DNA of 64,000 nucleotides, from NCBI RefSeq assembly GCF_024972735.1, contig NZ_CP087722.1, positions 62,001 through 126,000 of the forward strand, in the 5' to 3' direction. Within the stretch, counting starts at the first letter, position 1. The number at the start of each line of letters is the position of its first letter. Below the pieces are notes generated by a model, which saw only the letters and a program-made list of their open reading frames with translations, was not told the DNA's origin and did no database searches. The translations under genes were made by a program, and so were the position numbers. This DNA is from Halalkaliarchaeum sp. AArc-CO (lineage in GTDB: Archaea > Halobacteriota > Halobacteria > Halobacteriales > Haloferacaceae). This document shows, one piece after another, positions 1-64,000 of the stretch.

Positions 1-147
1 TAGGTCCTCCGACTGGTGTGTGGAGCCGAGGACGTTGCTAAAGACGACCTGGGAGAGATGAACTGGTTTCAGAGAGGCAGAGGTTGCTTTGAATCCGAAT
101 GCGGCTTCGGATGCGTCAGAGTTGATGTCGTTGAGTCTCATTGGCAT
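1..147 (-). CDS. Hypothetical protein, 3' end outside the window
   Basis: The first 49 codons are visible, starting at the ATG at 147 (MPMRLNDINSD...). The start lies 6 nt beyond the stop of the ATPase gene, and a GGAGGTG ribosome-binding-like sequence overlaps that stop. This tight spacing makes it the third gene of the minus-strand half of the defence-type island. The visible part is too short for a family call. Serine and acidic residues are frequent and no membrane segment is seen. Confidence 0.6.
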   Translation of the reverse strand, partial: MPMRLNDINSDASEAAFGFKATSASLKPVHLSQVVFSNVLGSTHQSEDL

Positions 148-153
148 CGGTGT

Positions 154-1713
154 TCACCTCCGCTCCATCTGGTACCGGTCATCGTTGACTGTCAGGATCT
201 CGAGTTCCCCGGTTTCCGTGTCCATGATGTGGACAGTGCCGTAGTCCTCATCGTGGCTTTCCCTGTACTCGATTTCCTCCATAAACTCTAGCAACTGCTG
301 CTCTTCCTCTCTGCCGCGTAGGATGTAGGGGATGTTCCCTTCCAGAGTACCGAGTGTCTCTGATAGATCCGGGTCGATTCGGAGTCTAACTGTCGAGTCC
401 CGGCCTTCGTATTCGAGGACGTGGTGGTCGTGGTTGTAGTCCATAGCATCGCTGATCTCTGGGTGGAGCTGCGGGACCCGGCGGTTTAGCTCGCGTTTCG
501 GAATTTCTGTCCGGGAGATCAGGGACAGGGAGCTTTTGGACCGGTAGTTATGGGAGAGCCAGACTCGGAGGTCGGATCCTTTGGAGGAGTCCGGCATGAA
601 GTAGCTGTTAATCATCTCTATGACGTCCTCTTTCACGCTTTCGTCCGGACGTTCTCTGTTCCGCTGGTTGTGGAAGGAGTAGTTGGTCTCGTGGTAGAGG
701 TCGCGGGCGTCGTAGTCTTTGATGGCTACGTCCTCGAAGTAGAACTGGCGTTTCTTTTCGATGAAGCGTTGGTCGACTTCTTCCTCTGAGTCTTCTTCGT
801 CCCTCCGTGAGACCTCTTCTTCGGCGTCTGCCCAGAGCTTGCTGTCGATGAATGGATGGGTGAGATCGCGGGGATGGAAGTATTCATTCAGGAGGGTGAA
901 GATCTTCCCGCTGCCGTTGAAAGCGAGGTTGTAGTATTTCAGGTCTTCGTCGAAGTCGGTGACGCTCTCTTCTTTGGCTCCGGTGATACAGTAGGCGAGA
1001 AAGTTCAGTAGGTCACGGACGGTGACGTGGGCGTCCAGTTGGCCGACCGACTGTAGGAGGCGGATGATGTTTTCTCTGACCCGGTCGTTCCGCATCTTGT
1101 CCATGTTGTAGGCGATATGGCCGTCGATGTCGTCGCCGTTGTTCTCTTTCAGGAACTTGTTCGAGGTCAGGTTCTCGATGGCCTGGCCGATGACCTTGCG
1201 TGTGAGGATGTTCCTGTTGTTGAGGTCGATGACGACGATAGAGTCGAAGTCAGCGTTGTCGGCTTGGTCTTCGTCGTAGATGATCTGATTCTGGAACTGG
1301 CTTCGAACTTTCTCCAGGAAGGGATATTCGTCGGCGTGCTGGGTTGTCATCTCGTAAAGAGGGCCATCGTTGATAGCTAGGATACCGGGCCGGCCGTCGC
1401 CGAGGGCGTCCTTCCATTTGTCGAGTAGGACGGTGTAGTCGTCGTATTCGGAGGCGTCGGAGAGATAGAAATAGTCGGGCTCAGGGTACTCGGGCTTCAT
1501 CTGCAGGATGTACTGGGTTTTCCCGTCCCCAGGGTTCCCGGTGAGAACGATCTGTTTCCCGTTTTCCAGCGCGTCCTGCAGGTATTCTTCACCGTCCAGG
1601 CGGGTTGTTATGTGTATCTCTCTGCGTTGCTCGTCGGTGAGTTGTTCAGCGAAGCCTCCCTGTGCCAACTGCGAAAGGAATCGTAGATTCAGTGTCGATG
1701 CTTCAATTCCCAT
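154..1713 (-). CDS. P-loop ATPase of the defence island
   Basis: The 519-residue protein has a clear Walker A motif, GNPGDGKT, at residues 59-66. Short hydrophobic strands follow (YFYLSDAS; GILAINDGPLYE; IVVIDLNNRNIL), the last a likely Walker B or sensor strand. The middle and C-terminal parts are highly charged and match no family I can name. The overall look, with a DGKT P-loop and an INDG-type strand, resembles the DptF-like or AAA-type ATPases of defence loci, but this is a weak similarity read by eye. It lies 40 nt downstream of the DruA-like gene on the same strand and is followed after 6 nt by another gene, so the three are probably cotranscribed. Inferred role: the NTP-driven switch or loader of the island's antiviral complex. 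Confidence 0.7.
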   Translation of the reverse strand: MGIEASTLNLRFLSQLAQGGFAEQLTDEQRREIHITTRLDGEEYLQDALENGKQIVLTGNPGDGKTQYILQMKPEYPEPDYFYLSDASEYDDYTVLLDKWKDALGDGRPGILAINDGPLYEMTTQHADEYPFLEKVRSQFQNQIIYDEDQADNADFDSIVVIDLNNRNILTRKVIGQAIENLTSNKFLKENNGDDIDGHIAYNMDKMRNDRVRENIIRLLQSVGQLDAHVTVRDLLNFLAYCITGAKEESVTDFDEDLKYYNLAFNGSGKIFTLLNEYFHPRDLTHPFIDSKLWADAEEEVSRRDEEDSEEEVDQRFIEKKRQFYFEDVAIKDYDARDLYHETNYSFHNQRNRERPDESVKEDVIEMINSYFMPDSSKGSDLRVWLSHNYRSKSSLSLISRTEIPKRELNRRVPQLHPEISDAMDYNHDHHVLEYEGRDSTVRLRIDPDLSETLGTLEGNIPYILRGREEEQQLLEFMEEIEYRESHDEDYGTVHIMDTETGELEILTVNDDRYQMERR

Positions 1714-1753
1714 ATTTTACCTTTGATGTTGGTGACCGAATATTCCCGCCATG

Positions 1754-3871
1754 TTAACTGTTGCTTATAATGAACTCGCTGAGGCTGGCTTGTCGTTTGT
1801 CGAAATCGATCTCGCTGCTTAGTTTGAACTCTTGCTTGTCGAATTTCCTGATGTTTTCCAGGACTTCTTGTTTTTGAGCTCTCATGCTTGCCCAGCGGTC
1901 GATCCAGTGCTGGTAGATTGACTCCTGTTCTTTCTTCGGGTCGTCGAACTCCCAGTAGTATTCTGGGTCGTCGTCGATTCCGAGGAGGTAGTTCTGTGAG
2001 TTCTCTGCGAGGTCGATTCCGTATACGATCCGCCTGGATTCGTGTTTCAATAGGTCCGTTTCTAAACCGCAGTTCTTCAGGCCGCGGCGGATCTTCCGGA
2101 TGCGGGGAGAGACACCTTCTCCGAACCGGCCTCGGACGACCTTGCGTCCTTCCTCTAACTGTGTGACCTGGCTAAGCCGTTTCCGTGTCTCTGGGCCGAA
2201 CTGGATTGAACCGTAGCCTTCTGTGTAGCCGATCTGGTCGTATTCGATCTGTCCGTTGTCGGTTGGAACCCGGATACGGTCGTACTGAGCGCTTCCGATC
2301 TCAAACAGGCCGGTGGTGTCAAGGAAAACCAGTTCGTTCGGCTTGCTCACTGCTTCGCCTTTCATCGAGCTGGCGATTTCGCTCTGGTAGTCGCCGTACT
2401 TGTCCTGGTACATGTTGATGACCTTGGGACCAGTCAGGGCCATCGCCACGAGCTTCCCGCCGAGGATACGGTTGTAGGGGGGGATAGCACCGCAGACCAT
2501 AATGTTCATCATCCCGGCACCGACCCGCTCCTTTTTGATCTCCTTCAGGGCGGTTTTGATGGCTCGTCGCCCAGAGTCGTTGTTCAAACCAGTTCTGATG
2601 AACTCGACGTCGTCTTGGTCGCTGTGTTCTTGGAAGTATTTCCGGTCGCGGAGAAGCTTTTGAAGCGCCCGTGCCCGTTTTTTCCGGAATAGGGCTGTTT
2701 CGCTTCTTTTTTCCCAGTCCTCTATCTTCTCTGGATTCTCGTCTGCTCCTTCTTCGATTCTCTGTTCAGCTTCCTCTTCTATCTCCTCGAGGATCTCGAT
2801 AACTCGTTCGTCCGGATTGACGAAGCTTTCCTCGGAGAGTTCTGGGTGTTCCTCTGCGAAGTCGTCGTGCCGGATGTTGGATATCGCGTCCTTGATGGAG
2901 TTCTCCAGAGCTTCTCGTATTTCGGTGCAGAACTCGCTGATCCGTTCTTCGTATTCTTCCTCTGTTTCCAGCCATTCTGTGTTGGTGACTGTACGGGTTT
3001 TCTTGTCCGACGTCCGCTTCTCCTCTGGCAGTTGTTCCTCGTATTCGTGGACCCGTTTCTTCCGCTGTAGTTTATCTTCGACAGCGTCGATCGTCCAGCC
3101 GATGTAGTCATCCCTGACTGACAGGTTCATCATGGGGCTTGCCAGTGTCGCAATCCCCATCACTGGGTCTTTTGGCTTCGCTGCATTTCTAATAAGAAAA
3201 TTGATGTTTCTTCCGGGGACCGTGTTATATGGTGTTAGCCATGTGTAGCGGAAGTATCGCCAGATATCCATTAGGTCCAACTCGGTGTGTTCGCACTTCT
3301 TCCCTTTCTCTACTTTCTGTATATAGGGTTGGACAACGTCTTCCAGATCTTCCGCTATTTCCTCTTGGCTCTGATCTTGGAACGGCGCTAAGTCCTGGTA
3401 GAGTTGTTCTCCCCCAGTGATCAGTTCGAGGACGCTTCGCCCGCCGTTGGTGTTTCGGCGGGTGTCCCGCTCCATTTTCCGGACGAACTCACGGACGCTT
3501 TCCTCTTGGAACTGCGCCCGTCGTTCTTTCTGGAGGATGGCGCGTTCCTGTTTCTTGAATTCCTCTGGGTCATCTTTGTAGCGATCAGGATCCGGCCGAA
3601 CTACGTGTAGTTCAGAGTTTTTGCGAATGTCATAGTTGATCTCAATGAGATCCAGGAGAACCTCTAACGCTGCGAGATATCGAATCTGGCCTTCAGTTAC
3701 TTCATCCTCAATTTCGTTCTCGACATAGCGGATCTCGTCCTTGATGGCAACTTCCCTGTCGAGATCCTCCTGAAATTCGATCAGTTCATCGGTCAGAGCC
3801 TCAAATCGGCGTTGGTACTGGTCTGGGAGATTAGGCGAAAAATCTACTTCTCGTTCAGAATTCGCACCCAT
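1754..3871 (-). CDS. DUF4338/DruA-like protein (Druantia-like)
   Basis: The protein has 705 residues from the ATG at 3871 (MGANSEREVDF). A TTG start at 4006 would add 45 residues, but that extension is not acidic like haloarchaeal proteins, so I prefer 3871. The N-terminal two thirds are charged and helical. The core, roughly residues 450-560, has the pattern CGAIPPYNRILGGKLVAM, then IASSMKGEAV, then LVFLDTTGLFEIGSAQYDRI. From memory this matches DUF4338, the family of Druantia protein DruA. It is divergent from the plus-strand operon that carries a DruE-like helicase, which supports the reading. Bacterial DruA is about 400 residues, so the long N-terminal extension is unusual. The biochemical activity of the domain is not known to me. 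Confidence 0.55.
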   Translation of the reverse strand: MGANSEREVDFSPNLPDQYQRRFEALTDELIEFQEDLDREVAIKDEIRYVENEIEDEVTEGQIRYLAALEVLLDLIEINYDIRKNSELHVVRPDPDRYKDDPEEFKKQERAILQKERRAQFQEESVREFVRKMERDTRRNTNGGRSVLELITGGEQLYQDLAPFQDQSQEEIAEDLEDVVQPYIQKVEKGKKCEHTELDLMDIWRYFRYTWLTPYNTVPGRNINFLIRNAAKPKDPVMGIATLASPMMNLSVRDDYIGWTIDAVEDKLQRKKRVHEYEEQLPEEKRTSDKKTRTVTNTEWLETEEEYEERISEFCTEIREALENSIKDAISNIRHDDFAEEHPELSEESFVNPDERVIEILEEIEEEAEQRIEEGADENPEKIEDWEKRSETALFRKKRARALQKLLRDRKYFQEHSDQDDVEFIRTGLNNDSGRRAIKTALKEIKKERVGAGMMNIMVCGAIPPYNRILGGKLVAMALTGPKVINMYQDKYGDYQSEIASSMKGEAVSKPNELVFLDTTGLFEIGSAQYDRIRVPTDNGQIEYDQIGYTEGYGSIQFGPETRKRLSQVTQLEEGRKVVRGRFGEGVSPRIRKIRRGLKNCGLETDLLKHESRRIVYGIDLAENSQNYLLGIDDDPEYYWEFDDPKKEQESIYQHWIDRWASMRAQKQEVLENIRKFDKQEFKLSSEIDFDKRQASLSEFIISNS

Positions 3872-4092
3872 AGTAATCTGGTTGATGTGGCAAATCGTTC
3901 TCTGCTGAAATCCAAAAGAGTATCGACTCAGATCAGTCCACACCCCTAAACGATCTAAGGGGTCTGCCACTATTATTTGGGAAATTATATGTTCGTGTTT
4001 CTTCAATAGATTTATTCTATCTGTCCCTCAGGTTTGATAACACATGCGTAAGGGGACTATCAGGACGTGCACTGGAGGGCTCCGATCCAGTC
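3872..4092. promoter_or_regulatory. Divergent promoter region of the defence island
   Basis: This 221 bp gap separates the two divergent halves of the island. AT-rich stretches occur around 3970-3996 (minus-strand CATATAATTT) and 4005-4030. They could serve as TATA boxes for the DruA-like gene and the plus-strand operon respectively. No clear palindrome for a dedicated regulator is seen. A single shared control region is inferred from the layout. Confidence 0.4.
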
Positions 4093-5547
4093 GTGAGTAA
4101 ACTTTCTATCCCCTTCGGACTCGACCCGGAGGGAACGAAAACTCCAATAGAAGAGGCCCAACGTAAGTCAGACTACTACCGATGCCCAGAATGTGGCGAA
4201 TTCCTAACCCCTCGTATTGGGACTCAGCGTCAGTACTTCGCTCATAAGCAAGGCGTTCTGGAGGACATTTCCTGTTCTCTGTCCAGCGACGAGGGTGTTG
4301 AAAAGATGATCGAGGATCTCCGTACTTCAGACATCGAAGAGGGTGAACGTGAGCGGTCGATTCGAACCTATCTCGGGCAACGCCATGACGGGGGCATCGA
4401 ATTATTTGGCATCGTTCCATCACTCGATTGGGATCAAATCCAAGAAGATGAGAACGTGGACACACTCTTAGAAAACGTCGAAATCGAGGCAACAGGAATC
4501 ACACATCCCCCTGTACCGAGTAACTTCCACCCATCAGAGGCAGAGGTCACGCTTGAGCTTGACCCAACAGCGGATAGTTTCGAACTTCAAATCTCAGGTC
4601 CAGATGCCCTCGGAAGTATTACCGGCACTTGGACTACTTCAGGGCTCCAACACGGTGATCTCTTTGTTGGTGACGAAACTCGGGCGAAGCGATATAACTC
4701 GGATCACCAAGTGCGCAAGGATACGTGGGTATATCTGGTCTCAAAGAATCCCCCAAAATCCGAAGTATCGTTCGTTGACATTTACGACTTCGCAGATGTA
4801 TCCTTAGTCGGGTTCCGGGCGTCCGAAAAGACGGAACCATTTCTCGATCGCTATGGGGGAGGTCTTAGTGCAGAAAACTACGGCTTCGATGCTGACGTTG
4901 TATTACCCGCACACACAAACCCAACCGTTGAGGCACCCCTATACGCACCACCAGAGGAATCAGTTCTCGTCGGAGTTACTCCTTCCGAAGAAGTCGACCC
5001 AATATTCGAGGTCGTTTCCATCCCCAAAGATGCAAACGAGACAGTCGAAATCGACCGGACTGGAGCGGGAAATCCTCGTTACTACACAACTGAGGTACCC
5101 TCTGATGGATCACGGCGTGTGAGTATCCACCAGCGGAACTCCGATCGGCATCGTCTGATCCACCTCCACCCATCCGAAGAATCGACGATCATAGACGCTA
5201 GCGAGCCAGAATCACGACGAATTGGTATTGAAATCCAAGATGAGGAGCATCGTGACTTTCTCTCACCTATCGAAGGCCCGTCTTCGAAGCGTATGCCCAT
5301 TGGTTTCAATCCTCATTTATTACATACCAACCTCGAATATGTCGGGCCAGAAGACCTCGAACTGGAAGTAATCGCTACATTTGCTGAAGGCGCATCACTC
5401 GGTCCGACAATCAGCCGAGACGTAACAGCAATCGGTGACATTATCTCGGAGGTCGTCCACTGGGTAGAGAGCGGCTGTAATGAACTCGAGATCCGGTTCA
5501 ATGGAATTGGAACTATATCGATCTGCTTTCCGCAGAGGGAACAATGA
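4093..5547 (+). CDS. CoiA-like zinc-finger protein, first gene of the helicase operon
   Basis: The 484-residue protein starts at a GTG. Near the N-terminus it shows YYRCPECGEFLTPR, then QRQYFAHKQG, then a later ISCSL cysteine. A zinc ribbon followed by an FAHK-type histidine is typical of the N-terminal domain of the CoiA family. The nuclease core of CoiA is not evident; the remaining ~380 residues look beta-rich and acidic. The next ORF overlaps its stop by 4 nt (ATGA), so translation is probably coupled. In this setting it may be a nucleic-acid-binding or sensing subunit of the defence complex. The family call rests on the N-terminal motif only. Confidence 0.6.
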   Translation: MSKLSIPFGLDPEGTKTPIEEAQRKSDYYRCPECGEFLTPRIGTQRQYFAHKQGVLEDISCSLSSDEGVEKMIEDLRTSDIEEGERERSIRTYLGQRHDGGIELFGIVPSLDWDQIQEDENVDTLLENVEIEATGITHPPVPSNFHPSEAEVTLELDPTADSFELQISGPDALGSITGTWTTSGLQHGDLFVGDETRAKRYNSDHQVRKDTWVYLVSKNPPKSEVSFVDIYDFADVSLVGFRASEKTEPFLDRYGGGLSAENYGFDADVVLPAHTNPTVEAPLYAPPEESVLVGVTPSEEVDPIFEVVSIPKDANETVEIDRTGAGNPRYYTTEVPSDGSRRVSIHQRNSDRHRLIHLHPSEESTIIDASEPESRRIGIEIQDEEHRDFLSPIEGPSSKRMPIGFNPHLLHTNLEYVGPEDLELEVIATFAEGASLGPTISRDVTAIGDIISEVVHWVESGCNELEIRFNGIGTISICFPQREQ

Positions 5548-7370
5548 ATCTGGAACCCGGTGACGAGTTTACAGCGGAAGTAGACAAAATTACGAAACGG
5601 AGAACTTGCACCGTCAAATACGATGGGGAAGGGATTAATATCGGCCCGGTCACGTGCGAACCAGGTCGTTCGGTTCGATTGCGGTATCTCGGGGCGGATT
5701 CAGTCGCTGGAACATCGATACATTTCGCGCTTTGTCTGACCGATGAAGTTCTCGCGGACGATTATAAAGATCACATTCGACGCCATGTAAGCGGTCTTCT
5801 TCCTGATCAACCTCCACAAGAGGGAGAACAAACCTACATAGAGGTGGATAAGATCGACGAGTACGGCCTCGGACTCGCAGTTGCCGGAGGTGAACTCGTC
5901 GAACTCGGACCAGTACAAGCAGATGAGGGCGACTTAGTACACGTTGTCGGACGCGAACCGGGATATGCAGAGATCCTAAACGCAAGAGCCCGTGGGAAAC
6001 GCTACAGGATTCGCTTCAATATTCTCCGTGAGCGCTGGGACAAACTCCCTATCAAAAAGGGCGAGTCATTCACGGCAACGATAGATGACACCGATGGCAG
6101 TAATCTCATCGCGTATGTGGACGGGTTGCCTGTCCATTTCTCTGGAGGCAAAGCCCGTATCGGACAAAAAATCGAAGGGGAACTCATTAGATTTCACCGA
6201 GACCGCGGAGTTGGCAAAGTGACAAAGGTCTATGATTCGGTTGGTGATATCGAAGATCCCGGGCACGATACTCGGATGCAGCAACTTCAGCAAGTGGGAT
6301 TCGGCCAAGAACCGTTTCGTGCATTCGCTACGCGGTTTACTGACGTAAGTGGCGACCAACTACCATCGACCGAGATCGGCATCCGAGACGCCATAGTCGG
6401 TGAGGCAATCCGACTCGGTCTTGCTGAGAAAGCTGAATCGGGTGGCCAACAGTATCCACAAGCACACATCACCGCAATCCGCCACTGGGTTGTCCATAAG
6501 CTGGCAGCTGTTCTCGGACAGCCAGTCGCTGGTGCCGACGAAGTATCCGATGATGTCGGGTGGTTCCGGGCAGCATTAACAGAGCGTACCGGCCCCACAA
6601 TAACGTTCCTCGGTGATGTGATACAACTCTCACAAGGGTACTATGCTCCAGCACCGACGCGAGCTGTAATGATCTCCGAATCTGAGGCCGTGCTCGTTTC
6701 AGGGGATCCAAGTCGCCCATTCATAGAGTCCGGTCTTGATATCGAATTTCGGGGATTGACGCGGATTCTTACTGACACCAGTGAAGCAGAATTGCGTTCG
6801 AGAGAAATCCCCGTTCAATCTAAAGACGAATACATCGGTTTAGACGAGGCGCCGATTACGACGCCAGCCACACTACGTGAGTATATCGAACAGCGACCGC
6901 AGGAGTCGTGGGAACCGGAGGAAGATTGGGCACCATACACTGGACAGTACTATGGATTTACCGTAGACGGTGAGCCGCTCGTCATTGAAGAGGCAGACGG
7001 AACTGCAATCAGCTTGTGGCGAGTTCCAGTCGAATACGGCGCCGATACCTACCAGTTAAAGGTACAATCGGGCGACGGCAAAACAAGGGCTGTCACTATT
7101 TCGCCGAAATACCGCAAGCATGCGTGCCTAATCCTTGACTCAATGGCTGAAGACCCACAGACAGTTGAACTCACCGCATATGACGAGGAGGTCTTATTGA
7201 GCTGTGACTTTGTACCGCCGCGGGCACAGATGCGTTGGCTGTACGCAGTCGGAGCAGAGTGGCTTGAAACATCGTCGTATCAGCTTCAATGGCGAATTTC
7301 GGACACTGATGCTGATTCAGTGCGAGAGGTCTTCGACGAACTGCCCGTGACCATCATCGACAACACATAA
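5544..7370 (+). CDS. Multi-TRAM/OB-fold protein of the defence operon
   Basis: The first ~230 of 608 residues contain three beta-rich units. Each begins like a TRAM domain (GDEFTAEVDKI; GEQTYIEVDKIDEYGLGLAV; GESFTATIDDTDGSNLIAYV) and continues with G-rich turns and a closing GxxV/GxxI strand. TRAM domains bind RNA or nucleic acid and are abundant in haloarchaea. A helical region follows (about residues 240-360). A C-terminal part contains YYAPAPTRAVMISESEAVL and a SGDPSRPFIE turn, and I cannot assign this part. It overlaps the upstream gene by 4 nt and is 1 nt from the helicase gene. By position it could stand in for DruB/DruC-like subunits, but I see no direct sequence proof. Confidence 0.6.
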   Translation: MNLEPGDEFTAEVDKITKRRTCTVKYDGEGINIGPVTCEPGRSVRLRYLGADSVAGTSIHFALCLTDEVLADDYKDHIRRHVSGLLPDQPPQEGEQTYIEVDKIDEYGLGLAVAGGELVELGPVQADEGDLVHVVGREPGYAEILNARARGKRYRIRFNILRERWDKLPIKKGESFTATIDDTDGSNLIAYVDGLPVHFSGGKARIGQKIEGELIRFHRDRGVGKVTKVYDSVGDIEDPGHDTRMQQLQQVGFGQEPFRAFATRFTDVSGDQLPSTEIGIRDAIVGEAIRLGLAEKAESGGQQYPQAHITAIRHWVVHKLAAVLGQPVAGADEVSDDVGWFRAALTERTGPTITFLGDVIQLSQGYYAPAPTRAVMISESEAVLVSGDPSRPFIESGLDIEFRGLTRILTDTSEAELRSREIPVQSKDEYIGLDEAPITTPATLREYIEQRPQESWEPEEDWAPYTGQYYGFTVDGEPLVIEEADGTAISLWRVPVEYGADTYQLKVQSGDGKTRAVTISPKYRKHACLILDSMAEDPQTVELTAYDEEVLLSCDFVPPRAQMRWLYAVGAEWLETSSYQLQWRISDTDADSVREVFDELPVTIIDNT

Positions 7371-7371
7371 C

Positions 7372-10300
7372 ATGAAATCAATCAAAGAAGTCTCGGAAGA
7401 GCTCGAGAATGACCTTCAACAGTACATCGAATCACGTTACCACCTCCATCACCCGCGGCTTCTCAAGGAACGTCGTGCCCTGATGGACGAGGGAGAGACG
7501 GCCACCGAACCGTGGGTCGAGGCTACACCGACCTATGTTTCGGGGGATTCCCTCAGAGAACTGGGCTTGCCGAGCGAAGTCGTCGATTTGCTGAAAGATC
7601 TCGAAAACGACGAACTCGACATCTTCGATCCGCCGTACAATCACCAGGCCGACGCTCTTCAATCGTTCTTCAACGACGAGGACGACCTCATCGTATCCAC
7701 CGGGACGGGATCCGGGAAAACAGAGATTTTTCTTTACTCAATTCTGGGTCAGCTCGCCCAAGAGGCAGCACGAGGAGAGACAGCTGACCAACGGGGGATA
7801 CGGACATTAGTTCTCTATCCCATGAACGCCCTCGTCGCGGATCAACTCTCGCGGATGCGCCTACTCTTCGGTGATAAGGACGGGGCAGATACACTTGAGG
7901 ACTACATGGGTCGGCGGGTACAATTCGGGATGTACACGAGCCGTACACCCTATCACGGGGAGTATGACACCAGCAAGAACGATAATCTAGTCAAACCGAT
8001 TATCGACCGGTATCTCGACTTGGAGGAAGAACAGCCCAATCTCTATGAACAACTCGCAGAGAAAGGCCGCATTCCAGCCAAGGACCTCGAAGGGTTCCGG
8101 AATAAGGGCAAGAAAAAGGAGACACATTTCCGTACCCAACCCGGCGATACTGAACTATTCACGCGTCAGGAAATGCACACCCGCGATGGAAGCAACCCCC
8201 ATGGCGGGACGCCTGATCTCCTGATTACGAATTACTCGATGCTGGAGTACATGCTACTCCGGCCGATCGAACAACCCCTCTTTGAGGATACCCGTGAATG
8301 GCTGGCCGAGGACGAAGAGAACGAGTTGAATATCGTCCTCGACGAAGCTCACCTCTACCGAGGCGCCCAAGGAGCAGAGGTGGCACTCCTGTTGAGCCGC
8401 TTGCTCCAGAAACTCGGGATATCTCGCGAACGTGTGCGCTTCATCCTCACGAGTGCGACGATGGGCGAAAACGTAGAGGAAGCGGCCCCAGACTTTGCGG
8501 CCCAGCTCACAACCGGAGATCCGGACGATTTCTCAGTAATCACCGGTGAACAGGTGGAGTACGAAGGTGGAGAACCGAGCGAGAAACGCACGGCGCAACT
8601 CCTAGAGCGGGTTGGTTACCAACTCGATGATCCGTCGAAGATTCGTAACGTTGCGAGCGAACGAGGCTGGGATCCTCTTGAAAGTAATGACGTAGAATCG
8701 GTCCGTTCGTACCTCGCTGACCAGTTAGTCGATGACCCACTCTTCAGGTTAGCGCACGAATACCTTCGTGAAGAGCCACTGCGCCTATCGGTGCTTGCCG
8801 AAGAGTTGTTCGAGGACATCGATCAGGAGCTGGCTCGTGAGGCGACGGGCAATCTTCTGTACCTTTGTACCGAGGCCCGCCAGGGAGAGGACCAGGCGTT
8901 GCTTCCGACACGCCTGCATATGTTCCTCAAAGGGCTCCCCGCCCAGTATGCGTGTGTCAATCCTGAATGTAGCGGCCGCCGAGTTACGGAGGGGGAGAAC
9001 CTCCTTGGGCGCATCTACAGTAATCCGCACACGACCTGTGAGTCCTGTGGCAGTCGCGTCTTCGAACTGATTAGCCACCGCACCTGTGGAGCAGCATATC
9101 TGCGTGCCTATCGACGCTCTGACGACAACCGCGGGCCGACGTTCCTGTGGTCAGATCCTGAGAGCAGCGAGGACTTGGACGAGCTCCATCTCTTAGTTGA
9201 GGAACCTCGGGATGACCCGAATCCAGACCACGAACACGGACGCTCGCTCGCCGAGACGACGACCTCACGAAACCTCTCGATTGCCTCCGGCCATCTTGTT
9301 GATGATCGGCACGTGGGCGACGAAGGGCCGACCACTCATATCGAGGTTCAGGTCCCGACTGAAGAGCCGCCGGACGAGGACGGTGCATGGAGCTGGACTC
9401 AATGTCCGGCGTGCGGGATCAAAGAGCGACGCCGTCCCAATGGCGACACGAAGGTCGAAGATCTGGTCACCAAAGGTGAGGAACCATTCGCGCACAGCGT
9501 CCGCTCGATGTTCGGTATCCAGCCGACCGACCCACTCAAAGAGGAGTTCCCCAACGAGGGGCGCAAGGTATTGTGCTTCTCTGACGGTCGACAGAAGGCG
9601 GCCCGCTTAGCTCGCGATCTCCAATCGAACGTTGAATCCGACTCGTTCCGCGAGGTCCTAACCGACATTATTGGATCCGCAGATGGTGAGATCACGATGG
9701 ATCGGTTGTTCGCCGAGTTCGCAGTCTACTGTGCGAAAAACAACATCGTATTCTTCGACGACAGCGACCAATACACGAATCAGTCGGGTGTCGTGTATAA
9801 GGGTTCACGCTCCCACTTCGAGGATATTCGTGAGAACCTGTCCGATATTGTCGATGAGTACTACCTTGAGTCCATCGACGATATTCCGGAGGTGCCAGCC
9901 GCACGCAATGCGTTGTCGGAGCGTCCCCGCCAGTATGAGGAACTTCTCCTCCGATCGTTGGGCGATGAACAGTACTCCATCACCGGCGCTCTCGTCGGGT
10001 ACATTGCGCCGTCCGAGGAAGTGTTTGAGAAAATCGATGAAGCTGTCCCTGAAATTGAGACAGACCAACTCAAGAGCATCCTCATCGAGGCGCTTCGTCA
10101 TGCCTGCGAGGAACGGGCATTTGATTCAAGCATTGAAGCCAGACGACGTTCGAACTCCTATCCCTACCAAAATTGGATTGACCCGGACGATACGGGGCTC
10201 CCCCACAGCGAAATAATCCCTGAATATGTTGTAGAATCACTCGACGACGAAGTGCCGGAAGAGGCGTGGAATAGTCTGAGACGGGCGTTGATGACGACAG

Positions 10301-12795
10301 AGCCTGTGTTGTTTGGGGCCTCCCACGGAAATTACTTCGTCAATCCAAAAGCAACGACAATCGATCTCCGACTCGACGACGATTGGTACCGGTGTGAAGG
10401 ATGTCGCCGGTTCTCGGTAGTGTCTCTCAATGATTCGTGTCCCTACGATGGGTGTCGCGGAACTCTGAGTCCGGTTAGTGACGATGACATCCATCTCCAG
10501 GCACGGAAGAACTTCCTTCGAAACCCGCCACGCGAAGTGCTCCATGCCGAACGGGACCCGCTCACGCTGCGTTCAGAAGAGCACTCCGCACAACTAAGTG
10601 CAAAGGACAACTCCGAGGCATTCGCACGCTCCGAAGAGTATGAACTCCTCTTCCAAGACATCCTCGTCGGGGACTCCGAGGCCGATCAGCCGATCGACGT
10701 GTTAAGCTGTACGACTACTATGGAAGTCGGGATAGACATCGGGAGCCTCACTGGCGTGGCCATGCGGACAGTCCCGCCAGGACCAGAGAATTATGAGCAA
10801 CGTGCTGGTCGGGCAGGACGTCGCGGAGCCGGGCTCTCGACGATCGTCACCTTCGCGGACAACTCCCCTCACGAGTCACACTACTTCGAGAATCCTGAGG
10901 ATATGATAACGAGCGAGGGGAACGCACCGGTCATCTACGCCGGCAACGAAAAGATCGCCCGGCGGCACATCAACGCCTCGCTGCTTGCTCGGTTCTTCGA
11001 TCCATCGGCCGTCGAGACGGAAGCTGCCGTATTCCGCTCGCTCAAAGGTACAGCCGAGTTCTTTGAAGGAGAAGGGGACCAAACCCTCGCCGCGTTCGAA
11101 GACTGGCTGGACGAAGAGATCTTCGCCGATTCATCGTCGACGCTCGAGCAATTGGGGGCCCTCCTTCCGGATGCACTAGGAGAGGGACGTTCATCCGACT
11201 GGGAGGTCGCATTAGTCCGCGACGCCGCTACAGAGTTCCTAAGCGAACTCCAGGAGCTACAAGCCAAGACAGAATGGGAAGAGCAATCCACGGAAGAAGA
11301 CGATTTACTTTCCGTCCTTCTCGATGCAGCCCTCCTTCCGACGTTCTCGTTCCCGACTGATGTGGCCGACTTCGTCGTGCGCGAAAATGAGCCCGGATCG
11401 TCACAGCCGAAGAACAAGTACCAGATGTCTCGGGATCTGAAACAGGCTCTCTCAACGTACGTTCCAGGCCGAGAGATCGTCGTTGACAAGAAGACCTACG
11501 AGTCCTACGGTGTCTATGTCAAATTCCCAGACAACCCGAAGAACCGAGTAACTGGCGAAGACTGGGGAGACCTCGATTGGTTGAACTGGTGTGACGTCTG
11601 TAAGACGGTCTTTGACGAGCATAATGAGAGTCTGGCAGCCAGAGATATGGAATGTCCAGTCTGTGAGGGAGCGACCGTCAGTTCCCTTCAAATGTACACC
11701 CCGGAGGCATTTGCACCGAAAGTCGATGAGACAGGTGCAGCTGAGAAAGGATCCGACTACAACGAGAACCGCGCCTACGCGACACAGCCTAAATACCCGC
11801 TGACGTCGACTTCTCACGAGAGTGAGAACGCTAGCGAGATGGCAGAGGAGAAATCCATTGGCCATTCGATAGTGGGGAAGATGAATGACGAACAGCTTCT
11901 TGTCGCTAACTTTGGGGCTGATGAGGATGGATTCGAGGTCTGCACCGATTGTGGGGCCGTTAGCCGCGAAGGTCCGCTCTCGAACCCACACGCCCGTCCA
12001 TACCCCAAGGATCTCCGATTTGTTGGGGAATATGACTGGGATGATCAGTGTACCGGCTCAACAGTCACGACGAGTTTCAGCCACCGCTTCCCCAGTGATT
12101 TGACCGTCCTCCAAATCCCGTTAGGTGATGAGATGGAGTTTGTTCCATCCGAAGCATGGTTCGAGACACCAGGACAGTCGTTAGCCGAAGCATTAGTCAT
12201 GGGTGCATCTCGTGCGCTAGGTATCGAAGATGACGAACTCGAAGGTGGATTCCGTACTCGTTCGGCAGAGCACGCCGACATCGACGCACGGGGCGTTATC
12301 GAGGTCTTCCTCTTCGACACAACCGCTGGCGGTGCTGGCTTCTCATCGCGCGTCTGGGAGGAATTCGACGCCGTGTGTGCAGAAGCCCGTTCAATCCTCG
12401 AGAGTTGCTCATGCGATACGGCGTGTCACAACTGTCTGCGCCGGTATCAGAACCGCCATCTCCACGACTCGTTGAATCGCCACGAAGGCCTGGCCTTGCT
12501 CGATTACGCACAGACGGGGACTCCACCAACGCTTCGTCCTGATAAGACACAGAGCCTGATAAAGCAGCTCGAACGTGCCTTGGAGTTGAAGGAAGAAGAT
12601 GTTGCACTCAGGGCGATTGACGACGATAAATGGGAAATCGAGATTGACGGGACGACGATGACATTTGGTATTCGTTCGAGTCTGCGGCGTTCACGTGCCC
12701 CGACATCGGCGACGTACGACGAGGACTACTCAGACTACGAGTTGTCCCAACGGTTGCCAGAGGTGGCTCACTCAATCGTCGATCAACTCCAATAG
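7372..12795 (+). CDS. Large DEAH-box helicase with DUF1998/MZB C-terminus (DruE-like)
   Basis: The protein has 1807 residues. Superfamily 2 motifs are intact: Walker A GTGSGKT at residues 111-117, DEAH in IVLDEAHLYRG near 325, SAT in LTSATMG near 362, and a C-terminal helicase part with TTMEVGIDIG and QRAGRAGRRG near 1115-1153. Several CxxC pairs (near residues 528, 560, 683, 1009, 1407, 1432 and 1524) suggest zinc ribbons between and after the helicase domains. The C-terminus shows DTTAGGAGFSSRVWEE, then CSCDTACHNCLRRYQN, the DUF1998/MZB signature. Size and architecture match DruE of Druantia; DISARM splits a related architecture into DrmA and DrmB. It should be a DNA or RNA translocase and the motor of the system. 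Confidence 0.85.
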   Translation: MKSIKEVSEELENDLQQYIESRYHLHHPRLLKERRALMDEGETATEPWVEATPTYVSGDSLRELGLPSEVVDLLKDLENDELDIFDPPYNHQADALQSFFNDEDDLIVSTGTGSGKTEIFLYSILGQLAQEAARGETADQRGIRTLVLYPMNALVADQLSRMRLLFGDKDGADTLEDYMGRRVQFGMYTSRTPYHGEYDTSKNDNLVKPIIDRYLDLEEEQPNLYEQLAEKGRIPAKDLEGFRNKGKKKETHFRTQPGDTELFTRQEMHTRDGSNPHGGTPDLLITNYSMLEYMLLRPIEQPLFEDTREWLAEDEENELNIVLDEAHLYRGAQGAEVALLLSRLLQKLGISRERVRFILTSATMGENVEEAAPDFAAQLTTGDPDDFSVITGEQVEYEGGEPSEKRTAQLLERVGYQLDDPSKIRNVASERGWDPLESNDVESVRSYLADQLVDDPLFRLAHEYLREEPLRLSVLAEELFEDIDQELAREATGNLLYLCTEARQGEDQALLPTRLHMFLKGLPAQYACVNPECSGRRVTEGENLLGRIYSNPHTTCESCGSRVFELISHRTCGAAYLRAYRRSDDNRGPTFLWSDPESSEDLDELHLLVEEPRDDPNPDHEHGRSLAETTTSRNLSIASGHLVDDRHVGDEGPTTHIEVQVPTEEPPDEDGAWSWTQCPACGIKERRRPNGDTKVEDLVTKGEEPFAHSVRSMFGIQPTDPLKEEFPNEGRKVLCFSDGRQKAARLARDLQSNVESDSFREVLTDIIGSADGEITMDRLFAEFAVYCAKNNIVFFDDSDQYTNQSGVVYKGSRSHFEDIRENLSDIVDEYYLESIDDIPEVPAARNALSERPRQYEELLLRSLGDEQYSITGALVGYIAPSEEVFEKIDEAVPEIETDQLKSILIEALRHACEERAFDSSIEARRRSNSYPYQNWIDPDDTGLPHSEIIPEYVVESLDDEVPEEAWNSLRRALMTTEPVLFGASHGNYFVNPKATTIDLRLDDDWYRCEGCRRFSVVSLNDSCPYDGCRGTLSPVSDDDIHLQARKNFLRNPPREVLHAERDPLTLRSEEHSAQLSAKDNSEAFARSEEYELLFQDILVGDSEADQPIDVLSCTTTMEVGIDIGSLTGVAMRTVPPGPENYEQRAGRAGRRGAGLSTIVTFADNSPHESHYFENPEDMITSEGNAPVIYAGNEKIARRHINASLLARFFDPSAVETEAAVFRSLKGTAEFFEGEGDQTLAAFEDWLDEEIFADSSSTLEQLGALLPDALGEGRSSDWEVALVRDAATEFLSELQELQAKTEWEEQSTEEDDLLSVLLDAALLPTFSFPTDVADFVVRENEPGSSQPKNKYQMSRDLKQALSTYVPGREIVVDKKTYESYGVYVKFPDNPKNRVTGEDWGDLDWLNWCDVCKTVFDEHNESLAARDMECPVCEGATVSSLQMYTPEAFAPKVDETGAAEKGSDYNENRAYATQPKYPLTSTSHESENASEMAEEKSIGHSIVGKMNDEQLLVANFGADEDGFEVCTDCGAVSREGPLSNPHARPYPKDLRFVGEYDWDDQCTGSTVTTSFSHRFPSDLTVLQIPLGDEMEFVPSEAWFETPGQSLAEALVMGASRALGIEDDELEGGFRTRSAEHADIDARGVIEVFLFDTTAGGAGFSSRVWEEFDAVCAEARSILESCSCDTACHNCLRRYQNRHLHDSLNRHEGLALLDYAQTGTPPTLRPDKTQSLIKQLERALELKEEDVALRAIDDDKWEIEIDGTTMTFGIRSSLRRSRAPTSATYDEDYSDYELSQRLPEVAHSIVDQLQ

Positions 12796-12799
12796 CGGA

Positions 12800-13663
12800 A
12801 TGGATGGGTCAGAACAGTTTGCACACGTAAACTGGTCGGCGTCGGCAGCACAGCTGTTCGAAGAGTGCCCCCGGCAGTTCTTTTATCGATACCAACAGAC
12901 CGCGTCTACCGAAGACTATAGTGAGTATACACCGTCGCCAGGAGCCTATCTAGGAACTATCGTACACGAATCTCTCGCGGGGCAGGTTGCACGATGGGCT
13001 CGGGGTGAGAACATCCATCTTCAGACTGCAACTGAATATGCGAAAGACGAACTTGAGAGGTATGTCGAAGCGAATACTGAGACGATTGCTGATCGGATTG
13101 ACGATACGGATGGGGAATCCTTCGATAGCGATTCCTTCACGCGGTCATTAGTTCGTACAGCCCGTAATCACATCAGGCAGTTCTTCCGGGTGATTTGGCC
13201 CCACCTTGAGGACCACCAGTATATCGCCCACGAAACGCGCCAAACGTTCGAAGTCTCCGAAGAACCCGTCACCGTCCAACCAGATCTCTGTACGCGAAAC
13301 CCAGAGGGAGACTTTGTCGTTACTGACTGGAAGACAGGTGCATATGACCGGTTTAGTAACCCGACAATACAGATGCAAGCATATGCGCTTTATGCTCACG
13401 AAGCGTATGAACCCGAAATCAGTCGGATTCGGGTCCAATTAGCCCATACTGGAAGTGGGGAGTTCGACCGAATGGTGCCGACCACGGAAGACATGAGACA
13501 GATCCGAGACCGGATTACGAATGATAGGGCCTTCTGGACGAGTATGGGGGACATCGAATCCTACAAGACCAATCCAGCAGTCCAGAAATGTAGCCAATGT
13601 TCGTACCTTCACCGGTGTATAGACGGACAAACCATCACGGGTGAAGAACCAGAACCAAACTAA
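12800..13663 (+). CDS. Cas4/RecB-like PD-(D/E)XK nuclease with probable Fe-S cluster
   Basis: The protein has 287 residues from the ATG at 12800, 4 nt after the helicase stop. Nuclease signatures are complete: GTIVHESL (catalytic histidine of RecB/Cas4 nucleases), VQPDL (first acidic residue), VVTDWKTG (D-W-K catalytic motif) and a following QMQAYALYA helix. A cysteine in FEECPRQFFYRY near the N-terminus plus KCSQCSYLHRC at the C-terminus give the four-cysteine arrangement of Fe-S Cas4/AddB-type nucleases. It is the last gene of the helicase operon, so it is probably the effector that degrades DNA processed by the helicase. Known Druantia types do not, as far as I recall, carry such a gene. 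Confidence 0.85.
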   Translation: MDGSEQFAHVNWSASAAQLFEECPRQFFYRYQQTASTEDYSEYTPSPGAYLGTIVHESLAGQVARWARGENIHLQTATEYAKDELERYVEANTETIADRIDDTDGESFDSDSFTRSLVRTARNHIRQFFRVIWPHLEDHQYIAHETRQTFEVSEEPVTVQPDLCTRNPEGDFVVTDWKTGAYDRFSNPTIQMQAYALYAHEAYEPEISRIRVQLAHTGSGEFDRMVPTTEDMRQIRDRITNDRAFWTSMGDIESYKTNPAVQKCSQCSYLHRCIDGQTITGEEPEPN

Positions 13664-13735
13664 GTAGTAAAGTGCGAATTAGGTCGTCTTATACCTCATC
13701 TACCGCATACAAATCAAATCGGATTATAGCACAAT

Positions 13736-14236
13736 TCAATCACGCAATTGATAAATCCACTTGCGACGAACAAAATCATCGACGGAGGAACGCCCTTCGC
13801 GCGACTCCCAGCCATCTCCTTGAGCTTTCTCTTCCCGAACCAGTTTGAATCCTGCCGCTGAATAAATTGTTCCCTTGTTACCTGCTACTCCAGCGTGAGC
13901 AGAAATCCGTTGATATCCCTCTAAGAACGCCCACTTTCGCGCGCGTGCGATGAGCCAAGAACCCGTGTTTGATGGTCTTTCAGGTCGCGATCCGTACCGT
14001 GTAATTGAGATTTCTTTATCTTCGTCAACCATTCGAGCCACTGGACGGCCGAGAACACAGACTGCAATTAGATTAGACTTATAACGAGCTCCGAAAGCAG
14101 CTTTCCATCCAGGAATACCACCCAATTTGTGGTCTACCATATCCGACTCGAGGAAATCGTTGATCTCGTTTCGGCTTCTCTCTCGGGTTAGTTTGAGATC
14201 CGATACAGAGTCGGGTACTGATATTGGATTTTTCAT
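13736..14236 (-). CDS. GNAT-fold protein, Mom-like
   Basis: The 166-residue protein has a GNAT-like core: a strand LIAVCVLGRPVAR, then SWLIARARKWAF with the helix after the acyl-CoA loop, then GNKGTIYSAAGFKLV near the C-terminus. The last two motifs resemble Mom-type DNA-modification proteins and related phage acyltransferases (a GTIY..aGF ending). The reaction cannot be read from the sequence; N-acyl transfer or a Mom-like base modification are both possible. It lies downstream of and convergent to the defence operon and is not cotranscribed with it. The ATG at 14236 is the only good start. Confidence 0.55.
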   Translation of the reverse strand: MKNPISVPDSVSDLKLTRERSRNEINDFLESDMVDHKLGGIPGWKAAFGARYKSNLIAVCVLGRPVARMVDEDKEISITRYGSRPERPSNTGSWLIARARKWAFLEGYQRISAHAGVAGNKGTIYSAAGFKLVREEKAQGDGWESREGRSSVDDFVRRKWIYQLRD

Positions 14237-14517
14237 CGTTTGCCTGAGGTAACTTGCGCCTCACCCAATCAGGCGCATAAAAAACAAAACGAGACCACCA
14301 GAATGGACCCATATTTCTGCGGTAGTACGTTCGGATCAGAGATTATCGAGGGACCTCAAAACTCGTAAAGTAGACAAGTCGTGAATGCTGATCATCTAGG
14401 AATGCCTCTTTCCGAGAACATCCCTATTGAGAGACCTATTAGTTAAGCTCAGGCACTCTTAGAAGCTATAAAAACAGCAATCAAGCAGAAGTAATGTAGA
14501 CCTTTCCGGAAACAACC

Positions 14518-14542
14518 CGGTCAGGCTTTTATGACCTGACCG
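14518..14542. promoter_or_regulatory. Inverted repeat upstream of the first orc1/cdc6
   Basis: CGGTCAGG at 14518-14525 is mirrored by CCTGACCG at 14535-14542 across a 9 nt spacer, 22 nt before the ATG. It overlaps the region where a core promoter or short leader would lie, so it could be an operator for autoregulation or a small stem-loop in the leader. No G-string origin box is recognised in the 14237-14564 gap. Confidence 0.4.
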
Positions 14543-14564
14543 AAAATCTGTCTATCAGACTCAA

Positions 14565-15593
14565 ATGATCCGCGATGCTCGCGTACTCCGGGCGGGGTTC
14601 GTCCCTCGAGAAGTTGAGCATCGCGACGCCGAAGTCAACCACCTCTCCAGCGTCCTTGAGCCCATCACGAACGGTGAACCCGCCGATACAGCAATCGTCA
14701 CCGGACCCAGCGGCGCCGGCAAGACCTGCATCTCGAAGTTCGTCACGGAACGGCTCCGTGAAGAGGTCCTCGACGTCGAGACGACCTACGTCAACTGCTG
14801 GCGCAACTACACCAGATTCCGGACCCTATACCAGATTCTCGACGACCTCGGCGCGACCATCGACATCCACCGGCAGTCGACTCCCCACGACGAACTCGTC
14901 GATCGCCTCCAGCAGCATGACGGCCCGCGAACCGTCGTCATCCTCGACGAGGTCGACCAACTCGAAGACCCCAGCGTCATCTACGACCTCCACAGCCTCC
15001 CGCAGTTCGCGATCATCTGCATCGCGAACAAGGAAGAGGAGCTGTTCAGTCGCGTCGACGACCGCCTCGTGAGCCGCCTGCGCTCCAGCGAACACGTCCG
15101 GATGGACAAGTACCACGACGAGCAGCTGTACGACATTCTGAGTGCGCGGGCGAAGTGGGGCCTCGACGAGGACGTCATCACCGACGACCAGCTCTATCGG
15201 ATCGCCGACGCGGCCGCCGGCGACGCCCGCCTCGCAATCGGCATCCTCCGAACGGCCGCCGGCAAGGCAGATCGCGAGAACCACGAACGCATCACCGACG
15301 ACATCCTCCTGGACGCCGCCGAGGATGCTCGGGCCCAGATCAAGCAGAAGAGCCTCGACTCACTCACCCCCCATCAGCGCGTCGTCTACGACGTCGTTCG
15401 CGAGCACGGCCCGGTCGGGCCGAGCGAGATTCACGAGCGCTATTCCGAGGACGTCGATGATCCGCGGACGAAGCGGACTATCCGCACGTACCTCTCGAAG
15501 ATGGAGCAGTACAACCTCCTCGAGGCGGAAGGGACGAGTCGAGACCGAGAGTACTCGCTCGTCGATTCAGCGGCGGCGTCACCGATGCAGTAA
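14565..15593 (+). CDS. Orc1/Cdc6 family replication initiator
   Basis: The 342-residue AAA+ protein has Walker A GPSGAGKT near residues 46-53, Walker B VVILDEVDQL, sensor IICIANKEE and sensor 2 GDARLAIGILRTA, then a C-terminal winged-helix part (LTPHQRVVYDVV). It starts very close to the P-loop domain (MIRDARVLRAGFVPREVEHR), typical of the short plasmid-type haloarchaeal Orc1/Cdc6 paralogues. It would bind origin boxes or act in replication control. The coding sequence is more GC-rich than the upstream intergenic DNA. No ORB array is seen next to it, unlike the second copy at 26743. Confidence 0.93.
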   Translation: MIRDARVLRAGFVPREVEHRDAEVNHLSSVLEPITNGEPADTAIVTGPSGAGKTCISKFVTERLREEVLDVETTYVNCWRNYTRFRTLYQILDDLGATIDIHRQSTPHDELVDRLQQHDGPRTVVILDEVDQLEDPSVIYDLHSLPQFAIICIANKEEELFSRVDDRLVSRLRSSEHVRMDKYHDEQLYDILSARAKWGLDEDVITDDQLYRIADAAAGDARLAIGILRTAAGKADRENHERITDDILLDAAEDARAQIKQKSLDSLTPHQRVVYDVVREHGPVGPSEIHERYSEDVDDPRTKRTIRTYLSKMEQYNLLEAEGTSRDREYSLVDSAAASPMQ

Positions 15594-15611
15594 CGGTGAC
15601 CCCGTCAGCTA

Positions 15612-16298
15612 TCAGGAACTGAACTCGCCTAGGCCCGATTGCTCGTGGTCCAGTGGCTCGATGACCTGAGGATCGTCGTTGCCAGGGTTGTTGACCCGCG
15701 TCGAGATCTCGTAGGCGTCCAGATCGTCCTTCGGATACGGCTGGCACAGTTCCTTGCGGGTGTCCGGGTCTGCGGCGAGCCAGTCAGATTCCGCGTCCTG
15801 CGGGAGGACGACCGGCATCCGGTCGTGGATTGAGTTCATCAGGTCGTTCGGCTCCGTCGTGAGAATCGTGACGCACGAGATCGTCTCGTCGTCGCCTTCC
15901 CAGACGTCCCAGAGCCCGGCCATCGCGAATACGGGGTCGTCCTCCCGGTAAATCCGATAGGGCTGTTTCGACCCGCCGTTCGGCGATTTCCATTCGTAGA
16001 ACCCTGACGAGGGGACGAGGCAGGGACGTGATTCCCACGCCCGCTCGAAGACGCGTTTCTCGTCGGCAGTCTCGGAGTGAGCGTTGATGATGCCCTCCTC
16101 GGGTTCGTCCGCCCAGAACGGAATCAGCCCCCAGTGGTAGGCATCGATCTCGTCGGAAGCCTCGTTCGTGATGATGTGGAGGTCGTCACCAGGTGCGATG
16201 TTGTATCGGGGTGTGTACCCGCCGTCCGCGACGACCTCGGCATCGAAGCGGGCCTCGAGGTCTGCTTGGTCGATGAAGAGCGAGTTCCGGCCACACAT
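15612..16298 (-). CDS. SRAP (YedK/HMCES-type) protein
   Basis: The family needs the catalytic cysteine directly after the initiator methionine. I therefore place the start at the internal ATG at 16298 (MCGRNSLF) rather than the upstream in-frame start at 16328. The 228-residue protein shows the family features: Cys2, PRYNIAPGDDL, NAHSETADEKRVF, RPCLVPSSGFYEWK, and ITTEPNDLMNSIHDRMPVVL with the conserved HDRMP. SRAP proteins crosslink to abasic sites in single-stranded DNA and so shield them during replication or repair. It is convergent with the orc1/cdc6 gene, with ends 19 nt apart. Confidence 0.93.
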   Translation of the reverse strand: MCGRNSLFIDQADLEARFDAEVVADGGYTPRYNIAPGDDLHIITNEASDEIDAYHWGLIPFWADEPEEGIINAHSETADEKRVFERAWESRPCLVPSSGFYEWKSPNGGSKQPYRIYREDDPVFAMAGLWDVWEGDDETISCVTILTTEPNDLMNSIHDRMPVVLPQDAESDWLAADPDTRKELCQPYPKDDLDAYEISTRVNNPGNDDPQVIEPLDHEQSGLGEFSS

Positions 16299-16363
16299 AC
16301 ATCCGGGTCCGGCCGGGAGAGTCTTCAACGTATCTGGAAATGTGAACGGCTCTGAATCGTCGA

Positions 16364-16954
16364 TTAGAGCTCGGTCGGCGGCAGAAGCTCACAGAGAACA
16401 GCTGCTTGTTCAAGAAGTGCGTCGAAGAGCCGTTCAGTCGGTCGATATAGCGCGTGGTGTTCATCAACAGAGTATGGGGTTTTCTCATCATCTGTGTATG
16501 AGAGAAATCCACACTCAAGAAGCGGAGCAAGGGTAGTATCCAGCGCAGTTCCGGAACGGCCGGATTCGGCTTCAAGAGTGTGTCGAGGGAACTCAGAAAG
16601 GAACCGCGTACAGCAACTCAGGACGTGAGCACGTCGATCAGCGAATAGTTCGTTGAGCGCAGTACGATGGGTGCGTGTCCAATACTCATCGAGTTTGACG
16701 TATGTGCGAACGATCGGGGATAGCTCGTTCAAGGAACCAGTAGCATGGACGATGCCAAGGTCGTTGAGCGCATATTGGTCTTTGGTGTCCAAAGACTCGC
16801 CGAGGGGATGGAGAACAGTTTGAAGCGCCTCGTGGTACCGCGAAGTGAGGAATTCCCCGGCAACAACGTGCGCGTTCACGATATTTCGAGTTGGGTGCAT
16901 TGACTCGTGGTGGTCGGGGTTTCGGTGGTCGACGTGGGTTCGTGGATAGCTCAT
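16364..16954 (-). CDS. Hypothetical protein
   Basis: The 196-residue soluble protein is rich in histidine near the N-terminus. The C-terminal third (LAPLLECGFLSY...HHALYRPTERLFDALLE) could be a winged-helix-like fold, but I do not recognise a family. A second possible start (MHPTRN) lies 18 codons in. The TTAACCAAC inverted repeat at 17029-17070 lies 75 nt upstream and could regulate this gene. Confidence 0.6.
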   Translation of the reverse strand: MSYPRTHVDHRNPDHHESMHPTRNIVNAHVVAGEFLTSRYHEALQTVLHPLGESLDTKDQYALNDLGIVHATGSLNELSPIVRTYVKLDEYWTRTHRTALNELFADRRAHVLSCCTRFLSEFPRHTLEAESGRSGTALDTTLAPLLECGFLSYTDDEKTPYSVDEHHALYRPTERLFDALLEQAAVLCELLPPTEL

Positions 16955-17028
16955 AGAGCACCTCTTCCAACGTGGCGTTGAGCATTAACATTCCGAGCAG
17001 TCAGGCTCGAGACTGCAGCTGGGTAGGT

Positions 17029-17070
17029 TTAACCAACACACCGCCGTCAATACGGCCGAGTGTTGGTTAA
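17029..17070. repeat. Inverted repeat copy 1 (TTAACCAAC family)
   Basis: The 11 bp perfect arms TTAACCAACAC (17029-17039) and GTGTTGGTTAA (17060-17070) are separated by a 20 nt spacer that is not conserved among copies. It lies between the divergent genes at 16954 and 17227. Other copies are at 21480, 25553 and 28723. Confidence 0.85.
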
Positions 17071-17165
17071 CACGAAGTACGATCGATTCAGGAACTATTC
17101 TCGGAAACAGGATCCAAACGGAGACTACTCGGGACTGTACCGGGATTGGAGGGGATCACATCGAG

Positions 17166-17208
17166 TTTCCTGAAACGCGGAAGCGACACGCTGCGGCTTA
17201 TCGGGAAC
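17166..17208 (+). promoter_or_regulatory. Conserved promoter-type element, copy 1
   Basis: A ~42 bp element with the core CTGAAACGCGGAAGCGACAC and a trailing TATCGGGAAC lies 18 nt before the ATG of the RecA-fold gene. A close match lies 22 nt before the DNA polymerase ATG (23325-23368) and a third at 21614-21654. Conservation at two starts implies shared control of the replication genes. Confidence 0.6.
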
Positions 17209-17226
17209 GTAGACAACTAATCGAGT

Positions 17227-18171
17227 ATGGGAGAACACTCAACGTCGAACCGATTGGCGGTGGACCAGCCGACACGGGGCGCTGACCGCAATCGGTCCCT
17301 TGCTGACCAGGCCGATCCGACTACGGACGAGATGTTGTTGCCGTCACTCGGCGACGGCATCACGCTGCTCGACGTCGAAGGAGGCCGCGGCGTCCCGATC
17401 CTGCAGTCGCTCGTACTCGACCATCTCCTCCTGCACGACGGGCCCGCCTTCTGGGTCGACGCAAATGGTCACGCGACGACGACGACACTCGCCCAGATCG
17501 CGCCCAGTCAACGGTTGCTCAACCGAATTCACGTCGCCCGCGGATTCACCGCCTACCAGCACTACGGCGCCGTCTGTGATCTCCCGTCAGCGGTGAACAA
17601 AGTAATCCAGACGTCCACCGCCAACGCCCGGGCAGCCGGTCGAGGGGCGCCAGGTCGCGACGAGGACACGTCGCCCCACACGCCCGCCCTCATCGTCGCG
17701 CCGGCCGTCGACGCCCAGTACCGCGCCGACGATACCCTCGGCGAAACCCACGCGGGAACCCTTCAGGCTCGAACTCTCGCTCGGTTGGCAACCTACGCCG
17801 AGGGGTACGACATCCCGGTGCTCGTTACGCGAAACGAACGAAACGAATTCACCGAGTCAGTCGCGACGGTCGCCGACCACCACCTGGAGTGCGAGCAGAC
17901 TCGGATGGGGCCACGGGTCGTCGGCAAAGACTTCGAGACGCTCGTCTATCCCGTCGACGACGGCGCGTACTACCAGACGACGTTCGCGTACTGGCGGCAG
18001 CTGCTCGCGGCACGCGCCACGCAGGTCGGCGTGGAACCGACAACGTCGACGCCGTCGACGCCGACTCCGGAGGGTGTCGGGACAGGCGTCACAGCTGACG
18101 GTGAGACGGTGGCGGCCACTACGGACCCCTTGCTCGATGCGTGGACCGCGACCGGGACAGGAGGCCGATAG
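17227..18171 (+). CDS. RecA-fold protein of the replication block, without a classical P-loop
   Basis: The 314-residue protein has the strand pattern of RecA/RadA-like domains (ITLLDVEGG; GPAFWVDANGHATT; PALIVAPAVDAQYRAD; DIPVLVTRNERNEF). The expected GxxxxGK(T/S) loop is absent; GGRGVPILQ sits at that place. It may therefore be a non-hydrolysing paralogue. The C-terminal ~60 residues are low-complexity T/P/G. It is followed after 2 nt by a small coiled-coil gene and then a DEDD exonuclease, and shares its promoter element with the DNA polymerase. The likely role is in plasmid DNA replication or repair. Confidence 0.65.
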   Translation: MGEHSTSNRLAVDQPTRGADRNRSLADQADPTTDEMLLPSLGDGITLLDVEGGRGVPILQSLVLDHLLLHDGPAFWVDANGHATTTTLAQIAPSQRLLNRIHVARGFTAYQHYGAVCDLPSAVNKVIQTSTANARAAGRGAPGRDEDTSPHTPALIVAPAVDAQYRADDTLGETHAGTLQARTLARLATYAEGYDIPVLVTRNERNEFTESVATVADHHLECEQTRMGPRVVGKDFETLVYPVDDGAYYQTTFAYWRQLLAARATQVGVEPTTSTPSTPTPEGVGTGVTADGETVAATTDPLLDAWTATGTGGR

Positions 18172-18173
18172 CG

Positions 18174-18494
18174 ATGGGGCGCACAAACCCGACGTACCGG
18201 GATGCGCTCCGGGCCATCGAAGAGCGCTGGGCAGAGTTCCGCCGGGCACTGCGGCGTCGCGACCAGCCACGATTTGACCAGCTGTTCGAGTACGCCCGCG
18301 ACCACGCCGACGCGAGCGGGCTGTTGAACCACCAGAACCCGCTGCTCCCGGCGCTGCTCAGCATCGATCTCGAACAGGAGGCCCGCCTCGACGACCACGA
18401 GGAACGCCTCGAGGAACTTGAGCAACGGCTTTCTGAAACTGTGGTCGAACAGCAGCAATCGTCCACCGAAGGTAGCACTGGAGGTGGCGAATGA
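18174..18494 (+). CDS. Small coiled-coil protein
   Basis: The protein has 106 residues from the ATG at 18174, two bases after the RecA-fold gene's stop. The N-terminal part (YRDALRAIEERWAEFRRAL) is helical. The region DHEERLEELEQRLSETVVEQQQ is a predicted coiled coil, and the tail is Ser/Gly-rich. The next gene overlaps its stop by 4 nt. It is probably an accessory or bridging subunit of the replication block; the function is unknown. Confidence 0.7.
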   Translation: MGRTNPTYRDALRAIEERWAEFRRALRRRDQPRFDQLFEYARDHADASGLLNHQNPLLPALLSIDLEQEARLDDHEERLEELEQRLSETVVEQQQSSTEGSTGGGE

Positions 18495-19135
18495 CGGAGT
18501 TGACGACGATTGCCTTCGATATCGAAACGACGGGATTTCAGTCCGATGATGAGCTCACAGTAGTTGGGTTCGACTCGGTGGTCTCGTCGCGAGTGTTTCT
18601 CTATACCCGAACGGCACCAGAAGCAGGCCTCACAAATCGGCTTAATGACGCCCTCCAGACACCAGTACAGCTCTCACTTCACGACAGCGAACAGGATCTC
18701 CTGAACGGACTAGCGACGTTCGTCACGTCGACACTCACCCAACGTGATGCAAAGCTCGTTGCGTACAACGGGGAACGGTGGAACGGAGGGTTCGACCTCC
18801 CGTTTCTTCGCACACGGCTCTGTACGCACGGGCTCGAGTGGCCGTTTGGCACGTTGCCATACGTCGACGTGATGGACGTCTTCGAGACACGTTTCAATAC
18901 GAGTGAAGATACGCTGAGTGGCGTCTACGAGGAACTGATCGGCGCCGGATTGAACGAGCTTGATCCATTCACCGACAGTAGCGAGGCAGTCACTGCATGG
19001 AAGGAGGGCGCCTATGAGCCGCTCATCACTCACAATATCGCCGATATCCGACGGACTCGAGCGTTGATGGAGCTTGCAGAACGGTATTGCTCAAAGTCAG
19101 ATTTCTCTATGAAGTCGCTGGAGCCTATCGCATAG
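18491..19135 (+). CDS. DEDD-type 3'-5' exonuclease / RNase H-like protein
   Basis: The 214-residue protein has the exonuclease motifs I (TIAFDIETTGF), II (LVAYNGERWNGGFDLPFL) and III (ITHNIADIRRTRALME), which hold the acidic metal-binding residues. This is the ribonuclease-H-like fold of family B polymerase proofreading domains and of YprB-type proteins. It is the third gene of the RecA-fold operon. The nearby DNA polymerase (23391) shows no obvious exonuclease motifs, so this protein may supply proofreading in trans; that is inference. Confidence 0.8.
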   Translation: MTELTTIAFDIETTGFQSDDELTVVGFDSVVSSRVFLYTRTAPEAGLTNRLNDALQTPVQLSLHDSEQDLLNGLATFVTSTLTQRDAKLVAYNGERWNGGFDLPFLRTRLCTHGLEWPFGTLPYVDVMDVFETRFNTSEDTLSGVYEELIGAGLNELDPFTDSSEAVTAWKEGAYEPLITHNIADIRRTRALMELAERYCSKSDFSMKSLEPIA

Positions 19136-19185
19136 AATATCGCGCGTTTCAAGCAGGATTAGCGGCAGTAAGGCCGTTATGTGTC

Positions 19186-19617
19186 CTACTGCCGTTCCCA
19201 TAGAGTTTCGATTCGCTCTTCGACGTAATCAAGGGCGAGGCGGCAGACGCCACGATGGTCTTGTGGCCACTGTGCGTCCTCTGCGTCGGTACGACTTGCG
19301 TCCGGCGGCGGATGGAAATGATCTCGTTCGTTGTGACTGCTGGGGTGGCGGTCCCAGCGACACTTCCACACGCTCTCTTGACGCTCTTCTTGATAGTGAA
19401 CGGTGAAATCGTCGTTGCGATACCATCGAATCTCAAACCGAGCAGACGCATCACCTGGGTAGTAATCACCGGCGAGCTCAATACAGAGATACAGCTTCCC
19501 CTCCTCGACAAGGTCTACTACTTCAAACATGCGACGGCCAGCGAATCGAGACTGCATCCGCTCTAACACCGCACGGTCCAGTGGCGCTGGACTTGCGCCG
19601 TCATCGGCCGGTACCAT
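19186..19617 (-). CDS. TumE-type toxin (DUF6516-like)
   Basis: The protein has 143 residues. The central part YLCIELAGDYYPGDASARFE, then FTVHYQEERQ, then the histidine-rich HNERDHFHPPPDAS is the pattern of TumE-family toxins. Its ATG comes 2 nt after the stop of the DUF7342 HTH gene, so the two form an operon in the usual antitoxin-then-toxin order. RNA cleavage is expected from the family; catalytic residues cannot be assigned by eye. Confidence 0.7.
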   Translation of the reverse strand: MVPADDGASPAPLDRAVLERMQSRFAGRRMFEVVDLVEEGKLYLCIELAGDYYPGDASARFEIRWYRNDDFTVHYQEERQESVWKCRWDRHPSSHNERDHFHPPPDASRTDAEDAQWPQDHRGVCRLALDYVEERIETLWERQ

Positions 19618-19619
19618 TG

Positions 19620-20138
19620 TCAGCCGTGGGAGGGCGCTGTGGAGCTGGTCGCCTTCTGGCGGGCGCGCTCGTGGAACCGGCGCTCCTCGATTGCGGTCGC
19701 CCAGTCCCCAAGGTCCGCATACACGTCGTCAACGCGTTCGGCGTCGAATTTGAGAACATCGACGTCACCGGGTGAGTCAGCGTCGTACTCCGCGCGGTAT
19801 GCTTCGATTTGGTCGGTGAGGTCCGAGACCCGGGCCTGTAGTTCTTCGACGGTGTGTACGTTCGCCAACTCATTCACTCGGCGCCACTCGAAGTAGTCGT
19901 CATTGCGCTCGTATCGAGCTGGACGACCATCGTGGTGGATAACGATGCCGAGGTCAGCGTAGAAGGACAGATGCGTCCGTGCGGACTCTTCGGAGCAGTC
20001 TGCACGCTTGGCGATCTCGGCGGCCGTCATTGGCTCTCGCGCATGGAGGACGGCGCCGTACACGCGCTGTTTCGTGTCTTCGCCTTCGAATGGCCGGTCG
20101 AATGGGGGTGGGCCGTCGCGACGAGCGTCGTTTGACAT
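19620..20138 (-). CDS. DUF7342-type winged-helix protein, probable antitoxin/regulator
   Basis: The protein has 172 residues. The N-terminal wHTH (KQRVYGAVLHAREPMTAAEIAKR, then ARTHLSFYADLGIVIHHDG) is followed by FEWRRVNELANVHTVEELQ and a coiled region ending in VYADLGDWATAIEERRFHERAR. This is the DUF7342 haloarchaeal family as I remember it. It precedes the TumE-like toxin gene by 2 nt. It probably binds its own promoter and neutralises or controls the toxin. Confidence 0.75.
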   Translation of the reverse strand: MSNDARRDGPPPFDRPFEGEDTKQRVYGAVLHAREPMTAAEIAKRADCSEESARTHLSFYADLGIVIHHDGRPARYERNDDYFEWRRVNELANVHTVEELQARVSDLTDQIEAYRAEYDADSPGDVDVLKFDAERVDDVYADLGDWATAIEERRFHERARQKATSSTAPSHG

Positions 20139-20240
20139 ACTTCGACCAACGGGCTAAGACCACATATTTCTTCCTCTGCCCAAAATATATTCACTAACTT
20201 CTCATAATATCAGGTCGACAACCCTACCCAGCTTACTCAC

Positions 20241-20399
20241 TCAGGCATGACCGCTATCGCCGATTGAGCGATGACCGGTGCCGACGAATTGCTCGGCATT
20301 GCCGATCGAGGGGGCGGCGTTCGCGAGCGCGAGGTCCCGACGGAGTGTCTTCCACTCACGAATCGTCTCTGAGTCGATCTCGTCTTCTGGAGGCCCAGA
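20241..20399 (-). pseudogene. Gene remnant without a start
   Basis: This open stretch of 52 codons between two stops reads like haloarchaeal protein (PEDEIDSETIREWKTLRRDL, then GNAEQFVGTGHRSIGDSGHA) but has no start codon. It looks like the C-terminus of a lost gene. A plus-strand stretch ending at 20582 (DFWASADEYWEAVGGDPP) may be a second gene tail just before the HVO_A0114-type gene. The 20200-20615 gap therefore seems to hold decayed coding DNA. Confidence 0.4.
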
Positions 20400-20615
20400 T
20401 CAGGAGAGCGTATCGACGGATCCTCGCTGGTCTTATGATGTCGGGCGTCTTCCCAACACATAAGAGATAGCCCAAGAGCCGGTCTTCCAGTACACACACG
20501 TCAAGCTGGTCCCGTCGACTTCTGGGCGAGCGCAGACGAGTACTGGGAGGCCGTCGGCGGCGATCCGCCGCGGCCGTACTGACCGTCCACCACCCGCCAC
20601 CACTACACTCCAAAA

Positions 20616-21032
20616 ATGACCACGCTCCACATCACCGTTGGCGACCGAGAACAGGTCCGTGAGGACGCACTCCAGTTCGTCCACGCCGCCGAGACGGACA
20701 CGCTCGACGACCAAGACGGGGCGGCGACACTCCAGTTCGGAACCTACGACGATCTCGTTGACAGCCTCACCCCGCTCCGTCTCGAGCTCATTCAGGCGAT
20801 CGCCGAACACGCACCCGAAAGTATGCGGGAGGCCGCGCGCCTCGTCGACCGTGATGTGTCCGATGTCCATTCGGATCTGAAGCACTTGGAAACGCTGGGT
20901 ATTCTTGAACTGAAAGAAGGTGGCCCCGGCGGGGCAATGCAACCCATCGTCCCGTTCGACCGGATCGAGATGCACATCGACTACCCGCTCATCAACGATA
21001 TCGATGGGGATGAAGCATCGGTGAGCGCATAG
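20616..21032 (+). CDS. HVO_A0114-type wHTH DNA-binding protein
   Basis: The 138-residue protein matches the haloarchaeal HVO_A0114 family: LTPLRLELIQAIAEHAPESM, then AARLVDRDVSDVHSDLKHLE (recognition helix region), then GGAMQPIVPFDRIEMHIDYP. These proteins usually sit beside a TumE-like gene and act as transcriptional regulators or antitoxins. Here the upstream partner seems to be reduced to a fragment. An RHH gene follows 17 nt downstream. Confidence 0.8.
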   Translation: MTTLHITVGDREQVREDALQFVHAAETDTLDDQDGAATLQFGTYDDLVDSLTPLRLELIQAIAEHAPESMREAARLVDRDVSDVHSDLKHLETLGILELKEGGPGGAMQPIVPFDRIEMHIDYPLINDIDGDEASVSA

Positions 21033-21049
21033 CCCCAGCACGCAGAGCA

Positions 21050-21436
21050 ATGTCCGAAGAGAAAACCCGGGTCGAGTTCGACGCCCCGAAGTCTCTCGTC
21101 GAACGCATCGATACCGTCGCTGAGGTTCTCGATATCCCACGAACCCGGCTTCTCATCGACGCTCTAGAGAACAAACTCGACGAACTCGCAACCGAGGAAA
21201 CGGTCCGCCGGCGATTGAGCAACGCCTACTACGACGGCCGCACCGACTACGATACCGTCGAAACGATTCTCGGTCGTGAGGAAGCGATGCGGTTGAAACT
21301 CCTCCGAGCGTCGATTGACCAGACCTCCGCCATACCCGAACTCAAGGACGATCTCCCAAGCGATGATACCTTCTACGACGGCGAGGTTGCTGAATGGAAC
21401 GCCTCGGGTTCGTCTGAATCATCTGATAGCGTCTAA
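21050..21436 (+). CDS. Ribbon-helix-helix-like small protein
   Basis: The 128-residue protein has an N-terminal strand (TRVEFDAPKSLVERIDTVAEVLDIPRTRLLIDALE) with the beta-helix-helix pattern of RHH antitoxins. A helical middle (YDTVETILGREEAMRLKLLR) follows. The C-terminus is acidic and Ser-rich. It is probably cotranscribed with the HVO_A0114-type gene. The inverted repeat at 21480-21520 lies 44 nt past its stop. Confidence 0.7.
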   Translation: MSEEKTRVEFDAPKSLVERIDTVAEVLDIPRTRLLIDALENKLDELATEETVRRRLSNAYYDGRTDYDTVETILGREEAMRLKLLRASIDQTSAIPELKDDLPSDDTFYDGEVAEWNASGSSESSDSV

Positions 21437-21479
21437 CGACAGGGACTCGCGGTATGTGGCCAGACGTCACTGTTACGTC

Positions 21480-21520
21480 TTAACCAACATTCGGTGCGGA
21501 TCTCCGAATTCGTTGGTTAA
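21480..21520. repeat. Inverted repeat copy 2 (TTAACCAAC family)
   Basis: The arms TTAACCAAC (21480-21488) and GTTGGTTAA (21512-21520) are perfect. The spacer holds a second short palindrome (TTCGG...CCGAA). The copy lies in the gap after the RHH gene, upstream of the TnpB element. Confidence 0.85.
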
Positions 21521-21613
21521 TATCGGGTCACTGATTCCGGAAATCGTTCCGGAAGCCCCACGACGACGAACAATAAGCCAGAACATAGCGTTGAGTACGC
21601 TTTTTGAACTAAT

Positions 21614-21654
21614 TTGCTGAAACTCAGAAGCGACATGCCGTCGCCTCTCGGAAC
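21614..21654 (+). repeat. Conserved promoter-type element, copy 2
   Basis: CTGAAACTCAGAAGCGACAT followed by GCCGTCGCCTCTCGGAAC aligns with the elements before the RecA-fold and polymerase genes. No gene starts right after it now; the TnpB element begins downstream. It may mark the old promoter of a polymerase copy whose 5' remnant lies at 23222-23316. Confidence 0.5.
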
Positions 21655-21779
21655 TAAGCTCCGAAGAGGGTAGACGGGAATCGGGGCGGATCTGCTGAGA
21701 TACCGCCGTATTCCTTCCGGTCAGAAGTCTCCAACGTAGCGACTCCAGTTTTACTTTCACTCTGGCTGGACAGTGTTTA

Positions 21780-23203
21780 CCTTGCGCCGGAACAGATCAA
21801 TAGGTGGTAGATGAAGCGCACCAACAGATTCGCCGTGCGACCGCTCTCCGAGACCGGAGAGCAACTGTTACGGGATCTGTTGGACGCTTCTGCCGCCCTC
21901 TGGAACGAAGTTAACTACCAACGCCCTTATGCGGTACAACGACGAGGACGGCTTCGAAGGCGGCATATGGGACGCCGATACCGGCCGACTCGAAGGTCGA
22001 TACAAAGGCGTGCTCGGGGCGTCTACAGCTCAACAGGTGATACGCAAGAGCAGCGAAGCGTGGCGCAGTTTCTTACATCTGAAAGACCAGTACCACGACG
22101 AGTCGGACACGTCGGTTACGGAACACCCCAACCCGCCGGGATTCCGTGGCAACGAGGACAACGGACGCCAACTCAGAACCGTCATTCGTAACGACGCATA
22201 CACGACTGAGTGGGGCGATCGGTCTCGGCTTGAGATACTGGTCGGCAGCGAGCTGAAGGGCCGATACGATCACACCGGCCGCCTCCGACTTGAAATCGCT
22301 GGCAATCCGAGTTGGCCCGACTACGAAAAACAGGGCCGGTTGGAGCTATGGTACGACGAGACTGAAAGCACCTTCCGAGCTTCCCAACCCGTGACTGTTT
22401 CTGATAGTGCACGGGCAACTCCACTGGCCGATGAAACGGCCGCTCTGGACATCGGTGCGAACAATCTCGTCGCCTGTACCACCACGACCGGCGAGCAGTA
22501 CCTGTACGAAGGCCGCGAATTGTTCCAGCGGTTCCGTGAGACGACACGAGAGATTGCCCGGTTGCAATCCAAGCTCCCGGAAGGCCAGTACAGTAGTGAG
22601 CGTATCCGACGACTGTACCGGAAACGCACCCGCCGCCGCGACCACGCCCAAGAAGCACTGTGTCGTGACCTGCTGGATCGACTGTACGCCGAGGGCGTGG
22701 ATACGGTGTATATCGGCGGGTTGACCGACGTGCTGGACACACACTGGTCAGTCGAAACCAACGCCAAGACCCACAACTTCTGGGCGTTCAATAAGTTCAC
22801 AGAGCGATTAGCGTGTACCGCAGCGGAATACGGGATTTCGGTCAAGGTTCGATCAGAAGCGTGGACGAGTCAGGAATGTCCACGGTGTGGATCGACTGAC
22901 CGAACGTCGCGGCAGCAAGACACACTCACCTGTCCGTGTGGATTCCAGGGGCACGCCGACCTAACCGCGTCAGAGACGTTCCTCGAGCGGCACACAAAAC
23001 AGACGGTCAGGCCGATGGCACGGCCCGTGCGGTTCCAGTGGGACGACCACACCTGGTCGGAGTCACCACGCTCTCACGAAAGTCCCAACGAACAGCGCAC
23101 AGACCCGAGTACCGTTCACCACGGGAATATTGCCCTCAGGGAATCGGCATAGCCGAAAACTCCACAGAGGAAACCGCGCCCTAAAAGGCGCGGAGGATGT
23201 CAA
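21780..23203 (+). mobile_element. IS1341-type (IS200/IS605 superfamily, tnpB-only) element
   Basis: The left boundary is uncertain. The right end is well marked: a perfect 7 bp stem CCGCGCC/GGCGCGG (23174-23180 and 23187-23193) followed by AGGATGTCAA ending at 23203. The same hairpin-plus-tail occurs at 48985-49014. The 3' end of tnpB plus the right end would encode the guide (omega) RNA in active relatives. Confidence 0.6.
21811..23152 (+). pseudogene. TnpB (IS1341-type) gene with a 1-nt frameshift
   Basis: The N-terminus ([18 protein letters not shown]...LWNEVNYQR) and the rest ([13 protein letters not shown]...) are in different frames. The junction at about 21923 reads ACGCCCTTATG, where one fewer C would restore the TnpB sequence NYQRLMRYND. 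The downstream frame is otherwise intact. It has RuvC aspartate in ALDIGANNL, glutamate in [15 protein letters not shown], zinc-ribbon cysteines in CPRCG and CPCGF, and the last aspartate in GHADLTASE. TnpB is an RNA-guided nuclease of IS200/IS605 elements. No TnpA is nearby. The frameshift probably inactivates it unless an internal start is used. Confidence 0.88.
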
Positions 23204-23221
23204 ACTCCACGCTTCTACGTC

Positions 23222-23316
23222 TTCCCTCACCCGCAGAGGCCGACCTCGACCCTACGATCCTCCAGTCGGTGTACGACCAGCATCCGTCGCCGCCGTGACC
23301 GAGATGGTTGCGAGAG
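23222..23316 (+). pseudogene. 5' fragment of a DNA polymerase gene duplicate
   Basis: The segment GCCGACCTCGACC...CTCCAGTCGGTGTACGACCAGCA repeats the intact polymerase gene at about 23520-23592 with scattered changes and a stop. It lies between the TnpB right end and the polymerase promoter element. This points to a former tandem copy of the polymerase 5' region, now decayed. Confidence 0.7.
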
Positions 23317-23324
23317 AAACCATC

Positions 23325-23368
23325 GTTCCCTGAAATCCGGAAGTGACACGCCATCGATTATCCGGAAC
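23325..23368 (+). promoter_or_regulatory. Conserved promoter-type element, copy 3
   Basis: CCTGAAATCCGGAAGTGACA and a trailing TTATCCGGAAC lie 22 nt before the polymerase ATG. It matches the element 18 nt before the RecA-fold gene in sequence and position. Confidence 0.6.
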
Positions 23369-23390
23369 CCTACTGTTGGTTCTGTAGGGA

Positions 23391-25556
23391 ATGCCGTTCA
23401 CAATTGACTTCCTAAGCGACGGGCGCGTCATAGAGTGGGAGGCAACCGCCGACGGTGCCGTCGCAGCCGAGCGCGATGACTACACACCGCGATTCTACGT
23501 CGCCGCTCGCGACCCTGATGCCGACCTCGACCTCACGACACTCCAGTCGGTGTACGACCAGCACCCGGATGTCGTCGCGACCGAACTGGTTGCGCGACGC
23601 CCCGGCTTTCGACGAGACGAGGAGGCCGTTCTCGCGGTCGACGTCGCCCACATCGACCGCGTCACCCCCCTCGCCCGGCAGGCACGCCAGTTGTCGGACT
23701 ATCCAGTCGGGGATCTCGCCTGTTTCAACGTCGACTTCTCGCGAGAGTTCCGGTACTGTCTGGAGACCGGCGCCGATCCGACGCCGGCGAGCGAGCTGTC
23801 GACGCTCCGGCTCGGTGTTCCGGTGACCGAAACGAGCGACGACGTCTATGGGGAGTTGTCTGTCGCCGGCGATACTGTTACCGGCTCGCCGACGGATATC
23901 CTGACCGCCGTCCAGGGGGCGCTCGACGCACACGATCCGGACGTCCTGGTCTGCTCAACCAGCGAGATCGTCCCGACCCTGTACGAGATGGCGACGGACG
24001 CCGGCGTCGACGACTTCTCGCTGAGTCGGTGGCCGGACGTCGACTACCAGCAGCTCGCGAGCCGGTCGACGTACTCGAGCTACGGTCGCGTCGGCCACTC
24101 GCCGGCACGGTACAACGTGCCCGGCCGGGCGATCATCGACGAATCGAACACGTTCTTCTACGGGGAGACGAACCTCAAGGGCGTCCTCGACCTCGTGTCG
24201 CGCTCAAAGAAGCCCGTCCAGGAACTTGCGTGGGCGTCGATCGGGAACGTGCTGACGGCGATCCAGATTTGCGAGGCCCACGACCGCGGTGTCCTCGTGC
24301 CATGGAACTCCTGGCGCCACGAGTTCTACAAGCCGATGGGGACGCTCCACGACGCCGACCGTGGCGGGTTCATCTTCGCGCCCGAGGTCGGCCTCCACGA
24401 GAACGTCCACGAACTCGACTTCTCCTCGTTGTATCCGAACATCATCTGTACCCGGAACGTCTCGCCGGACGTCATCCGGTGTGACTGCCACCGCGACCGT
24501 GACGACGTCCCCGGCCTCGGGTACTCGATCTGCGATAAGCGCGGCTACCTCGTTGACGTACTCCAACCGATCATCGACGCTCGCGACGAGATCAAGGCGG
24601 CCATCCGTCACGAGAAGGAACGGGACAACCCCGACGAGGACCGGCTAGCGGAACTCGAGGGACGGTCGGGTGCGCTGAAGTGGATCCTCGTCGCCTGCTT
24701 CGGCTATCAAGGGTTCAGCAACGCGAAGTTCGGCCGCATCGAGTGCCACGAAGCAATCAACGCGTTCGCTCGCGAGATTCTGCTGACGGCGAAACAGCGG
24801 CTGGAAGCTGGCGGCTGGCGCGTCGTCCACGGCATCGTCGACTCCATCTGGGTGACGCCGGACCCCGACGTCGACGACGATGACCGAGAGGACCTCGGGA
24901 CGCTGGCGACGGAGATCACGGAACGCGTCGAGATTCGGCTCGAACACGAGGCCCACTACGACTGGGTGGCGTTCGTCCCGCAGCGCGAGAGCGACGCTGG
25001 TGCGTTGACGAAATACTTCGGGAAGGTCGCCGGCGACGACGAGTTCAAGATACGTGGTATCGAAGCTCGGCAGCGCTCGACCCCATCGTTCATCGAGGAC
25101 GTCCAGCGGGATTGTCTCGAACGGCTCGACGCGACTCGATCCCCGGATGCCGTACTTGACTGTCTTCAGGACGCGATCAAGCGTCTTCACGCTGGAACGG
25201 TGCCGGTCGAGCAGCTCGTCGAACGGAATCGCGTCTCCAAACCACTCGAAGGCTATACGCAGAACACACAGAACGTGGCGGCGCTGAAGCGGGCTCGAGA
25301 GCAGGACCTCGCTGTCCATCCAGGACAGGATATCGAGTACATAGTTGTCGACGACGAGAAGAGCTCGCGAGAGCGGGTCGCGTTGGCTCACGAGGAGATC
25401 GAGTCGTACGACGCGTCGTACTACGAGACGCAACTCGTCAGAGCTGTCGAGAGTGTGCTGGCACCGCTCGGCTGGGATCGGACGGAGATTCAACACGAGA
25501 TCGCGGAAACTCGGGAAACGGACTTGGCCGCCTTCACCGAGATTGAGAGAGGTTAA
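23391..25556 (+). CDS. Family B DNA polymerase (plasmid-type)
   Basis: The 721-residue protein has the polymerase motifs A (LDFSSLYPNIICTRN, near residue 343), B (LKWILVACFGYQGFSNAKFG, near 430-445) and C (GIVDSIWVTPD, near 483, an IVDS variant of the usual DTD). The N-terminal part resembles the RNase H-like domain but lacks clear exonuclease motifs. Such short polymerases occur on haloarchaeal plasmids beside RecA-fold genes, as here. The C-terminal region (GYTQNTQNVAALKRARE) resembles a thumb domain. Its stop codon lies inside the third TTAACCAAC inverted repeat. Confidence 0.9.
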   Translation: MPFTIDFLSDGRVIEWEATADGAVAAERDDYTPRFYVAARDPDADLDLTTLQSVYDQHPDVVATELVARRPGFRRDEEAVLAVDVAHIDRVTPLARQARQLSDYPVGDLACFNVDFSREFRYCLETGADPTPASELSTLRLGVPVTETSDDVYGELSVAGDTVTGSPTDILTAVQGALDAHDPDVLVCSTSEIVPTLYEMATDAGVDDFSLSRWPDVDYQQLASRSTYSSYGRVGHSPARYNVPGRAIIDESNTFFYGETNLKGVLDLVSRSKKPVQELAWASIGNVLTAIQICEAHDRGVLVPWNSWRHEFYKPMGTLHDADRGGFIFAPEVGLHENVHELDFSSLYPNIICTRNVSPDVIRCDCHRDRDDVPGLGYSICDKRGYLVDVLQPIIDARDEIKAAIRHEKERDNPDEDRLAELEGRSGALKWILVACFGYQGFSNAKFGRIECHEAINAFAREILLTAKQRLEAGGWRVVHGIVDSIWVTPDPDVDDDDREDLGTLATEITERVEIRLEHEAHYDWVAFVPQRESDAGALTKYFGKVAGDDEFKIRGIEARQRSTPSFIEDVQRDCLERLDATRSPDAVLDCLQDAIKRLHAGTVPVEQLVERNRVSKPLEGYTQNTQNVAALKRAREQDLAVHPGQDIEYIVVDDEKSSRERVALAHEEIESYDASYYETQLVRAVESVLAPLGWDRTEIQHEIAETRETDLAAFTEIERG

Positions 25557-25594
25557 CCAACACTATCGAGGTATCGGGGAGAGTTGTTGGTTAA
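25553..25594. repeat. Inverted repeat copy 3 (TTAACCAAC family)
   Basis: The arms TTAACCAACA (25553-25562) and TGTTGGTTAA (25585-25594) are perfect across a 22 nt spacer. The left arm contains the polymerase stop codon. It lies at the polymerase/origin boundary. Confidence 0.85.
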
Positions 25595-25636
25595 TACTGA
25601 GTGGAGACACGGAAGGGACTTGGAGAGAATACTTCG

Positions 25637-26742
25637 CCCACACACCCCTCGTCCAGAGTGAAAACCGACCAGAGGTGTGGGGTGAGGTCCACGGGAAACA
25701 GGGGTTCTCGTGAGAGAAGATCAGCAAGAATCACGGAAAGACTGCCTGAGACGGGAGAACACGGAGGAAATGGAACAGCGAAAACGAGCAGCGGTTCGAA
25801 ACCACCCGGACGAATGCCGCCTTCGTCCTCTCTCCTATGTTGAATGCACTTGGAGAGTGGTAAGAAGCAGGTAGTAATAAAACTTCTAGGTAATACTATG
25901 AAGATTGGTATGTTTAGAGGATCTTCGACTGTGTGACGACTGCTGTTCGAGGGATACACGTCTCACATCTTGTGATTTCGGTACTTCCCAGCCGACTTGT
26001 CGTGTGGTTTCCGCCGGGTTAACCGAGGGACTCTCGTAGCGTTTCACTCTGGGCGAGGGGTGTGGGGGTTCGATTCCGTCGTCCGTGTATTATGAGACGT
26101 TGAAGGAACAATCGCCATTCTGACTATTCGCCAACCATCGAAGCGGCATCAAAGCCGAAATCGGGATTGGTATCTCCCGATCTTCCTCGTCAATCGGAAT
26201 CAAGACACCCGATCCCGACAGTTCCGATTGTACCCTGCTTTGCTTCGGCTGGAGATCTGCCCTGCGTCTTCACTCTTGATTGGGGGTGCCGACGAACGCT
26301 CGTCACCATCACTTGAGGCTCACACTCCACTCCAGCTCGTCACACCGGCGCTTTCACTCTGGACGAGGAGTGTCTGCCGTGCGTCAGACGTCCAGGGCCG
26401 ATGTGTCCTCTCATAGATATGATTGATTACCCGGTTCGGGAGATACACTCTGGACGGGGGGTGTCGTCTCAACCAAGTACGCTGCTCCCGGATCGAGGGC
26501 TATTCACTCTTGACCAGGGGTGTGTCAAACCCGCTCCAGTCTGGCGTTTTCACTCTGGATTGGGGGTGCCGGTCTGCGTCGGTAACTCTCGCTCGGAATC
26601 CGATTTCACTCGGGACCGACTCGACTCTTTGTGAGGATGATACGCCAGCGACAAAACATCAGATGACGACCATAGCCCGATTTACACTCTGGTCGAGGTA
26701 GCCAAATCATTAAGTAGGTCCCATCCGCGATGTCTGATATTG
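25637..26742. other. Replication origin with ORB repeats, linked to the second orc1/cdc6
   Basis: No protein gene is seen in this 1.1 kb. At least eight boxes of the form TTTCACTCTGGaCGaGGGGTGTG occur: one reversed at 25641-25663 and forward ones at 26042-26064, 26268-26290, 26352-26374, 26443-26464, 26502-26524, 26548-26570 and a partial one at 26681-26700. An AT-rich stretch at about 25857-25920 lies between the reversed and the first forward box, the usual unwinding-element layout of haloarchaeal origins. The last box abuts the core promoter of orc1/cdc6, so the initiator may also regulate itself. Confidence 0.85.
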
Positions 26743-28020
26743 ATGGCTGAGGAACCGTCCCAACTCTCTGACTTCGACGGCCGCTACGAGGATCCCGCTG
26801 ACGATCCTCTCTTTGACTTTGATGAAGACGATCCCGACCGAGCCAACATTTTCGCTCGAAAGGAACTGCTGAAGGTTGGCCACGTCCCTGAAAGCGGCCG
26901 TATCGTTGGCCGGGATGGCGAGATCAAGGCCGTTGCTGCTGAACTCAGGCCGATCGTTCGTGGCGATCCGCCCAACAACGTGATTATTTACGGCAAAACG
27001 GGTACTGGGAAGTCACTCGTTGCTCGTCACGTCACCGAACGAGCACGGCGAGCCGCGGAGTCGAACGGTGTGTCTGTGGGCACGGTCTACGTCGACTGCG
27101 CGCAGCACAACACACAGACACGCGTCGCGAGGACGGTAACTCGTTCACTCAACGAGACGGACGAGACTGACTTCGATATTCCACGCGCAGGGATTGGCAG
27201 CGGTGAATACTACGACTATCTCTGGGAGATTTTGGATACTGCCTACGAGTCAGTAATCATCATTCTCGACGAGGTGGACCGACTCGATGACGATGATATT
27301 CTTATGCAGCTCTCGCGGGCTCGCGAATCGGGGAAAGCGGATTGCCACCTGGGCGTCATCGCAGTCAGCAACAAGATCGAGTATCGCGACCAGCTGAACG
27401 AACGCGTCAAGTCCAGTCTTCGCGAGGAGGAGTTCGTCTTCCAACCCTACGACGCGAATCAACTGCGCGAGATTATGAAGCACCGACGGGACGCGTTCCA
27501 CGATGGCGTTCTCTCCGATGATGTGATTCCGCTGACGGCAGCACTAGCCGCTCAAGAACACGGTGACGCCAGAAAGGCAATCGAAATTCTTCGTCACGCC
27601 GGCGAACTGGCCGAACGAGAAAACGTCGATACAGTCGTCGAGGAACACGTTCGCGATGCCCAGGAGTGGGCTGAAATCGATCGGTTCGAGGAGCTGCTAC
27701 GCGGGTCCACGACCCAGGTCAAGTTCATCCTCTATTCGCTCGCGCTGCTCACCGAAGAGAATCCGAACGAGGATGGATTCTCTACCAACCGGATTTACGA
27801 ACGGTATCAAGCGACGACAGAGAAGGCCGATGCGAAGACTCTCAGCGAGCACCGTGTCTACGAGCTGTTGAAAGAGCAGGCGTTTCTCGGAGTCGTTGAA
27901 TCAACTCGGACCGGTGGTGGCCGGGGTGAAGGCAGTTATCTTGAGCATCGGCTGGTTCAGGACACCGGCATCGTGTTGAAATCGGTTCTCCGGGACAGCC
28001 GGTTGGAAGACTTGGCCTAG
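26743..28020 (+). CDS. Orc1/Cdc6 replication initiator of the adjacent origin
   Basis: The 425-residue AAA+ protein has Walker A YGKTGTGKS near residue 85, Walker B VIIILDEVDRLDDD, sensor 1 GVIAVSNKIEYRD, arginine region LREEEFVFQPYDA and sensor 2 GDARKAIEILRHAGE. A C-terminal winged helix contains TTQVKFILYSLALL. I use the ATG at 26743; an in-frame TTG lies 3 nt upstream. ORB repeats flank the gene on both sides, which strongly suggests that it binds this origin. Confidence 0.96.
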   Translation: MAEEPSQLSDFDGRYEDPADDPLFDFDEDDPDRANIFARKELLKVGHVPESGRIVGRDGEIKAVAAELRPIVRGDPPNNVIIYGKTGTGKSLVARHVTERARRAAESNGVSVGTVYVDCAQHNTQTRVARTVTRSLNETDETDFDIPRAGIGSGEYYDYLWEILDTAYESVIIILDEVDRLDDDDILMQLSRARESGKADCHLGVIAVSNKIEYRDQLNERVKSSLREEEFVFQPYDANQLREIMKHRRDAFHDGVLSDDVIPLTAALAAQEHGDARKAIEILRHAGELAERENVDTVVEEHVRDAQEWAEIDRFEELLRGSTTQVKFILYSLALLTEENPNEDGFSTNRIYERYQATTEKADAKTLSEHRVYELLKEQAFLGVVESTRTGGGRGEGSYLEHRLVQDTGIVLKSVLRDSRLEDLA

Positions 28021-28040
28021 CTCCTGTCTCGGTCGCTGAC

Positions 28041-28329
28041 CACACCCCTGATCACGAGTGTATCTCTCGATACGTCGGAAACGTGGGGTGGGTGACCCGA
28101 GGTCGTCTTCTACTTCCACTAATCGACTTTGGCCGGGTGAGGAAACGACGGAAACGTGGGGGGTGTGATCCCCTCAACTGTGGCCGCATTCCTTCTATGG
28201 ACCTCCAGTTACGACGGAAACGTGGGGTGGGTATCTTCTCTTCGCGTTTTACCTGTCTGGGCTGACCGGATCCATTCACACTGAGGGGTGTGGGGTGGGT
28301 TGAACCCATTCACATTCTGGGGGGTGTCC
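28041..28329. repeat. ORB-like and GGAAACGTGGGG repeats downstream of orc1/cdc6
   Basis: A reversed ORB-like box lies at 28041-28063 and forward ORB-like boxes at 28275-28294 and 28307-28329. Between them a second repeat, CGGAAACGTGGGGTGGGT, occurs three times (28073-28093, 28147-28168, 28212-28232). The G-string of this unit resembles the ORB G-string, but its left half differs. It may extend the origin or bind a second protein. Confidence 0.7.
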
Positions 28330-28382
28330 TCTGCTACGCTACTAATTTCGCTCGACACACCCCGGCCCCAGTTCACTACCGT

Positions 28383-28706
28383 CTATTCGTCGGGACTGAC
28401 GGGGCCTTTATACTGGGAACGAACTTTTTCGCCTTCTCGCCACTGCCAGTAGTAGTAGCGGTTGTCGTTAATCTCCTTGATCGTGATCGTGGCCTTCGCC
28501 GGGACGTCGTCCGGAAGATCGTCGGGGCGTTCTTCAATCTCGTTTTCATCTGAGTCATCTTCGAGACGTGCCTCGCGAGCTTTGTGCTCAGCTAGCTCTT
28601 CAGCGTAGCGGGCAACGTGCTGGAGCTGCTCAGAAGAGGACTCGTTGAGCGTATTGACGAGGTCTGTCGGGAGTTCCGCCGGCGGCGTCGGTGGCTCGTA
28701 GGACAT
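28383..28706 (-). CDS. DUF6788-like small protein
   Basis: The protein has 107 residues from the ATG at 28706 (MSYEPPTPPAELP); the longer ORF start is not supported. A helical acidic middle precedes TITIKEINDNRYYYWQWREG, then VRSQYKGPV, a small C-terminal motif I associate with DUF6788. A TTAACCAAC inverted repeat covers 28723-28763, only 17 nt upstream, so it probably overlaps this promoter and regulates the gene. Confidence 0.7.
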   Translation of the reverse strand: MSYEPPTPPAELPTDLVNTLNESSSEQLQHVARYAEELAEHKAREARLEDDSDENEIEERPDDLPDDVPAKATITIKEINDNRYYYWQWREGEKVRSQYKGPVSPDE

Positions 28707-28722
28707 CAGCGGTCGCCTCGTG

Positions 28723-28763
28723 TTAACCAACAAAGTGCGTATCGGCATAGATTTGTTGGTTAA
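28723..28763. repeat. Inverted repeat copy 4 (TTAACCAAC family)
   Basis: The 12 bp perfect arms TTAACCAACAAA (28723-28734) and TTTGTTGGTTAA (28752-28763) have a 17 nt spacer. It sits at promoter distance from the minus-strand DUF6788-like gene. Confidence 0.85.
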
Positions 28764-28910
28764 TCAGATATCGTCCCTTCGCGGGCTGAAGAGTATGAAT
28801 AGCAAACTATTCAAAAATAGCAACCCGGGAACGCTGTCGATGTCAAACCAACGGCAATCAATTAAACCTCACCGTGGAGGAGGTCGATAATTCAATTGCT
28901 GCTGTGAAAC

Positions 28911-29189
28911 TCACGAGCATTCTCTTTCTGACTCACGGTAGGAAACGTCGAGATCGAGATCGTCGTACATGCGATCGAGCATAGCGAGTGCTGACTGAAA
29001 CGTCGCATAATGCTTCCGCATGAACTCTATCGTCTCGCGCCGAGAGATGACTGGATATCCTTCGACGTGGTCGGGGTTGAGCACCGAACGCTCGTTGAGG
29101 ACGACTTGGAGAGGACCTTCAAACGAGTCCTCCGGTTGTCGCTCAAATCCTGTCGGGATTCCAAATCGTTTGACGGTCCACCCTGAGCG
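28911..29189 (-). pseudogene. 3' remnant of an unknown gene
   Basis: A 92-codon open stretch lies between stops. Its protein-like composition (FGIPTGFERQPEDSFEGPLQ, then RRETIEFMRKHYATFQSALA) ends in a normal stop, but no start codon exists at the 5' side. It looks like the C-terminal part of a truncated gene. It is divergent from the nucleotidyltransferase gene at 29252 and may be its former partner. Confidence 0.5.
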
Positions 29190-29251
29190 TCAAGAGTCTG
29201 TATTCCACTCTCACCGATATAGTTATAAATACATCGGTAGAATTGGAATCT

Positions 29252-30913
29252 ATGAGAGAAGCGGCGTTACGGGTTATCGACTGTTTGCGAGATCGGTCCT
29301 ACTCGATTGGCGAGTTAGCCGATGCAATCGATAGAAGTCAGAGCTGGACATCGGAGGTCGTTGGCGACCTCGAAAACGACCATCTTGTGGACCGAACCGA
29401 CGGAGTCCAATTGGCCACCACGTACGAAGCGTCACTGCTTGCCGAGCTCCTTGACCGCTACGCGCTCGAAAAAGTGCTGACAGGGACGAAAGAGGACATT
29501 TTGGGTGCGCTTATCGGCGGTCCGAAGACGATTTCGGAGTTACAAACGAAGGGCTTCGCCAAGTCCACGCTCTACAAGCATTTGAACGAGATCCAGGAGA
29601 CCGGTGCGATCGCACACACGGACGACGGGTATGCTATCACCGATGACACGCTTCGGTCGTTCCTCGAAGCTAGAACCCGAACGACACCGTTCGAAACCGA
29701 ATACCGCGCGAACGGCGACCGACTCGTCGCGACGAGCAAGGACAACGTCGATGGGACGCCGACTGCGTTCTCGGCGTTCACTCGCTACGGTGTTGACTAT
29801 CACCCAGCGAAGACCTACGTCTATCAAGGTGATCGCTCGCTGGGACTTGAAGAGGTTCTGATCCATGCAGTGACCGTCGCTGAGAACAAGAAACAGATGG
29901 CGATGGCTGGCGTGTTCTATCTGACGCACCGCGCGACCCTCGACGCCAGCGACCTGTGGCGATTCGCAAACAGGTGGGAGTGCGTCGAGAAATGGGCAGA
30001 TCTCTTTGCATACATCGACCAACGGGAGGTCCACCACGAGGAGCTCTTTCTCCCGTGGGAGGAATTCATCGATCTCGCGAACGACTATGGGGTCTATCCG
30101 CGCGGCCAACATCCGGAAGATAGCCTTCGACGGGGGCTCGAAGAGCTTGGCGACCACCTGGAGACGCCTGTCGACGTGTATCTTCTCGGAGGCGGAAACC
30201 TCATTCTGCGTGGGTTGAAAGATTCGACGAAAGACGTCGACATCGTCGTTGAGGACGGACAGACGTTCTTTGCAATCGCCGAATCGCTTCAGGACCTGGG
30301 ATACGAGGAGCGTAGTGACTTGGAAGCGGCATACAACCAGCTTGATCCCAGTATTGTGCTGGAGAAGGAAGGGTTTCCGCGCTGGGATATATTCGTGGAG
30401 GCGGTCGCCGGCCAGCTCCAGTTGACGCCGGCGATGATCGAGCGGTGCGACCAATCATTCGAGTACGGCAATCTTCACGTACATCTGCTCTCGCTGACCG
30501 ACATCTTCGTGTTCAAATCGATTACGGAACGCGAAGGCGATCTCGAAGATGCTGCACTGATCGCCAGACAAGCCGACCTCGACTGGGAGAGCATCTTCCA
30601 AGAGATCAAGACCCAGGAAGATCGCACTGGCCAATTCTTCTCGTTTGCTGTGCTCGATACGCTCGATGTCCTCGACGAGCGGCACAATATTGTTGCGCCA
30701 ATCACGGACCGGCTCGTCTCGTACTGTCTTGAGAACGCGCTGCTCGTCTCGCTGGAGAGCCCGAAAACGATCGAAGACCTCCGAGAAGAGCTGGATTTCC
30801 CCGATCACCAGATCTACAACAAACTCCGGAAGCTCGAAGAGGAAGGACAGATTACCGTCAACCGCAGTGGTCGGCTCAATACGTACCAGCGAGTTGAATC
30901 AACTGACCGGTAA
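29252..30913 (+). CDS. wHTH-nucleotidyltransferase fusion protein
   Basis: The protein has 553 residues from the ATG at 29252. A TATA box (TTATAAATA, 29223-29231) lies at leaderless distance, which favours this over the in-frame TTG at 29243. Two N-terminal winged helices (SIGELADAIDRSQSWTSEVV; TISELQTKGFAKSTLYKHLN) precede a nucleotidyltransferase-like core with LLGGGNLILRGLKDSTKDVD (GG...DVDIVV). A further HTH (TIEDLREELDFPDHQIYNKL) closes the protein. The core resembles AbiEii/MNT and DUF6036-type domains of toxin-antitoxin and defence loci. Its substrate is unknown. Confidence 0.75.
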   Translation: MREAALRVIDCLRDRSYSIGELADAIDRSQSWTSEVVGDLENDHLVDRTDGVQLATTYEASLLAELLDRYALEKVLTGTKEDILGALIGGPKTISELQTKGFAKSTLYKHLNEIQETGAIAHTDDGYAITDDTLRSFLEARTRTTPFETEYRANGDRLVATSKDNVDGTPTAFSAFTRYGVDYHPAKTYVYQGDRSLGLEEVLIHAVTVAENKKQMAMAGVFYLTHRATLDASDLWRFANRWECVEKWADLFAYIDQREVHHEELFLPWEEFIDLANDYGVYPRGQHPEDSLRRGLEELGDHLETPVDVYLLGGGNLILRGLKDSTKDVDIVVEDGQTFFAIAESLQDLGYEERSDLEAAYNQLDPSIVLEKEGFPRWDIFVEAVAGQLQLTPAMIERCDQSFEYGNLHVHLLSLTDIFVFKSITEREGDLEDAALIARQADLDWESIFQEIKTQEDRTGQFFSFAVLDTLDVLDERHNIVAPITDRLVSYCLENALLVSLESPKTIEDLREELDFPDHQIYNKLRKLEEEGQITVNRSGRLNTYQRVESTDR

Positions 30914-30954
30914 CTCTGCACTACGAGTATACTCTATGGGCGAGTCGACGACAG

Positions 30955-31059
30955 ATGGACCTGGAGGAGACCGTCGATTATCTCGCCGAAGAACTCGATT
31001 TGGAGCGGAGCGACTCCGTCCGTGACGTCGGTCAGTCCGTGGCTTATCTCCGGGGCTAA
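30955..31059 (+). CDS. Possible very small protein
   Basis: The 34-codon ORF (MDLEETVDYLAEELDLERSD...) begins 41 nt after the nucleotidyltransferase stop. It is acidic and helix-prone. It could be a real small gene or the start of a lost one. Nothing more can be inferred. Confidence 0.25.
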   Translation: MDLEETVDYLAEELDLERSDSVRDVGQSVAYLRG

Positions 31060-31164
31060 CGATAGACTATCGCTCCTTCTCCTCTGAAGGGCTGTTCTCG
31101 TGTTGAATATATGGGTACGAAGAATTCGTTGTTGGAGCGCCCGTGGAGGAGGGTCTGTGGGCAG

Positions 31165-31395
31165 TCACCGATCGCGCAGCCGATCTCGAGCGGCTGCAAA
31201 CCGAACTGGATCCGTATCGCCAGCGGCAGCCATGTCGTTTGCCGACTGGAGCTGAGAGTCAATAAGCCGATTCTGTTGGCGTGACCACTCCTTATCGTCG
31301 TGCGTCCGAACGTACTCAGCCCATCGCTTAATCATCTCACGCCGTTGCTCCGTGTTCCGGCGGTGGTCGTCCTCAAACTCCTGTGAGTTCAGCAT
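31165..31395 (-). CDS. Small helical protein downstream of the nucleotidyltransferase
   Basis: The protein has 76 residues from the ATG at 31395 (MLNSQEFEDDHRR). It is highly charged and helical throughout (RRNTEQRREMIKRWAEYVRT). Its start overlaps the end of the DUF6036-like gene by 23 nt, so the two are translationally coupled. It may be the partner protein of a toxin-antitoxin-like pair. No family is recognised. Confidence 0.55.
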   Translation of the reverse strand: MLNSQEFEDDHRRNTEQRREMIKRWAEYVRTHDDKEWSRQQNRLIDSQLQSANDMAAAGDTDPVRFAAARDRLRDR

Positions 31396-32089
31396 AGTAG
31401 TCCTCAACTCCAAGCTTGTTGACGTACGTTTCGAGCTGCTCCGTGTTAAATCGTTCCTCGAAGGTCAAGTACAGGTGGAGTGCATCTTCGAAATCCTTCC
31501 CGCTGAGACTATCTGCAGCTTGCGCAAGTCGGAGGTTGTATGCAATTTGGAGTTCAAGCGGACTGATCTCGATCTGCCCCTCATCAAATATCACCGTGAG
31601 GGGGTTCGAGAGGGCCTCACGCTCTACGTCGTTTGAAACAAACCACGTCTCGAAGTTCGGGTACATCTCCCCTTCCTCAGCAATTCGGATTCGGCTGCCC
31701 TCGCTCAACATCGAATACATCTCATCAAGTGGCATTGCCATCCCCCAATATCCGTGATCTTTGAGTTCGGTAACTAACTGCTCAGTCTCTGTTTCGGATA
31801 ATGACTCCAGAATGATGTCGATGTCCTCTGTCGACCGAGACCGCCCAGTGAGGATCGCGACGTACCCACTCATGATAACGTAGTCAAATTCGCAGGCGTC
31901 GAGAATCTGTGTGAACTTGAGCACGTCTTTATCACCGATAGCGAGGTGGTGGTGACGGATGGTGATCTCGGGAGGATCGTTGACGATCTGGATGCGATAC
32001 TCACCGAGCCTCGGGAGACAGCGGCGGAACTGGCTGAACGGGCTCGACTTGTTTGACTTCCTTTCCGCGCTGTAGCGCGAGGAGGTCAA
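31373..32089 (-). CDS. DUF6036-like nucleotidyltransferase
   Basis: The ORF has 238 residues from a TTG; the true start is unsure and may lie further in, because the first ~40 residues look non-conserved. The core shows VIMSGYVAILTGRSRSTEDI with the DIDI metal-binding acidic pair, then ISPLELQIAYNLRLA and KDFEDALHLYLTFEE, typical of MNT-fold nucleotidyltransferases annotated as DUF6036. It precedes a small overlapping gene and follows another small gene (32335), which together look like a stress or defence cassette. Confidence 0.65.
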   Translation of the reverse strand: MTSSRYSAERKSNKSSPFSQFRRCLPRLGEYRIQIVNDPPEITIRHHHLAIGDKDVLKFTQILDACEFDYVIMSGYVAILTGRSRSTEDIDIILESLSETETEQLVTELKDHGYWGMAMPLDEMYSMLSEGSRIRIAEEGEMYPNFETWFVSNDVEREALSNPLTVIFDEGQIEISPLELQIAYNLRLAQAADSLSGKDFEDALHLYLTFEERFNTEQLETYVNKLGVEDYYAELTGV

Positions 32090-32107
32090 CGGTTGTTCCG
32101 GATAGCC

Positions 32108-32335
32108 CTACCTGTCGTTGTGAGATTGTGTTTCTTCGGGGCCACTCCAGTCGTCGTCAACCTGCAGTAGTAATTCGCTCGCTGCTATCTGATGGTCTGC
32201 ACTGATTGTCTCGATCAATTCCCAGGCTCGTTCTTCTCGGTCCGTCGTAGCTTTCGGTGAACCAGCCCACTGAGCAAGTGCCTCGACAACTATCGCCCAA
32301 TCTTGAGCGTGCCAATCACTTGGATGTTCGACCAT
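32108..32335 (-). CDS. Small acidic hypothetical protein
   Basis: The protein has 75 residues from the ATG at 32335 (MVEHPSDWHAQDWAIVVEAL). It is helical and acidic, with a Ser/Gln/His tail. It is on the same strand as the nucleotidyltransferase gene, 18 nt upstream of that ORF, and probably cotranscribed with it. No family is recognised. Confidence 0.5.
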   Translation of the reverse strand: MVEHPSDWHAQDWAIVVEALAQWAGSPKATTDREERAWELIETISADHQIAASELLLQVDDDWSGPEETQSHNDR

Positions 32336-32511
32336 CACGATACCGGGTGCTTCTTTTTGGTATAAAAGTCACTGGCTGCGTACCACCTCCTGACTGGATT
32401 TCCATTAGCCGGATTATTGTTTTCTACTAAAAACTTTAGCTCATTAACTTATTTTCTATACTGAGATATACAAATTTAAATACCCATTGGAGAATCTTCA
32501 TCTACACAGAG

Positions 32512-32973
32512 ATGACGGGTCACTCCTCAAGTGACACTGATGATGGTAGCAACGAAGCCGACGGAATGCAGGAAATCGGGGACTCTTCCGACAGGGGGGA
32601 TGAATCCGGTCAGACCCGCTGGTCGGGTGTCATTCACCTTGTCGTTGGTATCCTGTTCTTTTCCATTATTGCAGTCGAACCGGTACAGGCCGAATCAGCG
32701 GTCTGTGAGGCGGATCGACTGCCGGAGATGATCTCCGGATTTTTCCAGGTCACGACTGCTCTCGGGATTATGGGTCTCGTCGTGGTCTGGCAGGCGGATT
32801 CCCTCGCGGAGATGTTCACGTTGAATCCGGAACAGCGCGAGGCGATTAAGCGGCACAAACGAACGGCTCTCAAGTCGGCGATTATTCTACTTGTGCTCGG
32901 ACCGCTGTACACGGTGGCTGGATCAATGATGAACCTCCCGCTAGCGGAGTGTGTGGATCTCGTCCCCTGGTAG
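32512..32973 (+). CDS. Small membrane protein, first gene of the secretion operon
   Basis: The 153-residue protein has an acidic, disordered N-terminus (about 40 residues) and three hydrophobic segments (IHLVVGILFFSIIAV; TALGIMGLVVVW; SAIILLVLGPLYTVAG). A TATA-like TTTAAATA lies at 32475-32482, so transcription should start just before the ATG. Its size and topology recall VirB2/TrbC pilins or small inner-membrane proteins of type IV secretion operons. The assignment rests mainly on position ahead of VirB6- and VirB4-like genes. Confidence 0.6.
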   Translation: MTGHSSSDTDDGSNEADGMQEIGDSSDRGDESGQTRWSGVIHLVVGILFFSIIAVEPVQAESAVCEADRLPEMISGFFQVTTALGIMGLVVVWQADSLAEMFTLNPEQREAIKRHKRTALKSAIILLVLGPLYTVAGSMMNLPLAECVDLVPW

Positions 32974-33001
32974 ATCGCTCACACCCGGTCAGCTATTTCG
33001 A

Positions 33002-34738
33002 ATGACGCCAATAATCAAATTCACTACGGCAGCGTGTCTGCTGCTTGGCCTTACCACAGCAGGGGTTACTGCATCGGAATCCATTCACGTGGAACAACCC
33101 GCAGCGTCGGTAACCGACAACGAGACTGCGACGCTGTTCTCCAAGGAGCCAAACCACTGTGAGGAGGTGACAAGTGATTCTGCAGGAGACACGGACGAAA
33201 GCGAAGCGTTCGAGGAACTGACCAGCTGTACAGATGTCTCATTCAAAGAACCTCCATCAACGGCTGTGCGGTGGACTGCGACGGCCTTCGACGACTTGGA
33301 GCCAGGCGGAACGCGAACGTCTGTTGGCCCGCCCCATGCGTCCCGGGAGGATTCGTGGGCGATAAAGGACGCACACATCTCGGCGTTTGCAATTCACCCA
33401 TCAACCCGTGCACACACTGGGCCAGATGAACGGCCGCTCTTCATCGCGCCGGAGGGTGAACTCAGAGCCCTCGTCGATTACCGGGTAGAAACACCAGACG
33501 GAGAAGACGAGGAAAACTTCACACAACGATGGTCTGTCTCGAGCCAGGAAGTTCGTGAAGTTCGTGTGTTGCGTGATGGTGAGACGGTGGCCACAGCACA
33601 AGGAAGTCAGACACCGGTCCTCGAGTATGCTACCAGTGGAAGTGGCCAAACGGAGGTGACACTCGAAGCGGACATCGAGGTCGAAATTCGAGAGTTCGTT
33701 ATCATTCGAGGAGATGGCTGGGCGGATACCTATTCCTGGGATTACAGTGACGAGATCACTGTCTCTCAAACGATCACCGCTCACGTCTACGACCTCTCGG
33801 CGGAGCGGTATACTGCAACATATCCGGACGGAGACGTGGGGATTGGTGTTTATCAGGCACTGCCGTGGCATGGCTATACGCTTTCTGCTGATGGGAACGA
33901 CATGGTCCGGGGCGTGTGGCGATATTATACCGCTCGGGACACTTCCTGGGATGAACTCGTTGAAGAGACTGAGGGCGGCAGTGATGTCGTCACATCGGAT
34001 GCCCGACCAGTGTATGTGCATTCATTCCCGTCTCGAGTCGGTCCACGAGCGGAACCCGATCGCGACGGCCCGAGTATTCTCGATGTGTGGGGAATCGAGA
34101 GTGACTCTCCGGCAGCAACCATACACGAGAATGTCGATGTCGGCGTCGTCGATGATAGATATACACGGTCGTATGGAATGGTCATTCGAACTGACTCGAT
34201 AGATCAAGATTCGCTCATCGTACAGGGAATCGTCCGTGGTGTTGATGCGCCGCTTTCTGAGGCCGCTCACATGGACGATCGAGAGATTCGTGAAAGCGAC
34301 GTCGACGTCGTCATCGAGTCAGTGAATGATTCTGCAGCAACCTTGAGGGTCGAGGTAACTGACGCTACAACCGGCGATCCGATCGTTCTTGAAGACCCGA
34401 TTGACGGCACCACGCGAATGACATCGATCGGACCGGACCCTCGAGATGGGTATCTAACGATCGCAGGCGAGCGTATCGAGACCAACCAGTCCGGGATGGC
34501 CACCGTGACTGTCAGCGAGCCTGGTCTCTATACGGCAGAGTATCATCCGGGGGCCTGGTACACACATGACCCAGCCTACGCAGGTGGGACGGCGAGCGTC
34601 CGCTGGCATCCGTTGACGACGGTTTCCGGATGGCTAACACTCCTGAGTCAGAGTATCTGGTGGGTGATTCCGTTCGCAGTGTCGTGGTACGCCGGAATTC
34701 GACTCACCACGTTTCTCCAGGTTGGTGGTCGTCGATGA
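33002..34738 (+). CDS. Exported, membrane-anchored protein of the secretion operon
   Basis: The protein has 578 residues from the ATG at 33002. A signal peptide (FTTAACLLLGLTTAGVTAS) is followed by a ~520-residue extracellular, beta-rich acidic region and a C-terminal membrane segment (SIWWVIPFAVSWYAGI). The anchored extracellular topology suits a surface part of an archaeal conjugation apparatus. Its stop overlaps the start of the VirB6-like gene by 4 nt. No enzymatic motif is seen. Confidence 0.7.
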   Translation: MTPIIKFTTAACLLLGLTTAGVTASESIHVEQPAASVTDNETATLFSKEPNHCEEVTSDSAGDTDESEAFEELTSCTDVSFKEPPSTAVRWTATAFDDLEPGGTRTSVGPPHASREDSWAIKDAHISAFAIHPSTRAHTGPDERPLFIAPEGELRALVDYRVETPDGEDEENFTQRWSVSSQEVREVRVLRDGETVATAQGSQTPVLEYATSGSGQTEVTLEADIEVEIREFVIIRGDGWADTYSWDYSDEITVSQTITAHVYDLSAERYTATYPDGDVGIGVYQALPWHGYTLSADGNDMVRGVWRYYTARDTSWDELVEETEGGSDVVTSDARPVYVHSFPSRVGPRAEPDRDGPSILDVWGIESDSPAATIHENVDVGVVDDRYTRSYGMVIRTDSIDQDSLIVQGIVRGVDAPLSEAAHMDDREIRESDVDVVIESVNDSAATLRVEVTDATTGDPIVLEDPIDGTTRMTSIGPDPRDGYLTIAGERIETNQSGMATVTVSEPGLYTAEYHPGAWYTHDPAYAGGTASVRWHPLTTVSGWLTLLSQSIWWVIPFAVSWYAGIRLTTFLQVGGRR

Positions 34739-35382
34739 CTGGGATCTCGTTGGTCGACGTCGGGGTGCAGTGGTTCAAGGATGCACTGAACATCGTCATC
34801 GAGTGGTTCCACCAGGGAATCGCTGCAGGGTATGAGACGATAACCGAGTCGCTTTTCGACACGCCACTTCCGGAGACGGACGGCTCCTTCGCCTTCGGTA
34901 CACCGACGAACGAACCGTGGACGGATTTGCATGATGCCCTGGTCGGGGGTGAAATCATGTTGCTGGGGTTGTTGATCCTCGTGATCTGCGTCCAGGGCCG
35001 GCATACGATCCGCATCTTCAACCTCGGTAGCACAGCCGAGGCGAGGAGAACCCGGCGGTCTGCGTGGACTGGAGCGTTCCTCATCGTGACCTGGTATTGG
35101 GTAGGTGTCTTGACCCTCTATCTCGTCGAGGCGTTCACGATCGCCTTCCTTCCGGATGCGTCTGTGGTCACTGGGGCGATGCTCGAGTTCCTGGCTGTGA
35201 CTGTCGTGAATCCGGTTCTCTCCCTCATGCTCGCAGCATTCGGAGGCTTTGCCATGTGGGTTATCCAGGCGCTGTTTTTCCTGCGCGATATTCTCATCTA
35301 CGTCTATTTCTATGCGATGCCGATCGGGGTCGCAGTTGCGTATGGTAGAGCGTGTCATAGAATAGTTCTCATGGCTCGCTGA
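34735..35382 (+). pseudogene. VirB6/TrbL-like membrane protein, N-terminal part, interrupted by an insertion
   Basis: The 215-residue product has four or five membrane segments (IMLLGLLILVICV; GAFLIVTWYWVGVLTLYL; LAVTVVNPVLSLMLAAFGG; ILIYVYFYAMPIGVAVAYG). After AVAYG the reading enters a 405 bp inserted element and ends ten codons later (RACHRIVLMAR). Removing the element plus one copy of the 7 bp target duplication joins the frame exactly to NLPVVSRIAKR at 35760, giving one VirB6-like polytopic protein. The start is the ATG overlapping the previous stop. Confidence 0.85.
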
Positions 35383-35408
35383 ATCAGCTCTAACGAATTG
35401 AAAGCGCC

Positions 35409-35423
35409 GTGCACTTGGTGCAC
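35409..35423. promoter_or_regulatory. Palindromic operator 1 in the inserted element
   Basis: GTGCACTTGGTGCAC lies 23 nt before the RHH gene's ATG, overlapping its promoter region. It probably binds the RHH protein for autoregulation. Confidence 0.6.
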
Positions 35424-35446
35424 GCTGTTCTTAGAGTGTTATAACT

Positions 35447-35647
35447 ATGGCAAAAGAGAAGTTCGGAGTCGCTGTTGACGAGGAAATCGTGCAAGAAGTA
35501 GATGAACTGGTCGCTGAATGTGACGATCTCGGAGTCAGCCGCTCCGAGATCGTCGAAGCCATCCTCACAGCATTCGTTCAATCCGAGACGAACCACGTTG
35601 AACGGGTGCGAGAAATCATTATTCGGAAACGAAAGGGTACTCTTTGA
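35447..35647 (+). CDS. Ribbon-helix-helix regulator carried by the inserted element
   Basis: The 66-residue protein has the RHH pattern: strand KFGVAVDEEIVQEVDELVAE, then GVSRSEIVEAILTAFVQ with the conserved SRSEIV turn, then a basic tail (IIIRKRKGTL). RHH proteins bind short palindromes as dimers. Two identical-type palindromes (35409-35423 and 35663-35677) flank the gene. It is the only gene of the element. Confidence 0.85.
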   Translation: MAKEKFGVAVDEEIVQEVDELVAECDDLGVSRSEIVEAILTAFVQSETNHVERVREIIIRKRKGTL

Positions 35648-35662
35648 CTAGTTCTAAACCAC

Positions 35663-35677
35663 GTGCACTCGGTGCAC
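35663..35677. promoter_or_regulatory. Palindromic operator 2, facing the interrupted gene
   Basis: GTGCACTCGGTGCAC lies 27 nt before an ATG at 35705, mirroring operator 1 and the RHH start. It gives the element an outward promoter-like arrangement toward the secretion genes. Confidence 0.55.
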
Positions 35678-35704
35678 GGCCCTCTAAGCAGATAACGTGC
35701 TATA

Positions 35705-36292
35705 ATGGTAACTAGGCTGACTAGAGTGTGTGAAGAGTTCTATGACACGCTCTATGGTAATCTTCCGGTGGTGTCCCGAATCGCGAAGCGTCTCTGCTTG
35801 AAGTTCGTCCCGTTGGCGATCATGCCGCTGCCAGTTGCGCTCCTGTTCAAAGCGTACGAGCTCCTGTTCAGCGGGGGAACGAACTCGCCGCTGGCGCCGG
35901 AGAGTATGTACCTGAGCTATCTCATCGCGGTGTCGCTGCCAATTCTCTCGCTGGTAATTGTCTGGAAGCTGTTCAAATACGGGGCACCCCTCGCGTCACA
36001 GCTCATGGGAACAACGTCTCGATTGGCTCTGACAGCTGGCGCTGTCGTGACCGCAGGAAAACTGGCGGGCCCATTCGCTGCGGCTTCCGCTGCTCGGTGG
36101 GGGCCGGCCGCTGCGACCGGCCCAGTCGTTGCGTCGCGACTGGGCAACGGCTCACAGGGTGGCACTACAGCGCCGGCGACTGACGGGAGTGGACAACAAC
36201 AGCGGACAGGCCAGGATAACGTTGCTCCTGATTCGACCGCACGAGGGGTTCCCGAGTATCGTCGAAGCGAAAACGATCCTGCGTACTACTGA
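35705..36292 (+). pseudogene. VirB6/TrbL-like protein, C-terminal part with an element-derived start
   Basis: The ORF begins inside the inserted element (MVTRLTRVCEEFYDTLYG) and runs in frame into the displaced half of the membrane protein (NLPVVSRIAKRLCLKFVPLA...). It has three hydrophobic segments and an Ala/Gly-rich then Gln/Ser-rich tail. The element supplies a palindromic operator, an AT-rich stretch and the ATG, so the half may still be translated. The next gene starts 2 nt after its stop. Confidence 0.75.
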
Positions 36293-36294
36293 TC

Positions 36295-37413
36295 ATGCCA
36301 CAAGATACTGAACCAGCAAGTCGACGGATTATGGACACGATCGGTGAGGAGAATCGCGTTCCAGTTTTGAATATCGAAGAGGGGGATCTGTACATTATTC
36401 TGGGGTTCCCCATTGCAGCGTTGTTCCTTGGTGGGGTAACTGGGATCGACGCCATCGTCTTTCCGTTGGTAGTAGGTGGGTTGCTCCTCGGTATTGCAAC
36501 GGTCTATGCGGCACCGAACCATTTGCCGGCCAGCGTCTGGCTCACTGACGTCTGGCGGTATTACACTCGACGACCGCGGTGGACCTTTAGCTCACCCCAG
36601 GATGAGACAACGGCAGATCCCCGAGCTGTAAAACGAACGGACGGCGGTATTGCCCAGTACAACCCGTTTGCTCCGGAGGAACGCACACAGGATCTCACAG
36701 ACGTCAAACGAGCCTGGCCTGGAGCGGGAGCTATCGAACGGTCGGATGGGGCGTTTGTCGCGATGCTGGAGATCGATCCCGCAAATATGGATTTCGCGAT
36801 GTCTGGAGATTGGGCCGATCTCCAGGAGCACGGTGAGGAGTTCGTGAATGACGAACTCGATTTTCCGCTCACACTCCATGCGACTACTCGGCCGTTCCCG
36901 ACAGAGCGACTCACCGAACAGATCGAGGAACGCCTCGAGGATGATGACGTGAGTGACAATCCGATCTTCAAGGAACTCCTCCAGGAGTACCGCGAAACAC
37001 GCCCGGATGACCTCGAGAACATCCAGCAGGTTCGGTACTATCTGGCAATCGAGGTCCACCCATTTGAAGTGTACAACGAGGATCGCGACGAACGCTCGCC
37101 GGCAGAGAAGTTGACGCAGATTCCCCTGCTTGGAATCCTCTTTACACCGTTCGTGACTCGCCGTGAACAATTGACTGAGGCCGAGGTTCGAGCGAAGATG
37201 ATCGATGCCCTCGATACGAGATCCAGGACGGTCGAGACAGAATTCGTGAGCAAGGCGAATGGGTGGAGTGCGCGTCGGCTGGAGACTGTCGAACTCTTCG
37301 TCTTGGCGATGGAGTTCTGGAGTGGCGATTATCTCGAATACGGGGATGAGGAGACGGCGATCAGAACGATGCCTGCCGTGAGTCACGACCCGGAGGTGAG
37401 CCAGCGTGAGTGA
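36295..37413 (+). CDS. VirB3/PrgI-like membrane protein, partner of VirB4
   Basis: The 372-residue protein has two N-terminal membrane segments (DLYIILGFPIAALFLGGV; IVFPLVVGGLLLGIATVYA) and a large soluble part (MLEIDPANMDFAMSGDWADL; YYLAIEVHPFEVYNED) that looks like the N-terminal domain of VirB4-family ATPases. In archaeal conjugation operons the VirB3-like membrane part and the VirB4 N-terminal domain often sit in one protein ahead of the ATPase. It overlaps the next gene by 8 nt. Confidence 0.7.
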   Translation: MPQDTEPASRRIMDTIGEENRVPVLNIEEGDLYIILGFPIAALFLGGVTGIDAIVFPLVVGGLLLGIATVYAAPNHLPASVWLTDVWRYYTRRPRWTFSSPQDETTADPRAVKRTDGGIAQYNPFAPEERTQDLTDVKRAWPGAGAIERSDGAFVAMLEIDPANMDFAMSGDWADLQEHGEEFVNDELDFPLTLHATTRPFPTERLTEQIEERLEDDDVSDNPIFKELLQEYRETRPDDLENIQQVRYYLAIEVHPFEVYNEDRDERSPAEKLTQIPLLGILFTPFVTRREQLTEAEVRAKMIDALDTRSRTVETEFVSKANGWSARRLETVELFVLAMEFWSGDYLEYGDEETAIRTMPAVSHDPEVSQRE

Positions 37414-39526
37414 GATTCTCGCTGTTGGACGCCCCGATGAATGGCCGGTCGATAGAGCTGTGTCTCTCGAAAATCCGATTGTAACCGATCCCGGTTTTGA
37501 GACGAGTTCGATTTTGCTCGCATTCGCTGACCTCCTTGCCGCTGCTGATGTGGCTGACGTTGCGCTCGTGGTTGGTGCGACACTGCTGGGGGCACTCGTA
37601 GCTTCGGCGTGGCATCGCCGGACAGCAGACACTGAGGAGTTCGAGCCGACAGCAGTGTTTGATGAGTCGATGCTCGAAAAACAGCACCGGGAACGGGTTG
37701 CTCTCGAGGAACTGTCTGAACACCATCAGCGTATCGTGGCTCCTGCGGCCGTCGAATGGGAGACACGCGCAGCTCGAATCGGTGAGACATGGACGACGAC
37801 CTTGTATGTCGCTGATTGGCCGGATTATCCCATGGACGGGTATCTCAACGAACTGTTCACGCTAACGGAAATCCAGTTCGATTGCACGGTTCGGATTCGA
37901 CCCAAAAACCAGGAGCGCGCACGTGACGAACTCCAGCAAGTGGCTGACGAATTGCAGGTCGATGCCGACCTCGAACGTAGTGTTCGCGGACGGTATCTCC
38001 AGGAACGAGCGCACGAAGCGGCTGAAACGTATACTGCTGTCGAAAATGGCCAGCGTGTCTTCACGCAAGCGATGTTCATCACGGTCCGGGCCGAGACTCG
38101 TGACGAACTTCGGGAGTCTGTCCGGGCGGTTCGGAGTCGTCTCCGGGAGGATCCGGCGAACCTGACGCCGAAAACGGCGATCTGCAAACAGGATCTCGCG
38201 TTACAGGCGGCAGCACCTATCAGCCGAAATCCATTTGGCCGGGAGACAATTGCTCTCGGTGGTGCGGCCGGTGCCCTGTTGGCGTCTCCACATAACCCGA
38301 CTATTCTCGAACCGGACGGAATTGAGGTTGGGATTCATCGGCACAACAACAGTCCTGTCGTCATTGATGCGTTCGATCGAGATAACGGCTATGCGATGTT
38401 CACAGTTGGCGATCCCGGATCAGGCAAGTCCTTCGGTGCCAAACAGCAGTTCCTGCGATCGATCGCGCAGTCGGAAGACCGGATCGGAATCATCCTCGAA
38501 CCCCTGAACAACTGGGCCGGTGTCGCCGAAGCGCTTGGTGCACAGCGAATCACGGTTGGTGGAAATATGGGCATCAACCCGATGGAGATCAAACCCACCC
38601 CGCCTCACGTACAGCAGGCACTGGGCGATGACGCCAGTCCGTTCAAAGAAAAGAAGGACAGTGTATTGAGCTTCCTTTCGAACTATTTCACGCTTCGGGG
38701 GATTGATCTCGCTGATCGACGGACCACGCTGGAACTTGCAATCGAGGTTGCGTATCGGCGCAAGGGAATCACCGACGACATCACCACACACGACAACGAG
38801 AGTCCGACACTGCGAGATGTTCTCGACGTCCTCGAGGATATCATCAACGACCCAGATGAGTATGTCATCCGGACCGAGGAGGAGGCCGACAAACTACAAG
38901 AAGATGCGACGTGGTTGATCGATCAGCTTCGGCCATTCGGTGACGGCGGCCGGTATGAAAACCTCGGTCGACCCACGGAATTCGACATTCGTGATGAGAA
39001 GGTTATCTATCTCGATCTGGGTCAACAAGAGGGATCTGGTGGTGGTAGCACGAGTCTTCTCATGCAACTTCTCATCTCGCTCGTTTACGAACGGGCCAAA
39101 GAGGCGGGTGAGGTCGTCTTCATCATTGACGAGGCGCGATACGTGTTCCAGGGGGCAGCTGATCTATCGTTCTTGGAGACTATCTTCCGACACCACCGTC
39201 ATCACGACCTCTCAATTCGTCTCGTGACGCAGACTGTCGACGAGTTCTTCCAGCGGCCCGAAGCCGAGATGATCCTCGATCAGTGTGCGCTCAAGCAATT
39301 CCATCGGTTGGATGGAATGGACGAACAGTGGGCAGACGAGTTCGGGCTGAATTACGCACAGATGCGGTTCGTCCAGGAGGCAACACCTGGGAGTGAGGAA
39401 ACCGGCTATTCAGAAGCTCTCGTGGGAGTTGATGGTGAGTGGCGCGGAATTGAGGTCCGTGCGCTTCCGAAGGAAACGCAGGTAATCGAGAACGAGACCG
39501 ACTGGGACAGTAATTCCAGTATGTGA
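37406..39526 (+). CDS. VirB4/TraC-like ATPase of a type IV secretion system
   Basis: The protein has 706 residues from a GTG start. Walker A VGDPGSGKSFG is near residue 335, and Walker B VVFIIDEARYVFQG near 570, followed by FRHHRHHDLSIRLVTQTVDE, as in VirB4/HerA-type ATPases. A hydrophobic N-terminal segment (LLAAADVADVALVVGATLLG) may anchor it. It is the energy source of the transfer apparatus. It overlaps the upstream gene by 8 nt and ends the recognisable part of the operon. Confidence 0.9.
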   Translation: MSEILAVGRPDEWPVDRAVSLENPIVTDPGFETSSILLAFADLLAAADVADVALVVGATLLGALVASAWHRRTADTEEFEPTAVFDESMLEKQHRERVALEELSEHHQRIVAPAAVEWETRAARIGETWTTTLYVADWPDYPMDGYLNELFTLTEIQFDCTVRIRPKNQERARDELQQVADELQVDADLERSVRGRYLQERAHEAAETYTAVENGQRVFTQAMFITVRAETRDELRESVRAVRSRLREDPANLTPKTAICKQDLALQAAAPISRNPFGRETIALGGAAGALLASPHNPTILEPDGIEVGIHRHNNSPVVIDAFDRDNGYAMFTVGDPGSGKSFGAKQQFLRSIAQSEDRIGIILEPLNNWAGVAEALGAQRITVGGNMGINPMEIKPTPPHVQQALGDDASPFKEKKDSVLSFLSNYFTLRGIDLADRRTTLELAIEVAYRRKGITDDITTHDNESPTLRDVLDVLEDIINDPDEYVIRTEEEADKLQEDATWLIDQLRPFGDGGRYENLGRPTEFDIRDEKVIYLDLGQQEGSGGGSTSLLMQLLISLVYERAKEAGEVVFIIDEARYVFQGAADLSFLETIFRHHRHHDLSIRLVTQTVDEFFQRPEAEMILDQCALKQFHRLDGMDEQWADEFGLNYAQMRFVQEATPGSEETGYSEALVGVDGEWRGIEVRALPKETQVIENETDWDSNSSM

Positions 39527-39529
39527 GGA

Positions 39530-39664
39530 ATGGCTAGTCGGAGGAAAGTGATTTGGGCTCTTACCGAACACAACGAAACAGCGGCATCCGTCTCAAAGTT
39601 GGTATCTCGGGCTGTGCAAGATGTAGAGGTTGACGGCGCCGTAGAAAGGGTAGCCCATGAGTGA
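39530..39664 (+). CDS. Short ORF, possibly a truncated secretion gene
   Basis: The 44-codon ORF (MASRRKVIWALTEHNETAAS...) starts 3 nt after the VirB4 stop, as expected for the next operon gene. It stops shortly before the AT-rich DNA ahead of the IS1182-type transposase. It may be the 5' end of a gene cut by that insertion. Confidence 0.35.
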   Translation: MASRRKVIWALTEHNETAASVSKLVSRAVQDVEVDGAVERVAHE

Positions 39665-39761
39665 TTGAAATATACTGAATAACTCTCTTCTAACTTTGTT
39701 CTATAATCTCCATAAGGTATTTACCTAAGCAAGCCGTTAAATCAGTAACCTGGCTAATAAC

Positions 39762-41528
39762 GTGTTTGAAGAAAATAACGAACATCACCAGGAAAAGTTG
39801 TTCTCACCTGTAAAAGACCTTCCATCCAGCATTGACGAAAAATTACAGAATCACTGGTCAACCCACTTTTATCAACACATCTTCACCCAGATAGATGAGA
39901 CGAAGTTCGGGCGGTTATACCACGACGGGTATAGCCGTCCGAACAAACCCGTCAATGAGCTTGTCTCACTGGAGATTATCAAACACCTGCTCGATCTCTC
40001 TGACGAAGAGCTTGAATATGCCTACATCTTCGATTTTCGCGTCAGAAACGCACTGGGGAAAGAAACACTCGGCGACAACATCTGCCAAAAGACGTTCACC
40101 AATTTCCGCCGTCGGTTGATGGAACACGAAAAGGAGACTGGCCAGGATTTGTTACACGAAGTCTTCGAAGATCACCGCAGCTATTTCCAAGCAGAGTTTG
40201 AAATTGATGCCAGTACGCAGCGGATGGATTCGACGTTTATTGAGGCCAACATCAAGCAACTGTCCCGTGTTGATCTCCTCGCCAAAGTCCTCCACAACTT
40301 CCTGTGCGATCTCCCTGAGGAGATTGTACAGGAATTGCCCGCTGGGATCGACGAGTTCGCAGACACCGACAACCTGGAGCTGTCCTACCAGCTTGAACCA
40401 GGCGAGATTCCAGCAACCATGGAAACACTCGCCGAGCATACCGCGTGGCTTGTTGATCGGTTCGAAGATGCCGATGAATACGCTGAGTTGGAGAGCTTTG
40501 CCCATCTCCAGCAGGTCCTCGACGAACAGTGTTATCGCATTGCCGAACTCGAAGACGACGAGGACGTAGACGATTTTGATGACCAACGCCAGCCCGGTGA
40601 CGACTCGTCACCGGACTGGCAACCAATCCGAACGTACACTTCTCCCGAAGAAGGGACAGACACTAACCAGGATGAAGATAACACAGAGTCATCCGGAGAA
40701 GACGCCGAAAACCACCCTGATCACGTCGGGCTGAAAGAGCCCGACGAGATCGACAGCGGTTCGTTGCAAAACCCGCACGACGAGGACGCAACCTACCGCT
40801 TCAAGAACGGTGAGGACTATCACGGATACAAAGCGAATGTAGCGGAGACGTGCAATGGTGAGAATCCATTCCGACTCATTACAGCGATTCGAGTCGATAC
40901 CAACAACACGGACGACGGCGACCTTCTTGACGAGGACGTAACGGAGCTCTCGACAGAGACAGGGTTACGTGACCTGCTCGTTGATGGTGGGTACACGCAC
41001 AAGGAAGTAGAGAAGCGCTGCCGTGATCAGGAGATCACGCAGCACTTCTCGGGAATCACAGGTCAACGACCTGCAGCGGAGAAGATGTCGTTGGCTGCGC
41101 CAGAGTGGGACGGGACCAGAATGGTTGCGTGTCCTGCCGGACACGAACCATTCGACCAGAACCACTACGAAACCGGTCGGATTTCTGGAAAGATGGAGAA
41201 GGAGTTCTGTGACGGGTGTCCGCACAGAGAGAGCTGTTTCGTCGAGGAGCAACAGAACCACTATAGCTACGGCTTCAGGGAACGGCGGGTAGAAGTTGCG
41301 CAGCGACGCAAACGGTTAGATGATCCGGCTGAACATGAGTTTCTGAAGTTACGTGCCGGAGCTGAGTCGTTGATCAACGAGATGTATCACAAAGACGGGG
41401 AGAAAACGACGTTCACAGGGAAGATCAAGGTGAAGAACGCGTCAATAGCGAAAGCTATCGGGAGAAACTTGAAGCGAGCCTCCGGATTCATCGAATCGGA
41501 GGCGAAGCGGGAGAAATCGGCAGCATAG
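39762..41528 (+). CDS. IS1182-family transposase
   Basis: The protein has 588 residues from a GTG. The N-terminal DUF772-type domain (RPNKPVNELVSLEIIKHLL) is followed by the first catalytic part (DASTQRMDSTFIEANIKQLS), the second DDE part (GLRDLLVDGGYTHKEVEKRC) and a C-terminal segment with CDGCPHRESCF cysteines and the RRVEVAQRRKRL region. An acidic spacer (near residues 265-340) is a haloarchaeal trait. It appears intact. Confidence 0.85.
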   Translation: MFEENNEHHQEKLFSPVKDLPSSIDEKLQNHWSTHFYQHIFTQIDETKFGRLYHDGYSRPNKPVNELVSLEIIKHLLDLSDEELEYAYIFDFRVRNALGKETLGDNICQKTFTNFRRRLMEHEKETGQDLLHEVFEDHRSYFQAEFEIDASTQRMDSTFIEANIKQLSRVDLLAKVLHNFLCDLPEEIVQELPAGIDEFADTDNLELSYQLEPGEIPATMETLAEHTAWLVDRFEDADEYAELESFAHLQQVLDEQCYRIAELEDDEDVDDFDDQRQPGDDSSPDWQPIRTYTSPEEGTDTNQDEDNTESSGEDAENHPDHVGLKEPDEIDSGSLQNPHDEDATYRFKNGEDYHGYKANVAETCNGENPFRLITAIRVDTNNTDDGDLLDEDVTELSTETGLRDLLVDGGYTHKEVEKRCRDQEITQHFSGITGQRPAAEKMSLAAPEWDGTRMVACPAGHEPFDQNHYETGRISGKMEKEFCDGCPHRESCFVEEQQNHYSYGFRERRVEVAQRRKRLDDPAEHEFLKLRAGAESLINEMYHKDGEKTTFTGKIKVKNASIAKAIGRNLKRASGFIESEAKREKSAA

Positions 41529-41616
41529 TCGGGGGAGGAGTGCAGTTTTTCGCTATTTGTTGGTGGTTCTGTGGTGACGGCTCGCTTCTGGTGAGATAAT
41601 CACTGGTGATTGGGAC

Positions 41617-41640
41617 GGGGTGTTCTCGTCAGAACACCCC
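41617..41640 (+). terminator. Perfect stem-loop after the transposase
   Basis: GGGGTGTTCT and AGAACACCCC form a 10 bp stem with a CGTC loop, followed by TTTCTG. It may be a transcription stop or RNA structure within the IS right end. Confidence 0.45.
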
Positions 41641-41967
41641 TTTCTGCGTTGCCCTCAGAGGTTGTATGCAGCACAGCAACTATTTTGACTCTGACTCCGA
41701 TGAGCCGTCTACCCACCCGAAGTTCGAATCGACTGTTTTCAGTCGGTTGGCGGGCTCGTCGATCGAGCATCTCCCCGAAATTATACTCTTTTCTATCATC
41801 AAATAAAGTTAAGATAGTTCTGAGCGTATCCAGCCGGCAGTTACTCAGTTCGGGGCCGTCGTCTTTCCTCGTTCATCCATCACGGCACAGACCCGATTCG
41901 CCGGCGAGAAATGGATGAGCGGAACCGAAGCGCCACCTGCTGAGCGACAGTAACAGTGGAGGAACTC

Positions 41968-43272
41968 ATGCCCAACGAGACACACGTAGCGGTCGAATCA
42001 AACGACGAACAGCACTCCGAGCCGTCTGACTCGGCATTCCCGATTTCACGCCGGGCCGCACTCGGCGGATTGCTCGGGCTCGGCCTCTTGAGTAGCACCG
42101 CGGCCGCCCAACCACCGGCCCGACGATGGAATAGCGATCAAACTGCCAATGGCTACCGGCTGCTCGATCTCGGAGCGCTCACCATGCGAGACAACGACAT
42201 CGAGATCCGCGATTTCGAAGGGACGAATCTGGAAATCGAGGACGGCGTGCTGAACGCCATCGTCGAGTCCGAAGAGTTCGAACTTCTGGTCGGTCGGTAT
42301 CTCGACTTCGATGACGACGACACGCTCCAGTTCACCGGCCCGGCCGAGTGGCAAAACAAAACCACCACCTCGGTCAACGAAGCCAGTGGCGAGAATGCGA
42401 CGGTCGGTGGGGGTCACTCCAACGTGGCCAGTGGCGAGAATGCGACGGTCGCCGGCGGGGGCGGTGAAAACGAGGGGGATGGAAACCCTGCCAGCGGCCG
42501 TTGGGCGTCGGTCGGCGGCGGCCAGAGCAACATCGCCAGCAGTTTTCAGGCGACCGTCGGTGGTGGTATCCTCAACAGAGCCAGGGGTGATTCAGCGACG
42601 GTCGCTGGCGGCGCGAGCAACGAAGCCAGCGATATTGCTACGACGGTCGGCGGTGGCTCCGGCAACAAAGCCAGCGGCTTTCTTGCGACGGTCGCCGGCG
42701 GCGCGAGCAACGAAGCCAGCGGCACTATGGCGACTATTCCCGGGGGACAAAGGAACATAGCCGCCGGCAGATCCTCGTTTGCGGCAGGACGGTACGCAAG
42801 AGCGAACCACGATGGCGCGTTCGTGTTCGGTGACTCATCGATGACTACAATCAGCTCGAATGGAGCAGATGAGGCACGGTTCCAGATGCCGGTCTATGCG
42901 GAGTCGTTCAACACGACCAGTACCCGTACAAAAAAGACCAACACCGAACCGGTCGATCCCCAGCAGGCCTTGGCAGGCGTCGAGTCACTTGACGTGAGCA
43001 CTTGGGAATTCACTGACAGCGACGGCGGGCGACATATGGGGCCGATGGCTGAGGAGTTCTTCGAGACGTTCGGCCTCGGCGACTCTGATGACTCAATTGC
43101 CTCCGTCGATGCTGATGGCGTGGCCTTCGCCGCTATCCAGGGCCTCTCTGCAAAGCTTGAGCAGAAGGACGAACGTATTGCCGAGTTGTATGAACGGCTT
43201 GCGACACTTGAAGAGCGTGTTGGTGTGCGACCAGTTGCTGCTGACGGTGGAACAGTAGGGACCGAAGACTGA
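41968..43272 (+). CDS. Tat-exported protein with YadA-like head repeats and S74 chaperone domain
   Basis: The protein has 434 residues from the ATG at 41968; a GTG lies 12 nt upstream. The twin-arginine signal ISRRAALGGLLGLGLLSS is near residues 26-43. Residues ~125-265 hold about ten short repeats of the type NxASGxxATVGGG, as in trimeric autotransporter heads. The region KKTNTEPVDPQQALAGVESL, then GPMAEEFFETFGLG, resembles the Peptidase_S74 intramolecular chaperone of phage tail spikes, normally self-cleaved after trimer folding. A C-terminal coiled coil (LEQKDERIAELYERLATLEE) follows. It is probably a trimeric surface or spike protein of cellular or viral origin. Confidence 0.8.
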   Translation: MPNETHVAVESNDEQHSEPSDSAFPISRRAALGGLLGLGLLSSTAAAQPPARRWNSDQTANGYRLLDLGALTMRDNDIEIRDFEGTNLEIEDGVLNAIVESEEFELLVGRYLDFDDDDTLQFTGPAEWQNKTTTSVNEASGENATVGGGHSNVASGENATVAGGGGENEGDGNPASGRWASVGGGQSNIASSFQATVGGGILNRARGDSATVAGGASNEASDIATTVGGGSGNKASGFLATVAGGASNEASGTMATIPGGQRNIAAGRSSFAAGRYARANHDGAFVFGDSSMTTISSNGADEARFQMPVYAESFNTTSTRTKKTNTEPVDPQQALAGVESLDVSTWEFTDSDGGRHMGPMAEEFFETFGLGDSDDSIASVDADGVAFAAIQGLSAKLEQKDERIAELYERLATLEERVGVRPVAADGGTVGTED

Positions 43273-43327
43273 ACGGATCTATACAGCCCGGTTTCTGGCT
43301 GGAACGAATGGTGATCTGTGCTGCATA

Positions 43328-43404
43328 CGCGCCCTCCATCTTGCACGCCAACCAGTAACAATATCGCTTATCTGATCGTTGTTTCGCTCAGTTAGGCAAG
43401 GGCC
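43328..43404. repeat. 77 bp direct repeat, copy A
   Basis: It contains ATCTTGCACGCCAACCAGTA and TCTGATCGTTGTTTCGCTCA and matches 48469-48545 with about six differences in 77. The two copies bound a 5.1 kb segment with the HNH-repeat and DUF1102-type genes. Confidence 0.85.
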
Positions 43405-43565
43405 AAAAGAGAACCTCAGGTTGGCAGGAGCACCCCTCCCTGGTAGCGCACTGACGTCGTCGGACTCTTCGGCGCCCGCTCGAGTTCCTCGCGTGCGATC
43501 TTCGAACGTGAATCCGCTACGGAATACCGGGATATTTACGCTATTTGGGTGTCACGTTGAATGAG

Positions 43566-44654
43566 ATGCCTACTTCGCCCGACGACTTGCTGTCCGATCT
43601 GCAGAGTCTGGCTGACGAGTTGGGACACGCACCCATGCCTGGCGAAATCGACGACAAGGGAGCCTACACGATGCAGGAATACAGGGATCAGTTCGGATCG
43701 TGGGCGAATACACTCGCGGCGGCAGGTCTGGAACAGCCGCGGGGACGTCGTATTCCCGATGAAGCACTTCTCGCCGAGTTGCGCCGAGTGGCAGACGAGT
43801 TCGATCGCACTCCGATGGAGACGGACATGACGTCAAGGGGCCACCACGGCGCCCAGACCTACAGAAATCGCTTCGGATCCTGGAATCAGGCACTCGAAGC
43901 CGCTGGGCTCTCATCGCGCCCCGATCGTCGCGAGCCCTCACGCGAGGACTTGCTCTCGGAACTCCAGCGAGTCGCCACCGAACTCGGCCGATCCCCGTCG
44001 TGGAATGACATGTTGGAACACGGCGAGTACGTGCCGAATACATACCGCTCCCGATTTGGCTCGTGGAACGACGCCCTCGAGGTCGCTGGACTCGACCACC
44101 GTGAGTCCCCCGAAAGAATACCACGGAAAGAGTTACTCGCAGAGTTGCAGCGCCTCGCGGATGAAAAGGGTAGGGCCCCAAAAACGACGGATATGGAACG
44201 TAAGGGGGCCTTCAGCCCGGGCACGTATCACCGACGGTTTGGGTCATGGGACGATGCACTCGCGGCGGCAGGCTTTGAGCCAGGTGACTCTCGGATGCGA
44301 ATTTCTCGAACTGAACTACTCGCCGAGTTGCAGCGCCTCGCTGACGAAACGGGTTCGCCCCCGTCAACGACGGACCTGCGCCAGGAGGGGGCGTTCAATC
44401 CGGGGACCTATCGCCGCCGGTTCGGATCCTGGAACGCAGCACTCGAGGCGGCTGGACTCGATCCGCGCGAATCAGCCGACCAGATCACCCGCGATGAGTT
44501 GCTCGCAGAGTTGCATCGTCTCGCCGACGAAACGAGTTCGGTGCCGACAACGACGGATATGCGTGAAGATGGTGCATTTAGCCCGGGAACGTACTATCGA
44601 CGGTTTGACTCCTGGGAGGAGGCACTCGAGGCTGCAGAACTCACCTCTGAGTAG
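43566..44654 (+). CDS. Protein made of six homing-endonuclease-associated (HNH) repeats
   Basis: The protein has 362 residues from the ATG at 43566. It is built almost entirely of six ~57-residue repeats: LLAELxRLADExxxxPxxxD, a charged turn, then TYRxRFGSWxxALExAGL. This is the small DNA-binding repeat seen beside HNH endonucleases (HNH_repeat). No nuclease domain is present. A decayed paralogue lies inverted at 46268-47449. It may be a sequence-specific DNA-binding protein, in which each repeat could read part of a site. Confidence 0.8.
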   Translation: MPTSPDDLLSDLQSLADELGHAPMPGEIDDKGAYTMQEYRDQFGSWANTLAAAGLEQPRGRRIPDEALLAELRRVADEFDRTPMETDMTSRGHHGAQTYRNRFGSWNQALEAAGLSSRPDRREPSREDLLSELQRVATELGRSPSWNDMLEHGEYVPNTYRSRFGSWNDALEVAGLDHRESPERIPRKELLAELQRLADEKGRAPKTTDMERKGAFSPGTYHRRFGSWDDALAAAGFEPGDSRMRISRTELLAELQRLADETGSPPSTTDLRQEGAFNPGTYRRRFGSWNAALEAAGLDPRESADQITRDELLAELHRLADETSSVPTTTDMREDGAFSPGTYYRRFDSWEEALEAAELTSE

Positions 44655-44888
44655 CTACGAAACTTTTTTGGGCAACAATACGCCGATTTCAGGGCTCACC
44701 TGAACAGGTCCAACCGGGAGTTCAGGGTTTTCCAGAAACGGCTGCATAACTCTCAAGGTAGGGCTGATAATTCGTCGGGAAATTCTGGGACACTTTGAGA
44801 TCATCCCGAGGACCCTCAGGTGCCCCAATACAGTATGGGTATAGGATATAGAAAGGAGTGAGCGCGTCCGGTTGGGTGCGGTGCGGTT

Positions 44889-44932
44889 CCGTACCCGTGA
44901 GGGCGTGCGTGCAAACGAAGGTGAGATAACCT
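44889..44932 (+). repeat. Conserved 5' leader of a DUF1102-type gene, copy 1
   Basis: The 44 nt directly before the ATG at 44933 (with GAGGGCGTGCGTGCAAACGA) recur with two changes at 47657-47700 before the broken third gene. The leader is as conserved as the coding start, so it may be regulatory. Confidence 0.6.
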
Positions 44933-45526
44933 ATGGAACGACGCAAGTTCGTGATCGGTCTGGGATCGCTCGCCGCCGGCGGGGCGGCTGCAATGGGTAG
45001 TGGTGCGTTTTCAATGGCGACCGTCCAGCGTGATGTGACTGTTCAGACGACCGGCGATGCTAATGCAGTTGTCGGTCTCTACCCAATCGAAGGTGGAACT
45101 GGTGATAACAATACCAACACGGACGGGTCTGATGGAGACTACGCAGAAATAAGCAACAGGACCCTTGAAGTCACGCTTGATGAGCTTAATAAAGACGCTG
45201 ACTTCACTTTCCAAGACGTCTTCACAATTGTTAACGAAGGGACTGAAACCGTCAACCTTGATCGGATAAACGAAAGTGGTTGGTGGGAATCTAACGCGTT
45301 CAATGTTCTGATTGCTGAAGAGTTGGATTCCTACCAAGACGATGTGGGGAGAGAGGTCTTTGATGAAAACTTCGACCAGAGTTCGAATCCTGCTACGGAG
45401 AACACCGCGGGGCTTGAGCCGGGTGATTCAATCGTCATTGGCTTCGGGTTCTGGGGTGAAGACGGTGTTGGTTCGTGGGACGACGATGATGTGCCCGAGA
45501 CTCTAACGTTCAACCTTGGCGGATAG
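44933..45526 (+). CDS. DUF1102/SipW-dependent-type surface protein
   Basis: The 197-residue protein has the haloarchaeal DUF1102-type N-terminus MERRKFVIGLGSLAAGGAAA followed by SGAFS, a signal region with the charged RRKF start. The mature part is acidic and beta-rich (FTFQDVFTIVNEGTETVNLD; GLEPGDSIVIGFGFWGED), like TasA/archaeal surface-fibre proteins. It would be exported and may assemble on the surface. A second family member follows 48 nt downstream. Confidence 0.75.
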   Translation: MERRKFVIGLGSLAAGGAAAMGSGAFSMATVQRDVTVQTTGDANAVVGLYPIEGGTGDNNTNTDGSDGDYAEISNRTLEVTLDELNKDADFTFQDVFTIVNEGTETVNLDRINESGWWESNAFNVLIAEELDSYQDDVGREVFDENFDQSSNPATENTAGLEPGDSIVIGFGFWGEDGVGSWDDDDVPETLTFNLGG

Positions 45527-45574
45527 CTAACCACACAACCTTGATACCGGTCTGAAAAATGACCGAGTGATATA

Positions 45575-46138
45575 ATGAAACGAAGACAAATCCTCGCTGG
45601 GGTCGTAGCTACGGTCGGTGCTAGTGTCTTCGCCACCGGAACTGGAGCATTCAGTAAAGCTACTGTCCAGCGGGAAATCACCGTTGAGATAACAAACGAC
45701 TTGGATGCCGTTCTTACTCTCACACCGCTTGGAGGTTCCCAACGTTCCAGTGGTGGATTCCCAGAAGAAGGCACGGTTGAATTCAATTTACCTGGGGATG
45801 TTAGTGAGAAGAAACTGAATATCGATGCGATCATTCAGTACAGCCGTGATGTCGAACCCGAAGGGGCTAATGGACTCTTACGAATAGGGAATGACGGAAC
45901 TGAGACGGTAGAAGTCACTGACGATCCAGTTGATCCTGATCCGGATAAACCAGGCATTGGCCTATTTTGGGTTGAAGAAGATCGTGGAGTTGAAGGGCTA
46001 AAGCCGCTGCTTCGTGAAGAGCCAGTAACACTTGAACCTGGAGATCATATTGATGTAGGTGTTGAGGTGGATACCTTTGGTCTTGATCCTAATGAAACAT
46101 ACGAGACTGAAGTAACCATCAACGCAGATCAGATTTAA
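45575..46138 (+). CDS. DUF1102/SipW-dependent-type surface protein, second copy
   Basis: The 187-residue protein has an N-terminus MKRRQILAGVVATVGASVFA and then GTGAFSKATVQR, as in its upstream neighbour. The mature domain contains LRIGNDGTETVEVTDDP and VTLEPGDHIDVGVEVDTFG, the same beta-sandwich pattern. The sequence is markedly more AT-rich at its 3' end. It likely forms an operon with the upstream copy, though the leader sequence is not shared. Confidence 0.75.
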   Translation: MKRRQILAGVVATVGASVFATGTGAFSKATVQREITVEITNDLDAVLTLTPLGGSQRSSGGFPEEGTVEFNLPGDVSEKKLNIDAIIQYSRDVEPEGANGLLRIGNDGTETVEVTDDPVDPDPDKPGIGLFWVEEDRGVEGLKPLLREEPVTLEPGDHIDVGVEVDTFGLDPNETYETEVTINADQI

Positions 46139-46267
46139 CAATTATCTATTTGAAATTAATATATTTTCAAATTATTAATATATTACTCGAATTAGAGAGC
46201 TAACCGAAGGAAGACTATTTTCCTGATGAATTAGCTTGCCAACAAATGTAGTGACACGCCTTCGCTT

Positions 46268-47449
46268 TCACTCCAATTCCGAAAGTTTAGCGGCCTCAAT
46301 TGCGTCGCCCCTTAATTCAAACCGATTGTAATAGGTCGTCGCGCTATACTCCCCGTGATCCCGCATATCGACTATCCAGGGTTTGCGATCGAGTTCCTCC
46401 GCAAGAGAGCGTAGTTCTTCGAGTAACTCTTCGATCGGTATCTTGCACGTCGGCTCCCTTGGGACGAACCCAGCGGCTTTAACAGCCACTGCCCACGATC
46501 AGAACTCTTGGCGATAGCTTTGCACGTAATATGCGCATTGCTCTTCGATATTAGCTATTTTCGGCTGTCCACCCACCTCCTCGGCGAGGGCCCTTAGGTC
46601 GGCAAGCAGTTCCTCACAGGACGGCGGTTCCGTTTGGTCGGTGCCAGCAGCTTCGAGGGCATCCTCCCACAAGTCGAAGCGCCGATAGTACACCACGACA
46701 CTTGTACTCGCCGCGTTCTTCGTCATCAAATGTCTTCGGGGGGCGGTCGAGCGTCTCGGCCAACGACCGGAGGTCCTCGAGAAGTTCCTCTCCGGGAACC
46801 TCCTCGACGGATCGCGTCTCCAGACCAGTGGTTTCCAGTGTCTCGATCCACGAGCCGAATCGCTGGCGGTACGTCCCCGTTCCGCATTCACTATATTCGG
46901 TTATCTCTGACTGTGATTGTGGGCGATCGAACTCATCGGCCAGTCGCTGGAGTTCCGCGAGCAGTTCCTCGCGTGAGCGCTCTTTGCGGGCCGCGTGTGG
47001 GTCGAGACCTGCTTCCTTGACGGCGGTCGTCCATGACCCGAACCGGTTGCGATATGACGCCGACCCGTAACCGCCGCGGTCGGTCATATCCTGTTCCGAG
47101 GGGACTTTTCCAGTTCTGCTCCGAGTCCGCGGAGTTCCGCCAGCAACTCGTTATCCGGGATGCAGCGCCCGTGTGGAAGATCGAGACCCGCGACGGTAAG
47201 TGCCTACTGTCAGGGCCCGAAGTCTTCTCGATAGACCGCGAGGCCATACGCACTGTGTTCGTAGAGTTCGGTCAGCATCGGTGCTCTGTCGAGTTCGGCT
47301 GATATCTGGTTGAGTTCGGTTATTATTTCTTGCGAGAGATGGGCAGAGTTGGGGGACGTGGTGAAAATCTGGTAGGGTTGTGACAGACGACAACCGACGA
47401 GAAGTATATAACCTCCGGCTGGCGGTGCCCGAGATGGATGGGACAACAC
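46268..47449 (-). pseudogene. Decayed HNH-associated-repeat protein
   Basis: Repeat units of the same family as the 43566 gene are spread over three frames on the minus strand: LNQISAELDRAPMLTELYEH near 47310, SYRNRFGSWTTAVKEAGLDP near 47050, TYRQRFGSWIETLETTGLET near 46850, YYRRFDLWEDALEAAG near 46670, and YYNRFELRGDAIEAAKL near 46290. Several frameshifts and stops separate them. It is an inverted, inactivated paralogue. Confidence 0.8.
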
Positions 47450-47656
47450 AACGGCTGTGCTGATGTTAGAGTCGGTGTTTCAGGCCGCGCCTGAGATACT
47501 GAAAGCGGTCAGTAAACCAATCGGTAATATTCAGACATCATCTGATTTACCTGCGCCAGACCGATTGGCCGACCTGAGATATCTCTGGGGGCTCAATAGA
47601 GTATGGGCATGGGATAGATGAGTGAATAAGCGCGCCCTCGGCGGCTGCGGCAAGTT

Positions 47657-47700
47657 CCGTGCCCGTGAGGGCGTGCGTGCAAACGAAGGTGACATAACCT
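47657..47700 (+). repeat. Conserved 5' leader of a DUF1102-type gene, copy 2
   Basis: It differs from 44889-44932 at two of 44 positions and also ends directly at the ATG. Confidence 0.6.
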
Positions 47701-48270
47701 ATGGAACGACGCAAGTTCGTAATCGGTCTGTGATCGCTCGTCGCCGGCGGGGCGACTGCAATAGGTAGCGGTGCGTTCACGAGTGTGGAGGCCAACCGCA
47801 AAGTCACGGTAACTCCGAGAGAAGATGCCAATGCATATCTGCGAATCGAAGAAGGTGGCGAGAATGGCTGGGCTGCCAGCGACACCGGCGGTCCGACCGG
47901 CGACGGTGTTTTAGATATTGACCTCGACGGTGGTCATGGGTCAACTGGAGGTAGCGGTCCTAATATTCGGGCGACGACGACGCTCAACGACGTGTTCCGT
48001 GTCGGTAACGAACACGGCGGAGGCGACGACGTGTGGGTTTACGTCGAGTTCGACACGGCGGATGGGTCAGTTGATGAAGACGATTTCGACTTCTACGACA
48101 GCGATGGCGAACCTAACGATGATTCTATTGTCGGGGAAGACAATGCTGTCGAACTAGGGTCTGGGGAGGAAGTCGAGGTCGGTATCTGGCTCGACTTCGA
48201 CGACGATGTCGATTTCACTCAGGTCCTAAACAATATCGACATCTTCGCCGAAAACGAAGATCCGTCCTAA
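47701..48270 (+). pseudogene. DUF1102-type surface protein gene with premature stop
   Basis: The gene begins like the 44933 copy (MERRKFVIGL) but codon 11 is TGA (47731-47733) where the intact copy has GGA. The frame then continues open (SLVAGGATAIGSGAFTSVEA...) to 48270 with a normal acidic beta-rich domain (VWVYVEFDTADGSVDEDDFD). A single base change thus destroys the signal peptide. Everything downstream is preserved, so the mutation is recent. Confidence 0.85.
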
Positions 48271-48299
48271 TCCGCCACGACGGCCCCGTGACGAGCTGC

Positions 48300-48536
48300 C
48301 CGGAGGGTGAGGTGATAAACACGCGGGAGTTCTTTGAGGGGAAGAAGCGGGCGGCTGAGATTGCGGAGGAGAAGGGCTTTCGTGGGTTCACAGTGATCGC
48401 GCATCCGTGGTGGGCGACGGCGTCGGCGGAGTCGGCAACCGAGAACCGCACTCGGTTCATGCCACATTCGCGCCGTACATCTTGCACGCCAACCAGTAAC
48501 AATATCGCTAATCTGATCGTTGTTTCGCTCAGTTAG
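48300..48536 (+). other. Unassigned coding-like stretch
   Basis: An open frame reads VINTREFFEGKKRAAEIAEE then GFTVIAHPWWATASAESATE and ends inside the second 77 bp direct repeat. The composition is protein-like, but no convincing start or family is seen. It may be a gene remnant. Confidence 0.3.
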
Positions 48537-48545
48537 GGAAGAGCC
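48469..48545. repeat. 77 bp direct repeat, copy B
   Basis: It matches 43328-43404 in the same orientation with about six differences. Confidence 0.85.
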
Positions 48546-48599
48546 TGATTTGATTGTGGGCTTCCAGAAAACCCCGTTAGAGGAGATTCGAGAAGCACT

Positions 48600-49014
48600 A
48601 CCCGTTTACGTGGTAGCAGGCGCAAAGTCTCGCCGTTCACGGCGGGGATACGCGCCGTCCGCAACACCGGCTTTATTTCGACCCGGGCCGTTTCACCGAC
48701 CAACCGACGCGGCACGCCCGCGCCCACGCCGGGACAATTGGACAATATCGGCTCACCCATCTCGTGCCCACGATGGAATCCCATCACGGAGCGAGGATGG
48801 ACACCGACGCAAAACACCAGGTACCTTTGATTCCGCCGACCCCCTGCTCGAAGCCCGGAGGAAACGACGGGAGCGACCGGGGGAGAGGATAGGAGTAACG
48901 GCGGCTTGGCACCGCCAGTTCCCGTCGGTGGACGAACCTGAAACTCCCAACGCAACCGCCGCGGTGCGGTCTGGCGGTGGGAATCCTCGCCCTTCAGGGC
49001 GGGGAGGATGTCAA
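48600..49014 (+). mobile_element. TnpB-element remnant (PATE-like), right end intact
   Basis: There is no intact gene. The right end has the stem CCTCGCCC/GGGCGGGG (48985-48992 and 48997-49004) and the tail AGGATGTCAA (49005-49014), the same as the tnpB element ending at 23203. A palindromic CGCCGTTCACGGCGGGG near 48630 may be the left end. Haloarchaeal palindrome-associated elements derived from tnpB ISs look like this. Confidence 0.5.
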
Positions 49015-49269
49015 TGAAATCGTATCCAGGATGTGTTCAGCGAGAGTCCGGTCATCGTAATATTGCTCTCTCCATCCGACTTGCGTGGAGACGAAGTCCA
49101 TCCAGTTCTCTAATCCCGCCTCTTCTATGTGGGCAATTTCTCCATCAACGGTCACCCAGACCACGCCCAACAATGGATCAAAATAGTGTGGACGTCCTTT
49201 GGCATCGATTCCAACTCGCTTCCGATCGACTGTTCGTGATTGCAAAGCTTCTTGTTCGACATCGGCCAT
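48994..49269 (-). CDS. Small protein coupled to TFB
   Basis: The 91-residue protein (VGIDAKGRPHYFDPLLGVVW, then VTVDGEIAHIEEAGLENWMD) overlaps the TFB stop by 1 nt (TAATG), so translation is coupled. Its last residues (SLTSSPP) and its stop codon lie inside the right end of the TnpB-element remnant, so the insertion seems to have replaced the original C-terminus. The function is unknown; it may modulate the TFB. Confidence 0.65.
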   Translation of the reverse strand: MADVEQEALQSRTVDRKRVGIDAKGRPHYFDPLLGVVWVTVDGEIAHIEEAGLENWMDFVSTQVGWREQYYDDRTLAEHILDTISLTSSPP

Positions 49270-50216
49270 TACATCGATTCAGCAATCCCGCTATTGGTCA
49301 GCAAATTCCAACTGGACCGCACTGTCACCGGTGTGGTGTTCGCGACTGACGCCACCTCAGATTGCGTCAGGTCCTCCCCACACTCTCGAGCAGCGTGGTA
49401 CAGACAGCCGGCTGCAACGCCGGATGGCTTCCGACCGCTAGCGAGTCCAGTTTCGAAGACTTCCTTCGCGAGGGTAACTGCCCGACGTTCGACCTGGTTC
49501 GATAGTTCGAGTTTAGACGAGAGTTGGGGAACGAACTCCTGGGGTGATTGCGGTTTTGCTTCCAGTTCCAACTCCACGTTCATCACCTGGTAGCCGAGTT
49601 CGACCTTCGCTTTACTCACTCGAGACACCTCGGCGATTTCCTCGATTGTCCGAGTCCAGGTTCCACACCGAACTGCGGCATAGACGCTGCCCGATGCGAT
49701 CGTTTCAATCGATCGACCCATTAGAAGATCCGCCTCGTGTGCTTTCCTGAAAATTTTCGAGGCTCGTTCCAGGGCAGCACTCGGGAGATCGAGCGCACTG
49801 GTTAGCCGGTTGATCTCCGTACAGGCTTCTGCGAGATTGCGCTCTTTCTTTGATTTGAACCGGCCACGGGTATTTTCACGCCGCAACCGCCCAAGTTGAG
49901 AGCGCTTCTTTCCTGAGAGGGTGTTTCCATTCCCGTCCTGCTTCCTGCCAATCTTCGTCGAGAGACCGCGATCGTGACGGGCCTGGGTAAGGGGAGCACC
50001 GGTGCGACTTCGGGTGGTTTCTTCGTTTTGGAACGTCCGCCACTCGGGGCCGTGATCAATCCGTGAATCCTCGATGACGAGACTGCAATCGGAACAACGC
50101 CGTTCTCCGCTTTCGACCACGATTGACCCATCACACTCTGGACACGATGCATTATCGTCGATTGTTCGTCCAACCTGTTCGTCGAAACCCGTCTGGTAGA
50201 CATCTCGTTGGGACAT
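49269..50216 (-). CDS. tfb: Transcription initiation factor TFB
   Basis: The protein has 315 residues. The N-terminal zinc ribbon (CPECDGSIVV, then RRCSDCSLVI, residues ~25-45) is followed by the B-finger/linker (DHGPEWRTFQNEE) and two cyclin-like repeats (LASALDL-type: ACTEINRLTSALDLPSAALE; LSNQVERRAVTLAKEVFETG). The C-terminal HTH is LTQSEVASVANTTPVTVRSS. TFB recruits RNA polymerase to TBP-TATA complexes. Haloarchaea use many TFB paralogues for alternative programmes, and a plasmid-borne divergent TFB like this one could set a special regulon. A TATA-like stretch (ATTTTTTAAG) lies ~50 nt upstream. Confidence 0.95.
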   Translation of the reverse strand: MSQRDVYQTGFDEQVGRTIDDNASCPECDGSIVVESGERRCSDCSLVIEDSRIDHGPEWRTFQNEETTRSRTGAPLTQARHDRGLSTKIGRKQDGNGNTLSGKKRSQLGRLRRENTRGRFKSKKERNLAEACTEINRLTSALDLPSAALERASKIFRKAHEADLLMGRSIETIASGSVYAAVRCGTWTRTIEEIAEVSRVSKAKVELGYQVMNVELELEAKPQSPQEFVPQLSSKLELSNQVERRAVTLAKEVFETGLASGRKPSGVAAGCLYHAARECGEDLTQSEVASVANTTPVTVRSSWNLLTNSGIAESM

Positions 50217-50299
50217 GTTTCTTCTCCCGGGACGACTTCAAAGCGCCCCGCACCCCTCTCGGGGCTTAAAAAATCTCTGCGGTAAGGGCGTTCGTCTGA

Positions 50300-50605
50300 T
50301 CACTCGGACGTCGTCGATGCTTCTTGCATAGCACTCGCTGCCTCGAGAATTGATGTTCGTATCGCGACAGCAACACGATGTTTGCAGGGGCCTTGTGAAT
50401 GTGTATCAGATGGGCACTCACACGATCTCGGTAGGCCGTCGTGAACCGTCACAAGGTACTCGTGTTCTATTGGATCCGAATAGCTCGCATTTCGAACCAG
50501 AACGTTTCCGTTCAGCAAACTAAATTCGAAGGCTTCGTACTGAGCTCGTTTTAGGACTCGTTTCGCTGGATCGAGTTGTGATATTGGGAGTGATGTGTCG
50601 TGCAT
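50300..50605 (-). CDS. SWIM zinc-finger protein
   Basis: The protein has 101 residues from the ATG at 50605 (MHDTSLPISQ); in-frame ATGs upstream (50635, 50683) are possible but less likely. The SWIM motif CxCx(n)CxH is clear in SCECPSDTHSQGPCKHRVAV. SWIM domains bind DNA or protein partners and are common in small haloarchaeal proteins. The preceding strands (VLVRNASYSDPIEHEYLVTV) complete the fold. Confidence 0.85.
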   Translation of the reverse strand: MHDTSLPISQLDPAKRVLKRAQYEAFEFSLLNGNVLVRNASYSDPIEHEYLVTVHDGLPRSCECPSDTHSQGPCKHRVAVAIRTSILEAASAMQEASTTSE

Positions 50606-50697
50606 GGGTGCGTGGGCGTTTTTAAAGCCCTTCATCCCTGTTCCGGGCCGAAAAACTCTCTGGCCTATCGAAAGGAACCCCATTACCCTGCTCCAGT

Positions 50698-51010
50698 GAT
50701 ATCGGCTTCGTAGCTCTGGTCTACGACAGCAAGTGTCTCACGCTGCTCCAGGCGCACAACTACGCCTACGTGATGCCGATCATCCGGTGGGGTGAGGCGA
50801 TTCAGCAGGAACTCTCGGAGGGGTGGAGTCGCATCATTCAACACGACTTGACGGGGGATCTCGACGGTCACAGCTGGACCGACGAGTTTCCCGTCTACAT
50901 CGACTGTACGTACCTGAACGGACGATATAACGACCATGGCGTGACGCGTCACGGCTATGCCGCTGACGCGCCGTTCATCGAGACACCACGTGACGCTCGA
51001 TACCACTACT
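50698..51010 (+). pseudogene. ISH3-type transposase fragment
   Basis: An internal piece of transposase is readable: YDSKCLTLLQAHNYAYVMPI, then WTDEFPVYIDCTYLNGRYND, then HGYAADAPFIETPRDARYHY. There is no start codon, and the sequence ends within the C-terminal catalytic part. The motifs match haloarchaeal ISH3-family transposases as I recall them. No ends can be assigned. Confidence 0.75.
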
Positions 51011-51029
51011 ATACGCCCCGAGGTGAGTA

Positions 51030-51461
51030 TCAGTTCCGTCCGGTCGGCCGTTCAATACCTTCGGCGGCCTTGATTTCGTCTGTCTTCTCGACTTCGGCGA
51101 ATAGCTCTCGATACGCATCGGCCTCGAAGAGGTTGTTCCGGTCGAACAGCTCACGGGCGGCGTCGGTGAGCTGAAAGAATCGGTATGGTTGACCCCGTTC
51201 GAGCCCTTTACGATCTCGTTCGATGGCCTCGATCAGTCCCACTTCCTCCAGCCGGATGAGGTGGTCGGTGAGCGTCGACGCGGCGACACTCGGGTTGTAG
51301 TATTCGAGTTCCTTCTTCGAGGGTGCGCCTTTCGGATGACCGACGATCGTCCCGATGATATTCGCGCGGGTCGTGTCGTCGAGGACACTCAACGCTGTGA
51401 TCGGATCGAGGCCGGCCGCGTTCTCGGCTGGCGTGAGCGGGGTGGCGTCAGGCCGGGACAT
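51030..51461 (-). CDS. Winged-helix transcription regulator
   Basis: The protein has 143 residues from the ATG at 51461 (MSRPDATPLTPAENAAGLDP); longer readings are not supported. It has an ArsR/MarR-like winged helix: ALSVLDDTTRANIIGTIVGH, then YYNPSVAASTLTDHLIRLEE (recognition helix), then RGQPYRFFQLTDAARELFDR (wing and last helix). No metal-binding cysteines are seen. It is divergent from the gene at 51594 and may control it. Confidence 0.8.
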   Translation of the reverse strand: MSRPDATPLTPAENAAGLDPITALSVLDDTTRANIIGTIVGHPKGAPSKKELEYYNPSVAASTLTDHLIRLEEVGLIEAIERDRKGLERGQPYRFFQLTDAARELFDRNNLFEADAYRELFAEVEKTDEIKAAEGIERPTGRN

Positions 51462-51593
51462 TATGTTTAGGTGTTTGTATCCTGGTCGGATAACCATTTC
51501 GGTGAAATTCGAAGTGGTGGCCAGAGTGCTTGTGTATTCCACTTCCGGTCGCATTTCCGTACCGTTAGGTGGCGGTGGTGACTGGTGCCCAGT

Positions 51594-52169
51594 ATGAACA
51601 CCGACGATGCTCCCCGTGCAGTCATCGACAAATTGGGTGACCAGCCGGGCGAGACGCTCACACCCGAACGGGTCGAGGCGATCCAGACCGCGATCCACGA
51701 GGACCTCGGACGATTCATTAACAATACGTCTTACTTTGTTCTCGGTTCCTACGGCGAGGAGGAGCGGCCACGATCGGAGGCTGTTCGCGACCAACTCGCG
51801 AGTAATGCCGCAGCCTTGACCTCCGATGACGGGGTCGACGCGTTCCTGCTGGACGATATTCTGGATGTATCAGAGTTCTTTACGTCGAAATTCAAGCTGC
51901 TGGTCAGCCACGCAGATCATATCGTAGGGGTGTACGAACACTCCCAGGGCGGGCACGCGTGGGAAGCGGGCTACATTGACCAGCCGACCTATCGGGATCG
52001 GACGCGAGCATTTTATTGAACATACGAGACTGAGGAAGAACAGTACTCGGCCTACGACGGGATGTTCGCACACTATCTCCTCTCAATGGAGCGGGTGTAT
52101 CGTGCGTACACGTGGACGACGTCCGAGGAACTTCGTGACTGTGTTGAGAATGCCTACCCACCCGACTGA
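51594..52169 (+). pseudogene. DUF7509-like gene with an in-frame TGA
   Basis: From the ATG at 51594 the frame is open for 141 codons (ending RTRAFY), meets TGA at 52017-52019, then continues open for 49 more codons (TYETEEEQYSAYDGMFAHYL...) to a normal stop at 52169. The composition is alike on both sides, so this is one gene with a nonsense mutation. Features such as VDAFLLDDILDVSEF and HEL-like HAWEAGYI recall the haloarchaeal DUF7509 family, at low certainty. Confidence 0.6.
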
Positions 52170-52315
52170 GGGCCTGCGGAATGACGAATTGCGTTGGATA
52201 CTGGATCTCCTCGTGATGGCCGCCATCGAGGAATTTTGAGGTAGCCCAGTAGCCGTGTACGTCGGTCCTCGGGAACACCGTCATACTCATAGGTCATCCT
52301 GCTGTTGACCATCAT

Positions 52316-53398
52316 ATGCGACGTTTCCTTCTTGTCCTTGCTGTCGCGGGAATCCTTATTCTCGCCGGCTGTAGTGCTGCACCCAGTGATGAGAGTCCGA
52401 CGGAGACCCCGATCGAGACTCCTACCCCGACGGAACCACCGGAGGAAACTCCAACGGAGACTCCGTCTCAAGACTCTACTACTGACCCATCCGGTGAACT
52501 TGAGGTGCACCACATCGATGTGGGCCAGGCGGATGCCACACTCCTCATCACACCTTCTGGGGAAACAATCCTCATTGATACGGGCGACTGGCGCCAGGAC
52601 GGTCAGGGCGTGATCGAGTACCTCGAAGCTCATGAAATCGACCGGGTTGACCATCTCGTTGCAACCCACGGCCACGCTGATCACATCGGCGGCCACGCTG
52701 CCATCATTGAACACTACGAGACAGAACTCGATGGAGTGGGTATCGCCTACGATAACGGCGTCGCCCACACCTCCCAGACGTACGAAAACTATCTCGACGC
52801 CGTCGAAGAACACGACGTCGAACTGCTGTTCGTCGAGGACGGCGACGAGTTGCCCCTCGCCGACGACGCCGTCGGCGTCCAGGTCTTGAACCCGCCGGAA
52901 GGCGACTCCGGGAGTGATCTACACGACAACAGCATTGTCCTTGCGATCTCCTTCGGGGAGTTCGGTTATCTGACCACGGGTGACGCCGAAACAGACGTGG
53001 AAGCGCGGCTGGTTGACGAGCGTGCGGACGCGCTTGAGGCGGATGTCTACCAGGCTGGTCATCACGGGTCGACGACCTCCTCGAGTGGACTGTTCATGGA
53101 CGCATCCGATCCGTCGATCGCGATTATTTCGAGCGCCTATGATTCTCAGTATGGCCATCCGCACGATGAAGTGCTGGAGGACTTTGCTGATCGCGATATC
53201 GAGACATATTGGACAGCCGTACACGGCGATGTCGTGGTGACAACTGACGGCCAGGAAATCAGCGTCGAAACGGAGTCGGACTTTTCGACGGATGCGGCTG
53301 ACTTGCTCGAAGAGAAACCCGCCGATGACGACGATGCACAACTTGCAGCACCGCCAATGAGTGTGTCCACTCCGCTGATTGCGGGGGTAGGTGCATGA
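52316..53398 (+). CDS. ComEC/Rec2-like metallo-beta-lactamase lipoprotein
   Basis: The 360-residue protein has a lipobox (LAVAGILILAGCS) followed by a Pro/Thr/Glu-rich linker, so it is anchored outside the cell. The hydrolase motifs are complete: VGQADATLLI, ILIDTGD, VATHGHADHIGG (HxHxDH), NSIVLAISFG, YLTTGDAE and VYQAGHHGS. The family includes the C-terminal domain of ComEC, which acts on DNA during uptake. It overlaps the DUF3006 gene by 4 nt, a pairing frequent in haloarchaea. The substrate is probably nucleic acid, but this is inferred. Confidence 0.88.
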   Translation: MRRFLLVLAVAGILILAGCSAAPSDESPTETPIETPTPTEPPEETPTETPSQDSTTDPSGELEVHHIDVGQADATLLITPSGETILIDTGDWRQDGQGVIEYLEAHEIDRVDHLVATHGHADHIGGHAAIIEHYETELDGVGIAYDNGVAHTSQTYENYLDAVEEHDVELLFVEDGDELPLADDAVGVQVLNPPEGDSGSDLHDNSIVLAISFGEFGYLTTGDAETDVEARLVDERADALEADVYQAGHHGSTTSSSGLFMDASDPSIAIISSAYDSQYGHPHDEVLEDFADRDIETYWTAVHGDVVVTTDGQEISVETESDFSTDAADLLEEKPADDDDAQLAAPPMSVSTPLIAGVGA

Positions 53399-53682
53399 TG
53401 ATCGACGGTACCTACACCGGCGTCATCGACCGCATTGTCGACGACGAAACGGCGGTGATCCTGATTGAGGCCGACGGCGAGGTTCGAGATCAGCGGACCC
53501 TCCCGGTCGAGCGCGTGCCCGAGGACGCACGCAAGGAGGGCAGCGTGCTTGCAGTGACGATCGAAGGCGGAGAGATCGAACGGCTCGAGTACCGGCCCGA
53601 GGAGACTGAGGAAAGGCGGGAGAGTGCCCAAGAGCGACTCGATCGGCTCGGATCGCGGTTGTCAGAGAAATCTGAGGAATAG
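53395..53682 (+). CDS. DUF3006 family protein
   Basis: The 95-residue protein has a small beta-barrel pattern (DGTYTGVIDRIVDDETAVIL, then LPVERVPEDARKEGSVLAVT) and a charged helical tail. DUF3006 proteins commonly follow ComEC-like lactamases, as here, with a 4 nt overlap. It probably assists that enzyme, though its cellular location differs since no signal peptide is seen. Confidence 0.85.
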   Translation: MMIDGTYTGVIDRIVDDETAVILIEADGEVRDQRTLPVERVPEDARKEGSVLAVTIEGGEIERLEYRPEETEERRESAQERLDRLGSRLSEKSEE

Positions 53683-53691
53683 GGCCTCGGA

Positions 53692-54159
53692 TCAATCTGA
53701 CCCATACTCCTCGACTCTCGGAGTGTACGCCGAACGGAGAGATTCAGATATTGCTTCTCGTGCTCTGGATGGAATTTCTCCATTGACGTAGTAAAACGAC
53801 GTGGGAGGCACGAATTCGTCGTCAAACTCCCAGGGATTGACCGAATTTTGGAGTTGGTGCACCTCGTCAATTTTGTACGCATATCCTGTTTCTACGCCAG
53901 TGAAATAGTCCATAAACCGCTGCCTTCGCTGGAATCCCGATTCCTCTTGGTATTGCATCCATAGATTGTCAGGTGTATCCTCGATCACATCATCTATCGT
54001 AAAAGCACCGACAATCTCTTGAGTCGGAGACGAAGCGTAGAGAAACACAGTATCGATTGCATCGCTGTCGCGGAAGGAAGTTCGGCGAAACTCGTATCGC
54101 TTCTCGCCCGAAAAGATCTTTTCGACGAATTCGGGCTTAATCGAGAGTAAAGCGTCCAT
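53692..54159 (-). CDS. ASCH-domain protein
   Basis: The 155-residue protein has the ASCH/PUA-like start LLSIKPEFVEKIFSGEKRYE followed by FRRTSF and VFLYASSPTQEIVGAFTIDD. ASCH domains bind RNA or modified nucleotides. It overlaps the EVE-like gene by 23 nt and is third in the PIN-GNAT operon, so it probably works with those proteins. Confidence 0.8.
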   Translation of the reverse strand: MDALLSIKPEFVEKIFSGEKRYEFRRTSFRDSDAIDTVFLYASSPTQEIVGAFTIDDVIEDTPDNLWMQYQEESGFQRRQRFMDYFTGVETGYAYKIDEVHQLQNSVNPWEFDDEFVPPTSFYYVNGEIPSRAREAISESLRSAYTPRVEEYGSD

Positions 54160-54514
54160 CGATTCCTCCTTGCTCTTTGATATACTTGTAATCCTCTTCG
54201 TCGATTCGGCGCATGACCTGTAATGGACCAGTTAGAACGTCGTTGTTTAATAGGTTCTTATAGGACAGAAAATCATTGAGGTCGAAGTGCCACCGGAATA
54301 GGAAGACATTCGTACCCGATTCAGCCTGTTGTTTGATTTCCTCGTCGGTGAAGACGGAGCGCTTCCCCACGATCCGTTTGACAAGGTTTGGATCCTCGAG
54401 GTTGTAATGAACCTCCTCGCACACACCAAGCGACGTCACCTCTCGATGGTCCTGGCTGCGGTAGAAAAGGAGTATGTCTCCTTCTTTAGCTTGGTAATTC
54501 TTCGCGCTAGTCAA
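54137..54514 (-). CDS. EVE/PUA-like small protein
   Basis: The 125-residue protein begins MTSAKNYQAKEGDILLFYRS and continues with VTSLGVCEEVHYNLEDPNLV, FLFRWHFDLND and LTGPLQVMRRIDEEDYKYI. The order of strands recalls EVE/PUA-like domains that read modified bases. It overlaps the PIN-GNAT gene by 4 nt and the ASCH gene by 23 nt. The fold assignment is by pattern only. Confidence 0.55.
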   Translation of the reverse strand: MTSAKNYQAKEGDILLFYRSQDHREVTSLGVCEEVHYNLEDPNLVKRIVGKRSVFTDEEIKQQAESGTNVFLFRWHFDLNDFLSYKNLLNNDVLTGPLQVMRRIDEEDYKYIKEQGGIDGRFTLD

Positions 54515-55638
54515 GTACGCTTTTTGATCGCATTCCCCTCCGGGTCAAATCGACCGTCGAACTCAGGAAGCAAGGTTTGACGTTTCGAATACGATGTAAA
54601 TAGTCGACGGTGATATTCAGGCCGAATCGGTATCAAAAACTTCTGAACCTCTGGACCGTCACAAAATGACGGGTAAAACTTGGTCGTCGCCTCGATTGGC
54701 GAGGGGTCTTGGCCCGGCCCGGGGATGAGTTTCTTGACAAAGATTGCTTCCCCATCATCTTCGTTGGCCGTATGTTCAAACCCATAACTGCGAGCAAGTT
54801 GGACGAAATAATCCTCTTCAGCCTCATCCCAATAATAGGTGAAGTAAGTCTCATCAAGCTCGTGATGGATTGCCTCTCTGATAGCTAGAGAGATGAGCAA
54901 CTCGCCGATTTTTGATCCCCAACGCCTTTTTGCCACTTTCAGTGTGGAGATTTTCATCCGGCGTTTCCGATCGAGCGTCGGTGAGGATCCGATCGCTTCG
55001 ACCTCATGCGGCTTGATCACGAGAACCGCGCCAATCGTACCGTCACCATTATAATTAACCCAAGCTGTGCGGTCGGCGTGTCGCTCGGCCCAGTCAGCAA
55101 AATTTTCGTAATCTGCCTTCAACGAATCGAAAATCGAATCATCTAAATCTAGATTGCCCAGTGATGTCCGCTCGATTGACAGCGGTCCATGGAGTTTCGG
55201 TCCTTCAGGCCGGAAGAACTCCCAGGCGGTCTCAATGCTAAACACCCGGTCTTCGATTCCGAGGTCGATCGCTTTCTTATGGATTCCTTGGTCTTCTGTG
55301 ATAAGAAAATCGGTTCGATCCTCGTAAACGGAATAGAGTAGTGCATTATCGACGAGCTCGTTTTCACAAGCGGTTTCCGGCACATGCTGTCGGAACTCCG
55401 TATCATTCTCACCGGGATAGGAGGGGTATCCCAGTCTTTCATACGTCTCGATACGGGAAACGTTCTTTTTCCGCCTTTTGGTGTTGTTATCCCCGCGAAT
55501 TTCTTGTTCGGAGAGCGGGTGAATTAGAATATCATGTTTTGCCTCTTTGAGCGCTCGTTCGAGTTTACGAAGCGTTTCGGGGACGATATCGTCATCCTCA
55601 CGGTGGATGAAAATGTTCGTGTCGATGAGGATCTTCAT
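54511..55638 (-). CDS. PIN-GNAT fusion protein
   Basis: The protein has 375 residues. The N-terminal PIN nuclease domain has MKILIDTNIFIHRED (first Asp), LVDNALLYSVYED (Glu/Asp pair) and DFLITEDQGIHKKA (last acidic site). The middle GNAT domain has WVNYNGDGTIGAVLVIKPHE, MKISTLKVAKRRWGSKIGEL (acetyl-CoA loop RRWGSKIG) and YFVQLARSYGFEH. A short C-terminal extension follows. A nuclease and acyltransferase in one chain, with EVE-like and ASCH proteins after it, points to RNA- or nucleotide-targeting stress or defence functions. Confidence 0.85.
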   Translation of the reverse strand: MKILIDTNIFIHREDDDIVPETLRKLERALKEAKHDILIHPLSEQEIRGDNNTKRRKKNVSRIETYERLGYPSYPGENDTEFRQHVPETACENELVDNALLYSVYEDRTDFLITEDQGIHKKAIDLGIEDRVFSIETAWEFFRPEGPKLHGPLSIERTSLGNLDLDDSIFDSLKADYENFADWAERHADRTAWVNYNGDGTIGAVLVIKPHEVEAIGSSPTLDRKRRMKISTLKVAKRRWGSKIGELLISLAIREAIHHELDETYFTYYWDEAEEDYFVQLARSYGFEHTANEDDGEAIFVKKLIPGPGQDPSPIEATTKFYPSFCDGPEVQKFLIPIRPEYHRRLFTSYSKRQTLLPEFDGRFDPEGNAIKKRT

Positions 55639-55857
55639 TATTTCTTTTCAACTCAGTATGGTCAATATAAGGGAACGTCATTCGTGAGAACATAAAACTG
55701 GTGGCGAAGAGTTATTCCACTTTGCAGTAAGAAATCCATATTGTACCAACGGACTGGTGTGTCATTCCCGGGTCTTTTAAGTAAAATCCCGAGTGGACTC
55801 TTCGTTTGCCACTGGATATATGGTATTAAGCGGCTCATTTTCCTCGTGAGAACATCG

Positions 55858-56691
55858 ATGCACCGCAGAGCATTCCTATCCACGGTTGGGGGACTCGTGC
55901 TGGCGGGGTGTACCGACGCGGCCGACGAACCGGCAGATCCCACGCCGACACCGACCCCAGCCGAGACCGCGACGGCGACGGCGACGCCCACGCCGGAGAC
56001 CAGCCCCACGCCGACGCCGACCGACGAGCCAGCCGGGGCGAACACACCACCCGAGGTCGTCATCGAATCCCGGGAGTGGGCAATCGAGGGCGAGCGCGTT
56101 GAGGCGATCGTCCAGAACGTTGACGACGTAGCCAGCGGGCCGGTGACGGTGTCGGCGCTGTGGTTCGACGACGACGCGCGGTACCTGGGGCGCGACAGCG
56201 TATCGATGCCGGCGCTGCCGGCCACGACGTCGTGGCTGGCCGGGATCGACGTCATAGCGCCGTTCGCGGTGGGGGAGTTCCAGTTCCAGCTGGCTGTCGA
56301 GCCGCTGCTGGCGACGCCCGAGGGAGTGACACTCGAGGAAGCGCGTGTCGATCAGGGTGGCGAGCGCATCGTCGGCGTTATCGCAAACGACCGCGAGGCG
56401 GCGGTCGGGCTGACGGCCCGCGGGGCGGTGACCGACGTTACCGGATTCGTCTGGATTTCCCCGAGTTCGTGTGCCGACAGATTCCACACAGCGCTTCAAT
56501 CTCTAACAAGTTCTTTTGGAACCGGGTGGTCCATTCATTCAACCGGTTTCGGAATGTTGCTTCAATCCTTCACAGGTTCGTCTGAGACACGATTGCTTCG
56601 ACCCCACAAGGCTCCGTCTGAAACTGGACTCGGAGCCGTGTGGGGTGAACGAGCAGTTGGGGCAGCTTCAACCCCACAAGGGTCCGTCTGA
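55858..56691 (+). CDS. Lipoprotein, 3' end running into the CRISPR array
   Basis: From the ATG at 55858 the protein has a lipobox (GGLVLAGCTDA), a Thr/Pro linker and a domain of about 130 residues with VTVSALWFDDDARYLGRDSV and FAVGEFQFQLAVEPLL, resembling FxLYD-type domains. After TDVTGFVW (about 56452) the reading enters the degenerate end of the CRISPR array. The ORF ends only in the fourth repeat at 56691, so the native C-terminus seems lost or very near 56460. Confidence 0.7.
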   Translation: MHRRAFLSTVGGLVLAGCTDAADEPADPTPTPTPAETATATATPTPETSPTPTPTDEPAGANTPPEVVIESREWAIEGERVEAIVQNVDDVASGPVTVSALWFDDDARYLGRDSVSMPALPATTSWLAGIDVIAPFAVGEFQFQLAVEPLLATPEGVTLEEARVDQGGERIVGVIANDREAAVGLTARGAVTDVTGFVWISPSSCADRFHTALQSLTSSFGTGWSIHSTGFGMLLQSFTGSSETRLLRPHKAPSETGLGAVWGERAVGAASTPQGSV

Positions 56692-59600
56692 AACATTCGG
56701 TCAGTACCGCTCCCGTGCTGATCGGTCACGCCGCTTCAACCCCACAAGGGTCCGTCTGAAACGCTGTGGGACGCCGACAAATCGCGAGACGTCGCGGAGC
56801 TTCAACCCCACAAGGGTCCGTCTGAAACCGCCAGTCTCCGGGCCGCCTTGACCGCCGGTTGTCGCTTCAACCCCACAAGGGTCCGTCTGAAACTCGCCCC
56901 GCCGAAGGCTTCCGTCACCTGGGCGATGCTTCAACCCCACAAGGGTCCGTCTGAAACCAGCGCCGGCGAATCTTTCCACCGGTTGTTGAGGTACGCTTCA
57001 ACCCCACAAGGGTCCGTCTGAAACGCAGACGACAGGGACAACGAGAAGGGTTCGTCTGCAGGTGCTTCAACCCCACAAGGGTCCGTCTGAAACAGCGCTC
57101 GACGTCCCGGCTCATGAGTCTCCTCCGATAGCTTCAACCCCACAAGGGTCCGTCTGAAACCGCTCCTGTGATCCGCCAGTATCAGGATGACCGTTGCTTC
57201 AACCCCACAAGGGTCCGTCTGAAACACCTCCTGTGTGGTCGATATAATTCCCCGAGATCGTGCTTCAACCCCACAAGGGTCCGTCTGAAACGGGGTCAGG
57301 TAAAGCCGTATCATGGTTAGGGGTCAGGGCTTCAACCCCACAAGGGTCCGTCTGAAACGGTAGATCCGTTTCACGCCGTCTGTCGGCAGCGTGATGGACG
57401 ACAGCTTCAACCCCACAAGGGTCCGTCTGAAACTGCCGCAACGACGCAGACGCCGTAACGCCCGACGGCTTCAACCCCACAAGGGTCCGTCTGAAACACG
57501 ATCATCTCTTTACCGTCGATTGTCTCAGTCGGGCTTCAACCCCACAAGGGTCCGTCTGAAACGCGACGGTCGACTCAAAGACGACCTCGTTGCTTGAGCT
57601 TCAACCCCACAAGGGTCCGTCTGAAACGCGAGAACTACTGGAGAAAGCGAAGGACGCACAGGCTTCAACCCCACAAGGGTCCGTCTGAAACAAGATAGTT
57701 GACTTGCCAGATGGGTCTGATTTTGCTTCAACCCCACAAGGGTCCGTCTGAAACAATGTGAAATGTAACAATGAGTAAGTCACTATCTGCTTCAACCCCA
57801 CAAGGGTCCGTCTGAAACCCTTGGGACTGTTGAAATGTTGGGTGTATCGTTTGGTGCTTCAACCCCACAAGGGTCCGTCTGAAACACTTACTGGCTTTAA
57901 ATGTTCCAGTTGATAGTGAGAGCTTCAACCCCACAAGGGTCCGTCTGAAACATTGATACAGGTGATATTACACAACTATCTGGTGAAAGCTTCAACCCCA
58001 CAAGGGTCCGTCTGAAACACCGGAATCGGTAATCGATAATAATGTTACAAATGGCTTCAACCCCACAAGGGTCCGTCTGAAACTATTGCATCTTACATTA
58101 CTGGGTTAACACGTTTGCTTCAACCCCACAAGGGTCCGTCTGAAACGAGGTCTGCGAGGTCGCGGCCATCACCGAGTCCATGCTTCAACCCCACAAGGAT
58201 CCGTCTGAAACCCGACGCGCCGCGGCACCGCGGCGCGATCGTCTGGGAGCTTCAACCCCACAAGGGTCCGTCTGAAACCTCGGTCGTTTTGGTCTCACCG
58301 TCTGCGGCGGGCATGCTTCAACCCCACAAGGGTCCGTCTGAAACGGATGGCCGTCGAACACAACGACGGAGTACTGTGGATGCTTCAACCCCACAAGGGT
58401 CCGTCTGAAACTGTTGTCGATGGTTTCGCTCGGCAGATGTTCCTCGCGGCTTCAACCCCACAAGGGTCCGTCTGAAACGCGCGGGGATGGAAGCAAGACC
58501 AACCGGCGTAAAGGCGTGCTTCAACCCCACAAGGGTCCGTCTGAAACTACGTACACACCGACGACAAGCACGGCCGGGAGTAGGCTTCAACCCCACAAGG
58601 GTCCGTCTGAAACACCGGCAAGCTCGAGCGGAGCGAGCGACCGACCCGGCTTCAACCCCACAAGGGTCCGTCTGAAACCAGACCTAAAGCCAGGGCGAGA
58701 TTCGTTTTGGGATTGCTTCAACCCCACAAGGGTCCGTCTGAAACTAGTGCTGGGTTACCATCTTTACTGATTTCTTCTGTGTGCTTCAACCCCACAAGGG
58801 TCCGTCTGAAACGCGCGGTTCCGGGGACGACCCAATCGCCAGCCATGCGCTTCAACCCCACAAGGGTCCGTCTGAAACGTCTAGTCCCATGTTGGATTTA
58901 GGATTTTATGTGTGCTTCAACCCCACAAGGGTCCGTCTGAAACCCGTCGGGACGGGTGTGCTGGGCGGCCGGGCAATCGCTTCAACCCCACAAGGGTCCG
59001 TCTGAAACCAAATTTGATTGTAGCTAGCAGTTGCGTCTTGTGAGTGCTTCAACCCCACAAGGGTCCGTCTGAAACGCGCGGTGTATCTGGATTCGATCTT
59101 CGAGCAAGAGCTTCAACCCCACAAGGGTCCGTCTGAAACGGACGACGACATCGATCCCGAGTTTGACCAGCTGCGGCTTCAACCCCACAAGGGTCCGTCT
59201 GAAACAACTCCCATAGGTGCGCCGTGAGGAGCTTCAACCCGCTTCAACCCCACAAGGGTCCGTCTGAAACACGGAGAGCTTGAGGGGATAGCTGCAGCGA
59301 TCGACGCTTCAACCCCACAAGGGTCCGTCTGAAACTCGCCCGCGCCGCTCCGATCATCTACGTGTTCGGCGCTTCAACCCCACAAGGGTCCGTCTGAAAC
59401 TCGGGGCGATCATCCTGAGGATCCTGACGACCTGATGCTTCAACCCCACAAGGGTCCGTCTGAAACCAGCTCGAGGAGGAGATCGCCGAAGTTGAGGAGG
59501 TGGCTTCAACCCCACAAGGGTCCGTCTGAAACACCGACTCGCGTCACGATCTCGCAGATGGCCGAGGGCTTCAACCCCACAAGGGTCCGTCTGAAACTCA

Positions 59601-60051
59601 CGTCCCCGTCGGCCCATGCGGACCGACGGGGAGCTTCAACCCCACAAGGGTCCGTCTGAAACAAGGCCCGTCAGTGCTTCTCTCGCCGAAGGCAGACGCT
59701 TCAACCCCACAAGGGTCCGTCTGAAACGGATCTGCTCCGACAATCGCCAGATTGGAAGCGATGCTTCAACCCCACAAGGGTCCGTCTGAAACGAGGGGGG
59801 TTTTGTTGGTCGCGGGCGTGGTCGAAGCTTCAACCCCACAAGGGTCCGTCTGAAACTCGCGTACTCGTCGGTGAGTGCGTAACTGAGGTTCGCTTCAACC
59901 CCACAAGGGTCCGTCTGAAACCTTGACGCCGAACGCAAGCTTGCACAGCACGGCAAGCTTCAACCCCACAAGGGTCCGTCTGAAACGGGATTATCCGCAC
60001 GTTCTTGAATATGGAGAAGTGGCTTCAACCCCACAAGGGTCCGTCTGAAAC
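56493..60051 (-). CRISPR. Type I-B CRISPR array, about 55 repeats
   Basis: The 30 nt repeat reads on the minus strand GTTTCAGACGGACCC...GGGTTGAAGC, the haloarchaeal I-B type. I count 55 units with spacers mostly 34-40 nt. The three leftmost repeats (56493, 56559, 56595) are degenerate, and the second and third are only 6 nt apart, marking the old, distal end. The repeat at 58182 has one change. At 59231 a 10 nt partial repeat precedes a full one. Transcription should run leftwards from the cas side. Confidence 0.97.
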
Positions 60052-60192
60052 CATGGCCCATTTCGGGCACACAGGTGGTCTATCGAAGGTATCCACCAAA
60101 GATGTTCCGTCGACCTGCAATACCTCACAAACCCCCGGGGGGTCGATGACAGACAACAGCAACGGCAACGGCCCCTAGTTGTTCTCCAAGAA
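60052..60192 (-). promoter_or_regulatory. CRISPR leader, short
   Basis: Only 141 bp separate the last repeat from the cas3 stop. The region is not strongly AT-rich; it contains a run CCCCCGGGGGG near 60130. It should hold the array promoter, but it is short for a haloarchaeal leader and may be truncated. Confidence 0.45.
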
Positions 60193-62742
60193 TTACTGCT
60201 CACGAAGACCAGCACCCGACGCCAGCGCATACCACGACGACTTGCGATCGTCGACGACGGCAAACTCATCCAGCGTGACCGACGGGAATCCGAGTTCCTG
60301 CAGCATTGCCGCTGAGTCGTCGAGTCCTCTCGCACGATCAGGGGGAACGGTGGCAAATAGCTGCTGGAGAGTTGTAAACGAGATGCGGCCAGTCTGAGTG
60401 GCTCGGTCGGCTTTTGCGGTGACATATTCCTCGAGGAACTCTAACTCGGCGGCAGAGCGGATCACGAGAACGTCCTCACTGTCGTCGGTGATCAACGAGG
60501 CCTCCCGAAGTGTGTCACCCTGTGCACGAGCATACGCCTCGACCAGCCGATCGTGGGCGTGGTCTCGGTGGTCGCTTGCATGCAACCGGTCGTAGTAATG
60601 TTCGACGCCGTCGGTGAGCATCGTTAACTCCGGAATCGTCCGTCCCTCATCTCGAATACGTCCGAGTGCAACGCTGGTTGGCGTGAGCCGATCACCACGA
60701 CGAGCGTAGACGAGTTGACTCGGCAGCCGATCGGTGGCATCACTATCCACTCTCCACAAGACGACAGACCCACGTTCACCTTCGAAGGACCGATTACACC
60801 TCCCCGCAGCCTGGACGAGTGCCGGTAACGGAGCAAAATCCCGATACACACGGTCAAAACTGAGATCGACCCCCGCCTCTACCAGCTGCGTACTCGTCAC
60901 CACAAGCGGCGGGCGGGTCGCCCCTGACGATTGGAGTACTTGCCTGATGAGTTCGATCAGCAGCCTTCGATCGACGGGTCGCAGGGCAGCCGTCAACGTG
61001 GCGGTTATCAACTCGGGAGTGGTCTCCTCGAGGCGGGCGTGTACCTGGTCGTACAGCCGTCCCGCTAGCTCCTCGATGCTACCGTTCGTTTCGAGGTGCC
61101 TGATAAGTTCCGCGCTATGAGTCGTGACGAATCTCTCGACAATCTCTCCCAAGTCGACAATAGACCGATCGCTCGCGGTCGCTCGGATCGCCGCGGTTAG
61201 TTCGGTTGCACTACGAACGGTGTTGGCGATCGCAAGCGTATCGGTCCCCTCACGAAGGGTCTGGGAGACGACTCGTCGACCGGCCGCCGAAGGAGTAAGC
61301 GCTGCTGCAGGCGCCGATCCCCCGAGCGGCACCGACTCGTCGATATGGAAGCTGACGCGCGGGTTTTCGCCGAGGAATTCGAAGTACGTCATTGACTCGG
61401 GCACGAGTTCGGCTGTCGATAGTGGGACACTACTGTGATCAACGAACCGGGGCTGCGTCGCGGTCATCAGAATCACGGTCGCATCATAGTCCTCAACGAG
61501 GATATCGAACAGTTTGGTAACGAGCTGCCACCACTCCCGTGGGAGCGCCTGGGGTTCGTCGACGATGATGGTCGCATCCTGTAACGCCGGTAGTTTCAGC
61601 GACTGGGTGTTCGACCCACCGGCGAGACTCTCGAAGAGTTGCACGAACGTTGTCAAGACCAGTCCGGAACGCCAGGTTTCAGCATACATCGTCTCCGTGC
61701 CGTCGGACACTGATTCGTCGTCGATCGTCGTCCGTGTCTCCGCGAGGTGGTGATGGAGTGTGTACGCGTCACCACTCGGTGTCACGTCGAACTGTGCCCT
61801 GATTTCGTCGTCGACCTGGTCGAGAATGGTCGTGTACGGCAGGGCGTATATCACTCGCCCATCGGTTCTGTGTGCGTGTCGCAATCCAGCGTTCAGCCCG
61901 GCAAAGGTCTTGCCGAAGCCAGTGGGCAACGTCAGCGTGAAAATCCCGCCGTCGTCGGCAGCTAAGTCGGCGAGTCGTTCGGCAACGTCCGACTGGGCTC
62001 GCGAGCGAAGGGTGTTTAACTCGCGTTCGATTCCAGTCGCTTCCCCTTCGAAACTGATCTGTTCCGGATCCAACCGCGGCACCGCCGACCCGGCTGAAAC
62101 GCCGGTCGCATCGAGTTTGTCGGCACACGAGAGTGTGGCCCAGATCCGCTGCACGAGCGGATAGAAGTCAGCGTCAGAATCGTCCCTTGAGGGGCGACCG
62201 TGGCGAAACACCTGCCGGTACCGCTCCGGGTTGTCGATCGGGATTTCGTCCCACTCAAGCGCTCCATCGGTAGCAGTCTCAAGTAGTTCCGTTGCGTCGG
62301 CCGCCGCTTCCTCGTCGATACGCTGCAGTTTCTGAACGAGATGTACGTACGGACCGGTTTGGGTTCCCCACTTCGAGAGGTCTTCCTCCAGATTGCCGAG
62401 AGTCTGGTGATGTTTGAGTACGGCGTAAAAGCCACCTAACACCGCTGGCATGGAGAATCCCTGTGCTTTCAGTGCGTGCAGGGTGACCAGCGCTCCCGGA
62501 GCAGCGTGATATTCACTTTGCCGGGGCGGCCGGGGCGGCTGCTCGCGTATATACGACTGGAACGCTGGTGTGAGCTTGCCGAAGTCGTGCAGGTGTGCGA
62601 CCGTCGTGAGTAGTTGCTGCAGTGAGTCTCCTCGGGGCGTGGTCGTGTCCGCCGGCGTCAACACCCGTGCGTTCGCCGCAACTCCGTTTAGATGGACGGC
62701 AAGCGGCTGGTTTGGTCGTGCGAGCGGCGTGTCGAAAGACAT
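60193..62742 (-). CDS. cas3: CRISPR-associated helicase-nuclease Cas3
   Basis: The protein has 849 residues. The HD nuclease part has the histidines of AVHLNGVAANA, VAHLHDFGKLTPAF and VLKHHQTLG. The SF2 helicase part has Walker A TLPTGFGKTFAG near residue 275, DEPQ in TIIVDEPQALPREWW near 394, VILMTATQPRF, and the motifs STQLVEAGVDLSFD and QAAGRCNRS. It unwinds and degrades targets bound by Cascade. It is 14 nt from cas5 and is the gene nearest the array. Confidence 0.96.
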   Translation of the reverse strand: MSFDTPLARPNQPLAVHLNGVAANARVLTPADTTTPRGDSLQQLLTTVAHLHDFGKLTPAFQSYIREQPPRPPRQSEYHAAPGALVTLHALKAQGFSMPAVLGGFYAVLKHHQTLGNLEEDLSKWGTQTGPYVHLVQKLQRIDEEAAADATELLETATDGALEWDEIPIDNPERYRQVFRHGRPSRDDSDADFYPLVQRIWATLSCADKLDATGVSAGSAVPRLDPEQISFEGEATGIERELNTLRSRAQSDVAERLADLAADDGGIFTLTLPTGFGKTFAGLNAGLRHAHRTDGRVIYALPYTTILDQVDDEIRAQFDVTPSGDAYTLHHHLAETRTTIDDESVSDGTETMYAETWRSGLVLTTFVQLFESLAGGSNTQSLKLPALQDATIIVDEPQALPREWWQLVTKLFDILVEDYDATVILMTATQPRFVDHSSVPLSTAELVPESMTYFEFLGENPRVSFHIDESVPLGGSAPAAALTPSAAGRRVVSQTLREGTDTLAIANTVRSATELTAAIRATASDRSIVDLGEIVERFVTTHSAELIRHLETNGSIEELAGRLYDQVHARLEETTPELITATLTAALRPVDRRLLIELIRQVLQSSGATRPPLVVTSTQLVEAGVDLSFDRVYRDFAPLPALVQAAGRCNRSFEGERGSVVLWRVDSDATDRLPSQLVYARRGDRLTPTSVALGRIRDEGRTIPELTMLTDGVEHYYDRLHASDHRDHAHDRLVEAYARAQGDTLREASLITDDSEDVLVIRSAAELEFLEEYVTAKADRATQTGRISFTTLQQLFATVPPDRARGLDDSAAMLQELGFPSVTLDEFAVVDDRKSSWYALASGAGLREQ

Positions 62743-62756
62743 GGGCTTCCCTCTCG

Positions 62757-63554
62757 TTACAGGAAACAGACGGTATCGCCGTTGACGCTGTAGGCCTCTA
62801 CATCGGCCGTTTCGATTTGCCCGCCGTCTGTCGGGTAGGCATACGATACGAATCCGGTAGTCTTCCGGCCGCCGTTTGCCTGCGTCATGTAGGCCGGGGT
62901 TCGCTCCATCGCATAGGAGACGTCCGCAAGCGGCGTGACTTTGGCTTCCGGCAGCGTCGAATCGACTGCAGATACGGATTCCGGGCCGGTGACCGTGCCG
63001 ACACTCGATTCAGTGATATCGGCTAGACACTCGGTTTTGCCGAGCGAGGGCGTGTATACGGAGCGTACTGACGGCGGTCCCGTCTCGGAATCTGCATCGA
63101 GTCGATCGACGAGTCGATCCATCCATTCATCATCATCGAGGACGACGTGGAGCCGGTAGGCCGGATCACAGAGGTATTCGAACGCCCGGCGCTTCCGTTC
63201 TCGTTCGAGTACCTCTGGTGGGATGACCGTCTTGCCAGAGACACCCTCCGCAGTCTGGATATCTCCACCTGCTGTCGGCAGCGTCAACATCGGCACTTGC
63301 ATCGTCCGCAACGGTCGCTGCGGGACGATCGCGACCGCCGACGAGTCCCGGGCGAACACATCGTAGTAAGAATCTCGCGGCTCGCCGAGAATCGCGGCTA
63401 GCAACCCCGCGACGGTCGTCCGCGGGATTACCCGGTAGGTCTGCTTGTCGTTGGTGGTGTCGATCCGGCGGAAATGCGCCCAGTCGCCGCTGACGGTGAG
63501 GGAGACGCACCGCCGGCTGCTGGGGTCGAACTCATTCATCGGTGGCTCGCTCAC
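62757..63554 (-). CDS. cas5: Cas5 (type I-B)
   Basis: The protein has 265 residues. The N-terminal RAMP strand (CVSLTVSGDWAHFRRID) is followed by the conserved IPRTTVAGLLAAILG segment and a glycine-rich C-terminal part ending in VEAYSVNGDTVCFL, as in Cas5 of haloarchaeal I-B systems. Cas5 holds the 5' handle of crRNA in Cascade. Its start overlaps the cas7 stop by 4 nt. Confidence 0.93.
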   Translation of the reverse strand: MSEPPMNEFDPSSRRCVSLTVSGDWAHFRRIDTTNDKQTYRVIPRTTVAGLLAAILGEPRDSYYDVFARDSSAVAIVPQRPLRTMQVPMLTLPTAGGDIQTAEGVSGKTVIPPEVLERERKRRAFEYLCDPAYRLHVVLDDDEWMDRLVDRLDADSETGPPSVRSVYTPSLGKTECLADITESSVGTVTGPESVSAVDSTLPEAKVTPLADVSYAMERTPAYMTQANGGRKTTGFVSYAYPTDGGQIETADVEAYSVNGDTVCFL

Positions 63555-64000
63555 GCATACACGTCGACACGATTGACACGGTCGGCACCGACTGCCTCTT
63601 CGAGTTCCTTGAGCAAGAACTCAGGCCCGCCGGTGGCGCCATCGATACTTACGGTGATGTGGTCGTCCACGACCACGTGCAGCGTTTCGAGGTGGCCCTC
63701 CTCGGCATCGCCGGCGAGCGCGGCTACCAGGTCGTCGACGGCCAGCGTGACGTCGGTGATGTTGCGATACTCGGCACCATCGGTTTCGTCGGCATCAGCG
63801 CGTTCGATTCCATCATCGAGCCCGCCGTGGTGGTAGTCGTCGGTGGCGTATTCGGCGCGCAGGTACAGCCGCGGCTGGTGCCCCATCTTCGAGCGCGTTA
63901 GCGTTTGGTTTTTGAGCGACCGCCACAGCAGCGCATCGAGTCGCTCGACGTCTTCCGCTGAGAGCAGAGTGTCCTGTGCGGCGTTTTCGTTGACGACGCC
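63551..64000 (-). CDS. cas7: Cas7 (Csh2-type), 5' end outside the window
   Basis: The last 149 codons are seen, open to the window edge. The part SLKNQTLTRSKMGHQPRLYL then AEYATDDYHHGGLDD matches haloarchaeal Cas7/Csh2, which forms the Cascade backbone. The C-terminus is LEEAVGADRVNRVDVYA. The order cas7-cas5-cas3 is the usual I-B order; cas8b and cas6 should lie beyond the edge. Confidence 0.9.
   Translation of the reverse strand, partial: GVVNENAAQDTLLSAEDVERLDALLWRSLKNQTLTRSKMGHQPRLYLRAEYATDDYHHGGLDDGIERADADETDGAEYRNITDVTLAVDDLVAALAGDAEEGHLETLHVVVDDHITVSIDGATGGPEFLLKELEEAVGADRVNRVDVYA

Follow-up and report, generated by a model that had tools for sequence, protein, structure and literature searches.

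Peptidase_S74 (intramolecular chaperone, ICA) domains are typical of phage fibres. The endosialidase, the T5 L-shaped fibre and the GA-1 neck appendage belong to virions, lack a signal peptide and carry triple-beta-helix or fibre domains ahead of the module; they share the ICA fold, its catalytic dyad and a C-terminal coiled coil, and cleavage has been demonstrated for all three. The eukaryotic membrane-bound transcription factors MyRF/MrfA carry a DNA-binding domain upstream of the same module and a membrane segment downstream of it; in MyRF, either S587A or K592A abolishes cleavage, the double mutant Y615A/Y617A is no longer cut at the normal site, and the N-terminal portion is set free while the ICA domain remains in the membrane (PMC8326128). 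In trimeric autotransporter adhesins (YadA, UspA1) the head is built of characteristic repeats that fold into a beta-roll, and a C-terminal beta-barrel anchor holds the protein in the outer membrane. The two kinds of module also meet in single proteins, i.e., bacterial entries named "tail fiber domain-containing protein" (Chloroflexota, Verrucomicrobiota, Planctomycetota, Rhodothermota and others), which combine YadA-type repeats, an S74 domain with an S-x4-K pattern and a coiled coil.

Within the stretch of 64,000 nucleotides analysed here (the window; Halalkaliarchaeum sp. AArc-CO, contig NZ_CP087722.1, positions 62,001 to 126,000), an intact ORF encodes a 434-residue protein, P0001, in which a twin-arginine signal is followed by an 88-residue stretch, head repeats, a Peptidase_S74 domain and a coiled coil (Table 1; a GTG at 41956 is an alternative start). 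A preliminary description of this DNA had recognised signal, head repeats and S74 in one ORF, and sequence, Pfam and structural model agree with it. We consider that P0001 is a secreted homotrimeric beta-roll fibre or adhesin-like protein with a built-in, removable folding helper, a reading to which we give odds of roughly two in three. Its nearest counterparts are the bacterial head and S74 proteins (about 29-40% identity over the S74 region), which differ in their Sec-like signals, in the GTAFTYQGRL-type N-terminal region of many of them and, in Chloroflexota, often in a C-terminal membrane anchor. MyRF/MrfA offers the closest solved ICA structure, with equivalent Ser, Lys and aromatic pair, and YadA and UspA1 share the head repeat sequence and beta-roll fold; unlike these adhesins, P0001 comes from a cell without an outer membrane and ends in a chaperone domain where they have the beta-barrel. 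Giant viruses may also hold comparable proteins, since the viral structure predictions that best match the C-terminal model include Pithovirus S74 proteins, one of them named "YadA-like head domain-containing", a likeness known from structure match and name.

Table 1. Features of the P0001 gene and of its product (positions in the window)
Feature	Position	Strand	Basis or remark
GGAGG ribosome-binding-like site	41958..41962	+	5 nt upstream of ATG at 41968; read from sequence
Coding sequence of P0001	41968..43272	+	stop included
Signal region, residues 1-47	41968..42108	+	sequence; motif shared with 15 haloarchaeal relatives; TatC in genome
Twin arginine R28-R29	42049-42054	+	then uncharged hydrophobic stretch; likely cleavage AAA47-Q48
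Acidic region of unknown fold, residues 48-135	42109..42372	+	pLDDT about 30-45 in model
YadA/UspA1-type head repeats, residues 136-292	42373..42843	+	phmmer, repeat count, DNA repeats, model, Foldseek
Linker before chaperone, residues 293-317	42844..42918	+	predicted scissile bond Thr317-Ser318, by alignment to MyRF ICA cleavage site
S74/ICA domain and C-terminal coiled coil	42919..43269	+	Pfam, AlphaFold2, Foldseek, VIA-align
Ser318 codon AGT, predicted nucleophile	42919..42921	+	invariant column S49 of 62-row alignment
Lys323 codon AAG, predicted catalytic base	42934..42936	+	invariant column K54 of 62-row alignment
Trp346-x-Phe348	43003..43011	+	aligned with MyRF Tyr615/Tyr617 lining cleavage site
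C-terminal helix, residues 379-420	43102-43227	+	one predicted helix, AlphaFold2 model

The head consists of nine ASGxxATVGGG-like units with a period of 15 residues, ended by the closing unit SFAAGRYARANHDGAFVFGDSS, and in 5000 shuffles of the sequence the count of such units averaged 0.02 and never exceeded 2. The repeat is also visible in the DNA (eight copies, 45 nt apart, with one spacing of 63). In a phmmer comparison the solved UspA1 head 3pr7 matched at 7e-31, the model is a beta-roll with pLDDT of about 98 across most repeats, and Foldseek again placed 3pr7 first (E 9e-8), followed by other trimeric-adhesin heads, so the YadA-type head suspected from the letters alone stands. An ice-binding beta-roll was considered and rejected, LbR_Ice_bind being under its cut-off and the UspA1 match far better. 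Relatives in L096 (Halomarina) and L168 share 47% identity with a 53-residue part of the acidic region that precedes the head.

For the C-terminus, the PF13884 profile matched P0001 at 30 bits (curated cut-off 22) and was found in all 40 of 40 family members; NCBIfam profiles gave no match to P0001 and PHROGs profiles weak ones only. The AlphaFold2 model of this region, built from an alignment of 62 relatives, reached a pLDDT of 89.9, and in Foldseek its first-ranked match was the MyRF ICA domain 7dc3 (E 8.5e-4, probability 1.00), with the endosialidase chaperone 3gw6 also among the matches. Many predicted structures of viral S74 proteins match the model too. VIA-align ordered the solved structures as MyRF ICA (Z 6.1), GA-1 3gud (5.6), endosialidase 3gw6 (5.5) and T5 fibre 4uw8 (5.0), with the next row at Z 3.0. 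The preliminary description had staked its reading on the S74 fold of this region, and the four solved ICA domains indeed hold the top structural ranks. Because these four are all ICA domains and the sequence signature is present, we regard the assignment of the modelled C-terminus to the ICA fold as firm, with Z-scores of 5-6 that are modest in themselves. The helix predicted to form the coiled coil follows S74, the order seen in the known ICA proteins.

The search for a Ser/Lys catalytic pair, proposed together with the fold, found a Ser-x4-Lys dyad, Ser318/Lys323. In the family profile alignment, Ser318 coincides with MyRF S587 (replaced by alanine in the protein that was crystallised), Lys323 with K592, Trp346 with Y615 and Phe348 with Y617; the profile match to MyRF is weak (E 0.05), but its register agrees with what the known motif requires. 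Neither dyad column varies in the 62-row alignment, whose rows were chosen by the S-x4-K pattern, and since that pattern was required of all 62, fairer figures of conservation are the 77 of 78 loci that passed it before row selection and the 25 of 27 haloarchaeal loci, chosen by Pfam alone, that retain both residues. The two exceptions among these 27 are L018, a fragment, and L023. The latter (L023/L051) is a Tat-type haloarchaeal member with Ala and Arg at the dyad positions, by its sequence a candidate for a naturally cleavage-dead protein, so not all members depend on cleavage.

By analogy with the characterised ICA proteins, P0001 probably cleaves itself before Ser318. We infer from MyRF and endosialidase that the S74/ICA domain would trimerise via its coiled coil and put three chains in register, and that the YadA-type head would start from there to wind into its left-handed beta-roll. 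Once the trimer was correctly formed, Ser318, activated by Lys323, would attack the preceding peptide bond (Thr317-Ser318), which would detach the chaperone (residues 318-434) and leave a stable head of about residues 48-317. Alternatively, the S74 domain could trimerise the fibre and then stay uncut as a C-terminal cap or stalk, a reading with which the dyad-less L023 is in keeping, as are the 11 of 14 Chloroflexota members in which a transmembrane segment and a basic tail follow the S74 coiled coil (L064, L075, L078, L082, L084, L094, L098, L117, L123, L127 and L130), apparent anchors that cleavage would part from the head. However, a protein anchored behind S74 can still be cleaved, as MyRF itself illustrates, and a structural cap would not obviously need a dyad that is invariant across diverged phyla; we therefore find a permanently uncut domain unlikely. 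In Chloroflexota, a cut would free the head from a chaperone that stays in the membrane, as in MyRF; otherwise the anchor is evidence that no cut is made there. No such C-terminal membrane anchor was seen in any of the 15 haloarchaeal members tested.

The N-terminus of P0001 carries a twin-arginine signal with a weakly hydrophobic core, ISRRAALGGLLGLGLLSSTAAAQ, found by motif scan, and its R28-R29 motif recurs in 15 haloarchaeal relatives, in agreement with the first reading of a twin-arginine signal. Some RR signals can use Sec too, and we call the signal Tat-type by motif only, i.e., its own and the one shared by its relatives; TatC genes are present in the same genome. Among the roughly 35 haloarchaeal members with readable N-termini, 16 (P0001 included) have a twin arginine and the rest no recognisable signal, so about half are signal-less and export is not universal. 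A crude hydrophobicity scan of bacterial relatives gave Sec-like signals in 36 of 43, two of them with RR within the first 25 residues. Halophilic archaea secrete predominantly through Tat, which handles folded proteins (PMC2910488). With Tat as the default haloarchaeal route, its pairing with S74 is to be expected and nothing exotic, and the use of Tat does not in itself support the idea of a novel assembly route; the bacterial relatives have Sec-like signals. Nor did we find support for the surface fibre of the preliminary description, if attachment to the cell is meant, as searches of P0001 for a C-terminal anchor and, in the signal, for a lipobox Cys found neither, and a Pfam search for an anchor (YadA beta-barrel included) gave no match, the C-terminus being S74 and coiled coil.

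P0001 would be exported via Tat by means of its N-terminal RR signal, which would then be removed, and since folded proteins are what Tat transports, P0001 may well trimerise and be cut in the cytoplasm, ahead of export; the Sec-exported bacterial relatives would have to trimerise and cleave outside. It is conceivable, though less likely than not, that in haloarchaea self-cutting of the chaperone serves as a checkpoint that marks finished cytoplasmic trimers, which would then be exported by Tat with up to three signals each, the corresponding step in bacteria coming after Sec. A different order of events, in which single chains cross the membrane and trimerisation, head folding and cleavage all take place outside, seems to us about as doubtful. 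The module evidently works post-export in the Sec-like bacterial majority, and three signal peptides per trimer may hinder Tat, yet Tat rejects unfolded proteins, although some studies differ for intrinsically unfolded ones (PMC2910488), and, in our view, one chain by itself, apart from the interdigitated trimer, would hardly pass for folded. A coiled-coil-like stretch, judged by eye, precedes the twin arginine in 9 of the 16 haloarchaeal Tat-type members (L031, L033, L037, L038, L039, L042, L045 and L048 among them), which hints at cytoplasmic oligomerisation before export in those members and speaks against assembly outside; P0001 itself has none. The order of folding and export, release from the cell or retention at its surface, and a role in attachment or in a matrix are the least certain parts of our reading of P0001 as a secreted trimer.

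A scan of species genomes with the alignment recovered at least 209 encoded relatives; a single-sequence scan of genome contigs with P0001 found none. The best 78 of these at least 209 loci include members from haloarchaea, Verrucomicrobiota, Chloroflexota, Planctomycetota, Rhodothermota, Acidobacteriota, Gemmatimonadota and Pseudomonadota. Among 391 haloarchaeal genomes, Pfam S74 occurs in 22 and the family profile at 90 bits or more in 30 (counted from the match table), which makes it a sporadic accessory gene, and S74 matches were obtained from three genomes elsewhere in the phylum. In a tree of the S74 region (98 columns) the haloarchaeal members fall on one side of a branch with support of only 53/79. 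Confinement of S74 to viruses is ruled out by relatives in cellular genomes of many phyla, and the initial premise that these domains are known from phage spikes and some eukaryotic factors was too narrow, the combination of head and S74 being common to many bacterial phyla and haloarchaea. Open-access literature on S74 or YadA in archaea dealt with contractile-injection-system fibres and contained nothing on these proteins. Judged from sequence, P0001 thus appears to be no unique chimera but the haloarchaeal form, exported by Tat, of a widespread family that experiments have neglected. If so, a large unstudied set of bacterial and archaeal cellular fibres would use the self-cutting chaperone of phages and MyRF, and haloarchaea would gain an adhesin-like secreted product that the present "tail fiber" annotation hides. 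The split between Sec (bacterial) and Tat (haloarchaeal) would then be a natural comparison, in which one and the same module may need to do its folding work before export in haloarchaea and after it in bacteria, and would raise the question of whether Tat can carry a pre-assembled homotrimer.

Six of the signal-less haloarchaeal S74 proteins (L002, L007, L008, L012, L015 and L074) open with DYNVPxxGxxxWHxPLNxNF, and Mtd_N (the N-terminus of a phage tropism determinant) lies just under its cut-off in two of the three tested; phage records searched with the start of L007 gave no match. Relatives are also found in six plasmid records, five annotated as "tail fiber domain-containing protein" and one as hypothetical protein. 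Such NCBI labels, the Mtd_N-like starts and the association of S74 with phage fibres would suit the idea that the plasmid harbours a stray tail fibre, left over from a provirus or a phage-derived particle. Nevertheless, phage records gave no match and viral contigs only 13 weak ones, the relatives' flanks, among those listed, hold ordinary cellular genes, and a virion or tail gene neighbourhood was sought in the window and in those flanks and not found. The window neighbours are conjugation, transposase and HNH-repeat genes, and a signal peptide would be pointless on a tail fibre, which is put together in the cytoplasm. On the phage-record search, the relatives' flanks and the window neighbours we discard a provirus origin, which we hold to be very improbable.

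The gene lies on the 166,871-base contig of a two-contig genome, and the conjugation-like genes make it likely that this contig is a plasmid. A TrbL/VirB6-like gene is apparently split between two ORFs (34630-35382 and 35705-36292), which cover TrbL_3 profile positions 2-202 and 199-379. Downstream of the P0001 gene, an 86-nt direct repeat (91% identical; 43319-43404 and 48460-48545) flanks HNH_repeat ORFs and small RR-signal proteins and could be the trace of an insertion or recombination event. The HNH_repeat proteins (43545-44654, forward strand, and 46614-47087, reverse strand) consist almost entirely of the HNH_repeat unit in tandem (six repeats, 2e-131), and no nuclease domain is obvious in them. 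The small proteins (44933-45526, 45575-46138 and 47785-48270) have no Pfam match, and the first two open with RR signals. Two regions of about 180 nt, at 44886 and 47654, are 81% identical, suggesting a duplication.

Follow-up and report, generated by a model that had tools for sequence, protein, structure and literature searches.

Three overlapping ORFs, all on the minus strand within positions 53692-55638 of the window (the 64,000-nucleotide stretch analysed here, G000:C1:62001-126000 of a haloarchaeal 167-kb contig), raise the question of how many genes the locus really holds and what they do together. An earlier note had read them as three genes combining a PIN nuclease, an acyltransferase and two probable modified-nucleotide readers, in a system that it could not name and that would, as a hypothesis, sense modification and attack RNA. 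Comparison with the PADLOC models gave a different gene count. ORF1 matched PDC-M11A over profile positions 1-367 (E 1.3e-114), ORF2 matched the same 501-position model over positions 371-500 (E 1.7e-32), and ORF3 matched PDC-M11B (E 1.3e-44). Because the PDC-M11A profile runs unbroken over both, ORF1 and ORF2 are adjacent halves of one PIN-GNAT-EVE gene of about 499 codons, and the three-gene appearance of the operon arises because a frameshift has cut this large gene in two. The three ORFs do lie where the note had placed them, but two of them are parts of a single gene; since M11A is in two frames, standard gene calling would yield a three-gene listing. ORF2 is probably not an independent gene, having a TTG start and no evident Shine-Dalgarno sequence. 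In Pfam, the GNAT model Acetyltransf_1 scored 22.3 bits in ORF1, above the cut-off, and ASCH scored 20.2 bits in ORF3, just below it; EVE appeared in ORF2 as a sub-threshold fragment covering profile positions 35-72 only, and PIN was weak in the window ORF1 (E 0.14, against 3.6e-5 for PIN models in relatives). The locus is thus a member of the already described PIN-GNAT-EVE/ASCH family (PDC-M11 in PADLOC-DB 2) with its toxin gene split. The features of the locus and of its surroundings are listed in Table 1.

Table 1. Features of the PDC-M11 locus and of neighbouring defence genes (window positions).
Feature	Position	Strand	Remarks
Gene weakly like SspF/DndF	154-1713		
Druantia type I-like cluster	1754-12795		
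DruA	1754-4006		
DruD-like	5544-7370		
DruE	7372-12795		
ORF3, PDC-M11B, ASCH-domain protein, putative antitoxin, intact	53692..54159	-	155 aa; PADLOC, model
M11A/M11B overlap	54137..54159	-	23 nt
ORF2, 3' part of PDC-M11A, remaining EVE-like domain	54137..54514	-	125 aa; TTG start, -1 frame
ORF1 stop TGA	54511-54513	-	
Frameshift, one-base net deletion	54514..54528, at about 54519-54520	-	Nine intact relatives in one frame
ORF1, 5' part of the PIN-GNAT-EVE (PDC-M11A) gene	54511..55638	-	375 aa; PADLOC, Pfam, catalytic residues
ORF1 domains			PIN, residues ~1-140; GNAT, ~150-305; then first strand and helix of the EVE-like domain; intact-orthologue model
Type I-B CRISPR array, 53 repeats (GCTTCAACCCCACAAGGGTCCGTCTGAAAC)	56585-60100		~1 kb from the operon
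Cas3b	60193-62742		Behind the CRISPR array
Cas5b	62757-63554		Behind the CRISPR array

The nature of the split was examined against intact relatives, found by searching 292 and 392 haloarchaeal genomes with M11A profiles. At the junction the window frame ends as ...EGNAIKKRT-stop and is taken up again in the -1 frame, whereas the relatives read through as GNAIKKAYL. All nine other haloarchaeal M11A genes, from four families, are intact at this point and have 497-499 codons; the relative from Halorubrum aidingense (L002), a single 499-aa ORF that is 66% identical, reads ...EGNAIKKAYLTGAKNY... there. The alignment indicates that one base is lost from the window M11A at about 54520. As modelled for an intact orthologue (mean pLDDT 79.8, pTM 0.61), the EVE domain begins with a strand (332-337) and a helix (339-345), both encoded by ORF1, and the lesion falls in EVE strand 2 (371-376). 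Since the onset of the domain lies in ORF1 and the lesion inside a strand, the 125-residue ORF2 product is an incomplete EVE barrel. The suggestion that this product is PUA/EVE-like was therefore right as to the fold, but only as the last part of the EVE domain of a larger protein. With the EVE barrel cut and the PIN and GNAT-core residues kept, the window copy probably does not work as a complete effector and is either inactive or left as a PIN-GNAT fragment whose partner is intact.

The split could instead be functional, by programmed -1 frameshifting at C-AAA-AAG or by termination-reinitiation at the TTG, which would make the EVE fragment a separate subunit. A -1 shift at AAAAAG would restore the M11A frame, and the TTGA at the junction permits reinitiation. 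The EVE fragment is also as well conserved as the PIN-GNAT part: it shares 67% identity with the corresponding region of the H. aidingense protein, a similarity equal to that of the remainder, and the EVE part has a dN/dS of 0.11-0.15 in this comparison, the one useful value for the large gene of the window, synonymous sites being saturated for most pairs. The figure for the N-terminal part against L008, for which only 102 codons aligned, was set aside. Such a low value, however, is equally expected of a recent lesion, which it fits. The gene is split at this point in none of the nine haloarchaeal relatives, other disrupted copies break elsewhere (residues about 74, 205-230 and 196), the cut lies inside an EVE beta-strand, and the TTG of ORF2 is without an evident Shine-Dalgarno sequence. 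The absence of a split at the junction among the haloarchaeal relatives rules out programmed frameshifting as a conserved feature, and we regard a functional split of either kind as highly improbable.

The frameshift might also be an error of assembly, the system being intact in the living strain; the deletion adjoins a short A run, and the gene, well conserved for the rest, has no other lesion. We compared 800 kb of the same genome with 800 kb of a relative, which gave 56 usable genes. These orthologous chromosomal genes (~62 kb) held no true frameshift, the sole candidate being read as an antisense ORF, which makes it unlikely (at a bound of roughly 7%) that M11A contains an assembly error. 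Independent lesions in the M11A genes of other genomes also speak against it: further archaeal copies (G419, G505 and G538) are disrupted at different places, and G419 is a single-contig assembly. Overall we consider a fault of the assembly very unlikely, and that a real lesion has probably split the gene. Three points add to the published description of the family: the candidate status of this copy as a split pseudogene, the recurrent disruption of M11A, and the retention of the overlap with its nested start (see below). Seven cases of a broken toxin gene beside an intact partner were counted, and none of the opposite kind; this asymmetry fits a toxin-antitoxin system but is not significant and was rejected as proof of one, gene length alone giving it a probability of ~0.16.

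The two genes travel together. M11B lies directly downstream of M11A in all 10 haloarchaeal genomes that have M11A, and none of the 392 haloarchaeal genomes has M11A without M11B, which bears out the earlier guess of a single conserved unit. M11B-like genes without M11A occur in five genomes. One solitary M11B (L141 in G124, 6766-7233), 54% identical to that of L004, adjoins an apparent helicase gene and has no M11A nearby; it is an orphan antitoxin candidate.

The overlap of the two genes is exactly 23 nt in the window and in all nine haloarchaeal relatives. The start codon of the window M11B, and a GGAGG a few bases upstream of it, lie inside the codons for the C-terminal GGID of M11A. The same 23 nt recur in 21 of about 24 further archaeal copies examined and in the Methanothermobacter phage psiM100, the lambda-like Escherichia phage PhiR47_2, a Pseudomonas plasmid, two Lactobacillales phages and a Phocaeicola plasmid (Bacteroidota). 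Among viral contigs the overlap is 23 nt in 60 of 74 and 29 nt in the other 14; a scan of viral contigs with the haloarchaeal alignment as the query found no relative. The 23-nt overlap is widespread and not universal, since alphaproteobacterial plasmid copies use other layouts, with the ASCH gene convergent or upstream and an ATPase in addition. A nested start and a 23-nt overlap shared by very distant copies show that the two genes are inherited together as a cassette, and the conserved overlap offers a direct handle on translational coupling of toxin and antitoxin, one useful extra beyond a mostly ordinary locus. In psiM100 (L025, 1554-4846), most of PIN-GNAT-EVE falls within what is annotated as 'inserted fragment IFa', beside the ASCH gene, a relative of which also occurs in phage psiM2.

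The system does have a name and a published description. Bell et al. (2020, PMC7641849) reported (PIN)-GNAT-EVE proteins whose operons almost always include an ASCH protein and lie near type I R-M and CRISPR-Cas systems, and predicted a toxin-antitoxin function for them; according to these authors none of the modules had been experimentally characterised. In its treatment of the PIN-GNAT-EVE/ASCH architecture their paper cites Iyer et al. 2013. The window shares with the operons of Bell et al. the domain order, the adjacent ASCH gene and the proximity to R-M/CRISPR, and differs in that its large gene is split by a frameshift. Likewise both window genes match the PDC-M11 models, with the PIN, GNAT and EVE-like domains in the expected order but in two frames, and the ASCH gene adjacent; the single intact ORF for the large protein, which a working member needs but descent does not, is absent. 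A PIN-less pair in phage PhiR47_2 (PV340567.1) was named 'GevT toxin / GevA antitoxin' by its depositors. This phage-borne pair has the same GNAT-EVE and then ASCH order with the same 23-nt overlap, at ~26% identity to the intact haloarchaeal toxin and 38% for the ASCH partner. A survey of defence in archaea from 2026 states that validation is lacking for most PDCs and leaves M11 unmentioned, and literature searches for PDC-M11, GevT and GevA found no experimental paper. Members of the family occur in archaea, bacteria and temperate phages, beside R-M and CRISPR systems.

We next consider the active sites and folds. PIN domains are typically RNases. All four PIN acidic residues (D6, E46, D97 and D116) are present in the window copy and are conserved among PIN-bearing homologues, position 46 being Asp in some. 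PIN is absent among the structure-search matches listed, which GNAT and ASCH structures fill, and this has no bearing on its fold. The GNAT domain of the intact-orthologue model (residues ~150-305) matches N-terminal acetyltransferases (VIA Z about 15); the Foldseek matches listed include the tRNA-acetylating toxin TacT (5fvj), and AtaT is also among the structural matches. The GNAT-core residues are kept in the window copy. In the acetyl-CoA loop (R/Q-x-x-G-x-G/A) the last Gly is kept, and a Lys that is invariant among the haloarchaeal proteins takes the position of the middle Gly of Naa50. M11A thus has the GNAT fold in common with the type II toxins TacT and AtaT, but it differs from them by its extra PIN and EVE domains and by the Lys in its acetyl-CoA loop, and its partner is an ASCH protein instead of their ribbon-helix-helix (DUF1778-type) antitoxin.

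The C-terminal EVE region of the same model matches ZmASCH of Zymomonas mobilis (TMt 0.77-0.82). ZmASCH (PDB 5gus) is also the closest solved structure to M11B, whose model (pLDDT 84.6) superimposes on it with an rmsd of 1.9 A (E 5e-12) and whose profile matches it at E 1e-23; human TRIP4 ASCH and YqfB match more weakly. The PIN, GNAT, EVE-like and ASCH content proposed earlier is upheld by Pfam, PADLOC, the PIN residues and the two models, the structure prediction once suggested as a check having returned GNATs and ASCH for the intact orthologue and ZmASCH for M11B. ZmASCH cuts ssRNA in vitro, dependent on Tyr47, Lys53 and Ser128; the Tyr and the Ser are kept in the window M11B, and the Lys is not.

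The match to YqfB (TM about 0.7) brings in the idea that M11B is an enzymatic antitoxin, removing an acetyl group added by the GNAT domain as YqfB does on N4-acetylcytidine, which this ASCH enzyme hydrolyses with a Thr24-Lys21-Glu74 triad. Deacetylation would pair neatly with an acetyltransferase, and a GxKxxxxR context is common to the two proteins along with the fold. Outside this motif, however, the profile match between M11B and YqfB is negligible, and at the position of the nucleophile Thr24 all the aligned M11B sequences have an invariant Glu; Lys21 and Arg26 are kept. M11B as an N4-acetylcytidine amidohydrolase was rejected, the nucleophile position not being kept, and we give an antitoxin of this enzymatic kind very little credence.

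Taken as an intact unit, the system is probably a toxin-antitoxin-like abortive defence module that acts on RNA and is held in check by the ASCH protein. From its domains, the large protein would dock on RNA through its C-terminal EVE domain and would acetylate RNA through its GNAT domain, aminoacyl-tRNA or a base being the likeliest target; in the host-borne version the N-terminal PIN, to judge by its active-site residues, would add RNA cleavage. Since the PIN-less phage version was called a toxin by its depositors, the core may consist of GNAT-EVE, with PIN added to it. The ASCH protein would be translated from the same mRNA through its nested start signal and, as the pairing, the gene overlap and the annotation suggest, would restrain the large protein by binding or by competing for nucleic acid. 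Phage interference or R-M failure might, speculatively, release the large protein. This assignment is supported by the PADLOC span, the nine intact relatives, the constant presence of M11B with M11A, the 23-nt overlap, the GevT/GevA deposit, the R-M/Hma/CRISPR neighbourhood, the kept PIN and GNAT residues, the structural matches of TacT and ASCH, and the published prediction (Bell et al. 2020, PMC7641849). It is weakened by the atypical acetyl-CoA loop with Lys for the middle Gly, by 'GevT toxin' being a depositor's name behind which no paper was found, and by one relative without an obvious R-M neighbour; the lesion asymmetry, at ~0.16 by gene length, fits it but adds no significant support.

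The genomic surroundings are those of defence genes. R-M or Hma genes adjoin seven of the nine haloarchaeal relatives by profile: type IIG enzymes beside L013, L016 and L019, type I subunits beside L014, L015 and L023, and HmaB/HmaC beside L022. The neighbour of L017 reads by eye as a COG1743-type methylase, making it the eighth relative, and inspection of the L012 neighbourhood gave no obvious R-M gene. In the window itself, the CRISPR array is ~1 kb away and Druantia genes lie at 1.7-12.8 kb. At L022 (G338, 10574-17507) the operon is divergent from HmaC/HmaB (DUF499/COG1743-type), as Bell et al. reported for such neighbourhoods.

The same neighbourhoods can be read in another way, with GNAT acetylating a DNA or RNA base as a self mark, the EVE and ASCH domains reading that mark, and the operon supporting R-M with no killing. 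DNA-base acetylation is a proposal of Iyer et al., as reported by Bell et al. (PMC7641849), who also describe ASCH fused to HsdS in Methanohalophilus. This fusion, the frequent company of type I R-M and of type IIG enzymes, the two PUA-like reader domains and, close to one of the plasmid copies, a 7-cyano-7-deazaguanine synthase gene all favour a reader/writer of base modification. Against it, the phage version is flanked by cI and Kil, without R-M, and is labelled toxin/antitoxin; the RNase nature typical of PIN does not suit a reader/writer, and ZmASCH acts on ssRNA. We think a modification system of this kind unlikely and prefer the toxin-antitoxin module.

Within that module, a bolder and distinctly tentative proposal is that a single effector combines RNA acetylation, RNA cleavage and modified-base reading, restrained by an ASCH antitoxin whose start signal is locked into the last codons of the toxin, from archaea to lambda-like phages. 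To our knowledge, no classified toxin-antitoxin type uses an ASCH antitoxin. If the proposal is true, the single effector would carry out a new chemistry; one example would be that EVE guides the acetylation of a modified tRNA, which PIN then cleaves.

Two distant copies have neighbours of their own interest. In the Lactobacillus prophage Lj965 (L033, 2304-4399), four tRNA genes (Ser, Glu, Tyr and Phe) immediately precede the GNAT-EVE/ASCH pair, which may point to a tRNA target or to a replacement set. On a Sinorhizobium garamanticum plasmid (L027, 233-1582), PIN-GNAT-EVE is preceded, at a distance of a few genes, by the 7-cyano-7-deazaguanine synthase gene, an arrangement that would suit a connection with 7-deazaguanine.
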